Below, one piece after another: positions 1 to 35,628 of a stretch of DNA of 35,628 nucleotides. The DNA comes from a virus. The position numbers and the translations under genes were made by a program. Within the stretch, counting starts at the first letter, position 1; every line of letters begins with the position of its first letter. The stretch spans positions 1 to 35,628 of IMG/VR virus record IMGVR_UViG_3300044799_000183. The stretch is one strand, 5' to 3'. The notes under the pieces were generated by a model. It was given only the letters and a program-made list of their open reading frames with translations. It was not told the DNA's origin and ran no database searches.

Positions 1-29
1 TTATCCTCGTTTCAAAGGCGGCAAAATGA
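1..29 (+). CDS. C-terminal end of the 61-aa protein that starts at 35345 (partial)
   Basis: These are the last codons, ending in TGA at 27-29, of the short protein whose complete copy lies at 35345-35530. It appears here only because the circular genome is cut inside the gene. The stop overlaps the next start as ATGA (26-29). Confidence 0.8.
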
Positions 30-127
30 CCACTGAAACGCACCCTTGCCCGGCTCACGTTGCCCGAATGGAGACCTTATTGAAACGGTTTGAATGCCCT
101 CACAAGGCACTTACGCACGACACAACC
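1..127. repeat. Terminal direct repeat, left copy (circular overlap)
   Basis: Bases 1-127 are identical to 35502-35628. A 127-base exact overlap equals a common assembler k-mer length, so this is most simply the overlap of a circularly closed contig rather than a biological terminal repeat. Two genes span the join: the 61-residue protein ending at 29 (its start is at 35345) and the zinc-ribbon gene starting at 26. Confidence 0.93.
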
Positions 128-196
128 GATATTATCTGCGCTGACTGCGGGGCGCGGATAAGCGAATACGACGCTAAACATCAAACGAAAGGATAA
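26..196 (+). CDS. Small zinc-ribbon-like protein (56 aa)
   Basis: A 56-residue protein, starting ATG ACC ACT, that I cannot name. It carries Cys8/His11, then Cys24-Pro-His26 and a CADC pair (Cys38, Cys41), the pattern of a small treble-clef or zinc-ribbon fold that could bind DNA, RNA or a protein. Its start overlaps the upstream stop (ATGA), so it is translationally coupled. The stop lies inside the ribosome site of the following gene (AAAGGATAAAATG). A partial second copy starts at 35527 because of the circular overlap. Zinc binding is inferred from Cys spacing only. Confidence 0.7.
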   Translation: MTTETHPCPAHVARMETLLKRFECPHKALTHDTTDIICADCGARISEYDAKHQTKG

Positions 197-197
197 A

Positions 198-374
198 ATG
201 GATAAAAATTGCTTACTTTGCGGGGCTGGACTTGACTGCGAATTTGAAAATTTTAATCCCAAAACGGACTATCAATTTTGTCAAAGTTGTTTGGATTTTT
301 TGACAGAGATTGATTGCGATTTAATTCAAGCCGCAAAATCCGCAAGAAAATATTTTCCTTATAACGACAACTAA
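198..374 (+). CDS. Small cysteine-rich protein (58 aa)
   Basis: A 58-residue acidic protein with CLLC (Cys5, Cys8), Cys14 and CQSC (Cys28, Cys31): two CxxC knuckles about 20 residues apart, as in a single zinc ribbon. Function unknown. The ribosome site AAAGGA stands 6 bases before the ATG and overlaps the previous stop. It lies in a run of tiny early-type genes that continues from 34652 across the circle join. Such proteins in phages are often host-takeover factors, but nothing here proves that. Confidence 0.68.
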   Translation: MDKNCLLCGAGLDCEFENFNPKTDYQFCQSCLDFLTEIDCDLIQAAKSARKYFPYNDN

Positions 375-394
375 AAACAGATAGGAGAAAAGCG

Positions 395-553
395 ATGACA
401 AAACAAGAGAAGATAGACGCCGCGAAAGCAAATCTTGACCGCATAAAAGCGGACAGGCTCGGCAAACATATCGGCAAAGAAATGGATTACGAACTTCAAA
501 ACGCTTTCGCCGCTTACGTTGCCGCCCGCGGACTCCCTGAAGATAACTCTTAA
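395..553 (+). CDS. Small hypothetical protein (52 aa)
   Basis: A 52-residue, highly charged, probably all-helical protein (starts MTKQEKIDAAKANLDRIKAD). No motif is recognised. The start is supported by AGGAG upstream (383-387). It stands in the same direction and spacing as its neighbours, between a cysteine-rich protein and a small HTH-like protein. Only its coding status is claimed. Confidence 0.62.
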   Translation: MTKQEKIDAAKANLDRIKADRLGKHIGKEMDYELQNAFAAYVAARGLPEDNS

Positions 554-567
554 CCCTGAAAGGAAAA

Positions 568-888
568 ATGTTACGGTATATAAAAGAAAAAACAAAATTA
601 AGGCGCGGGCGTCCGTTTGGTTCTTGCACGCGGAAGGATTCAATAGAGGTCAAGGGATTTTTACACTTGCCCGGATTGACTCCGCGAGAATTGACGCAAG
701 CGATAGGATTCCCGAAAGAGAAAGCTACGATATTTTACGGGGCAAAAATGTCAACGCAATGCCGGAATAGAATTGAAATCTATATGCGTAACGGGGGCAT
801 AGAAGCCTTAAAATTACTCAACAAGGCTCGCAAGGCACACGACCGCGCAAGCGACGCGGTTAAAAAATTAAAAGAAAAGAAAGGCTAA
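568..888 (+). CDS. Small basic HTH-like protein (106 aa)
   Basis: A 106-residue basic protein. Residues about 37-62 (LTPRELTQAIGFPKEKATIF) read as a helix-turn-helix: a helix, a Gly-containing turn and a second helix. The C-terminal 40 residues are lysine-rich and helical. This suggests a DNA-binding regulator, but no family is recognised. The ATG is preceded by AAAGGA at a good distance. The stop is 1 base before the nuclease gene, so it belongs to the recombination operon and could regulate it. Confidence 0.65.
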   Translation: MLRYIKEKTKLRRGRPFGSCTRKDSIEVKGFLHLPGLTPRELTQAIGFPKEKATIFYGAKMSTQCRNRIEIYMRNGGIEALKLLNKARKAHDRASDAVKKLKEKKG

Positions 889-889
889 A

Positions 890-1984
890 ATGCCGGAGAA
901 AAACGAAATAAAACGAATGAAACTACGGGCTTCTCGAATACCGCTTTTTCTAAAATGCGCTTGTTCGATAGGTGAGCCGGAAATCGAAATACAGCAAGAA
1001 AGTGAGGCATCGCGGACAGGAACGTGCGTTCACGAAGTTCTTGCGGAATATATTAGGGACGGGATCGAGCCGGGAAATTTGACCGACGATGAACGGTTCC
1101 TTTTTTACGTCGGCAAAAAGATTTGGAACGAAAAACTTATCGCTTATTTTCCGACTCCGCAAATTGAAATACCGATGTCCTATACCGTTGACGAGGGCGG
1201 CTATCTGGATTTGACCGGAACTGCCGATGTCATTCAAATTGGATCGGACTTTGTGGCGGTATTGGATTGGAAAACAGGGCGCGTCGAAAGGGATTATACC
1301 CCGCAATTACAGGCTTATGGATTACTCGCCGCACTTATGTTTGACAAACCGAAAGCGATTGTAAGCATAGCAAACTTACGCACCGGCGAAATAACGACGC
1401 AAGAGTTCAAACTTTCGCAATTTACCGATTTTCATAATTCGCTAATCAAACAGTTAGATAGCGATATTTACAATGCCGGACAGCATTGCGAGTTTTGCCC
1501 GAATGCCTTGTATTGTCAAGCGCGGACGGCTCTAATTGAAAACGCGGTAAAAGACCTTTCGGGAATTGAGTTAAATATTTCCCGGCTTGCGTTTAACGAC
1601 AAACTTCATATCGTCTACGCCGCCCGAAAAATGCTTGCGGTAGCGATAGACAAATTCGACGAAGCCCTAAAATTTGAAATTGAAAAGCAGGGGAATTTAG
1701 ATTCCGGCGGGTTTATTTTTTCCCTTGAAACCCGAACCCGAAAGGAAATTGACGCGGAAAAAGCAACGCCACTTTTAACCGAAAAATTCTCCGCGAATGA
1801 AATACTGTCTTTTCTCAAAATCAATAAAACCGATCTTGAAAAGGCGGTTATGTCGAAAGTAGAAAAAGGCGAAAAAACAAATGCAGTCAAGGCGTTTATG
1901 GGTGAACTTGAAAACGCCGGAGCGATAAAAACGACCGAGAGCAAAGTCTTATCGGTCAAACCAATAAAGAAGGAGTTAGAATGA
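890..1984 (+). CDS. PD-(D/E)XK exonuclease, RecB/Cas4-like (DUF2800-type)
   Basis: A 364-residue nuclease. Residues about 109-130 carry the PD-(D/E)XK core: GTADVI, then VLDWKTG with the D..(D/E)xK acidic residues, followed by QLQAYGLLA, the QxxxY motif of the RecB/Cas4/AddB lineage. Cysteines near residue 23 and a C-x2-C-x5-C cluster near 201-210 match the four Cys that hold a 4Fe-4S cluster in Cas4 and AddB. It would resect double-stranded ends to give single strands for the annealase encoded immediately downstream, with which it overlaps by ATGA. This is the RecE/RecT-type arrangement. The family assignment is firm. Whether the cluster is loaded, and the polarity of resection, are inferred. 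Confidence 0.88.
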   Translation: MPEKNEIKRMKLRASRIPLFLKCACSIGEPEIEIQQESEASRTGTCVHEVLAEYIRDGIEPGNLTDDERFLFYVGKKIWNEKLIAYFPTPQIEIPMSYTVDEGGYLDLTGTADVIQIGSDFVAVLDWKTGRVERDYTPQLQAYGLLAALMFDKPKAIVSIANLRTGEITTQEFKLSQFTDFHNSLIKQLDSDIYNAGQHCEFCPNALYCQARTALIENAVKDLSGIELNISRLAFNDKLHIVYAARKMLAVAIDKFDEALKFEIEKQGNLDSGGFIFSLETRTRKEIDAEKATPLLTEKFSANEILSFLKINKTDLEKAVMSKVEKGEKTNAVKAFMGELENAGAIKTTESKVLSVKPIKKELE

Positions 1985-2808
1985 GCCAACAAGAGCAGGG
2001 ATTAGTCAAGGCGAATGCCGGACTTGTCGCAACGGTTTTACAAGCGAAGGTTGCAGAATCGTTTAAGGCGCGGTTTAACGGCGATAAGGAATATAAGGAC
2101 GCCTTTTATTCCGCGCTGGTAAATATCGCTAAAACAAACGACGCTATCGCAAAATGCGACATAACAAGCGTCCTCGTCGCGGCGGCGAATTGCGCACAGT
2201 TAGGGTTGCTCCCCATCGTAGGGCTTGACCACGCCTATATAGTGCCTTACGGGAGCGACGCAACGCTTATAATCGGATATAAGGGTTATATCGAACTTGC
2301 GCGTCGCTCTGGGCGAATTAAGGCGGTCAACGTCGAAATCATTTACGAACACGACGACTTCAATTTCACGGCGGGGTTAAATCCGATTTTAACTCATATT
2401 CCTTTTTGGTTGCGAAAACCCGCTAAAGAAGAAGCCGGTGCAATCAAAGGGGCTTATGTTGTTGTCGAATTTGACAACGGCTCACATCAATGCGACGTTT
2501 TCTCCTATGCCGAATTATTGAAAAGTAAAGAAGCGAGCAAGTCCGCAAAAAGTCCCTATTCCCCGTGGCAAAAATGGGAAATCGAAATGCTGAAAAAAAC
2601 CGCAATCCGAAAAGCAAGCAAGAGGTGGCCGCTTTCGATAATGATGGCAAAGGCGGAGCAACTCGACACCGACGCGGATTTAGGGCGCAAACAAGAAGCG
2701 GACATATCGGATATAATACCGGAAGCGTCTATGCCGTTGACGGGCAAGGCGAATAAACCCGCGCCGGAAGAACCGAAAGAGAAAAAAGAACTCGGATTTG
2801 ACGAATAA
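1981..2808 (+). CDS. recT: RecT-family single-strand annealing protein
   Basis: A 275-residue protein with the RecT signature throughout: an N-terminal helical region, the conserved block near residues 77-110 (VGLDHAYIVPYG followed by IGYKGYIELARRSG), and the downstream segment SPYSPW...EMLKKTAIRKASK. RecT binds single-stranded DNA made by its partner exonuclease and anneals complementary strands, promoting phage recombination and concatemer formation. The partner is the nuclease overlapping upstream by ATGA. The acidic, Pro/Glu/Lys-rich tail (about 240-275) resembles the flexible C-terminus through which annealases contact host SSB. That contact is inferred. Confidence 0.95.
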   Translation: MSQQEQGLVKANAGLVATVLQAKVAESFKARFNGDKEYKDAFYSALVNIAKTNDAIAKCDITSVLVAAANCAQLGLLPIVGLDHAYIVPYGSDATLIIGYKGYIELARRSGRIKAVNVEIIYEHDDFNFTAGLNPILTHIPFWLRKPAKEEAGAIKGAYVVVEFDNGSHQCDVFSYAELLKSKEASKSAKSPYSPWQKWEIEMLKKTAIRKASKRWPLSIMMAKAEQLDTDADLGRKQEADISDIIPEASMPLTGKANKPAPEEPKEKKELGFDE

Positions 2809-2835
2809 CCCTTAACCCACAATCGAAAGGAAAAA

Positions 2836-3216
2836 ATGATAGAAAAAGATAAAATTATAGAAATATTAAAAACCGCCGGTCTTGAGCCAATTATAGAAAC
2901 CGAAAAGGGTGAAACTTTAGCGGGTGCAGATAACGATGGTGAACTTGACGACGTTTCTGAAAGATTTAGGACAAGCCCAAGTGCCAACGCTCACCCGACT
3001 TTAAAGCCTTTTTCCCTAAACGCCCGAATCCTTAAACTTTTCAAAACGCCCAACCCGCAAACAATTTTCATTCCCTTTTCCGGCGCGGGTTCGGAAATAA
3101 TCGGAGCGATCCGAGCAGGTTTTACGGATTGGTTTGCTTGCGAAATTAACCCCGAATTTATAACGATTGCGGAAGCGAGAATAAAACGCGAAACGATGCA
3201 GGAAAATTTATTTTAA
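2836..3216 (+). CDS. DNA methyltransferase fragment (SAM-binding half, no catalytic motif)
   Basis: A 126-residue protein whose C-terminal two thirds match the second half of beta-class N4/N6 DNA methyltransferases: HPTLKP (motif X region, about 53-58), then PFSGAGSE (motif I, the AdoMet loop) and the acidic CEINPEF strand (motif II). The first half of such enzymes, which holds motif IV (DPPY/SPPY) and the target-recognition region, is absent. The N-terminal 35 residues are unrelated. Start and ribosome site (AAAGGA) are good, so the gene appears intact as a short protein. It may be a decayed remnant, an AdoMet-binding protein, or half of a split enzyme. Methylation activity is not expected from it alone. 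Confidence 0.75.
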   Translation: MIEKDKIIEILKTAGLEPIIETEKGETLAGADNDGELDDVSERFRTSPSANAHPTLKPFSLNARILKLFKTPNPQTIFIPFSGAGSEIIGAIRAGFTDWFACEINPEFITIAEARIKRETMQENLF

Positions 3217-3234
3217 ATTATTTTAAAATTCCCC

Positions 3235-3263
3235 TTGACAAAGGGAAAACCAATTCGTATAAT
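3235..3263 (+). promoter_or_regulatory. Consensus sigma70-type promoter
   Basis: TTGACA at 3235-3240 and TATAAT at 3258-3263 are both perfect, separated by 17 bases. Transcription should start near 3270, exactly where the 16-base inverted-repeat arm begins. It is the best promoter in the window and lies within an otherwise continuous operon, 18 bases after the methyltransferase-like stop. Confidence 0.88.
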
Positions 3264-3268
3264 GGGAT

Positions 3269-3380
3269 TAGGTATGAATTATGTTAGTTAAACTTAAAAA
3301 TAAAAACGTGGACTCCAAAGGCGAGGATTTTGTCTTTCGACATAATTCATACCTATCGCTTGCGGAGTCCGCTTTTTTTT
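3269..3380 (+). ncRNA. Structured RNA with pseudoknot-order pairing
   Basis: Two long complementary pairs interleave. Arm A (3269-3284) is perfectly complementary to A' (3340-3355), 16 bp. Arm B (3308-3316 plus 3319-3323) pairs with B' (3357-3361 plus 3364-3372), 14 bp including two G-U pairs and a 2x2 internal loop. The order A-B-A'-B' is that of a pseudoknot, and A' and B' are one base apart. B' is followed by eight T. With the promoter upstream this predicts an RNA of about 110 nt with a base-paired 5' end and a terminator 3' end, or a leader that attenuates the HNH gene whose AGGAG starts 3 bases after the T run. An open 37-codon frame (3281-3394) also crosses it. No known RNA family is claimed. 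Confidence 0.65.
3357..3380 (+). terminator. Intrinsic terminator arm of the structured RNA
   Basis: GGAGTCCGC (3364-3372) can pair with GTGGACTCC (3308-3316) and runs directly into T8 (3373-3380). It is also nearly self-complementary (GCGGA-G-TCCGC), giving a small local hairpin. The HNH ribosome site follows at once, so either readthrough is regulated or the RNA is a separate product. Confidence 0.6.
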
Positions 3381-3393
3381 ATAGGAGTGCCTA

Positions 3394-3930
3394 ATGCCTA
3401 TTTCAAACAAATTGCGGTTCGAGGTTTTTAAGCGCGACGGATTCCGCTGTGCCTATTGCGGAAAAACGCCGCCGGAGGTTGTCTTGGAATGCGATCATAT
3501 TGAGCCGGTTAAAGAGGGCGGTCAAGATGTTATGGAAAACCTTATAACCGCGTGTTTCGAGTGCAACCGGGGAAAGGGTTGTATTCCGCTTGAAAAAATT
3601 CCAACGCAAGTTCAAACCAACATCGAAATCCTTAAGGAAAAAGAAGCGCAGTTAAGGGAATATCGGAAATACGCCGCGAAACTTGAAAAGATGATCCAAA
3701 AGGATATTGATGAGGTGGTTGCCGTTTATTCAGAATGTTTTAAAGGTTGGACTTTAGAGGAACGTTTCAAACAATCTACTATTAAAACTTTTCTTAAATC
3801 CTTGTCGAAAGAAGAAATAAAAGAAGCTATGTATTTAGCGGCAAATAAGGTTCGTGATAATCACCGGACGATCCGATATTTTTGCGGTATTTGCTGGAAT
3901 AAAATTAAGGCGAAGGGTCAAAATGCCTAA
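3394..3930 (+). CDS. HNH endonuclease with C-terminal helical domain
   Basis: A 178-residue protein. The N-terminal 60 residues are a classical HNH nuclease: Cys19-x2-Cys22, the catalytic DH at 34-35, Asn49, and Cys54-x2-Cys57 followed by Asn58. The C-terminal half is a charged helical region (about 70-130) and a block ending in YFCGICWNKIK, seen in phage HNH proteins that sit next to replication genes. It could nick or cut DNA in replication or recombination, or be a free-standing homing nuclease. AGGAG lies 6 bases before the ATG. The stop is shared with the next gene's start through ATGCCTAA (3923-3930). Confidence 0.88.
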   Translation: MPISNKLRFEVFKRDGFRCAYCGKTPPEVVLECDHIEPVKEGGQDVMENLITACFECNRGKGCIPLEKIPTQVQTNIEILKEKEAQLREYRKYAAKLEKMIQKDIDEVVAVYSECFKGWTLEERFKQSTIKTFLKSLSKEEIKEAMYLAANKVRDNHRTIRYFCGICWNKIKAKGQNA

Positions 3931-4783
3931 ACGTTTCACCGCGTCGGAAAAATGGGACGATCCGTTCTTTACGGATTTATCGAAAGATTATAAGTTGGTT
4001 TGGATTTACATTTTAGATAAATGTAGCAATGCAGGAATTTACGATGTCAATATAAAAAATCTGAATTTTTCTACCGAAACGACACTTTCCGCGCAAGATA
4101 TTTTAACAACTTTCGGGGAACGAATTTTAGTCCTTAACTCTGGTAAAAAGTGGTTTATCCCTAAATTTGTCGTTTTTCAATACGGAAGTCTTCAAACTGA
4201 AAAAAATACTTTTCACAAGAAGATTAGCGAGGATTTACGCCAAAATGGGATAGAGTGTCGAGAGGGTGTCTACACCCTATTGGAAATTTCTAACACCCAT
4301 AAGGATAATAATAGGAATAATAATAGGAAATTAAAAGGGGATTCTCAAGGGGAAAATCCCGAACCCGTAAAATCTGAAATCCCAACCGATGAGGAAAAAA
4401 TTCTCGCTTATCTTAACCAAAAAACGAACCGAAATTATCGGGTAGGAACGGGAATAAAAAGCCGCCTTGAAACTTACTCTTTCGATGACCTAATTTTGGT
4501 TATTGATTTCAAGGTTTTCAGTTGGCTTAACGACGATACGATGTCCGAACACCTTTGCCCTAAAACTTTATTTCGGGAAAGCAATTTTGATAAATATTTA
4601 CCGGCGGCGCGGGAATGGGATAAACGCGGACGGCAAAATAAACCGCCCGTCTCGAAATTTGTCAAGCCGGAGCAACCGATAGACCGGCGTTTTGAAACGG
4701 ACGCGATTGAAATCGAAGAGAATAGGTTAAAAGATATACAGTGGGCAAAAGAACATCCTGACCGTGCTGGAGAAATTTTATGA
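3923..4783 (+). CDS. Phage replisome organiser (wHTH N-terminus, Phg_2220_C-type C-terminus)
   Basis: A 286-residue protein. Residues 1-90 (begins MPKRFTASEKWDDPFFTDLS) have the look of the winged-helix initiator domain of Firmicutes-type phage replication proteins. A low-complexity Asn-rich linker near 128-140 comes from a 12-base tandem repeat. Residues about 158-232 (EKILAYLNQKTNRNYR ... CPKTLFRESNFDKYL) match the conserved phage C-terminal domain PF09524. Such proteins bind the phage origin and bring in the helicase loader or the helicase. It overlaps the HNH gene by 8 bases and the DnaB gene by ATGA. I chose the ATG at 3923 rather than an earlier in-frame ATG at 3854, which lies deep in the HNH gene. 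AAGGGT precedes it. Confidence 0.83.
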   Translation: MPKRFTASEKWDDPFFTDLSKDYKLVWIYILDKCSNAGIYDVNIKNLNFSTETTLSAQDILTTFGERILVLNSGKKWFIPKFVVFQYGSLQTEKNTFHKKISEDLRQNGIECREGVYTLLEISNTHKDNNRNNNRKLKGDSQGENPEPVKSEIPTDEEKILAYLNQKTNRNYRVGTGIKSRLETYSFDDLILVIDFKVFSWLNDDTMSEHLCPKTLFRESNFDKYLPAAREWDKRGRQNKPPVSKFVKPEQPIDRRFETDAIEIEENRLKDIQWAKEHPDRAGEIL

Positions 4784-6162
4784 CCGATAAGCTACAAAAC
4801 GGCGAACTTGAAATACAGATTCTCGGTTGCGTAATGTTAGAGAATGACGCGCAACGAGAAGCGGTTGCCAGACTCACGCCGGAAGATTTCTATACTCCCC
4901 ACTTACGTAAGATATTTGAGAGCGTCCTTGCCCTAAATAAGCGCGGCATACAGGCAGATATAGTTACTCTCTATGAAAGCGGAGTAGCGGAAGCGTCGGC
5001 ATTGTCGGCAATGTTAAGTCAAGTATCGCTCACATCCGGGAATATCTTTTGGGGAATTGAAAAACTAAAATCTATGTCCACCGCCCGTCGTCTTTTGCGG
5101 GAACTTGGGAATTATAGCGATGCGATAACGAACGGGGAAATTTCGCCGGAACTCATTGAAAAATATAATAAGATAATCCGCGAAACGACTGAAGGGATAA
5201 ACCGAGAAATTGACGAAATGGATTTTGGGGAATTAGTCGCTGAAGGTTTGAACGACGCCCTCGACGGCAAGCCCCGCCTTCCCGGCGTAAAAATTGGAAT
5301 ACCGAGTTTCGATGGGATAACATACGGATTAATGCAGGATGATTTTATCGTAATTGCAGGGCGTCCGGGAACGGGCAAGACCGCGCTTATGTTACAAGCC
5401 GCGATGTATTCGACGCGGCACGACGGAAAAAAGTGCGCGGTTGTGTCTATCGAAATGGGTCAAAAACAACTTTGCGACAGGGGAATAGCAAGCGGCGCGG
5501 AGATCGAACATACAGCAGTAAGAACCGGACGGATCGGCTCTACCGAAATGCAAAAACTTGTTAAGTGGTCGGAGACGTTGACCGGTTGGCAAAAGGATAT
5601 GAGATTTTATCTTTCGGGGCACGAAACGACAGATTCGATTTACGCGAAAATCGAAAAGCAAAAATCCAAAATGGGTTGCGATATAGCGTTTATTGATTAT
5701 TTACAACTCATCGAGGGCGACAAATCGAAAAGCCGGTTTGACCAAGTTTCGCAAATTTCAAGGGATTTGAAGGCATTCGCGAAAGACTTAAAAATTCCCA
5801 TTGTGGCTCTGGCGCAATTAAACCGGAAGGCAACGGAGAGAAAATTCGGGCGTCCTTGCAAGGAAGATTTAGGGGAAAGTGGACATATCGAACAGGACGC
5901 CTCGATAATTGGTTTGCTCTGGCGACCGAGTGAATACGGGGCAAAACCGACGGACACAGTAGTTTTTCAAGGGCGGGATATTGCGACAAACGATATGACT
6001 TGTTTGATAATAGATAAAAATCGGAACGCCCCCAAAATAGATATTTGGTGCGATTTTGACGGACGGAAGCAGAAATTTACGGAGATAGTTTTCGAGGACG
6101 AAAGCCGACACCCTTTTGTAGACAATAAAACCAAAGCGGCAGGAGGAAATAATGATAATTGA
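4780..6162 (+). CDS. dnaB: DnaB-type replicative DNA helicase
   Basis: A 460-residue protein with the full DnaB layout. The N-terminal helical domain begins ELEIQILGCVMLENDA and includes TPEDFYTPHLRKIFE. It is followed by a linker helix and the RecA-like ATPase with Walker A GRPGTGKT (about 194-201), the SIEMG strand, Walker B with FIDYLQL (about 303-309), and the downstream segments LAQLNR and DLGESGHIEQDA. It unwinds DNA 5' to 3' ahead of the replisome. The length is normal. It overlaps the organiser gene (ATGA), consistent with co-expression of loader and helicase. No primase gene is recognised in the window, so host primase is presumably used. Confidence 0.96.
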   Translation: MTDKLQNGELEIQILGCVMLENDAQREAVARLTPEDFYTPHLRKIFESVLALNKRGIQADIVTLYESGVAEASALSAMLSQVSLTSGNIFWGIEKLKSMSTARRLLRELGNYSDAITNGEISPELIEKYNKIIRETTEGINREIDEMDFGELVAEGLNDALDGKPRLPGVKIGIPSFDGITYGLMQDDFIVIAGRPGTGKTALMLQAAMYSTRHDGKKCAVVSIEMGQKQLCDRGIASGAEIEHTAVRTGRIGSTEMQKLVKWSETLTGWQKDMRFYLSGHETTDSIYAKIEKQKSKMGCDIAFIDYLQLIEGDKSKSRFDQVSQISRDLKAFAKDLKIPIVALAQLNRKATERKFGRPCKEDLGESGHIEQDASIIGLLWRPSEYGAKPTDTVVFQGRDIATNDMTCLIIDKNRNAPKIDIWCDFDGRKQKFTEIVFEDESRHPFVDNKTKAAGGNNDN

Positions 6163-6364
6163 CACTGACGAATTAGCGGAAAATGTTATTGCGGCGTATA
6201 TGAATAAAATAGACGATGTTAGTAAAGCAAGCCAAGAGGATGGGAGTGATCCATATTTTGCGATTAAAACGCTAATCGGAACGCAAAACATAATTTTGAG
6301 TGATATTGACAATATAGAAGATCTTGCAGAAAGATATTTGCCAAAAGGCAATGATGACCGATAA
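6152..6364 (+). CDS. Small acidic hypothetical protein (70 aa)
   Basis: A 70-residue acidic helical protein (starts MIIDTDELAENVIAAYMNKI) of unknown function. It overlaps the end of the helicase gene by 11 bases and has AGGAGG just upstream, so it is the last member of the replication operon. No cysteine pairs, signal peptide or known motif is visible. Confidence 0.65.
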   Translation: MIIDTDELAENVIAAYMNKIDDVSKASQEDGSDPYFAIKTLIGTQNIILSDIDNIEDLAERYLPKGNDDR

Positions 6365-6416
6365 AGAGAAGATAGCGAAACTTGAAAGACACAACTGCAA
6401 TCTAATAAACAATTAG
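6354..6416 (+). CDS. Possible 20-aa peptide
   Basis: ATG at 6354 overlaps the end of the 70-residue gene in another frame and runs for 20 codons (MTDKEKIAKLERHNCNLINN) to TAG. It is coupled by position but has no ribosome site of its own. The first part reads like a short coiled-coil start, so it may be a decayed gene rather than a working peptide. Confidence 0.3.
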   Translation: MTDKEKIAKLERHNCNLINN

Positions 6417-6426
6417 AAGGAGAGAA

Positions 6427-6939
6427 ATGAAGGACACAAAAACGAAGCTGAAACCCGAAAAGCTGTATTGTGAGAAGCGGGTATTAAGGGACGGAGAAAA
6501 TGAATCGGCGGCGTTAATGCTATGCGAAACGCCCTTAAAAAACATCGAAATACGGACGGAAATAGAGGGGAATCGAGGCATACAAACGGCAACTATTTGG
6601 ATGCGTCCCGACTCCCTTATTCCGTTAGCGGAAATGATAAGGGATTATTTGCAAACCAAAACCAAACCAACGAACCGAAAGGATAAAATGAGCGAGAACT
6701 CAAATAAACTCGAAGGTTGCGGGAATTGCAAATACGCAAACGATGATGTGCATAGTCAAATTTGTCATATTTGTAGGGATTATGACCATTGGGTAGGGGT
6801 TAAAAATTGGGAAAAAATAAATCCTGAAACGACCGCCTTGACCGACTTACTCCGGCGGTTATCGGAAATGGACAATCGAGCGAGTCAACGAGGGACAGCT
6901 TCAGCGATTCGCGGGCAAGGGTGGACTATTCGGAGATGA
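6427..6939 (+). CDS. Two-part protein: hypothetical N-terminus joined to a Cys-rich domain (170 aa)
   Basis: The first 87 residues are an unrecognised small domain. From Met88 the protein looks like a separate gene: GCGNCKYAND, then CHICRDYDHW, a four-Cys cluster typical of small phage zinc proteins. Met88 (6688) has the same ribosome-site context, GAAAGGATAAAATG, that starts other genes here. In those cases the TAA inside it ends the upstream frame; here the frame misses it, giving one fused product plus a probable internal start. The last 25 residues (after about 6865) look non-native and are overlapped by a better-looking +1 frame (6842-7030). The AAGGAG before 6427 is good. Confidence 0.6.
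   Translation: MKDTKTKLKPEKLYCEKRVLRDGENESAALMLCETPLKNIEIRTEIEGNRGIQTATIWMRPDSLIPLAEMIRDYLQTKTKPTNRKDKMSENSNKLEGCGNCKYANDDVHSQICHICRDYDHWVGVKNWEKINPETTALTDLLRRLSEMDNRASQRGTASAIRGQGWTIRR
6679..6690 (+). promoter_or_regulatory. Internal ribosome site and start for the Cys-rich domain
   Basis: AAAGGATAAA followed by ATG (6688-6690) matches the start context at 189-200. It would yield an 83-residue product (6688-6939) beginning MSENSNKLEGCGNC. The same ATG is in frame with the longer gene, so both forms may be made. Confidence 0.5.
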
Positions 6940-7030
6940 AGAGATTTGGGAAACAATACCGACGCCGGAGGAGAAGGATTTCTTCGCGGTGCTCGGAATG
7001 AAATACATAGAACCAAAAGAAAGGAAGTAA
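6842..7030 (+). pseudogene. C-terminal remnant of a family X DNA polymerase-like protein (no start codon)
   Basis: An open +1 frame of 62 codons lies between TGA (6839-6841) and TAA (7028-7030). It ends in a segment with KGGLFGDEE, then EEKDFFAVLGMKYIEPKER, resembling the extreme C-terminus of Pol X enzymes (family pattern iF..LGl.Y.eP.eR). There is no ATG, GTG or TTG in the frame, but its stop lies 1 base before the next gene, the spacing of a real gene. It is either the tail of a deleted polymerase or is expressed from the upstream Cys-rich gene by a +1 shift. The frame-0 text over the same bases (SAIRGQGWTIRR) looks non-native. The family call rests on a short motif. Confidence 0.45.
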
Positions 7031-7031
7031 A

Positions 7032-7319
7032 ATGCCAGAACGTCGTCAAATAGACATCGAGGCGGAATTCGCATTGATCGAGGCGAAGAAGAGCACGTTG
7101 TCCTCGAGTGAACGGGCGCAGGTAGTAGAATTGATGCGTATTCGCAACGGAGGCAAGCGCGTCGGCGCAATCGCTGTCGCTGAACTTATTCTCGCGGAGT
7201 TCAAGGAGAAATGTCCGTGGGAACGAATATTCACGCACACCGGCGAATTGTTCGCGGATTTATTGGAGAAGCGAATCGCGGAGTTAAAGGGCGAAAAGAA
7301 AGAGGAGAAGCCGTTATGA
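7032..7319 (+). CDS. Small charged hypothetical protein (95 aa)
   Basis: A 95-residue helical protein rich in Glu, Lys and Arg, with a Lys/Glu tail. The middle (SSSERAQVVELMRIRNGGKR...AVAELILAEF) suggests a helix-turn-helix-like bundle, but I do not recognise a family. The start is supported by AAAGGA upstream. It overlaps the next gene as ATGA at 7316-7319. Confidence 0.65.
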   Translation: MPERRQIDIEAEFALIEAKKSTLSSSERAQVVELMRIRNGGKRVGAIAVAELILAEFKEKCPWERIFTHTGELFADLLEKRIAELKGEKKEEKPL

Positions 7320-7540
7320 ACGATGACTTTTCTGTCCAACACTTAGAACGTAAAAACGATGCGACGACAGACTGCTCAAAAGGAAAAGGGCGTTGGGGGT
7401 ATCCAGAAATTTGGGTTGAAAAAATCATCTTGAAGAAAGTAACAGAGGAAGAAGCGATGAAATATTTTCAAAAACTTAAGTTAGGTCGCAAGTGGCGCTT
7501 AATTCATAGGCACAGTTTAATAACGGTGGTGGAGCAATGA
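7316..7540 (+). CDS. Small hypothetical protein (74 aa)
   Basis: A 74-residue protein (MNDDFSVQHLERKND...) ending KWRLIHRHSLITVVEQ. The WGYPEIWVEKI...EEEAMKYFQKLKLGRKWRLIHR segment predicts a beta-alpha-beta mini-domain. Function unknown. I chose this ATG, not an earlier in-frame one at 7211, because it overlaps the upstream stop and has AGGAG before it. Confidence 0.6.
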   Translation: MNDDFSVQHLERKNDATTDCSKGKGRWGYPEIWVEKIILKKVTEEEAMKYFQKLKLGRKWRLIHRHSLITVVEQ

Positions 7541-7608
7541 TCGCCTTCACTATTCTCGGCGAGCCGTTTGAAATTGACACTATAAACGGGGAAATAAAAA
7601 TTTTATAA
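7537..7608 (+). CDS. Possible 23-aa peptide
   Basis: ATG at 7537 overlaps the upstream stop (ATGA) and encodes a 23-residue peptide, MIAFTILGEPFEIDTINGEI plus KIL. It fills what would otherwise be the only gap between adjacent genes. It relies on translational coupling, though GGTGGAG lies just upstream. Coding status is plausible but unproven. Confidence 0.4.
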   Translation: MIAFTILGEPFEIDTINGEIKIL

Positions 7609-7618
7609 AGGAGTCCTA

Positions 7619-7984
7619 ATGCTAACTTACGACGATATAACCGTGCTTTCCGGCGACGCCTTGAACGAGGCGGTTGCGAGAGCGGATGGGTGGGAATATA
7701 GCGAAACGCACGGATGGCATAAGAAGAAAAATTTGAGTAAAAAAACTCCGATAAACATACGCAAACGCCTTCCCGACTACCGTTCCGGCGACCTTGTGGA
7801 CGGGCTGGCAAGGGAAGTTATGTTTGGCGAAATATCTATTGGCGAACAAACTGAAATTTTTATGGGAGACCGGACTGAAATTTTTATGGGAGATACAGAA
7901 ATTAGTTTCAAAAGTCCTTCCCTCACGACCGCGATCCTTCGGGCGTGGTTATGGTGGGCGCAAAACCAGAAAGGAAAAGAATGA
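7619..7984 (+). CDS. Phage ABA-sandwich-domain protein with a duplicated segment
   Basis: A 121-residue protein with the N-terminal LSGDALNEAVARADGWEY and the C-terminal FKSPSLTTAILRAWLWWAQ that mark the small phage ABA-sandwich domain family, of unknown function. Between them a 20-base sequence is repeated with a 24-base period (7850-7869 and 7874-7893), duplicating TEIFMGD. This lengthens the central loop. The ribosome site AAAGGAG lies before the ATG. The gene overlaps the next one by ATGA. Confidence 0.75.
   Translation: MLTYDDITVLSGDALNEAVARADGWEYSETHGWHKKKNLSKKTPINIRKRLPDYRSGDLVDGLAREVMFGEISIGEQTEIFMGDRTEIFMGDTEISFKSPSLTTAILRAWLWWAQNQKGKE
7850..7893 (+). repeat. 24-bp-period tandem duplication inside the ABA-sandwich gene
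   Basis: ACTGAAATTTTTATGGGAGA occurs at 7850-7869 and again at 7874-7893. It keeps the frame and duplicates the peptide TEIFMGD. A third, partial copy (TEI) follows, which suggests recent slippage. Confidence 0.85.
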
Positions 7985-8121
7985 GTATGTGGCGCAAGAA
8001 AACTGAATCGGAAAAGTATGATGAAGAATGCGGCAAACGTCTAATGGAAATTCAGCGCGAAGCAAACAAGGAATTATCCGATATATCTAAGCCGACGTGG
8101 AGCGAGAAAGGAAAAGAATGA
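7981..8121 (+). CDS. Small charged hypothetical protein (46 aa)
   Basis: A 46-residue helical, highly charged protein (MSMWRKKTESEKYDEECGKR...). AAAGGA stands before the ATG, which overlaps the upstream stop, and the downstream gene again overlaps by ATGA. No motif is recognised. Its support is coding position and ribosome site. Confidence 0.55.
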   Translation: MSMWRKKTESEKYDEECGKRLMEIQREANKELSDISKPTWSEKGKE

Positions 8122-8300
8122 AAACAATCGAGCAACTTGAGCGCGCCCTTGCTATTGAAAAGCGGGCGTTGGAATTAGCGTGCGAAGAATTAGAAGCAAC
8201 AGAATATTGCACACTCGAAGAACCTTGTCCTTATATAACAACTTGCACGCCTTGCCTAACAACCTATTTCCGCGAGCAGGCGGAGAAAGAGATGAAATGA
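8118..8300 (+). CDS. Small Cys-containing helical protein (60 aa)
   Basis: Sixty residues: a coiled-coil-like N-terminus (MKTIEQLERALAIEKRALEL) followed by a cluster of cysteines (Cys21, Cys31, Cys37, Cys43, Cys46) in TLEEPCPYITTCTPC. It may bind a metal. It is coupled to both neighbours by ATGA overlaps and has AAAGGA 7 bases upstream. The in-frame ATG at 8097 would overlap the previous gene more and has no ribosome site. Confidence 0.6.
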   Translation: MKTIEQLERALAIEKRALELACEELEATEYCTLEEPCPYITTCTPCLTTYFREQAEKEMK

Positions 8301-8452
8301 TTTATTATTGGGTGTCTTGTTTTACGCTAATTGTGGTTTTATGCACAGTAGCGGTTTGTATGTGCCTAAAACGCATAGCCGAAGCGTTGGAGAATTTAAT
8401 TATTTCGGGGAATCTAAACATAAATTTACCAAAAGAAAAGGACTCCGAATGA
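8297..8452 (+). CDS. Small single-pass membrane protein (51 aa)
   Basis: Fifty-one residues. MIYYWVSCFTLIVVLCTVAV is one hydrophobic span, followed by a basic, then amphipathic tail of about 28 residues expected in the cytoplasm. Function unknown; tiny membrane proteins of phages often alter the host envelope. It overlaps both neighbouring genes by ATGA. Confidence 0.6.
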   Translation: MIYYWVSCFTLIVVLCTVAVCMCLKRIAEALENLIISGNLNINLPKEKDSE

Positions 8453-9267
8453 CGAAAATATCTTGGGTTCGTAACGCGGACGGAACGCAAGGGGAATCGT
8501 GGAATCCGGTTACGGGTTGCACACAAATAAGCGAGGGTTGCGACCATTGTTGGGCGCGTGCGATGAATAAGCGGTTTGGCGGCGGGGACTTCTCGGTCAA
8601 ACTGCATCCTGAACGGCTCGATATTCCGTTGCGCCGGAAAAAGCCGACGACGTATTTCGTTTGCTCGATGAGCGACCTATTCCACAAGGACGTGCCAGAC
8701 GATTATGTAAAACAGCTTTTATTCACAATGGATGCCTGTTACGAATTAGGGCATTTGTTTTTGATATTAACGAAACGACCGGAAAGAATGAAGAATATAA
8801 TTAACTCAATGCAATGGTGGTTAAAAGATATTCCAAAGAACATCTGGCTCGGCGTAACGTGCGAGAACCAAGCGAGAGCGGATGAACGTATTCCGCTATT
8901 GCTCGCAACTCCCGCCGCGAAAATGTTTGTAAGTATCGAACCGATGCTGGGGAAAATTGATTTACGAAACATTTCTTATGGCACATATAAACTTGATGCC
9001 CTTGTGCGCGAATATGGGAATGAAGAAACAAAAATATCGTGTTCTTTCGGTATGGCAAATTTAGCAAAACTCGATTGGGTAATCTGCGGTTGCGAGAGCG
9101 GCGCGGGACGGCGACCGATGAATATTGATTGGGTTCGTAGTTTGCGCGACCAATGCGTTCAGGCAAATACCGCCTTCTTCCTGAAACAGATAGAAATTGA
9201 CGGAAAAGTCGTGCATATGCCGGAACTTGACGGGAAAAAATATGCGCAACTGCCGGAGGTAAAATGA
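8449..9267 (+). CDS. DUF5131 (phage Gp37/Gp68) family protein
   Basis: A 272-residue member of the Gp37/Gp68 family: WNPVTGCTQISEGCDHCWA near the start places Cys24-x6-Cys31-x2-Cys34, an Fe-S-type trio, followed by the family blocks VCSMSDLFH, LILTKRPERM, WLGVTCENQ, VSIEPMLG and WVICGCESG. The fold is related to radical-SAM-like barrels, with a predicted 4Fe-4S cluster. The substrate is unknown. It overlaps a small membrane protein gene upstream and a PD-(D/E)XK nuclease downstream. The start at 8449, not 8308, is fixed by the family's N-terminal motif. Confidence 0.9.
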   Translation: MTKISWVRNADGTQGESWNPVTGCTQISEGCDHCWARAMNKRFGGGDFSVKLHPERLDIPLRRKKPTTYFVCSMSDLFHKDVPDDYVKQLLFTMDACYELGHLFLILTKRPERMKNIINSMQWWLKDIPKNIWLGVTCENQARADERIPLLLATPAAKMFVSIEPMLGKIDLRNISYGTYKLDALVREYGNEETKISCSFGMANLAKLDWVICGCESGAGRRPMNIDWVRSLRDQCVQANTAFFLKQIEIDGKVVHMPELDGKKYAQLPEVK

Positions 9268-9686
9268 AAAAGTTAAAAAACGGCGACACTATATCTTATT
9301 TACCGCCCTATCGGAATGAGAGCGAGTTTGAAGGGGCGTTTGCAACCAGCGCGGGGCTTCTCGGATGCCGTTATTTCAAAATCCCTGACGCTATTGTTTT
9401 CAAGGGGCAAAAACAGATAACAGAACACCGCCGTCCTTTCGATGGTATTCTTTCGACTCCGACGGGGAATATCGCAATAGAGCTAAAATACGCTTACAAT
9501 GCCCTTGAACTGCATCAATGGGGCAACTTGAAGATTATATCAAACCTGAACGGCAAGGCGTTTGTATGCCGCTTCAAACCCCTTAAAACGCATTCCGAGC
9601 TGACAATCGAAAGTCCCGACGGGAAAGTTTTATTTTTAACGACAAACCTTGAAAAACTAATCGAATATCTGAAGGAGACGAAATGA
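9264..9686 (+). CDS. Small PD-(D/E)XK nuclease-like protein
   Basis: A 140-residue protein with Glu23 in a helix (SEFEGAF), then RPFDG (Asp60) and NIAIELKYA (Glu73, Lys75): the E...D-x12-ExK layout of PD-(D/E)XK nucleases of the resolvase/VRR-NUC size class. It ends in a strand-helix tail. It may resolve branched replication intermediates or act as a restriction-like nuclease; the exact family is not recognised. It overlaps DUF5131 upstream and a membrane protein downstream, both by ATGA. Confidence 0.72.
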   Translation: MKKLKNGDTISYLPPYRNESEFEGAFATSAGLLGCRYFKIPDAIVFKGQKQITEHRRPFDGILSTPTGNIAIELKYAYNALELHQWGNLKIISNLNGKAFVCRFKPLKTHSELTIESPDGKVLFLTTNLEKLIEYLKETK

Positions 9687-9841
9687 ACTTCGTAAAATTT
9701 TTCGCAATCTTTATGTGTTGCGTATGTATTCTCTGGAGTATTTATTTATTTGTTAGCGACTCAAACCCAGCTAACTTATTGGTTATGGCTTGCGCGGGTT
9801 GGTTGACATCCTTAATTCATTGCATAAAAACAGAAAACTAA
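9683..9841 (+). CDS. Small two-span membrane protein (52 aa)
   Basis: Fifty-two residues with two hydrophobic spans: FVKFFAIFMCCVCILWSIYLF and NLLVMACAGWLTSLIHC, joined by a short polar turn. It is most likely a hairpin inner-membrane protein. Function unknown. It is coupled to the upstream nuclease gene by ATGA with AAGGAG before the start. Confidence 0.6.
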   Translation: MNFVKFFAIFMCCVCILWSIYLFVSDSNPANLLVMACAGWLTSLIHCIKTEN

Positions 9842-9844
9842 ATA

Positions 9845-10036
9845 ATGCTATTGCGTTACGAAAAAACCGACCGCGTATGTATTTCGCCGTGTCCTCACGG
9901 GTTTGTGAAATACGGTGAACCGATATTTATAGGCTCGAATTTATGCTATACTTGCGTTCATTGGCGCGGTCAAGACAAGAAAAAACAAACTGTAGAATGC
10001 GATTTCAAACCTAAAACGAAAGGGAAAAATGAGTAA
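9845..10036 (+). CDS. Small Cys-rich protein (63 aa)
   Basis: Sixty-three residues with CISPCPH, CYTC and a final CDF: five Cys and one His spaced like a single zinc-binding knuckle, then a lysine-rich tail. Function unknown. The start is 4 bases after the upstream stop with a weak ribosome site. The 8-base overlap with the next gene supports it. Confidence 0.6.
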   Translation: MLLRYEKTDRVCISPCPHGFVKYGEPIFIGSNLCYTCVHWRGQDKKKQTVECDFKPKTKGKNE

Positions 10037-10229
10037 GAAAGAGGTAGTCGAAAAGTGCGAATTTTATTTTACGTTTCAATATGCCGACCCGCCTTCTGAA
10101 CCTGACGGGGATGCTACGCTTTATACGGAAGAAAAATGTAAAAAATTAGGGCGTTGCGTAACTTGCGGCGGAGAAAAAGAGTGTTGCGATATTGACTTTG
10201 CTTTTACAGACTACCATGATAAGGAGTAA
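10029..10229 (+). CDS. Small acidic Cys-rich protein (66 aa)
   Basis: Sixty-six residues, acidic, with Cys10, Cys37, CVTC, and a CC pair near the end (GRCVTCGGEKECC). This could hold zinc or an Fe-S cluster. Not recognised. It starts within the tail of the previous gene, with AAAGGG before its ATG. The stop is followed by the HNH gene's start 3 bases later. Confidence 0.6.
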   Translation: MSKKEVVEKCEFYFTFQYADPPSEPDGDATLYTEEKCKKLGRCVTCGGEKECCDIDFAFTDYHDKE

Positions 10230-10231
10230 AA

Positions 10232-10520
10232 ATGCCAACCGATTATAACCGACTCCGCGCTTTTTTTGACGCCGTAATGGAACGAGACGGCGGGGTATGT
10301 CAATATCCTTTCGGGGATTCGATTTGCGGGAGCGAATGCGTGGGTGAAAGCCATCACGTCTACGGGAAAATAACCGGCGATAAGGACGCGGAAAGACGGC
10401 GGGATATGGTTATGTCTACAACACCATCGGACGGCAACGAACCACGCTAAATCTTTTCGTTCGTGGTTTGAAAGCACCTATCCCGAACGAGCGGCGAAAA
10501 TAAAAGGAGCGAGAAAGTGA
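10232..10520 (+). pseudogene. HNH endonuclease interrupted by a +1 frameshift
   Basis: Frame 0 from ATG 10232 encodes VMERDGGVCQYPF...CGSECVGESHHVYGKI, the N-terminal half of a phage HNH nuclease, then drifts into unrelated residues and stops at 10448-10450. The +1 frame (open from 10374) supplies the missing half: DGGIWLCLQHHRTATNHAKS and FRSWFESTYPER, ending TGA at 10518-10520, which overlaps the GTG start of the next gene as expected for the ancestral stop. One extra base, around 10385-10402 in a GC-rich run, explains it. It is a mutation, a sequencing error, or a translational +1 shift. As read, the ATG gives only a 72-residue truncated product lacking the second histidine segment. Confidence 0.7.
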
Positions 10521-10945
10521 ATTTCGCTGACAAAGAATACCGCAAGCCGCCTTTCCCCGCTTCTTTTTTTCTTAAACCAACAAAAGGAATATGTCGTTGG
10601 TGCGGGAAACCTGTGAATGAAAAACGACGAACTTTTTGGCACGGAGCCTGTAAAAAGGAATTTTACGCGGTATATTTCCCCAGCGATTTAGAAATTAGAA
10701 ATAAATATAATGGGCGTTGTGCGGTTTGTGGTAAATCTCAAAAAGAAACCCTATCGCCACACGAATACGATCATATCATACCCTTAAAAGACGCGCCGAA
10801 AGAATTGAAATATTGGACTAATGAGAATAGGCAATTTATTTGCCACAAATGCCACGTCGAAAAGTCCCGCCTTGAAAACATAGAGAGAAACAAAAGGAAG
10901 CGCGGGCAAGGCGTGTTGGAATTTAACGAAAAGGAAGCAAAATGA
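10517..10945 (+). CDS. HNH endonuclease with N-terminal zinc finger
   Basis: A 142-residue protein starting with GTG, preceded by AAAGGAG. An N-terminal knuckle (CRWC at 26-29, His42, Cys45) is followed by a standard HNH unit: CAVC (68-71), catalytic DH at 85-86, Asn102 and CHKCH (109-113). The basic tail may contact DNA. This type is common next to phage packaging genes and can serve as a packaging-associated or homing nuclease. Here it is in the accessory block and immediately follows the frameshifted HNH gene, with a GTGA overlap. Confidence 0.86.
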   Translation: MNFADKEYRKPPFPASFFLKPTKGICRWCGKPVNEKRRTFWHGACKKEFYAVYFPSDLEIRNKYNGRCAVCGKSQKETLSPHEYDHIIPLKDAPKELKYWTNENRQFICHKCHVEKSRLENIERNKRKRGQGVLEFNEKEAK

Positions 10946-11037
10946 AACCAAAACCAAAGTGTCCCCTTGCGCCTTTATCGGAGCATAAGGAAAAGATAAA
11001 CATAAAAAAACGACCGAAACAAACGGAGGAAAAATGA
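10942..11037 (+). CDS. Possible 31-aa basic peptide
   Basis: A 31-residue Lys/Pro-rich peptide beginning MKPKPKCPLAPLSEHK, bounded on both sides by ATGA overlaps and preceded by AAGGAAG. It fills an otherwise empty 90-base gap. Too short to assign; coding status is moderately supported by the tight coupling. Confidence 0.4.
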   Translation: MKPKPKCPLAPLSEHKEKINIKKRPKQTEEK

Positions 11038-11531
11038 CAGCACCCGAAACCATAAAAGCTTTTTTCGAGGCGTGGAAAGCGCGTAACTATTCCGCAATGT
11101 TTGCCCTCTGCAATGAGACGTGGAAGGATAATCACCAGCTCCCTGCGGGAAAGCATTTTATCGAAAACAATTTCCGCCCGTTCCTGCTCGATGAATACGA
11201 AATCGGAGAAGGCGAAACCGTCCGGGAATTTAAGGGCGTCGAGGACATCGCAAATTATTTTCCGCAAAACAAAGTCGGGCGGGACATCGCGGAAAAATAC
11301 ATAAAAAAACTCGGCGCTACCGAGGGCGTCGTAATGATGTCTTTCGACGTAGACTTTCAATTCCGGTTACGGTCGAGCGACAAGAAGATGTCGGCAACGG
11401 AGAAGATTGTTTTGTGCTTTACTCGCGCAAAAATCGGATTCGATCCGACGGGAACGCCCGGCGTCGAGGTGAGTTCTTTCCGAAATATCTGGCAATCAAT
11501 AGCGAAGAACCCCGCGAAAAAAGGCGAATAA
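11034..11531 (+). CDS. NTF2/SnoaL-like fold protein
   Basis: A 165-residue protein whose N-terminus (ETIKAFFEAWKARNYSAM, then ALCNETW) has the pattern of NTF2-like/SnoaL-like domains: an opening helix with FxxAW...Y..M..L. These cone-shaped domains act as small-molecule pockets or as protein partners. No catalytic residue can be assigned. It is the last gene of the accessory block, overlapping the peptide upstream (ATGA, with GGAGG). A promoter follows its stop, so it ends a transcription unit. Confidence 0.55.
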   Translation: MTAPETIKAFFEAWKARNYSAMFALCNETWKDNHQLPAGKHFIENNFRPFLLDEYEIGEGETVREFKGVEDIANYFPQNKVGRDIAEKYIKKLGATEGVVMMSFDVDFQFRLRSSDKKMSATEKIVLCFTRAKIGFDPTGTPGVEVSSFRNIWQSIAKNPAKKGE

Positions 11532-11540
11532 AAAAAGACC

Positions 11541-11568
11541 TTGACAGGATAAAAAACGCGATTATATT
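11541..11568 (+). promoter_or_regulatory. Promoter placed for a leaderless transcript
   Basis: TTGACA (11541-11546), 16 bases, then TATATT (11563-11568). The expected start of transcription, 7 bases after the -10 box, is 11575, the A of the next gene's ATG. There is no AGGAG-like site between. It begins the packaging and head module. Confidence 0.72.
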
Positions 11569-11574
11569 TAGTTT

Positions 11575-11826
11575 ATGACAGACGAAAAACTTAATAATTC
11601 CTTTGGCGACGGCGGTCATTCCGCGCCCCCTTGTGTTGGTAAAGAAAGCCCCTATTTTGACTACAAAGTGGGGGCTGATTTTTTGCACCGGGTAATCGTA
11701 ATAACCGCGCCGAACGGGGAGCCGATAACGGGCGTGCCGGAGCAACTGTGTCCGGTTTTTGCGACGCTTTTGATGCAAGGTTGGCTCAAACTTCAAACCA
11801 ACAAGAGCGCGATAATCGCGCCGTAA
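11575..11826 (+). CDS. Hypothetical protein, probably leaderless (83 aa)
   Basis: An 83-residue protein (MTDEKLNNSFGDGGHSAPPC...) with a C-terminal segment VITAPNGEPITGVPEQLCPV that looks like a small beta domain. Not recognised. Its start coincides with the predicted transcription start and it has no ribosome site, unlike nearly every other gene here. Being first in the packaging operon, it could be a small early-late regulator, but that is inference. Its last codons contain a perfect 6-bp hairpin (11807-11821). Confidence 0.62.
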   Translation: MTDEKLNNSFGDGGHSAPPCVGKESPYFDYKVGADFLHRVIVITAPNGEPITGVPEQLCPVFATLLMQGWLKLQTNKSAIIAP

Positions 11827-11829
11827 AAT

Positions 11830-12714
11830 ATGGGAAAAGCCGTTCCGAAAATAAAACTTTCAAGCCTTAAGTTAAATCCTGACAATCCGAGAATTATCAA
11901 AGGTGATCGGTTTGAAAAGTTGAAAAATTCCATTAAAGATTTCCCTAAAATGATGGACTTGCTTAATGCCGGAGAGTATAATTTTGATGGCGAAGTTACT
12001 GTTTTGATAGGGCAACGCGGGAAAAGGTTTTGTGAATGTAAAAGTTGTGGTAAGTGGTTTCACGCTAATGGATATATGAAAAATATCCCCCGCTTATTTT
12101 GTTCTAAAGAATGTTATGCTGAAAATTTAAGGAAATATCGGATTTGTCCTATTTGTGGGAAAAGATTTACGAGTTATCCGAATACGAAATTTTGTTCTAT
12201 CGAATGTAGTAAAATAGGGAGAAAATCATCTAAAGGAACAAAATTACCAGAAAAGTGGCGAAAAGCGTTAAGTGATGCGCGTAAAAATTCCCCGAAATGC
12301 AAGGGAGAAAATCTTTGGAATTGGCGCGGGGGAAAAGAAACTTTTCTTGAACGGTCTAAAATTTATCACAATAATAGACGCGCAAGGTTTGTTAATGGTG
12401 GTATTCTTGACCCAATATTTTTGAAACATTTATGGGTTATCCATAGCGGGAAATGCTTTTATTGCGGTAAATTACTAATTGGTAAAGAATATAAATGTCT
12501 TGAACATTTAACGCCCCTTATTAAAGGTGGCGACAATATGCCTTATAATTTAGTATATTCGTGTAGGTCTTGCAATAGTAAAAAAAGACAAGAGACATTT
12601 GAAGAATATGCTATAAAACGCGGCAAAAGTCAACTAATAGAAAAGTGGGAATATTATTTTAGTTATGCTTTTTGCCGAGCGCAAGAAGAAAAACAAGGAT
12701 TGCTCAATGCCTAA
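11830..12714 (+). CDS. ParB-N domain fused to a zinc-finger HNH homing-type endonuclease
   Basis: A 294-residue chimera. Residues 5-44 (KIKLSSLKLNPDNPRIIKGD, then FEKLKNSIKDFPKMM) are the opening of the ParB/sulfiredoxin-like domain often found next to phage terminase genes. Where a ParB protein continues with RPIVVD and the GG motif, this one changes into a nuclease: Cys pairs at 68-73/91-95 and 106-109/122-126, a basic linker like a NUMOD DNA-binding region (about 130-165), then HNH: CFYC (209-212), LEHL with His226, Asn240, CRSC (245-248). The rest of the ParB domain is not found downstream. The nuclease part is visibly AT-richer than its neighbours, a sign of transfer. It ends ATGCCTAA, overlapping the terminase small subunit start. 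Confidence 0.8.
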   Translation: MGKAVPKIKLSSLKLNPDNPRIIKGDRFEKLKNSIKDFPKMMDLLNAGEYNFDGEVTVLIGQRGKRFCECKSCGKWFHANGYMKNIPRLFCSKECYAENLRKYRICPICGKRFTSYPNTKFCSIECSKIGRKSSKGTKLPEKWRKALSDARKNSPKCKGENLWNWRGGKETFLERSKIYHNNRRARFVNGGILDPIFLKHLWVIHSGKCFYCGKLLIGKEYKCLEHLTPLIKGGDNMPYNLVYSCRSCNSKKRQETFEEYAIKRGKSQLIEKWEYYFSYAFCRAQEEKQGLLNA

Positions 12715-13234
12715 CAAGATAAAAGCAACGCAAGAAAAGCGCAAAGCGGGAAGACCGAAAGTAATTGTAGACTGGAAACTTGTTAATCAATACCTCGAAG
12801 CCGGATGCACAGGAACCGAAGTGGCGGCGCGTTTAGGTATGCACCCAGATAGTCTTTACAATACGTGTAAAAGAGATAATAAAACGGATTTTTCGGCTTA
12901 TTCGCAATCTAAAAGGGCAAGCGGAGACGCCCTATTGAGAGCGAAACAATTTGAAACCGCTATGGGTTTGAGAAAACCTAATGGGGATATTGTTAAGGAA
13001 CCGAATACTACGATGCTTGTCTGGCTCGGTAAGAATCGTTTAGACCAGTCCGATAAGACGCAACTTGACGGCGATATTAATATGAAAAACATAGGGGAAA
13101 CCAATGTCATTATTAGCCCCGAATCCCTCGCAGAAGCAGTTAGAATTCTCGGCACTATCGGCATCGGACAGCAAGCTATTGCAGAGCATTGCACCGAGGA
13201 TGAACCGATTCATAACGAAAACCCCGGCACCTAA
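12707..13234 (+). CDS. terS: Terminase small subunit (HTH)
   Basis: A 175-residue protein. A basic N-terminus (KRKAGRPKVIVDWKLVNQYL) leads into a helix-turn-helix (GCTGTEVAARLGMHPDSLYN), followed by a coiled or helical central part and a C-terminal tail. It matches small terminase proteins that recognise phage DNA and regulate the large subunit, and it directly precedes terL. The ATG at 12707 overlaps the preceding gene by 8 bases. An in-frame ATG at 12665 exists but lies inside the HNH gene. Confidence 0.8.
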   Translation: MPNKIKATQEKRKAGRPKVIVDWKLVNQYLEAGCTGTEVAARLGMHPDSLYNTCKRDNKTDFSAYSQSKRASGDALLRAKQFETAMGLRKPNGDIVKEPNTTMLVWLGKNRLDQSDKTQLDGDINMKNIGETNVIISPESLAEAVRILGTIGIGQQAIAEHCTEDEPIHNENPGT

Positions 13235-14471
13235 ACAACTCGCTTTTCTTATGCTTCCGCACCGGGAGGTTTTTTTTGGTGGCGCGGGCGGCGGTGGCAA
13301 GTCGGTCGCTTTAATGATGGCGGCGGCCCAATACGTAGATGTTCCCAAATATAAAGCATTACTTTTAAGACGCACCTATCCCGAACTCATAAGAGAAGGC
13401 GGGCTTATTGAATTGGCTACCGAAATGTTTTCCGGTCTCGGGGCCGGTTGCTATTGGCAAGAGCAAAGGAAGCGGTGGAAGTTCCCGTCGGGCGCGTCGA
13501 TAACATTCGGCGCGATGCAGGGAGAAGAAGATAAACGAAACTACGACGGGAGCGAGTGGCAGTTTATAGGGTTCGATGAGGGGACATCATTCTCTCGGAC
13601 TCAATATCTTTATATGTTTTCAAGACTCCGACGAACGACGGGAGTTGAAATTCCCCTGCGGATGCGAATAGCATCGAACCCCGGTAATATCGGACACGAG
13701 TGGGTAAAAGAAAGGTTCGTAAGTCCGGGTAGTCCTGAACGACCTTTTATTCCCGCAACGATAGCGGATAACCCATATTCGGATAGGAAAGATTATGAGA
13801 AAAGCCTTGCGGAACTTGACCCATACGATAGGGCGAGAATTATGAGCGGGGATTGGGACGCGAGACCGGCAGGAGAAAAATTCAAGCGGATATGGTTTGA
13901 CGGCAAAATTATAAAAGCCGACGCTCTCCCGGAAGGCATACGTTGGGTTAGGGCGTGGGACAGAGCGGCGACGGTAGCGAAGCCCGGTAGCGATCCCGAC
14001 TATACCGTCGGGGCGAAGGTGGGCGTTTTAAAAGGGCGTTGGTATATTGATGCTTCTCTCCGGTTCCGAGGGACTCCGCGAGAAAACGAAATAACTATCC
14101 GGCAAACAGCCGACCTCGACGGACGCGCCTGTCCGATATGGATTGAAATGGAAGGCGGGTCAAGCGGCAAGGACTCGGCGGATTACTACCGGACGCAAGT
14201 ATTGGTTGGTTGCGATGTAACTTACAAAGCCCCGACGACGAATAAAGAAATCCGAGCAAACCCCGTCGCGAGCGCGGCGGAAGCGGGCAATATATTTTTG
14301 ATAGATAATGGTAGCGGTTGGATTGCGGGCTTTTTAGATAGACTTTGCGCGTTCCCGCAAAAGGGCGTTCACGACGACGAAATAGACGCTATATCGTTAG
14401 GGTTCGAGGCTCATACGGGCGGAGCGCGGAACTATGGGACGGGTTGCTCTCCCGTTGGGGTGCAGATATAA
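13200..14471 (+). CDS. terL: Terminase large subunit
   Basis: A 423-residue packaging motor. Opening KTPAPKQLAFLMLPHREVFF is followed by Walker A GGAGGGGKS (about 26-34), the arginine-rich LLLRRTYPEL, Walker B WQFIGFDEGT (about 122) and SNPGN (motif III). The C-terminal RNase H-like nuclease has Asp in RAWDRAATV (about 253), the EMEGGSSGKDSADYY segment and the final acidic HDDEIDA (about 390). It drives ATP-dependent packaging and cuts concatemers. An in-frame ATG at 13104 with GGGGA would give a 455-residue form overlapping terS by 131 bases. I prefer 13200 because homologous large subunits begin near this point. Confidence 0.93.
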   Translation: MNRFITKTPAPKQLAFLMLPHREVFFGGAGGGGKSVALMMAAAQYVDVPKYKALLLRRTYPELIREGGLIELATEMFSGLGAGCYWQEQRKRWKFPSGASITFGAMQGEEDKRNYDGSEWQFIGFDEGTSFSRTQYLYMFSRLRRTTGVEIPLRMRIASNPGNIGHEWVKERFVSPGSPERPFIPATIADNPYSDRKDYEKSLAELDPYDRARIMSGDWDARPAGEKFKRIWFDGKIIKADALPEGIRWVRAWDRAATVAKPGSDPDYTVGAKVGVLKGRWYIDASLRFRGTPRENEITIRQTADLDGRACPIWIEMEGGSSGKDSADYYRTQVLVGCDVTYKAPTTNKEIRANPVASAAEAGNIFLIDNGSGWIAGFLDRLCAFPQKGVHDDEIDAISLGFEAHTGGARNYGTGCSPVGVQI

Positions 14472-14533
14472 TGGGACGGGAAGCAGGAGGCGATCCGAAG
14501 CCCTTCGACGGCGAAGATGAAAACCGACCTTGA
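14471..14533 (+). CDS. Possible 20-aa peptide
   Basis: A 20-codon frame (MGREAGGDPKPFDGEDENRP) starting in the TAATG that ends terL and stopping at TGA. It overlaps the 39-residue frame starting at 14517. It may only carry ribosomes from terL to that gene. Weakly supported. Confidence 0.25.
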   Translation: MGREAGGDPKPFDGEDENRP

Positions 14534-14636
14534 AAAGTATAGAGAGAGTTATGAAAAGATATTCGGGAAAAAGATTGACAAAGGCGAAAGAAAAAAAAGT
14601 AGTGAGCCGGAACCCTTTTTGACAAAACCCTTATAA
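14517..14636 (+). CDS. Small Lys/Glu-rich hypothetical protein (39 aa)
   Basis: Thirty-nine residues, MKTDLEKYRESYEKIFGKKI then a charged tail ending FLTKPL. Strongly charged and helical. It has no good ribosome site of its own and depends on the upstream overlapping frame. Short Lys/Glu-rich proteins after terL occur in other phages, so moderate support. Confidence 0.4.
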   Translation: MKTDLEKYRESYEKIFGKKIDKGERKKSSEPEPFLTKPL

Positions 14637-14637
14637 A

Positions 14638-14663
14638 TTAAGGGTCGGTTATTATAACCTTAA
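14638..14663. promoter_or_regulatory. Inverted-repeat operator-like site
   Basis: TTAAGG (14638-14643) is mirrored by CCTTAA (14658-14663). Nested inside, GGTTA (14647-14651) is mirrored by TAACC (14655-14659). The inner palindrome contains TATAAC (14653-14658), a possible -10 box. It could be an operator or promoter for the two small genes that follow. The TTGACA at 14619 is 28 bases from this box, too far to pair with it. Confidence 0.3.
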
Positions 14664-14682
14664 CTTAATAAACGGAGGAAAA

Positions 14683-14886
14683 ATGACGCTCTCAGAAATT
14701 AACAAAACAGTTCACGACGGATGCGAATTTATAAAAACGCAACCGAAAGAAAAAGACAACGGCAATATCGCGCTCTATATCGTCTCGAATATGGTGGGCG
14801 AAATAGTAGCGTGGGTTTGTATGATAGGCGTAGATGAATGCGGATTTAAGGATTGTCCATTCAGGGTTTGGCATAGCAACGAGTGA
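14683..14886 (+). CDS. Small hypothetical protein (67 aa)
   Basis: Sixty-seven residues with a hydrophobic middle (NIALYIVSNMVGEIVAWVC) and Cys near the end (DECGFKDCPF). The hydrophobic part is broken by Glu and is more likely a buried beta-alpha core than a membrane span. Not recognised. A clear GGAGG precedes the ATG. The stop overlaps the GTG start of the next gene. Confidence 0.62.
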   Translation: MTLSEINKTVHDGCEFIKTQPKEKDNGNIALYIVSNMVGEIVAWVCMIGVDECGFKDCPFRVWHSNE

Positions 14887-15095
14887 AATGTCCTCGCTGT
14901 CATAAGCGCGGGTTCGAGGTAACGAACACCTGTCCGGGAAAGGAACCGGGAACCGACCTTGCCGTCGTAGTTCGGGAGCGTAACTGTCTTAAGTGCAATT
15001 TTACACGTTGGGATACAGAATATTTGAATCATAATCTTCGTATAAAATTTGACTACAAAACTCATTCACGTCGGATTGTAAAAAAAGCAACCTAA
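14883..15095 (+). CDS. Zinc-ribbon protein resembling the NrdR N-terminus (70 aa)
   Basis: A 70-residue protein starting with GTG (MKCPRCHKRG...). Cys3-x2-Cys6, and RERNCLKCNFTRWDTEY later, reproduce the zinc ribbon at the start of NrdR (MKCP.C ... RRR.C..C..RF.T.E). The ATP-cone domain of NrdR is missing. It may be a DNA-binding ribbon acting as a small regulator. It overlaps the previous gene by GTGA. The match is by cysteine pattern and flanking residues only. Confidence 0.6.
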   Translation: MKCPRCHKRGFEVTNTCPGKEPGTDLAVVVRERNCLKCNFTRWDTEYLNHNLRIKFDYKTHSRRIVKKAT

Positions 15096-15106
15096 TTGTA
15101 TTTAAT

Positions 15107-15132
15107 TTGACAACGTAAATTCTTTATATAAC
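15107..15132 (+). promoter_or_regulatory. Weak promoter candidate before the portal gene
   Basis: TTGACA (15107-15112) and TATAAC (15127-15132) with only 14 bases between, shorter than optimal. A hairpin TTTCCT-GCGAG-AGGAAA (15134-15150) follows in the would-be leader, just before the portal ribosome site AAAGGA. It might be a weak or activator-dependent late promoter. Confidence 0.35.
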
Positions 15133-15164
15133 TTTCCTGCGAGAGGAAACGAAAAAAGGAATTT

Positions 15165-17393
15165 ATGTCGTCTTGGTTTAAGAATCCATTCTCAAAAAAA
15201 CAACTCGCAGTAGCTACGGGAATTAAAGAAATGCCGCCCGACGGCAAGTCCTCGGTTCCCTATCCCGAACAAATGGCGGGCGCGTTAATGGGATATTCTT
15301 ATCTTAACCCGCCAAACGCGAAAGTTTTTGATTATCTTGAAGGCGCGGCAAATTATAACCCCGACGTAGCCAACGCAACCAACGCGCTCACGCGCCTGTC
15401 TCATACCGATTTTTATTACGAAGCAAAGTCCGGTAAAAAACTAACTCCGGCGAGCGTGGACATTATCGAAAGCTGTATTGACCGCGTTTATCCTATGGGT
15501 AGCCGGGAAGGTTTAACGCTTTCCTTATTCCGTCAATACTCGGTATTCGGCGCGTTGGATTATGAAATCGAAATTGATCTGGCGGCTCGTCAAGCGCGGC
15601 GACTCTGGTTACTGAACGCAAAAGAAATCCGCTTCCAATGGGATAAAGAAAAAAAAGATTATTTGCCGATTCAGATTCCGACGACTTCGATGACGGGTAA
15701 AAGTTTTATTCCGCTTTCGCCGCTCACTTTCCGGCATTTGATAGTCGAGCCGTGGATTATAGACCAACCGTGGGGACGCCCTCCGACGATTGCGGTTATA
15801 GATTCGCTTCTTGCTCAAGCTAATATGCGAGAGGGAATAGATTTTCTTTTGAAAAAGGTGGGGTTATTTCTCGCCGTTTTGACTTGCAAACCGACGCAAC
15901 CTAAATCCGGCGAAACGATAGAGGAAACGCAGGATCGCTGGCAAAAGGAATTGAACGAGAAAGCAACGACACTGCAAGCCGGGTTCCGCAATCGGGGACT
16001 CGCGCTTTACGAAGATGAAAAATTAACCATAGAATCGGCGGTCGGTTCGACGGCAGGGATAAAACAACTATGGGATTTGAACGAAGAGCAAATGGCAAGT
16101 GGCGCGCTTGTTCCTCCGGCGGTAATGGGGAGACCATATAGCTCGACTGAAAGTTTTGCGAGTGTCGTTTATACGCTCTTTACATCGCAAGCGGACTCTG
16201 CGCAAAAACTTGTGTCGGTTGCGCTCGAACATATTATTAATCTTGACCTCGCTTTACACGGTATAAACGAACAGATTAAAGTTTGGTTTGACCCGCCGCA
16301 ATCCTTAAATCCGAAGGGCGACGCGGAAGCGGAAGAAATAAAAGTAAGGACAGCACTATCGAAGGTCGCCGGTGGAATAATTGATATTGACCAAGCGGCA
16401 CGTGAACTCGGATACTCTCAAGCGAGTGGAATAATAACAAAGCCGACGCCGGGAACTCTATCTGTAAAACGTATTTCGCTTTCAACGCCGCGCGAAGTGG
16501 AGAGACTTATTCGGGAATATACGCGAGGGATGCGAGGGATAACGCACGACGCTATACGAGATATGACAAGAGCGGTCGAAACTTTTCTTGAAACCCATAC
16601 CGCAGGGGATTTTCGGACGGCGTTAGAATTTGCCGACCAGTGCGCCGGAGTTATGGAAGCCGCGTGGAGCGAATACGATCCCCGTTGGACTACGGTCGTC
16701 GAAAGGTCAATACCTGAAATCTATACATCATTCCTTTTGACCGACGCAAGCGGCATAGGTATTAATTTTTATATGTCCTCGGCGGATACGAGAGCGATAG
16801 AATTTGCGACGACGCTCGATAATTTTCTTGCGAGTAGTTTATGGACAGGAGAAGCGCGGGACGTTCAATTAAGGGATTGGCTTTCAGAAAGATTTTTACG
16901 GGACGGTGAAGGTATATTTGGGCGGATTTCGGCGGAGACTCGTTCGGCTTTTTTGAATGAATTTGGTGAACATTTCGGGGCGCTTTCGGAAAACCGTATA
17001 GATGCTATTATTAGCACAGGAACCCAGCGGATAAGAAATTGGTCGGCGCTTTCGCAATTTCATCAGGCGGGAATAAGAACGGTTAGAGTATTCCCGGCGC
17101 CGGATTGTTGTGAAGTTTGCGAACCGTTCCGCGATATGATTGTGTCGGTCGAACCGGCATATGAAGCGATGCAAGCGCAATCTGAAATGGAACCCGAAAC
17201 CTATTTGAATTTTTTACGCGGGAATAACGATTTGATTCGTGAAAGCGTGAGGCACGAAGGCGAAAGTTTAACTGATTGGCACGAGCGCGCCCGGACTAAT
17301 CTTGACCGTATGGAAACTGTCGGATGCGCGACTCCGACCTATCATGTTCACTGCCACTGTGAGCTTGTCGCGACGACGGAAGGTTTAATATGA
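15165..17393 (+). CDS. Portal protein fused to MuF-type head morphogenesis domain
   Basis: A 742-residue protein. The N-terminal about 440 residues are a portal (DUF935-like): NPDVANATNALTRL, REGLTLSLFRQYS, and the clip/stem-like region rich in charged helices. The C-terminal part is a MuF/minor head domain: helical spacer, then RVFPAPDCCEVCEPF (Cys647-651) and TYHVHCHCEL (about 725), the metal-binding Cys/His pattern. Fusion of portal to MuF, normally two genes, means each of the twelve portal subunits would carry the minor head domain. The start has AAAGGA 5 bases upstream. Confidence 0.82.
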   Translation: MSSWFKNPFSKKQLAVATGIKEMPPDGKSSVPYPEQMAGALMGYSYLNPPNAKVFDYLEGAANYNPDVANATNALTRLSHTDFYYEAKSGKKLTPASVDIIESCIDRVYPMGSREGLTLSLFRQYSVFGALDYEIEIDLAARQARRLWLLNAKEIRFQWDKEKKDYLPIQIPTTSMTGKSFIPLSPLTFRHLIVEPWIIDQPWGRPPTIAVIDSLLAQANMREGIDFLLKKVGLFLAVLTCKPTQPKSGETIEETQDRWQKELNEKATTLQAGFRNRGLALYEDEKLTIESAVGSTAGIKQLWDLNEEQMASGALVPPAVMGRPYSSTESFASVVYTLFTSQADSAQKLVSVALEHIINLDLALHGINEQIKVWFDPPQSLNPKGDAEAEEIKVRTALSKVAGGIIDIDQAARELGYSQASGIITKPTPGTLSVKRISLSTPREVERLIREYTRGMRGITHDAIRDMTRAVETFLETHTAGDFRTALEFADQCAGVMEAAWSEYDPRWTTVVERSIPEIYTSFLLTDASGIGINFYMSSADTRAIEFATTLDNFLASSLWTGEARDVQLRDWLSERFLRDGEGIFGRISAETRSAFLNEFGEHFGALSENRIDAIISTGTQRIRNWSALSQFHQAGIRTVRVFPAPDCCEVCEPFRDMIVSVEPAYEAMQAQSEMEPETYLNFLRGNNDLIRESVRHEGESLTDWHERARTNLDRMETVGCATPTYHVHCHCELVATTEGLI

Positions 17394-17536
17394 CAGTAAG
17401 ATGTCCAGAATGTAAAAAAATAGTTATTCTCTTGCCCGTCGGGGAGCGCGGGGTAACGATGCTTTTTATCGGGACTTGTAAATGCGGGAAAAAAGTTGAG
17501 AGAGAAAGAACCTTGAAGGGAGCCGTGAAACTTTGA
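17390..17536 (+). CDS. Small zinc-ribbon protein, Com-like (48 aa)
   Basis: A 48-residue protein with CPEC (Cys5, Cys8) and CKCG (Cys30, Cys32) framing a beta hairpin. It resembles small Com-type zinc proteins. In phage Mu, Com is a translational activator that binds mRNA. It lies between the portal and the protease, overlapping the portal stop by ATGA and the following TTG start by TTGA. It could therefore regulate translation of the head genes. Function inferred. Confidence 0.55.
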   Translation: MTVRCPECKKIVILLPVGERGVTMLFIGTCKCGKKVERERTLKGAVKL

Positions 17537-18648
17537 AAAAAGATAAAGATATACCTACCGAAATAATTATAAATCGTAAGAAAGATAAAAACGGACTATT
17601 TTCTTTGACCGTTAAACACGCGCATTATTCGGAAGTGTCTTTAGCGAAAGGTATTAAACTCCCCGTAGACACTGGGCAAGATTGGTATGAAATACCTTTT
17701 CGCCTTTTGTCTGCTTCGATTATCCCCGGACATTGGCTTAATCTTACTTTGCCGGGAGTCTTGAAAAGAGCATTAAAAAAGTTTGACGGTCTTACTTTAT
17801 TTACAGACCATTATGATGCAATTCCAAATTGGACAGGAAAAGTAGAGAACGTCGTATGGGATACGAACGAACCAATGGGAATTAACGGTATGGTCAAAGT
17901 ATCCCGTGAACGCGATTTAATAACGCAACAAAGTTTGATTCTCGGACTTTCGAGCGGGGCGTTACGGCACGGGAGTAGTTCATTTATTATGAAGTGGAAG
18001 CCGTCGCATCCAGATATGGATATAAATACCTTTTTCGATATGCTCGGCGAAGAAGTTGATGGCAAAATTGTAACAATTGATGTAACGGAAATACTCGATG
18101 TTTGTGAATTTTCGTTAGTAAGTTACGGAGGAGATAGGGACGCGATGCCGAGGGCGGCATTGACGGTCGAAGTTGACGAGGAAGAAATCGAAACGGAAAA
18201 AGAAAACGAAAAAAATAAAAAACTAAAACTGGAGGCACAAATGCAGAAAGCATTAATCGCTATTTTGACTGCGCTCGGAATAGCAATTCCCGAAGGAGCC
18301 GACGAAAAGGCTCTGGAAGCGTTGGTCGTAACCGGAACGGCGAAGGCTATCGAACTTAAGGAGAAGGCGGGAAAATACGAGGGCGTAATTTCCGCTAAAA
18401 GAGAAGCGTTAAAAGCGCGACTCAATATCCTTAAAGAAGCCGGAAAGCCCGTCTCGGAGTCGGTTGCGCTCGCTATCGAAGGCGCAAATGAAGTAACCCT
18501 ATCTTCTTTCGAGACGCTTATCGAAGCGCAGATTTTAGCGGTTATTCCGCCCGGAGGTAGGAGTTCCGGACCGACGCCCCCGGCAACGGATCCGGTCAAA
18601 CTCGAAACCAAAAAGGAGCCGGATGAGTTCGGTTCCAAATCGGTATAA
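17533..18648 (+). CDS. Prohead protease with C-terminal scaffold
   Basis: A 371-residue protein that starts with TTG overlapping the previous stop (TTGA), with AAGGGAG upstream. Residues 50-220 resemble a phage serine protease of the Mu-I/U9-S78 type: WYEIPFRLLSASII, FTDHYD (His93), then LGLSSGALRHGSS (Ser140/141) and EFSLVSYGGD. Residues after about 225 are charged helical scaffold with a proline-rich tail. A strong internal ribosome site and ATG at 18241 probably give the scaffold alone. The protease would cut capsid and scaffold during maturation. Confidence 0.72.
   Translation: MKKDKDIPTEIIINRKKDKNGLFSLTVKHAHYSEVSLAKGIKLPVDTGQDWYEIPFRLLSASIIPGHWLNLTLPGVLKRALKKFDGLTLFTDHYDAIPNWTGKVENVVWDTNEPMGINGMVKVSRERDLITQQSLILGLSSGALRHGSSSFIMKWKPSHPDMDINTFFDMLGEEVDGKIVTIDVTEILDVCEFSLVSYGGDRDAMPRAALTVEVDEEEIETEKENEKNKKLKLEAQMQKALIAILTALGIAIPEGADEKALEALVVTGTAKAIELKEKAGKYEGVISAKREALKARLNILKEAGKPVSESVALAIEGANEVTLSSFETLIEAQILAVIPPGGRSSGPTPPATDPVKLETKKEPDEFGSKSV
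18241..18648 (+). CDS. Nested in-frame scaffold protein (135 aa)
   Basis: GGAGG (18231-18235) stands 5 bases before ATG 18241 within the protease gene, same frame, so the C-terminal 135 residues (begins MQKALIAILTALGIAIPEGA) can be made on their own. This mirrors lambda C/Nu3, where the scaffold is the in-frame 3' part of the protease gene. The protein is helical and charged with a Pro/Gly-rich end, as expected of a scaffold. It begins just after a Glu/Lys-rich linker (about residues 215-235 of the longer protein). Confidence 0.65.
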   Translation: MQKALIAILTALGIAIPEGADEKALEALVVTGTAKAIELKEKAGKYEGVISAKREALKARLNILKEAGKPVSESVALAIEGANEVTLSSFETLIEAQILAVIPPGGRSSGPTPPATDPVKLETKKEPDEFGSKSV

Positions 18649-18657
18649 GGAGGAACC

Positions 18658-19602
18658 GTGAAGAGAATTTTTATTTATGCGATGCTCGCCGTTTTCCTTT
18701 TTGTAGGAGTGGCGATTGCGTTGACCCCGACACCGAGAGCAACGTCCGACGGTAACTTAATACCGGAATATTGGTGGCAGGACGCCGCGAGTTATATGGA
18801 AACCCGCGACTCATTGTGGGCGAGGTGGACGGTTGCGAATGATACAGTCCATTCATTCACACAACTTACTGTCGCTACGATGATTAATACGACGGTAGAT
18901 TCGATAACCGGACGCTCATATATTGCCGGAAGATTAATTGCAAACGGCGATGTAACGCTCGGCGAAAGCGCCGGGGATACGACAGACGTTTATTTGCTTT
19001 TCGTTCGCGGCACGAATATTCTAACTTATATAAAAGACACGGCAAACGCGGTTCGCGGGGATGTTTCCGATTCTATACAGGCTCATATCGCGGACAGCAT
19101 CGCGGAATTGCGCGGGAATATGAGCGATACCGGGGACGTCGTGCGCGGCGAAATTCGGGATACGGCGGTTACTGTTTGGAATGATTCTGTTTCGACGTTA
19201 GCCGCGCTATGGCAAAGCGATATTTCAGATTCGATTGCGGCGATAGATACCGTTCCTTTTGCAGACGCTTCTTTTTGGGCGGACTCGGCGGCGTTAGCAA
19301 GATTATCCTATAAATCAAATGATCTCGATACACTTTTAATGCCAAAACTTCAGACGTGGATGACAAATAATATTCCTTTGGGGCCGACCGGAGCAACCGG
19401 GGCAACCGGTCCAACGGGAGACCCCGGCGCTACAGGCCCGACCGGAGTAATGGGAGTATTCGCTTCTGGATTTTTAATCGAAAGCCCGAACGATTCGACG
19501 CTCGATTTTATAAGCGGGAATGCCGACTCGGCGGAAGCTATTTTTACCGCAGACTCATTCTGGATTGGAATGAAGGGTGGAACGGGGTTGTGGATTAAAT
19601 AA
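18658..19602 (+). CDS. Exported collagen-like protein (314 aa)
   Basis: A 314-residue protein starting with GTG after AAGGAGGAACC. MKRIFIYAMLAVFLFVGVAI followed by ALTP is a Sec signal peptide. The mature part is Asp/Ser/Thr-rich and repetitive (DTA, DSI, GDV segments, helical or beta). Residues about 242-265 form eight Gly-X-Y triplets (GPTGATGATGPTGDPGATGP and on), a collagen-like segment, followed by a compact C-terminal region. It lies between the scaffold and decoration genes, so it might be expected in the virion, yet a Sec signal points to the envelope. No family is recognised. Confidence 0.65.
   Translation: MKRIFIYAMLAVFLFVGVAIALTPTPRATSDGNLIPEYWWQDAASYMETRDSLWARWTVANDTVHSFTQLTVATMINTTVDSITGRSYIAGRLIANGDVTLGESAGDTTDVYLLFVRGTNILTYIKDTANAVRGDVSDSIQAHIADSIAELRGNMSDTGDVVRGEIRDTAVTVWNDSVSTLAALWQSDISDSIAAIDTVPFADASFWADSAALARLSYKSNDLDTLLMPKLQTWMTNNIPLGPTGATGATGPTGDPGATGPTGVMGVFASGFLIESPNDSTLDFISGNADSAEAIFTADSFWIGMKGGTGLWIK
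19381..19452 (+). repeat. Collagen-like Gly-X-Y repeat (8 triplets)
   Basis: Nucleotide triplets GGN-CCG/GCA-ACN encode eight Gly-X-Y units in a row with Pro in X position and Thr in Y. Such tracts in phage proteins form trimeric triple helices. Confidence 0.85.
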
Positions 19603-19647
19603 TGAAAAACTTAACCATACAAAACAACAAAAAACGGAGGTAGTAAA

Positions 19648-20034
19648 TTGGCTACTCTACTCGATGGAATGGGGACTACGGATTTAAGGGCGGCTTTATG
19701 CACGCTCACTCCGCCTTCCCGCGGTGTCGTAGGCGACATCAATAAACCTGTAAAATTTACAGGGAACGACACAGTTGCGTTGCTCACTTCGGGCGACGAT
19801 CTTGGAGGCGTCGTTCGCACAATCGAACCGGCGGGCGATGTTTGCGCCGTTCAGTTAACGGGTGCGGTAACGCTACCCTATACCGGAACGGCTCCGACAA
19901 TCGGCTATCAAAGGCTCGTTAGTTCGGCTACAATCGGGAGCGTTATTATCGCTTCCGCCGCCGCAGGCTCTCCGCTCTTTCGGATTACCTATGTTGACAC
20001 AGCGGCGGTAACAGTAACCTTTATTTTGGATTAA
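19648..20034 (+). CDS. Capsid decoration-like protein (128 aa)
   Basis: A 128-residue beta-rich protein with Ala/Thr/Val/Gly composition, positioned immediately before the major capsid protein. This is the place and size of lambda gpD and other decoration proteins. Start TTG with GGAGG 7 bases upstream. Segments such as VKFTGNDTVALLTSGDDLGG and LPYTGTAPTIGYQRLV predict a beta fold that could cap capsid three-fold sites. Function is inferred from position and composition, with no strong motif. Confidence 0.6.
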   Translation: MATLLDGMGTTDLRAALCTLTPPSRGVVGDINKPVKFTGNDTVALLTSGDDLGGVVRTIEPAGDVCAVQLTGAVTLPYTGTAPTIGYQRLVSSATIGSVIIASAAAGSPLFRITYVDTAAVTVTFILD

Positions 20035-20051
20035 GGAGGAGGTGAAAAAAT

Positions 20052-21194
20052 ATGGGAAAAAGCATTTATGAACTCGACTTTCCTAAACTTGCGCTAACTC
20101 CGCAGGATTACAAGGAAATTCTCGCAGTCTCTACGAGCGAACCTGTCCGAAGAAAAGACGGCTCGATAGATTTTTCAAAAACTCCGGCTTGTCTGGCGTT
20201 GGAGAGAAAAGAAAAGGAAGCGTTAAAAGCCCTCGGTGCGGACTCCGTCGAAGGACGCGCCGCGACCGAACTTGACGCTTTCCAGAGACAGCTCGAAATT
20301 CGTAAAATAACGAACAAAACCAATCTCGATATTTTCTGGGATCCGCAAAACGTCGGATTATTCCCGGAAGTCGTCGAGAGAGCGGTTTTGATGTCAACGG
20401 CGGAACTCGATATAAACGAGTTAAAACCGGAGGACATAATCGCGATTACAAAACCGGTTGACTCGAAAGTTGTGTTGCGTCCGAAGTTGACGTTACCTAC
20501 TCCGAGCCAGAAGCCGACGAAAATTGCGCAGGGCGCGGAACCTCCGACCTATACGATCACCGAATCCGATGAGACTATCACTCTCTCGGAATACGGGTTT
20601 AAAATTGTCATAGGGGATAGCGCCGCCGCTTCGCAATCCATTGACCAACTGCAAGTAATGGTCAAGGAAATCGCGTCGAACGAAATCTACCGCAGGCAGG
20701 TAGAGGACGCCGTTCTTATTGCAATCGCGGCGGGCTTTACATCCGTTTCACTCGCTTCTTCGACCGTCCTGACGACAAAGGATATTTTCAAAATGTTCTT
20801 GACGACAGGCGGGTCTCGAGGACGTGAGCCGGATATTCTTTTCTCGGTCTCGGACGATACCGGCGCGGTTATTTCGCTCGTGGAAGTTCTTAATCTTTCC
20901 GACCTTCGCAATCCGATTGCGAACCCCGGCGGGATTACTTCGCGCGAGTTCCCGACCGTTCTTGGAAAGCCTTTACGGTTCTGCAATGTCAATTCGACTG
21001 GCGGGGCTTACAACTTGAAAAACAAGTTGGTCGGCATCAAGAAAGCATACGGTATTCAGAAGTATGAATATCGCGGGGTTATGCAATCGGAAATCGAACG
21101 TATAGCGAAGATGCCGGGTAACGCTTTCTACTGGAGAACCGCGATAGGATTTAACCGATTCACAGCGGACTCGGTTCGCATACTCGTTCCTTAA
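20052..21194 (+). CDS. Major capsid protein (HK97-like fold, inferred)
   Basis: A 380-residue protein. The order protease-scaffold, decoration, this gene, connector, identifies it as the major capsid protein. The N-terminal 90 residues (helical, charged) resemble a delta or E-arm region. Downstream parts (KIVIGDSAAASQSIDQLQVM, then EIASNEIYRRQVEDAVLIAI, a helix pair typical of the spine and A-domain) fit an HK97 fold. A strong site AGGAGGTGA precedes ATG 20052, consistent with very high expression. Sequence motifs alone do not prove the fold. Confidence 0.78.
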   Translation: MGKSIYELDFPKLALTPQDYKEILAVSTSEPVRRKDGSIDFSKTPACLALERKEKEALKALGADSVEGRAATELDAFQRQLEIRKITNKTNLDIFWDPQNVGLFPEVVERAVLMSTAELDINELKPEDIIAITKPVDSKVVLRPKLTLPTPSQKPTKIAQGAEPPTYTITESDETITLSEYGFKIVIGDSAAASQSIDQLQVMVKEIASNEIYRRQVEDAVLIAIAAGFTSVSLASSTVLTTKDIFKMFLTTGGSRGREPDILFSVSDDTGAVISLVEVLNLSDLRNPIANPGGITSREFPTVLGKPLRFCNVNSTGGAYNLKNKLVGIKKAYGIQKYEYRGVMQSEIERIAKMPGNAFYWRTAIGFNRFTADSVRILVP

Positions 21195-21202
21195 GGAGTT
21201 AA

Positions 21203-21664
21203 GTGTCAACGTTAGCGACAAATGCTTATGTAATCGAATACGGACACCTCCCGCTTGCGGCGACTGCGGTTGACAATTATTTACGCGCCGGAACCCGCCG
21301 ATTGAAGGCGTGGATCGGTGCGGCGATATATGCCGCCGCTCTTGCGGAAGCCGGGGCGTTGACGGATAGATACTGTGCGTTGAGAGACGCCGAAGCATTA
21401 CTCGCTAAATATTACTTACTCCCTGAAATCAATACAGTGATCGCCGGTAATGGTGGGGTTATAAATTCCATCACTACCGGCGGTGTAAATCTGCCGGGAC
21501 AGACAACGCGATACTATATGCCTAATGACATCGAAAAGGAACGGAGCAGACTATTAGAGGACGCTTATGCCTTAACTAAACCCTATATTCCCGCAGGGCA
21601 AATAAACCCCGTAACGACGGCGGTTATATTTCCTTTACGGGATAATGTAGCGGAGGGGTTATGA
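21203..21664 (+). CDS. Head-tail connector (gp6/adaptor-like), inferred
   Basis: A 153-residue, mostly helical protein starting with GTG after AAGGAG. Position after the major capsid protein and before gp10-like and tail-completion proteins is that of the HK97 gp6 or SPP1 gp15 adaptor. A helical repeat (LKAWIGAAIYAAALAEAGAL, then YCALRDAEALLAKYYL) agrees. The family is not directly recognised. The next gene overlaps by ATGA. Confidence 0.6.
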   Translation: MSTLATNAYVIEYGHLPLAATAVDNYLRAGTRRLKAWIGAAIYAAALAEAGALTDRYCALRDAEALLAKYYLLPEINTVIAGNGGVINSITTGGVNLPGQTTRYYMPNDIEKERSRLLEDAYALTKPYIPAGQINPVTTAVIFPLRDNVAEGL

Positions 21665-22095
21665 GTAAAGATTTAACCCCACAGCAAATTGCAAATATTC
21701 TCGGAGCCGGAATAGACCTCGGTGTTAAGCGCGTTTTGCAATTAGCCAAAGGGAAAGCTATGGAGCAAGCGCCGTATGAATTCGGTAATCTGCAAGCGGG
21801 AATTGATGTCAACCGAATAAGGATAGGAGATAATATAAGTATAGGCGATGGCGTGAGTCTTGGTGGATTGGTTAATCCGATCAAATACGATATTTTTGTT
21901 CAGCAAGGAACGGGTATTTTTAAAGAAGGAGGCGGAGGTCGGCAAACCCCGTGGGTCTATTTTAATGAGAAGGGCGGAAGGTTTGTTTATACGCAAGGCG
22001 GGTTACCAAATCCATATATGAGACGCGCCCTTATTCTTATGCGACCTTTGATTCCTAAAATAATCGAAAAGGCGATTGTCGAGGCTTATCAATGA
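21661..22095 (+). CDS. HK97 gp10-like neck protein
   Basis: A 144-residue protein with the pattern of the HK97-gp10/tail-component family: APYEFGNLQAGI, then YDIFVQQGTGIF, TPWVYFNEKGGRFVYTQGG and PNPYMRRALI. It joins the filled head to the tail in siphoviruses. It overlaps both adjacent genes by ATGA, as expected for neck proteins made in equal amounts. Confidence 0.8.
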   Translation: MSKDLTPQQIANILGAGIDLGVKRVLQLAKGKAMEQAPYEFGNLQAGIDVNRIRIGDNISIGDGVSLGGLVNPIKYDIFVQQGTGIFKEGGGGRQTPWVYFNEKGGRFVYTQGGLPNPYMRRALILMRPLIPKIIEKAIVEAYQ

Positions 22096-22601
22096 ACGAA
22101 TTAATAAATGCCTTGCGCGATGTTTTCGCGTTGCCGTCGTGGACAGCGATAGGCGGTTGTAAAACCGTAACGCATATTCACGACGTCTGGCATAAACCGC
22201 CCGGTGCGCCGGAGATAACAGACGCAGACTATCCGTTACTTTCATTCGATACCGGCGAGGTAGCGATAACCGGAAGGAACGGCGACGGCTATGTTTTTCA
22301 CGGACAGGCTCGCGGCGGGAAAGCGTTTATAGCTATCCTCGACCGCCCGCGCAATACGGACACGACAAACAAAAATGTTGACGACCGGACAGGCGCGTTA
22401 ATCGAACTCGCGACGAAACATCTTGAAAACGAAAGAGCATTCCTAAAATCAAAAGGGATGCAAAACTTAAAAGTAAAATCTATCGCTCCCGTTTCGGGAG
22501 TCATAGGCAACCAAGTATTTGTTATGGGATTTATGCTTGCGCTTGAATCTGATTACGATTGGAGCGCGGGAACTGTAAATACCTTAACGTCAACTTATTA
22601 G
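22092..22601 (+). CDS. Tail terminator/completion protein, inferred
   Basis: A 169-residue alpha/beta protein (starts MNELINALRDVFALPSWTAI). Its place between the gp10-like protein and the tail tube, and its length, match lambda gpU/gpZ-type terminators that cap the tail tube. Strands such as YPLLSFDTGEVAI and LKVKSIAPVSGV are consistent. No signature motif, so the name rests on synteny. Confidence 0.55.
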   Translation: MNELINALRDVFALPSWTAIGGCKTVTHIHDVWHKPPGAPEITDADYPLLSFDTGEVAITGRNGDGYVFHGQARGGKAFIAILDRPRNTDTTNKNVDDRTGALIELATKHLENERAFLKSKGMQNLKVKSIAPVSGVIGNQVFVMGFMLALESDYDWSAGTVNTLTSTY

Positions 22602-22613
22602 GAGGTGATTTAA

Positions 22614-23234
22614 TTGGCAGATACAATTCAAGTCGGCCCCTGGTGGGCTTTCGCAAGGCTCTTGAATCCTACGACTCTCGCGGAAACGGGAAACGTATAT
22701 GACTTAAGAGCGTTGCGCGAAACCAAGCCGAGCATCAAAGGCAAAGAGGTCAATATCGAAGCGGATAACCGCCCGTCATTTATTGACTCCTTTATGGTAG
22801 GCGGCGACGACATTAAATTCGAGGCGATAAGTCTTGAAGATACTGTTGAAATCGCGCACATGCTATCCGGCGCACCGACGGCGGAACTCACGGGATCGGG
22901 CGCGACGGCGCAACTTAACGGACGATTTTTCGGGCGAAAACCAAAGTGGCATCTTATGGTTTTACAGCCGGACTTACGCACGTTAGACTGGAGCAACCTT
23001 ACGAACGTAACCTGCAATATTTTCGAGATGTGGCCGTGTGTTTTCGGCGCGGAGGCTCTCGAACTTGCGGGTGAAAAGGAAGATGCGACGAAACTGAAAG
23101 TGTCCGGGAAGCCGATAAGCGATAGTTTGACCGCTTATCAGATGTTCGCTTTGAAGCACGGCGTAACCGGATGCAATCTAACGATAACAGGTGCGGCACT
23201 CCCGCACGCAACCTTATACCCGACCCACCCGTAA
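22614..23234 (+). CDS. Major tail (tube) protein, inferred
   Basis: A 206-residue beta-rich protein, start TTG with AGGAGGTGA 6 bases upstream (perfect complement to the 16S rRNA tail). Its place after the terminator and before the tail chaperone, a second copy-number-high gene, is that of the tail tube. Segments like KEVNIEADNRPSFID and WSNLTNVTCNIFEMW fit the beta-sandwich of tube proteins. Using TTG with the strongest ribosome site sets a high rate. Confidence 0.66.
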   Translation: MADTIQVGPWWAFARLLNPTTLAETGNVYDLRALRETKPSIKGKEVNIEADNRPSFIDSFMVGGDDIKFEAISLEDTVEIAHMLSGAPTAELTGSGATAQLNGRFFGRKPKWHLMVLQPDLRTLDWSNLTNVTCNIFEMWPCVFGAEALELAGEKEDATKLKVSGKPISDSLTAYQMFALKHGVTGCNLTITGAALPHATLYPTHP

Positions 23235-23247
23235 GGAGGTGAGATAA

Positions 23248-24117
23248 TTGCCAGACGTAGACATTGCCTTTGAAATTATGAATGCTGACACCGGGAACGG
23301 TGTGGCATCGGCGGCAGTAACGATTTATAAAGCCTCGGACGATAGTGTCGTAGATACAGATACTACAACCGCAGGTGGAAACTGCACGCTTACTGCTCCC
23401 GTCGGAGTAATTTATTATGTCGGTGTTGTAAAAGCCGGGTATCGAACTCTCGGCGCGGATAAATTACTCATTGTAACCCCGGACGTTTTAGTCGCGAACT
23501 TAACTCTCGGATATACGATGCAACCTCTCCGAGCGTGGAGCGGCGTGAACGTAACCGAAGGCGCGGGAGTATCGGTCAACGCACCGCAAGCCCCTGTAGA
23601 TGCAGTAACGGTTACTGTAACCACTTCGGGCGGTGGAGCGATAGAAGTGGTTACTACCGACGCGAACGGTTGGGCGGAACTAACAGACTCGCTTTACACA
23701 GGCTCGGTCGTTTATAAAATCGTCCTAACTAAAGCGGGGTATAATACATATACGATGTATTTTACCTATTCCGGCTTGGGTTGTGTCGTGGATGCGATTA
23801 TAAAACAATCCGTAGCGGCGACGATCTGGAACGTAACCGGAACGTGTTTGAACTCGGACGGGACTCCCGGAGTCGGCGAGGTTCTCTACTACGAAATAAC
23901 CAACGGACTGCTTTCTGAGGACATCGGCGGCGTTCAGCATTATTTCGTCGGTGGAGGAGCGAAGTCCGTGGTCGCGGATGCGAATGGACTCTTTACGATC
24001 CCCGTGCCGGATATGGGAATACTGAAAATTGGGCAAAACAATTTCGGGTTCCCGACAATCGCTTGCGTAATAACATCCGATTGCGTTATGGGCGACGGGA
24101 CGTTCGGCGTTTTATAA
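23248..24117 (+). CDS. Ig-like/carboxypeptidase-regulatory-like repeat protein, tail-associated
   Basis: A 289-residue protein starting with TTG after AAGGAGGTGAG. Its tandem beta domains have a conserved pattern: NADTGNGVASAAVTIYKASD with GNCTLTAPVG and VVKAGYRTL, then VTVTTSGG with NGWAELTDS and LTKAGYNTYTM, and a third with ADANGLFTIPVPD. This is the CnaB/carboxypeptidase-regulatory-like fold, used in phages as decoration or adhesion domains. Directly after the tail tube, it probably decorates the tail surface. The strong terminator follows its stop. Confidence 0.7.
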   Translation: MPDVDIAFEIMNADTGNGVASAAVTIYKASDDSVVDTDTTTAGGNCTLTAPVGVIYYVGVVKAGYRTLGADKLLIVTPDVLVANLTLGYTMQPLRAWSGVNVTEGAGVSVNAPQAPVDAVTVTVTTSGGGAIEVVTTDANGWAELTDSLYTGSVVYKIVLTKAGYNTYTMYFTYSGLGCVVDAIIKQSVAATIWNVTGTCLNSDGTPGVGEVLYYEITNGLLSEDIGGVQHYFVGGGAKSVVADANGLFTIPVPDMGILKIGQNNFGFPTIACVITSDCVMGDGTFGVL

Positions 24118-24155
24118 ACCATAACCGGTTCTCGCAGACCGAAAAAAGAACAATG

Positions 24156-24187
24156 AAAAAGGGGGACTTGCGAGAGTCCCCTTTTTA
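24156..24187 (+). terminator. Intrinsic terminator after the tail-tube module
   Basis: GGGGAC (24162-24167) pairs with GTCCCC (24176-24181) across a short loop, flanked by A-tract and followed by TTTTT (24182-24186). It separates abundant head and tail-tube genes from the low-copy chaperone and tape measure. No clear promoter lies between it and 24203, so these are probably served by readthrough. Confidence 0.85.
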
Positions 24188-24202
24188 TCAAGAGAGGAAA
24201 TA

Positions 24203-24700
24203 ATGGACGTTTCGTTTTCACTGCCGGGGATAAAAGAAAAATACTACTGTCCGAAAATAAACGCCTACCAACTTGAAGGCGTCCTCGGTCAATACGAAGG
24301 CTTTTTAGGATTCGTTCAGAGCGAAGGATTTGATCCCGAAAAAATTGATAACGTAACCGCGATTGCGATGTTTGCAAAATACAAACTCGATAGGAGATTT
24401 GTAGCGTGGTTAATCGCGCCCGTCGGAGAAGAATTTACCGACGGTACCAACGGGACTAAAGATACCCATACGGAGAACGTCGAGGCATTGAAATATATGC
24501 CAATCGAATTTATAATTGACGCTCACGAAAACGGCGATTTCAAGCCGGGGATGGTGTTAGCGAATTTTTTTACGAGCAACGCAAACTTGGAGAAGCTCTT
24601 CGACGGCTTAATAAGCTCGTGGATTACGGCAATCGTGTCGCAAACAGCAAGCTCTTTAGGGGTTACTCCGATAAAGACGCAACTTTCGGAGATTGGTTAG
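24203..24700 (+). CDS. Tail assembly chaperone, short form (gpG-like)
   Basis: A 165-residue protein directly before the tape measure gene, the place of lambda gpG. AGAGGAAA lies before its ATG. Residues 1-123 are shared with the frameshifted long form. After the slippery T7 run (24565-24571) frame 0 continues for another 42 residues to TGA. Such chaperones coat the tape measure protein before tail assembly and are absent from the finished virion. Confidence 0.8.
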   Translation: MDVSFSLPGIKEKYYCPKINAYQLEGVLGQYEGFLGFVQSEGFDPEKIDNVTAIAMFAKYKLDRRFVAWLIAPVGEEFTDGTNGTKDTHTENVEALKYMPIEFIIDAHENGDFKPGMVLANFFTSNANLEKLFDGLISSWITAIVSQTASSLGVTPIKTQLSEIG

Positions 24701-24969
24701 CGTATTCGCTACTCGGTGCGGAGCAAATAACCGACCACGATAAAATAAAAAAGGCTCCAGTTTTGCGTTCGTTAGCATATTTGACAAGGGCAATCGCGGA
24801 AAATCTAAACCGCTATGCACAATCGAAACCCGACGCTTTTAAGGATAGCGTAATGCCGGATATGAGCAAATACGCGAACTTAACGACGGAAGAATTACAG
24901 GACGTTATACGCGAAAAAGCGTTGAAACATATTAAAGAGATACAGGAAGAATGGCAGAGGACGCATTAG
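24203..24969 (+). CDS. Tail assembly chaperone, -1 frameshift long form (gpGT-like, 255 aa)
   Basis: At T_TTT_TTT (24565-24571) a -1 slip moves ribosomes into the frame that runs to TGA at 24967-24969, adding 132 residues (YEQRKLGEALRRLNKLVDYG and onward). The downstream frame has no good start: its first in-frame start, GTG 24619, lacks a ribosome site. Its stop overlaps the tape measure start by 19 bases. The layout, slippery heptamer and position all match lambda G/GT. Predicted product: 123 + 132 residues. Slippage efficiency cannot be seen. Confidence 0.85.
24565..24571 (+). promoter_or_regulatory. Slippery heptamer T_TTT_TTT for -1 frameshift
   Basis: Seven T in frame as AAT TTT TTT. 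Before it both forms share GMVLAN; after it frame -1 gives YEQRKLGEALRR. The two frames overlap from here to 24700. Confidence 0.85.
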
Positions 24970-27900
24970 TAAATTTACGATTGAGAGTAACCGTTACCGG
25001 AGCAAAGGACGCGGACGGTCAACTTAAGGGGCTTGCTGTAAGTGGAGTAAGCGCCGATAAGAGTATGACCAATTTGCGTTCGTCGCTTATGAATTTGGTA
25101 GGCGGTTTTTCGGCGTTAATGATAATGCGAAAAGTAACCGGCTTATTGGTAGAGCATACCAATCAAATGGCACAAGCCGGAATTATGGCGGGGATTTCGG
25201 GAAAGGAACTCGACGACCTCGGAGATAGGGTTTTGACGCTTGCGGGGAAATATTCTCTTTCGGCTAATGATGTTCGTCGCGCTCTATATGAAATTTACTC
25301 CGCGCAGGTTCCGGTCGAGCAAGGGATGGCGACGCTCGAAACTACGATGAAAGCGGCGGAAGCGGGTAACGCCGGAGTAAATGATACCTTCCGTTTAGGG
25401 TCTGCAATTATTAAAGGCTACGGGATGCAGTGGAGCGAACTCCCGGCAGTCTACGATAAAACGATGCAGATCGTTATAAAAGGGCAAACGACTTTCTCGG
25501 AACTTGCGCAATCTATGGGAGCGGTTATTCCAATGGCAAAGGCGGGTGGAATATCGCTCGAAGAGTTGAGCGGATTTTATGCGACTTTGACCGGAGTAAC
25601 CGGGAACGCAAGCGAAGTTACTACTCAAATGCGACAGGTAATTGCGTCTATTGTAAAACCGACACAGGACGCGAGACAGGGCGCGAAAGCAATGGGGATA
25701 GATTTTAGCGCCGCCGCCCTGAAATCAAAAGGACTTGCGGGCGTCCTCGACGACGTGGCGAAAGCGACGGGCGGGGACATAGATAAAATCGCTATTTTAT
25801 TCCCGAATATTCGTGCGCTTCCGGCGGTATTAGCGGCGACCGGTGGGCAAGCGGGACAACTCGCTAAAAATCTCGATACGATGAAAAACTCGGCGGGGTC
25901 TGTAGATACCGCGATGAAAAACGTCTCCGCTTCCGTTGGTGAGCATCTTGAAACCTTAAAAACGCGGGGACTCGCGGCACTCACAAAATTAGCCCTCGGA
26001 CTCGCTCCTATTTTTGAAAACATAGTCGGTTTAGCGAATGGGTTGCTATCGGTATTGACTCCGATAATTGAGGTATTCGGGAAGATGCCCGCGCCGATAA
26101 AAACAGTGGCAATAGCCTTTGTCGTTTTAGCGATTGCACAAACAAAATATAACGCTCTATCAAAACTTTCTACGGTTCTTAACCGCGATATGAGCGGTTC
26201 TTTTTCGATGCTTGGCGCGAAATTAGATGGGGCAGGGCGCGGTATTTTGACTCTCGCAAGCGGGAATGTAAATTTAAGAAAATCAATGAATGGGGCTTTT
26301 TCTGAAACGAGTAAATTCGGAGGTGTATTAAAAGGCGGTTTGACCGTCGCGGCGATGTGGGCTGTCGGTAAAATCTGGGAATTAAAAGGGGCGATTGTCG
26401 AATATGCAAGAGCTACAAAAGAAGCGGACGAAGCACAGAAAAATTTTGATAAAACTATGGCGAAGTTAGCCGACTCTGCAACGTCGCCCGGTCAAAAACT
26501 TTCGAGAGCTACTCCTCCTTTACGCGATTTGTTAAATACGTGGAATGCTGGCTTATCGGATATAGAAAAAGCGAATCTTGAAGTCCAGTCGAAAGTCGGG
26601 GCTTTCGGCGCAAAGGACGCCGCCGCAAAACTTGAAGCCAATAAAACAAGAGAAAACGCTATTGCTACTTTGAAAGCGATGGGGTTAGAATATTCGTCGC
26701 AAGCACAAGTAGTAGAAGCTCTCGGTCAAGCAGAGGCATACCGCGCTGGAATAACAGATAAAAATGCAAAAGCCGCGGTCCTTTCTCAAAAGGAAATCCA
26801 AGCCGCGCAGGAGCAAACGACCGACAGTTACATTGCCGACCAAGTCCGGTTAAAGCAACTCGAAGCGGATATGGGAAAAACCGGAGCCGGAAGCGAGGAC
26901 GTTTCGGCGTATTATAATCTAAAAAGATCGCTCGCAATTAAGGCATCGGAAGAAGAAAAGAAGGGACTCAACGACGGAGTGCGGACGGAAGTTGAAGTCG
27001 CTATCGAAAAACAAAATGTTGAAAAGGGATTATCGGATGCCCTCGCTCAGATTGAAATTGACCGTCGCGTAAAACTCGGCGAGATAAAAGACAAAGGACT
27101 CGACGACGATAAAAAGCGAATTGACGAGGAATTGAAAGCGACGCAAGAAGCGAATATTGAAAAAGCGAACGAAGAGGAAAAAGCTATCGAAACGTGGATG
27201 GATGCGCGGCGCAACCAACACGACTGGAGAATAAATAACGAACAAGACGCGCTCAAGAAAATAATTGATAATGAGAATACGTCGAATGAGGATAGATTAA
27301 AAGCAGAGGAACAATATTGGACGAATAAATTAATCATTCTCATCGCGGGAGGATTAAGCGCAAAAGATGCTCAAGAGAGAATTGACGCGGAAAAAGAAAT
27401 ATCCGACGAGGAGCGCGCACAGAGAGAAATCGAAAGAGCGATCCGCGTTCGGGACGCAAAAATTCAAAAATGGTTAGACTATGTTAATGCCGTCAATAAT
27501 CTCGGTAATGCGTATTTCGATATGCAACTTGCGCGAGTAAGCGAACAGGAGCGAAAAGAAACAGAAGCGGCGAAAGCGCGGGGCGCAACAGAAGCGGAAC
27601 TTGACGCAATAAAAAATAAATTTGCGGCAAAAGAACTTGCTCTAAAAAAGAAACAGCGAATAGTAAAATATTCGGAGGCAGTATCAAGTTCCGCTCTTGC
27701 GATAATAAATGCTTTTCAGACAAAACCGTTTTTTCCGTTGGGTTTGATTATGGGGTCAATCGCGACGGGTATAATGGGAATGCAACTTGCTACCATCGCG
27801 GCGCAACCGTATTATAAAGGCGGTATTCTCGAACCGGGAAAGACCGGATTTTTTGAGGGAACGCGACGGGAACTTATCGTCCCGCTCGAAGGCGCGGGTT

Positions 27901-28121
27901 CTTTTATGGACTTTGCCCGGACTGAACTTGCGCCGATGCTTTTTAGAGCGCCTAATTCGCCCGCAGGCGCGTCCTCGAAAGTGGTTAATGTAACGATTCA
28001 CGAACACTACGACGGGACGTTTTTAGGGGACGATATAGCCGCTCTACGCGAATATAAAAGAACGACTGACAAAAGGGCGAATCTTGTGAAAGCCGCGCTC
28101 GAAGGGGTAGGTGCAGACTAA
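24951..28121 (+). CDS. Tail tape measure protein
   Basis: A 1056-residue protein, the largest in the genome, with the N-terminal PhageMin-type tail region (SADKSMTNLRSSLMNLVGGF, TGAKDADGQLKGLAVSG) and long helical, Ala/Lys/Glu-rich stretches. There are hydrophobic segments near 380-400 and 465-480 and a C-terminal Gly/Phe-rich region near 925-955. It spans the tail lumen and sets its length. At 1.5 Angstrom per residue, about 160 nm is expected. The ATG overlaps the end of the chaperone frame. AGGAAG is upstream. Confidence 0.93.
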   Translation: MAEDALVNLRLRVTVTGAKDADGQLKGLAVSGVSADKSMTNLRSSLMNLVGGFSALMIMRKVTGLLVEHTNQMAQAGIMAGISGKELDDLGDRVLTLAGKYSLSANDVRRALYEIYSAQVPVEQGMATLETTMKAAEAGNAGVNDTFRLGSAIIKGYGMQWSELPAVYDKTMQIVIKGQTTFSELAQSMGAVIPMAKAGGISLEELSGFYATLTGVTGNASEVTTQMRQVIASIVKPTQDARQGAKAMGIDFSAAALKSKGLAGVLDDVAKATGGDIDKIAILFPNIRALPAVLAATGGQAGQLAKNLDTMKNSAGSVDTAMKNVSASVGEHLETLKTRGLAALTKLALGLAPIFENIVGLANGLLSVLTPIIEVFGKMPAPIKTVAIAFVVLAIAQTKYNALSKLSTVLNRDMSGSFSMLGAKLDGAGRGILTLASGNVNLRKSMNGAFSETSKFGGVLKGGLTVAAMWAVGKIWELKGAIVEYARATKEADEAQKNFDKTMAKLADSATSPGQKLSRATPPLRDLLNTWNAGLSDIEKANLEVQSKVGAFGAKDAAAKLEANKTRENAIATLKAMGLEYSSQAQVVEALGQAEAYRAGITDKNAKAAVLSQKEIQAAQEQTTDSYIADQVRLKQLEADMGKTGAGSEDVSAYYNLKRSLAIKASEEEKKGLNDGVRTEVEVAIEKQNVEKGLSDALAQIEIDRRVKLGEIKDKGLDDDKKRIDEELKATQEANIEKANEEEKAIETWMDARRNQHDWRINNEQDALKKIIDNENTSNEDRLKAEEQYWTNKLIILIAGGLSAKDAQERIDAEKEISDEERAQREIERAIRVRDAKIQKWLDYVNAVNNLGNAYFDMQLARVSEQERKETEAAKARGATEAELDAIKNKFAAKELALKKKQRIVKYSEAVSSSALAIINAFQTKPFFPLGLIMGSIATGIMGMQLATIAAQPYYKGGILEPGKTGFFEGTRRELIVPLEGAGSFMDFARTELAPMLFRAPNSPAGASSKVVNVTIHEHYDGTFLGDDIAALREYKRTTDKRANLVKAALEGVGAD

Positions 28122-28660
28122 TGCCATATTTATCAATACCGAGTTGGGGAAATGGACAGGGCGAAAGCGAATGGAGAATTTACCGCCCCGCTACCGGAAT
28201 GAACATTTGGGTTACGATGCCGCCGAGTCGAAAAGCGGCGGTTAGAAAATTTTCTGGAAGAGCCGGAAATACCGCGCTCTATACCGGAGCCGTTCATAAA
28301 GGTATTCGGGGATATAAAGTTTCGACGGCGTTTTCGTGGGTGCTTTCCGCAGATAGATTTTTGCCGAATGCTTACGGTGGATTGAGCGCTATTCGAGAGA
28401 CCGATTTTCCGACGATCCTGTTAGAAGCGGATATGGAAAAAGATTACTATCCGTCCGGTTTGATGTGGTTTAAGTTTCATACCGACGACCTTAATACTCA
28501 TTATTTATATTCTTTTAGACTTGAAAAAGAGGAGAATCAAATTGACGCACTCGCGGATGTAAATGTCGCGGAAGAATTTGTTTTAAATATCGTCGTGGAC
28601 GGGTTCACGACCTACCTGCCGACAAACACTTTAACCGCGCCGCCCGCGCAGATGTATTAA
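28121..28660 (+). CDS. Distal tail protein-like, inferred (179 aa)
   Basis: A 179-residue protein (starts MPYLSIPSWGNGQGESEWRI). Its place after the tape measure, its beta-rich pattern and length suggest a distal tail or baseplate hub component. Not a recognised motif. It overlaps the tape measure stop by TAATG, and 2 bases separate it from the next gene. Confidence 0.5.
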   Translation: MPYLSIPSWGNGQGESEWRIYRPATGMNIWVTMPPSRKAAVRKFSGRAGNTALYTGAVHKGIRGYKVSTAFSWVLSADRFLPNAYGGLSAIRETDFPTILLEADMEKDYYPSGLMWFKFHTDDLNTHYLYSFRLEKEENQIDALADVNVAEEFVLNIVVDGFTTYLPTNTLTAPPAQMY

Positions 28661-28662
28661 TT

Positions 28663-31251
28663 ATGCGTCCGACAAAGCCTCTATTTCTTATTGGTTTTTA
28701 TCGAAGAGTTCCGGTTTCGGGTTTGCCTGACCGTTGGGAGACCTGCAAAATGGACGGGACTCTCGGAGATTCTTATAGGGATAGTCGCGGCGTTTTGCAT
28801 ATCGGTCAGACCGCGCTCGCGCCGGGAGTTTATCAATACGAAGTGGTCGGTAAGGTTTTACAGGATAGCCAAATAACCTATCAGACAGCGGAGGAGTTCA
28901 AGGTTGCGACGGGTTCGGGTATTTCGATTTCAATAGCGAATACCGATCAACAATTTTCGACTCCATCCGAAACGATAGCGAGATTAAAAACAGGATTATC
29001 GGAGCAAAGTCCGGTCTTTTGGAAATTTATAGATTCCGATAATTTTATATGCCACGTTCAGATTTTAGTTCCAAAATCTTGGTTCCAGATTTACCCGGGC
29101 AATTTAGGTATTTCAAGAAACGACGGCGACTATGTTTGTGTTTTCGGCGGGTTTGTAGCGAATGCAGAATTTATGCAAGGCGGAATTGAAATCGGACTCG
29201 ACCTTCGGGACTATACTTATTTTGCCGGACAGTTTGCCGTCGGTAGAGATTTTGCAATGGAAGCGACGAATAGTTTTTTTACCGCGATAAAAAACCGATT
29301 GCCTTTTGTAGCGAGTTTTGAAAACCACGCGGGGACGCTTGCGGACATTTTGGATTTCAAACAGATAAGCGTAGACTTTCCTCGAACCATTCCTTTTGAC
29401 GAATGGGTTTTGGAAGATGCAACGCACGTTATAACCCGAACGGACGTAGCGGGAGTTTCTACTTATATTCGATTGCCACTTGCCGGAGACGCGCTCGCAA
29501 CGCTAATTTTTACCGCAAGCGATCCGACGCAATCCCCGCCCGCAGATAATAAAAAACCTTTACGCTTTATGTTTGACCCTTCGCAAAAAGGGACATCGTT
29601 AGTAATGGAGGGGCTACATTCAGCGCCGACTTTGTTATTTTTTGATAATCTTTGGGGAGATATAGAAGATTATCGTCAGGATATTTTTTGGAATGGAGCA
29701 AGCGATACGCGGCTTTATTATATTTCGGGCACAGGGACGGGAAATATAAAATTATTTTTTCGCGTATGGGATGATACTTTGCATTTATGGGGTTCGAGAA
29801 CTTTGATTCATACTTTTATAGGACTTGAAAGTGCGGCATCAATTGATACGTGGCATTTACAGCACGTTATAAGAGGGATGCCAGTAGTAGATTATCATTG
29901 GATAGCAATTTCCAGCACGAATTTAAAAAAAGTATGGTTTTATTCGATTGAAACGGGAGTCGTTACCGTTAATTCAAGTGTAGCCTATATCCGACAATAC
30001 GTTCACGGGCGACCCTATTCTTTGTTTGGAATTAGAGAGGATGGGACGGGCTTCTGGACACGACCTACAACAATCGGTTCCGACGTAATCGAAGCCGGAT
30101 TTATTGACCCCACCGCAAAAGATATTCCCGACGGGGCTTGTTACTCATATCATTTAGGCGATTATTTGAACTGTATTTGCTGTATGAAAAATGATGACGG
30201 AGTTTCATTCGCGGAAATCCGAGACGAACATTTTAGAATTCAAGAGCGGTTATTTTGCGGGAAGGCTTTTTATCCGGCTACCCATTTTACAAAATCTTGG
30301 GACGGCGAGCGGATTATTATGTTCGGGAACCAACCGACCGGAATGATCGGCGGATTAGCGAATCGGATTTGTTCTTATGAAACTAATTTGGTTGACCCCG
30401 GTTCGAGAATACCGCGACTCGATCAGGACGACGGCGAAATATCCTGCGCGAAAGCACTTACTAAAGCCGTAGCGACGTGGTTCTCGTGGTGGTGGATTAA
30501 TCCGATAATGGTTTTGAAAATCGAAAGCATTATGAACACGGATTCGGGAACATTTAATTTGCGGACGGAAATAGCGGACTCCGATAAAGGCGACGTAATG
30601 AGGCAATGGGAGGATGGAAATCTGAAAAAAATAACCGTCAATTTCGGGGCGGATAGGGAATACAGCATCGGGCGAAAAGCGTGGAATACACGCGACAAAT
30701 CCATAGATATTAAGAACGTGGTTTATTCGCGACAGTGGGCGCGGGAATTAGCGAGAGCGATTTACATAGTTTATTCTCCGTCGCGAATACATTTAACATC
30801 TTCTTTTTACCGAGAAGCGTTTTATTATCTTTTACAACGGACTCAATTCCGCGGTAAAAAGTGGCTTACGATTGTGAGCCAACTTGACCTTGCGAATGCG
30901 AGAGCAAATATAGAAGCAATCGAAGAACGACCAGGCTATCCCGAAACAATAGAATTTTTGTTAATATTTTTGGGGTTAAGTTGTGCGTCTCCGAATAACT
31001 ATTGGACAACGACGACCCCGCCGCCTTGGATTGGATTGCCGGACGCGCCTTATCCGCCCGCGCCGGAACCGGCGACGACATCGGTTTATTTACTTTGCGC
31101 GGGTTTAATGACTCAAATTCTTGCGGATTTGAACGCGGCAGGAGTGCCTTGTGGGACTTTCGATTCTTGGTGGGAAGAAAATATGATGAATTACTGGAGT
31201 ATAATCGTTATGATTTTAGATGCCCTTTGGGCGGTAGGTTATTTCGATTAA
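28663..31251 (+). CDS. Large distal tail protein (862 aa), possibly baseplate/receptor-binding
   Basis: An 862-residue protein of mixed beta content (starts MRPTKPLFLIGFYRRVPVSG). The N-terminal 70 residues look like a small beta domain. The middle (about 250-560) has repeated aromatic strand patterns (LFFDNLWGDIEDYRQ, KLFFRVWDDTLHLWG) like a beta-propeller. A late segment contains a proline-rich stretch (TTTTPPPWIGLPDAPYPPAP, near residue 780) before a hydrophobic Trp-rich tail. It is last in the tail module, so host recognition is plausible. No family recognised. Confidence 0.5.
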   Translation: MRPTKPLFLIGFYRRVPVSGLPDRWETCKMDGTLGDSYRDSRGVLHIGQTALAPGVYQYEVVGKVLQDSQITYQTAEEFKVATGSGISISIANTDQQFSTPSETIARLKTGLSEQSPVFWKFIDSDNFICHVQILVPKSWFQIYPGNLGISRNDGDYVCVFGGFVANAEFMQGGIEIGLDLRDYTYFAGQFAVGRDFAMEATNSFFTAIKNRLPFVASFENHAGTLADILDFKQISVDFPRTIPFDEWVLEDATHVITRTDVAGVSTYIRLPLAGDALATLIFTASDPTQSPPADNKKPLRFMFDPSQKGTSLVMEGLHSAPTLLFFDNLWGDIEDYRQDIFWNGASDTRLYYISGTGTGNIKLFFRVWDDTLHLWGSRTLIHTFIGLESAASIDTWHLQHVIRGMPVVDYHWIAISSTNLKKVWFYSIETGVVTVNSSVAYIRQYVHGRPYSLFGIREDGTGFWTRPTTIGSDVIEAGFIDPTAKDIPDGACYSYHLGDYLNCICCMKNDDGVSFAEIRDEHFRIQERLFCGKAFYPATHFTKSWDGERIIMFGNQPTGMIGGLANRICSYETNLVDPGSRIPRLDQDDGEISCAKALTKAVATWFSWWWINPIMVLKIESIMNTDSGTFNLRTEIADSDKGDVMRQWEDGNLKKITVNFGADREYSIGRKAWNTRDKSIDIKNVVYSRQWARELARAIYIVYSPSRIHLTSSFYREAFYYLLQRTQFRGKKWLTIVSQLDLANARANIEAIEERPGYPETIEFLLIFLGLSCASPNNYWTTTTPPPWIGLPDAPYPPAPEPATTSVYLLCAGLMTQILADLNAAGVPCGTFDSWWEENMMNYWSIIVMILDALWAVGYFD

Positions 31252-31277
31252 AACAAAATTTTTCTAAAGGAGAAAAA

Positions 31278-32051
31278 ATGAAAAAACTATTACTCGCAAC
31301 AATCTTCATCGCGTTCGCGGCGTGGGTTGCTTTCGGCGCGGTAAGTTCAGACCACTTTTACAACGGCTCCGGCGAAATTACAGGCGGTTCCTCTCTCGGC
31401 GCGGGGGACACGTTGAAAATCATTTCGGCGGATAGCGCGGACACGGTTTATCAATTCCCTGTCGGCGATTATCTGCATACTCTATCTGCGGGGATCGAGA
31501 GTTGGGACTCGACCTATATATTAACGACCAATTATTATACTTCCGGCGCGACGGACACGACAACCGCAGGCGTGGAGGATACGGTTTGTCTATCGTTCGG
31601 TGCGGTTTGCACGACATATACGCAGATAGAAATTTGCTCATTAAGCCACGAGCCGCGAGTAGGGGATACGATTTCGACGCTAAATAACGGTTTTGTATTT
31701 GATTGCGCGTTTAATATTGATAAATTAAATCAATATCCGGGCGATTCTACTTATGACGCGGCGAGTATGACAGGTGAAAGTTTATACGTTTTCTTTCTCA
31801 ATACAACCGATAGCGTAACGGTGGAGGAGTCGCTGTTGTTCGTTTCGGACGGCGCGTTCTTTTACCCTTTTGCCGATACGACTTTGGGCGGTTGGGCGGC
31901 GACGGATATGACGCGCGGGTTGGATATTGGATTAGAGTATAGTTGCATTATTTTAACGATGCAACGGATGCCAATAGGGGTTAAGGACGGCAAGACCTAT
32001 ATCAGGGGAAACACCGCTGTAGCAATCGGCAGCGCGGCGGATTGCCCGTAG
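31278..32051 (+). CDS. Exported hypothetical protein (257 aa)
   Basis: A 257-residue protein: MKKLLLATIFIAFAAWVAFG is a Sec signal peptide, cleavage expected near AFG-AVS. The mature part is rich in Asp, Thr, Ser and Gly with several Cys, and ends in a strand-rich region. It could go to the periplasm or envelope. AAAGGAG is upstream; an earlier in-frame ATG at 31002 lies inside the tail gene. It shares a composition with the exported collagen-like protein (DSADT, SDS). Not recognised. Confidence 0.6.
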   Translation: MKKLLLATIFIAFAAWVAFGAVSSDHFYNGSGEITGGSSLGAGDTLKIISADSADTVYQFPVGDYLHTLSAGIESWDSTYILTTNYYTSGATDTTTAGVEDTVCLSFGAVCTTYTQIEICSLSHEPRVGDTISTLNNGFVFDCAFNIDKLNQYPGDSTYDAASMTGESLYVFFLNTTDSVTVEESLLFVSDGAFFYPFADTTLGGWAATDMTRGLDIGLEYSCIILTMQRMPIGVKDGKTYIRGNTAVAIGSAADCP

Positions 32052-32066
32052 GAACGGAATAAGGGA

Positions 32067-32174
32067 ATGGACGCGCAAAAGCAAGATAAGATTGCCTGTT
32101 GGATAGCCGGGCTACTCATTGCGGGGTTTTTCGCGTGGACGATTTACTTATATATCATAACGATTTGGAGATAG
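32067..32174 (+). CDS. Small single-span membrane protein (35 aa)
   Basis: A 35-residue peptide, MDAQKQDKIACWIAGLLIAG then FFAWTIYLYIITIWR: a short charged start and one hydrophobic span. AAGGGA precedes the ATG closely. It is directly before the collagen-membrane protein and could be a pinholin-type or antiholin-like partner. Unproven. Confidence 0.5.
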   Translation: MDAQKQDKIACWIAGLLIAGFFAWTIYLYIITIWR

Positions 32175-32177
32175 GAT

Positions 32178-32498
32178 ATGGCACATCAAGGCGTTCAGGG
32201 CGTTCAAGGGGTTCAGGGCGAGGACGGAGAACAGGGAATACAGGGAATACAAGGAATACAAGGAACGAATGGCGAAAAATCGCGGCTCTGGCAAATCCTT
32301 TTTGCGGTTTTAAGCGTAACAGTTGTGCTTATAGGCACAGTTTGGGCTATTACTTGGGGTTCGACGGCAAGCCGCGTATGCAATCTTGAAACGCGGCAAA
32401 CTGTCATTATCGAAAAGCAAGCAACGCAAGAGGCGAATTATACGAATATCAAAGAATCGCTTATCCGTATTGAGCGCAAAATAAACGAGAAGAAATAA
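32178..32498 (+). CDS. Collagen-repeat membrane protein with coiled-coil tail (106 aa)
   Basis: A 106-residue protein: ten Gly-X-Y units at residues 5-34 (GVQGVQGVQGEDGEQGIQGI and on), then one hydrophobic span (LWQILFAVLSVTVVLIGTVW), then a coiled-coil-like charged tail (TRQTVIIEKQATQEANYTNI). The GVQ/GIQ triplets lack proline. It sits between small membrane proteins and the endolysin. The span plus coiled coil recalls XhlA/Rz-type lysis accessory proteins; the collagen head is unusual there. Confidence 0.7.
   Translation: MAHQGVQGVQGVQGEDGEQGIQGIQGIQGTNGEKSRLWQILFAVLSVTVVLIGTVWAITWGSTASRVCNLETRQTVIIEKQATQEANYTNIKESLIRIERKINEKK
32190..32279 (+). repeat. Collagen-like Gly-X-Y repeat (10 triplets)
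   Basis: GGCGTTCAG-like 9-base units repeat, with GVQ three times, then GED, GEQ, GIQ three times, GTN and GEK. The near-identical DNA units suggest recent expansion. Confidence 0.85.
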
Positions 32499-32683
32499 TG
32501 CCGACTTTCATTGTTAATCTTCTTAACTCAAAAAGATTCGGGGCTTTCGGGCTTGCTACCGCGCTTTTATGCTTCGCTCTTATTCAAGTTTTCGATTGGC
32601 TAACAGTTTTCAAATGGTGGATCGTGAGCGAGACGATCGTAGCCGTTTTTAAATTAATTGTGGATTCGGGAAAGGCTAAATAA
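32498..32683 (+). CDS. Small membrane protein, holin candidate (61 aa)
   Basis: Sixty-one residues with two hydrophobic segments: FGLATALLCFALIQVFDWL and WWIVSETIVAVFKLIV, with a Lys end. Directly upstream of the endolysin and overlapping the previous gene by TAATG. Size, two spans, and place suit a small holin that would open the inner membrane for endolysin. No family motif is visible. Confidence 0.6.
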   Translation: MPTFIVNLLNSKRFGAFGLATALLCFALIQVFDWLTVFKWWIVSETIVAVFKLIVDSGKAK

Positions 32684-32684
32684 T

Positions 32685-33269
32685 ATGGAATCGAAAGAGA
32701 TAAACGCTATAATTGACGCGATAATCCGGCGCGAAGGCGGGTATGTCAACGACCCAAACGACCCGGGCGGCGCGACCAAATACGGACTATCTTTAAGGCA
32801 AGCTAAAATTGTCGGCGACCGCAACGGCGACGGTTGGCAAGATTTCGACCTTGACCACGACGGCGACGTTGACCCAAAAGATATTCAACTTCTCGATATT
32901 GATTTGGTTCGCTATTATTTCCTCGATAAATATTTCTCGGAACCGAATTTCGACGCGCTCCCCGATGGGTTAGTTCCGCTTATTTTCGATATGTCGGTCA
33001 ATCTCGGCGCGCGTGAAACTACTATAATTTTACAACGCACGCTTCGCAAGTGGGGATTCCATTTGCAACTTGACGGAGATTGCGGCGCGGAAACGATAAC
33101 CTGCGCTTGCTCGGCATTTCAAGACGATCCGAAAAAATTGATAAATAAAATAACGACAGAGCGGATTCTTTTTTACCATAACCTCGCGCTCGAAAAGACG
33201 GGGTTAAATAAATTCTTTTCCGGTTGGTTAAATCGTTCACTTGAATTTTTCAAAACAAGCGGCGAATAG
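32685..33269 (+). CDS. Endolysin, GH108 N-acetylmuramidase, with Asp-rich insertion
   Basis: A 194-residue lysozyme of the GH108 type: IRREGGYVNDPNDPGGATKY has catalytic Glu17; later the family pattern IPLIFDMSVNLGA-like (LVPLIFDMSVNLGARE) and LQRTLRK. A peptidoglycan-binding-3-type end (about 110-190) follows. It cleaves peptidoglycan glycans. Between about 45 and 66 an insert, DRNGDGWQDFDLDHDGDVDP, is rich in Asp/Gly with D-x-[ND]-x-D spacing, like EF-hand/dockerin or thrombospondin type 3 calcium loops. No signal peptide, so a holin would be required. The ATG was chosen at 32685; earlier in-frame ATGs lie inside the previous gene. Confidence 0.88.
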   Translation: MESKEINAIIDAIIRREGGYVNDPNDPGGATKYGLSLRQAKIVGDRNGDGWQDFDLDHDGDVDPKDIQLLDIDLVRYYFLDKYFSEPNFDALPDGLVPLIFDMSVNLGARETTIILQRTLRKWGFHLQLDGDCGAETITCACSAFQDDPKKLINKITTERILFYHNLALEKTGLNKFFSGWLNRSLEFFKTSGE

Positions 33270-33297
33270 CCGCAAAACCTTTTCTCAAAGGAGAGAA

Positions 33298-33828
33298 ATG
33301 AAGAAGATGTTTTTGCTGGGGATGGTATTAATTGCGCTTTGCTTCGTAGCATTCCCGAACACGGCGGCAATTGCGGACACAGGGAAAGCCCTTGTTGACA
33401 CCTTAATAACCGCCCCGCCCGTTCCGATTCCCGAAACGTCCTCGCTTCCGTGGGCGCTTATCGGAAAAATCGCGCTCGGAATTATCGGTATGTTCGGGCT
33501 TTCGCTCGTGGTTATCAAAAAAATCTCGAACCGAATTGCCGACCTTTTGGAGGCGTGGGTTGCGTTCATCGAGCAACGGACTGTTGACAATGTAATGGTT
33601 GTTTGCAAAAACGACTCGGAGCAAAAAGAGGTATTCGCAAAACTGCAATCGGAAGGCTATATTTGCCAACTCATTGACGAGGACGGCTCACTCGGCACGG
33701 TTGTTAAAAAGGTTAAGGAACTCATCGCGCCTATCAAATCCATAAACCCGCTCACGACCTTGACGGGAACCGAAAAAATTACCTCGGCAATCGAAAAGGA
33801 GAATCAACGTGGGAAATTTAGGTTTTAA
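33298..33828 (+). CDS. Exported or membrane protein with signal and one more span (176 aa)
   Basis: A 176-residue protein: signal-like MKKMFLLGMVLIALCFVAFP, a Pro-rich linker (APPVPIPETSSLPW), a second hydrophobic span (LIGKIALGIIGMFGLSLVVI), then a soluble cytoplasmic-type tail with mixed charged helices. Topology suggests N-terminus processed or anchored with the C-terminus in the cytoplasm. AAAGGAG precedes the ATG. It overlaps the next gene by 20 bases. Not recognised. Confidence 0.6.
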   Translation: MKKMFLLGMVLIALCFVAFPNTAAIADTGKALVDTLITAPPVPIPETSSLPWALIGKIALGIIGMFGLSLVVIKKISNRIADLLEAWVAFIEQRTVDNVMVVCKNDSEQKEVFAKLQSEGYICQLIDEDGSLGTVVKKVKELIAPIKSINPLTTLTGTEKITSAIEKENQRGKFRF

Positions 33829-34261
33829 GTTACTCGCCGTCCTTCTCTTGACCGCCGGAATTGCCCTTGCGGACGGGTTTAACCTCGGAGTCGTGTCCAA
33901 CACTCACGGGAACCTCGGCGGCAATCTGGGGCTATTCTGGGGCGAATATTCCGTTGGTTTGACAACCGGCAAAATTGATGCCGTTACCGGAAATTATAGC
34001 GGGATATATTTTTCCGAAACGCAAGCAACAAAAATATACGGCGACCTTGTTTTGCGGCACGACGCATCGAGCGCGGTTTGTTTTTTCCCACAACAAGATA
34101 GACTCGGACTTTTAGCGGAAACACATTTGGGTTTGTCGTGGAGATTTTTAGGCGCGTATTTTGGGCGATCTGAAGCCGCTTATTATAGAGGGGAAAAACA
34201 AGGGACTGGGGTATGGACTTTCGGGGCTTATTTCGAGTATAATTTCCCTGCGCGAAAATAG
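33809..34261 (+). CDS. Small beta-barrel-like exported protein (150 aa)
   Basis: A 150-residue protein beginning GTG after AAAGGAG. MGNLGFKLLAVLLLTAGIAL then ADG is a signal peptide. The mature 128 residues alternate polar and aromatic/hydrophobic positions in short strands and end in FGAYFEYNF followed by polar residues, like a barrel near its final strand (which in outer membrane proteins ends in aromatic). This suggests a small outer-membrane protein, perhaps blocking superinfection. No family is recognised. The protein is last before the terminator. Confidence 0.55.
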   Translation: MGNLGFKLLAVLLLTAGIALADGFNLGVVSNTHGNLGGNLGLFWGEYSVGLTTGKIDAVTGNYSGIYFSETQATKIYGDLVLRHDASSAVCFFPQQDRLGLLAETHLGLSWRFLGAYFGRSEAAYYRGEKQGTGVWTFGAYFEYNFPARK

Positions 34262-34289
34262 CCGGAATCCTTTTTATTTCCTCTTCCGG
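34262..34289 (+). terminator. Hairpin directly after the last late gene
   Basis: CCGGAA (34262-34267) pairs with TTCCGG (34284-34289) over a T-rich loop. It has no strong T run after it, so it is a weak partner of the larger hairpin that follows at 34295. Confidence 0.4.
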
Positions 34290-34294
34290 TTAGC

Positions 34295-34327
34295 AATCCG
34301 CTGATGTTTTTTGTCGGCGGATTTTTT
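34295..34327 (+). terminator. Strong intrinsic terminator ending the late operon
   Basis: AATCCGCTGA (34295-34304) pairs with TCGGCGGATT (34314-34323), one G-U, loop TGTTTTTTG, then T6. It separates the late operon from the non-coding region and the early genes. Confidence 0.85.
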
Positions 34328-34548
34328 ATTCCTATCAATCAAATCCTTATGCTTATTAGCTTTCAAGGCATACCCCGCCGCCAACCCTTATAAAATATAG
34401 CTTTACGGTTTGTGTATATTCTCGGTTTTTGGCTTCTCAAAATCCGGTATTTTTCTTAAAAAAACCAAAATAAATAAAAGAAAGTTTCCGGTCAAAACGT
34501 CCCGAAAGACCGCAAACCCTTATTATATCTATATCCCAGCCCGATAAA

Positions 34549-34572
34549 TTATTTTCAAAAAAATGAAAATAA
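34549..34572. promoter_or_regulatory. Perfect inverted repeat, operator-like
   Basis: TTATTTTCA (34549-34557), six A, TGAAAATAA (34564-34572): a perfect 9-bp inverted repeat around an A-tract. Located about 30 bases upstream of a possible -10 box for the early genes, it could bind a dimeric regulator. Confidence 0.5.
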
Positions 34573-34574
34573 CA

Positions 34575-34605
34575 TTAGGAAATCAGAAAAAAAGGATTAT
34601 ATTAT
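34575..34605 (+). promoter_or_regulatory. Early promoter candidate
   Basis: TATATT (34598-34603) or the overlapping TATTAT (34600-34605) is a good -10 box, but the -35 (TTAGGA at 34575) is poor. It would serve the early operon starting at 34652. Factors binding the inverted repeat at 34549 could help or block it. Confidence 0.35.
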
Positions 34606-34651
34606 CAGTGTAAGAAAGAAGAAAAAAACAAAACGACCGAAAGGAAACGAA

Positions 34652-34819
34652 ATGAAAAAAGCAAAAGTGGACAAAAATATAAATAGGCTTGCAAAACGAA
34701 TTAGTAAGTGTATGTCTTTGGACGAAATTGAGGACATATTAAGGGAGGAAGTGGTTTTGTCTGAAGAAGAATATCGGCTTAAAGCTTTTCATATTTTTGA
34801 CAAACTTAATATTGAATAA
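34652..34819 (+). CDS. Small early-type hypothetical protein (55 aa)
   Basis: A 55-residue, helical, charged protein (starts MKKAKVDKNINRLAKRISKC). AAAGGA precedes it. First gene after the non-coding region, so probably the first of the early operon that runs through the circle join. Not recognised. Confidence 0.62.
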   Translation: MKKAKVDKNINRLAKRISKCMSLDEIEDILREEVVLSEEEYRLKAFHIFDKLNIE

Positions 34820-35127
34820 CCGCCGCAAGGCAAGAAGGAGAAAAAATGAAAAAACTAAACGAAGAAACTTACAGAGCGCAACGCAATCTTGAAGACGCTT
34901 TTGATGTGGCTTTCAAGGCGTTATTAAAAGAGCAAACAACGCGCAAGGTTAATAAAATCGAAGAAGCTGTAAAAAACCTTGCGGAATATCCGACGATGCA
35001 CGCCCTTATTTTACAACAATTATATTTAGCCGCTTGGCGCGAAGGTCAAGATGCCGCGAAGCACGATAATTGTTGTGGCAAACAAACAATGGGGTATTCA
35101 ATTTAACCGCCGCAACGCACAGGAGAG
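34818..35127 (+). repeat. Repeated leader motif AACCGCCGCAA before two early genes
   Basis: AACCGCCGCAAGGCAAGAAGG precedes the gene at 34846 (motif from 34818), and AACCGCCGCAACGCACAGG precedes the gene at 35130 (from 35105). Each follows a stop codon. Shared leaders may be remnants of gene duplication or a translational signal. Confidence 0.5.
34846..35106 (+). CDS. Small helical hypothetical protein (86 aa)
   Basis: An 86-residue helical protein (MKKLNEETYRAQRNLEDAFD, then a second helix pair) with a Cys pair near the end (DNCCGKQ). AAGGAG precedes it, in a leader with AACCGCCGCAA that also occurs before the next gene. Function unknown. Confidence 0.62.
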   Translation: MKKLNEETYRAQRNLEDAFDVAFKALLKEQTTRKVNKIEEAVKNLAEYPTMHALILQQLYLAAWREGQDAAKHDNCCGKQTMGYSI

Positions 35128-35129
35128 AA

Positions 35130-35327
35130 ATGAGATTAAGGGAACACGAAATAAACGGAATAAAATACCGTGCCTTGAATGGAATGATTCGCTCGATAAA
35201 AACTCCTAAAGGGTGGTTTAACGTGTTTCAAAAAGGCACTCCGTCGAAAGCGGTTTGCGCTCTAATAGACGGCAAAACTCCCGAAGAAGTTTATGAAATT
35301 ATTTACGAATACGGAAACAAAATTTAA
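35130..35327 (+). CDS. Small hypothetical protein (65 aa)
   Basis: A 65-residue protein (MRLREHEINGIKYRALNGMI then GWFNVFQKGTPSKAVCAL). Beta hairpin plus helix pattern. AGGAGAGAA just before the ATG. Start at 35130; an in-frame upstream ATG at 35070 lies within the previous gene. Not recognised. Confidence 0.6.
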   Translation: MRLREHEINGIKYRALNGMIRSIKTPKGWFNVFQKGTPSKAVCALIDGKTPEEVYEIIYEYGNKI

Positions 35328-35344
35328 CCTCATAGAAAGGCGAA

Positions 35345-35530
35345 ATGAACGAACAGTTTGAAATCGGAGACGTGGTGAAGGTGGTAAAATCCATACACTT
35401 TGCAAATTCCGAAAAGATAGGGATTGTAACAGAAAGAAAAGGCACGGGTTTAATTGTAGACTTTGAGGACTCTTATCCCTGCCGCTATACTCCTTCCGAC
35501 CTTATCCTCGTTTCAAAGGCGGCAAAATGA
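35345..35530 (+). CDS. Small beta-rich protein, SH3/KOW-like (61 aa)
   Basis: A 61-residue beta protein: FEIGDVVKVVKSIHF, then EKIGIVTERKGTGLIVDFED and CRYTPSDLILVSK. The spacing of strands is that of small SH3-like or KOW-like folds (GDVVKV...G.V......V.F). It may bind nucleic acid or protein. It overlaps the zinc-ribbon gene (ATGA at 35527-35530). AAAGG precedes it. Confidence 0.58.
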   Translation: MNEQFEIGDVVKVVKSIHFANSEKIGIVTERKGTGLIVDFEDSYPCRYTPSDLILVSKAAK

Positions 35531-35628
35531 CCACTGAAACGCACCCTTGCCCGGCTCACGTTGCCCGAATGGAGACCTTATTGAAACGGTTTGAATGCCC
35601 TCACAAGGCACTTACGCACGACACAACC
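35502..35628. repeat. Terminal direct repeat, right copy (circular overlap)
   Basis: Identical to 1-127. See the left copy. This end holds the last part of the SH3-like gene and the first 34 codons of the zinc-ribbon gene. Confidence 0.93.
35527..35628 (+). CDS. Zinc-ribbon protein, 5' part (partial, duplicate of 26-127)
   Basis: The first 34 codons of the 56-residue zinc-ribbon protein annotated at 26-196, cut by the window end. It is the same gene seen twice because of the circular overlap, not a second copy. Confidence 0.8.
   Translation, partial: MTTETHPCPAHVARMETLLKRFECPHKALTHDTT

What the first reader, a model, noticed from the sequence alone, without database searches (positions are those of the whole stretch)
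3235..3393. Consensus promoter driving a pseudoknot-order RNA with its own terminator, immediately before an HNH gene
A perfect TTGACA-17-TATAAT promoter starts transcription at the first base of a 16-bp stem arm (3269-3284 with 3340-3355). A second 14-bp pairing (3308-3323 with 3357-3372) interleaves with it and runs into T8. The 5' end is base-paired and the 3' end is a terminator, the profile of a stable small RNA of about 110 nt. Alternatively it is an attenuator of the HNH gene, whose ribosome site follows the T run. No other promoter here is this strong, and it lies inside an otherwise continuous replication operon. Possible roles: RNA partner of the HNH protein, antisense or decoy RNA, or a timing switch for replication.
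Basis: partly seen in the sequence, partly recalled or inferred. Interest (0 to 1): 0.8.

Follow-up and report, generated by a model that had tools for sequence, protein, structure and literature searches.

The report
Pseudoknot leader RNA before phage replication genes
A small knotted RNA with its own promoter and stop signal sits in front of the DNA-replication genes of this phage and of many unrelated phages; its shape is kept while its letters change completely, which points to a previously uncatalogued RNA control element of phage replication.

Summary
At 3235-3380 a perfect TTGACA-17-TATAAT promoter is followed by two interleaved helices, S1 (3269-3284 with 3340-3355) and S2 (3308-3324 with 3356-3372), and T8. 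Nothing in Rfam 15 matches. The same layout recurs directly upstream of about 27 divergent relatives of the HNH gene, with unrelated stem sequences, so pairing is kept by compensatory change. With a terminator required, 18/171 HNH-upstream regions score >=50, against 1/10,260 shuffles and 4/5,130 other windows. Most carriers fall in one HNH clade. Host-type promoters (sigma70, or Bacteroidota TAnnTTTG) abut the 5' arm.

The element is not tied to the HNH protein. It also heads replication modules that lack this gene, including the cultured phages Cellulophaga Nekkels_1 and phi19:1 and Polaribacter Danklef_1. It is not the Rfam skipping-rope RNA, whose genuine members have another topology. Best reading: a promoter-proximal pseudoknot leader with a built-in terminator that attenuates the replication operon and releases a stable RNA of about 110 nt. 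It would work like phage P4 CI RNA or Gifsy-1 IsrK; no homology to them is claimed. Whether the short RNA also acts in trans is open.

The parts
3235..3263 (+). sigma70-type promoter TTGACA-17-TATAAT
   Evidence: 12/12 match, the strongest of 17 sites in 1-12000; promoters at the same place relative to S1a in relatives
3269..3284 (+). S1 5' arm; begins 5 nt after the -10 box, at the expected transcription start
   Evidence: 16/16 Watson-Crick with 3340-3355; duplex -20.3 kcal/mol
3285..3307 (+). L1, A-rich single-stranded loop (23 nt; median 25 nt in relatives)
3308..3324 (+). S2 5' arm
   Evidence: 15 pairs with 3356-3372, duplex -24.6 kcal/mol
3325..3339 (+). L2 loop between S2a and S1b (15 nt)
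3340..3355 (+). S1 3' arm
3356..3372 (+). S2 3' arm, abuts S1b (L3 = 0); the terminator stem
3373..3380 (+). U8 tract of the intrinsic terminator; U-rich tails follow S2b in nearly all relatives
3281..3394 (+). optional leader ORF of 37 codons through the whole element; stop overlaps the HNH start (TAATG)
   Evidence: no evident amino-acid conservation; frames ending at the HNH start in 8/31 elements against 1.6 expected
3394..3930 (+). HNH endonuclease gene (178 aa; HNH domain plus C-terminal helical domain with conserved YFCGICW), first gene after the terminator
   Evidence: Pfam HNH 8e-13; alignment of 27 relatives; AlphaFold pLDDT 88.9
3923..4783 (+). replication initiation protein gene (Phg_2220_C; PHROG 428)
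4780..6162 (+). DnaB-like replicative helicase gene

Best explanation
The element is the leader of the phage replication module. RNA polymerase starts at S1a. S1 can form as soon as S1b is made, and S2 then closes across it into a pseudoknot whose second helix is the terminator stem, so most transcripts should end at the U run as a stable RNA of about 110 nt with both ends base-paired. A regulated or leaky fraction reads through into HNH, replication initiator and DnaB helicase. The structure therefore attenuates the replication operon in cis and makes its expression depend on whatever disturbs S1/S2 during transcription (a phage or host protein, a ribosome on a leader frame in some phages, or the short RNA itself). 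Shown here: the layout, its conservation by compensatory change, the promoter motif at the 5' arm, the U-run, and the position at the head of replication modules with or without HNH. Inferred: that it is transcribed, that both helices coexist, that termination is regulated, and what regulates it.
For: 18 of 171 HNH-upstream regions hold a strong pseudoknot plus U-run against 1/10,260 shuffles and 4/5,130 other windows. In a scan of 1.26 Mb, both strands, 18 of 23 hits lie within 80 nt upstream of the HNH start. 27 of 32 carriers fall in one supported clade of 40 HNH proteins, and two more members there are carriers by eye (sequences). Over 33 curated elements, own arms pair 97-99%, while arms swapped between loci pair at 58%, with >=90% in 2 of 1056 (S1) and 21 of 1056 (S2) swaps. 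Promoters of the expected host type lie 5-21 nt before S1a. The order element, HNH, replication protein, DnaB or other replication gene recurs. The element also precedes replication genes lacking HNH: L284 score 57.2 against a shuffle maximum of 41.9, Nekkels_1 59.6 against 39.6, Danklef_1 44.6 against 39.9, phi19:1 42.3. Between phi19:1 and Nekkels_1 the promoter is identical, but the element and the gene after it are both different, so the element changes together with the downstream module.
Against: No transcript data. In the window the HNH gene has its own ribosome site after the T run and upstream genes run the same way, so the downstream genes could be expressed without this promoter. 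S1 and S2 do not share bases, so no classical two-state switch is built in. For several members the best nested fold is about as stable as both helices together. L266 lacks a U-run. phi19:1 is only modestly significant.
Confidence: 0.5

Rival explanations
1. A stand-alone trans-acting phage small RNA. The terminator simply ends it, and the downstream genes are served by read-through from upstream early promoters.
For: Very strong promoter, base-paired 5' end, terminator 3' end; a similar pseudoknot plus U-run lies elsewhere, behind a repressor-like gene, in L063; upstream genes are mostly co-directional.
Against: No conserved sequence for a common target; no complementarity to the rest of the phage beyond chance (13 nt, 7 of 60 shuffles as long); persistent position within about 40 nt of a replication-operon gene over great divergence.
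Confidence: 0.27
2. An RNA partner or autoregulatory operator of the HNH protein (the protein binds the pseudoknot, or is guided by it).
For: In the main HNH clade the element is usually immediately upstream of HNH.
Against: The same element precedes replication genes without this HNH; over half of the HNH relatives lack it; structure search finds only a small HNH-nickase-like domain and no known RNA-binding fold for the C-terminal part.
Confidence: 0.12
3. A translated leader: a 36-48 codon frame overlapping the element is translated and coupled to HNH, and the pairing is secondary.
For: Frames beginning near S1a and ending at -6 to +1 of the HNH start in window, L002, L003, L005, L007, L105 and L211, with a short 15-codon case in L198; 8 observed against 1.6 expected.
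Against: Peptides show no evident similarity; the frame is absent or broken in L010, L014, L024, L074, L214 and L241 although the pseudoknot is intact.
Confidence: 0.08
4. A DNA-level feature of the replication origin (inverted repeats as initiator or nicking sites) rather than an RNA.
For: It lies at the head of the replication module beside a nuclease gene.
Against: Conserved promoter upstream and U-run downstream on one strand only; no shared sequence motif for an initiator.
Confidence: 0.03

Closest known systems
Phage P4 CI RNA and the leader of its replication operon
   Same: A leader region of a replication operon gives a small stable RNA, and premature transcription termination controls replication genes (described in PMC4825925).
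   Different: P4 CI is a processed antisense RNA pairing with seqA/seqC; here the pairing is within one transcript in pseudoknot order, with its own terminator; no sequence relation was tested.
Gifsy-1 IsrK RNA (Salmonella prophage)
   Same: Promoter, short terminated RNA, read-through mRNA, and a small ORF translationally coupled to the next gene (PMC4825925).
   Different: IsrK controls an antirepressor/antQ circuit; trans activation was demonstrated there and is unknown here.
Phage T4/T2 gene 32 pseudoknot
   Same: A phage mRNA pseudoknot upstream of a replication gene with coaxially stacked helices (PMC3014915).
   Different: An operator about 67 nt upstream of the start codon, for translational autorepression by the gene's own product, not part of a terminator.
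skipping-rope RNA (Rfam RF02924)
   Same: A pseudoknotted RNA family of bacteria and phages with covariation support (PMC7779021; PMC8501573).
   Different: Genuine members (L252-L263) have an outer closing stem and recurring nucleotides; the window and 50 related records give no hit over the cut-off.

Membership tests
skipping-rope RNA (RF02924) | score over the Rfam gathering cut-off (36.7 bits) | tested here: not met
   no match in the window at E<=10; no record over cut-off among 50 HNH-bearing records; positive control 26 of 398 Bacillota genomes
skipping-rope RNA (RF02924) | outer stem closing the whole RNA with recurring nucleotides inside | tested here: not met
   seen in genuine members; in the window S1 and S2 interleave and nothing encloses them
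any Rfam 15 family | gathering-threshold match | tested here: not met
   0 in the window, 0 in 15 loci, 0 in 18 more loci including cultured phages; the weak E-value hits are chance level
P4 CI-type replication-operon attenuation | leader RNA directly upstream of replication genes with a termination signal | tested here: met
   (sequence-level only)
P4 CI-type replication-operon attenuation | small RNA that pairs in trans with complementary segments of the leader | tested here: inconclusive
   complementary arms exist only within the element; no other complementary site above chance; trans action not testable here
IsrK-like dual RNA | short terminated form plus read-through mRNA | not testable with these tools
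   needs RNA-seq or northern blots
T4 gene 32-type pseudoknot operator | binding by the product of the downstream gene | not testable with these tools
   needs a binding assay; occurrence without HNH argues against HNH as the general ligand

The most novel reading that the evidence does not exclude
A widespread class of phage RNA defined by topology alone (promoter at the 5' arm, interleaved S1/S2, S2 as terminator stem), with no conserved sequence and so missed by sequence and covariance searches, that sets the onset or amount of phage replication and whose free form acts in trans on like leaders, giving each phage its own RNA-based replication control or superinfection specificity.
Probability: 0.2. 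Interest if true: 0.85.

Novelty: new variant of a known kind. Interest (0 to 1): 0.62.

Why it matters
It adds a recurring, experimentally reachable RNA element at the control point of phage DNA replication, present in cultured phages (Cellulophaga, Polaribacter) as well as uncultivated ones, and absent from Rfam. It also shows a kind of RNA family that standard searches miss because only the pairing topology is kept. If the leader sets replication timing it would be a simple control part and a test case for pseudoknot-based termination.

Tried and rejected
Skipping-rope membership: considered first because it is a pseudoknot RNA of phages and bacteria; rejected by score and by topology after fetching genuine members. 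HNH as obligatory partner: rejected as the general explanation after finding HNH-less modules with the element. Hypervariable core between conserved flanks (phi19:1 against Nekkels_1): looked like diversifying selection, but the downstream gene differs too, so it is a module exchange with its junction near the promoter. Antisense targets within the phage: none above chance. Eight HNH relatives from named phages (Synechococcus, Komagataeibacter, Oenococcus, Escherichia, Pseudomonas, Blautia, Vibrio, Propionibacterium) have no significant element. Arctus_1, morran9-1 and Pan5 have none with a terminator either. DNA similarity to phage records: none. The search from the window's replication protein found only four viral loci. 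RF02924 in 34 genomes carrying HNH: none.

Full report
WHAT IS THERE. The window is a 35.6-kb tailed-phage contig: exonuclease, RecT, a methyltransferase fragment, the element, HNH, a replication initiation protein, DnaB, then terminase, portal, head and tail genes. It has a 12/12 sigma70-type promoter, a perfect 16-bp S1 (3269-3284 with 3340-3355), S2 (3308-3324 with 3356-3372, 15 pairs) and T8. S1b and S2b touch without a gap. Its folding energy beats all of 200 shuffles, the interleaved pair beats all shuffles, and it is the only such element on either strand of the window.

CONSERVATION BY TOPOLOGY. There is no DNA relative in the phage records, so I collected relatives of the downstream HNH protein from viral contigs and bacterial genomes. 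A finder for interleaved stems was run on the region upstream of each HNH start. Requiring a U-run and plausible loop lengths, 18 of 171 regions score >=50, against 1 of 10,260 dinucleotide shuffles and 4 of 5,130 other windows of the same loci. In a scan of all loci on both strands, 18 of 23 hits lie within 80 nt upstream of HNH, and another (L222) lies 235 nt upstream with a small ORF between. The stems share no sequence. In 33 curated elements the own arms pair 97-99%, while arms swapped between loci pair 58% on average; swaps reach 90% in 2 of 1056 cases for S1 and 21 of 1056 for S2. That is the signature of pairing kept while sequence changes. Median sizes are S1 8 bp, L1 25 nt, S2 12 nt, L2 15 nt, L3 6 nt, total 97 nt, over the 29 elements located by the script. 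The curated list was assembled partly by eye and chosen for pairing, so the unbiased statistics are those.

PROMOTERS. In sigma70-type loci (window, L002, L003, L005, L009) the -10 box ends a few nt before S1a or before the transcript start expected from it. In Bacteroidota-type loci the promoter motif TAnnTTTG lies 5-21 nt before S1a. Two host promoter types at the same place argue that the transcript starts at or very near S1a.

EVOLUTION AND CONTEXT. In a tree of 94 HNH proteins, 27 of 32 carriers lie in one clade of 40 (support 98/82; 15 label changes against 26.8 in shuffles). Two further members of that clade, L019 and L033, are carriers by eye (sequences), and L004/L174 cannot be judged because the contig ends. 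The order element, HNH, about 250-aa replication protein, DnaB or another replication gene recurs while the upstream genes vary. The element is not bound to HNH: replication-protein relatives without HNH carry it in L284 (57.2 against a shuffle maximum of 41.9), in L266 without a U-run, and by eye in L283 and L285. Among cultured phages, Cellulophaga Nekkels_1 (59.6 against 39.6) and Polaribacter Danklef_1 (44.6 against 39.9) are clear, and phi19:1/phi10:1 are weaker. Between phi19:1 and Nekkels_1 the promoter is identical but the element and the gene after it both differ, so the element changes together with the replication module.

LEADER FRAME. The window's 37-codon frame (3281-3394) ends in TAATG with the HNH start. 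Frames that start in the first 50 nt of the element and end at the HNH start occur in 8 of 31 elements against 1.6 expected from shuffles, mainly in the window's nearest relatives (window, L002, L003, L005, L007), plus L105, L211 and a short one in L198. The peptides show no evident similarity and many intact elements have no such frame. The frame may be an added ribosome-based control in one lineage; it is not what is conserved.

MECHANISM. S2 is the terminator stem and S1 is made first, so the expected products are a terminated RNA of about 110 nt and a read-through mRNA for the replication genes. By helix and loop length the pseudoknot is sterically possible in most members (my estimate). 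Energies do not decide between a coexisting pseudoknot and alternation of S1 and S2: the best nested fold keeps only one of the two helices, and the sum of both exceeds it by about 0.5 to 18 kcal/mol before loop penalties, except in L013 where the nested fold is better. Known systems that work in a similar way are the P4 CI RNA/replication-operon leader and the Gifsy-1 IsrK RNA (PMC4825925) and, as a phage mRNA pseudoknot, T4 gene 32 (PMC3014915). No homology to these is claimed.

NOT SKIPPING-ROPE, NOT IN RFAM. RF02924 was tested directly: no hit in the window or, over the cut-off, in 50 records. A positive control found 26 of 398 Bacillota genomes over the cut-off, whose elements have an outer closing stem and recurring nucleotides. 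Rfam gathering scans of the window and 33 other loci gave nothing.

LIMITS. No transcript evidence exists here. Host assignments are mostly unknown. The finder favours strong stems and misses weaker or bulged ones, so the true number of carriers is probably higher than the automatic count.

Noticed in passing
2836-3216: A 126-aa ORF matches only the C-terminal part of N6/N4 DNA methyltransferases (Pfam profile positions 155-220 of 221); the N-terminal catalytic part is missing here, so it may be a remnant or a split gene.
   Followed up: no
11541-11568: A second near-consensus promoter (TTGACA-16-TATATT, 11/12) right before an 83-aa ORF (11575-11826) and a second HNH gene (11830-12714); a terminator-like hairpin at 11647-11676 lies inside the ORF and there is no pseudoknot layout.
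   Followed up: partly
10517-10945: A third HNH endonuclease-like gene in the same phage.
   Followed up: no
L063 3555-3662 (minus strand): A strong interleaved stem pair plus U-run (score 71.9) just behind a repressor-like gene and not before HNH; possibly the same kind of RNA in another place.
   Followed up: partly
L236 100-221 (minus strand): Another interleaved stem pair with U-run (score 60.3) away from HNH, context not examined.
   Followed up: no
L252-L263, element at about 1501-1585: Skipping-rope RNAs (RF02924) pass the cut-off in 26 of 398 sampled Bacillota genomes, sometimes several per genome.
   Followed up: no
L014, L015, L019, L026, directly upstream of HNH: The HNH start codon follows the U-run with almost no room; the best Shine-Dalgarno-like bases lie inside the 3' arm of S2, so translation of HNH would compete with the terminator stem.
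   Followed up: partly
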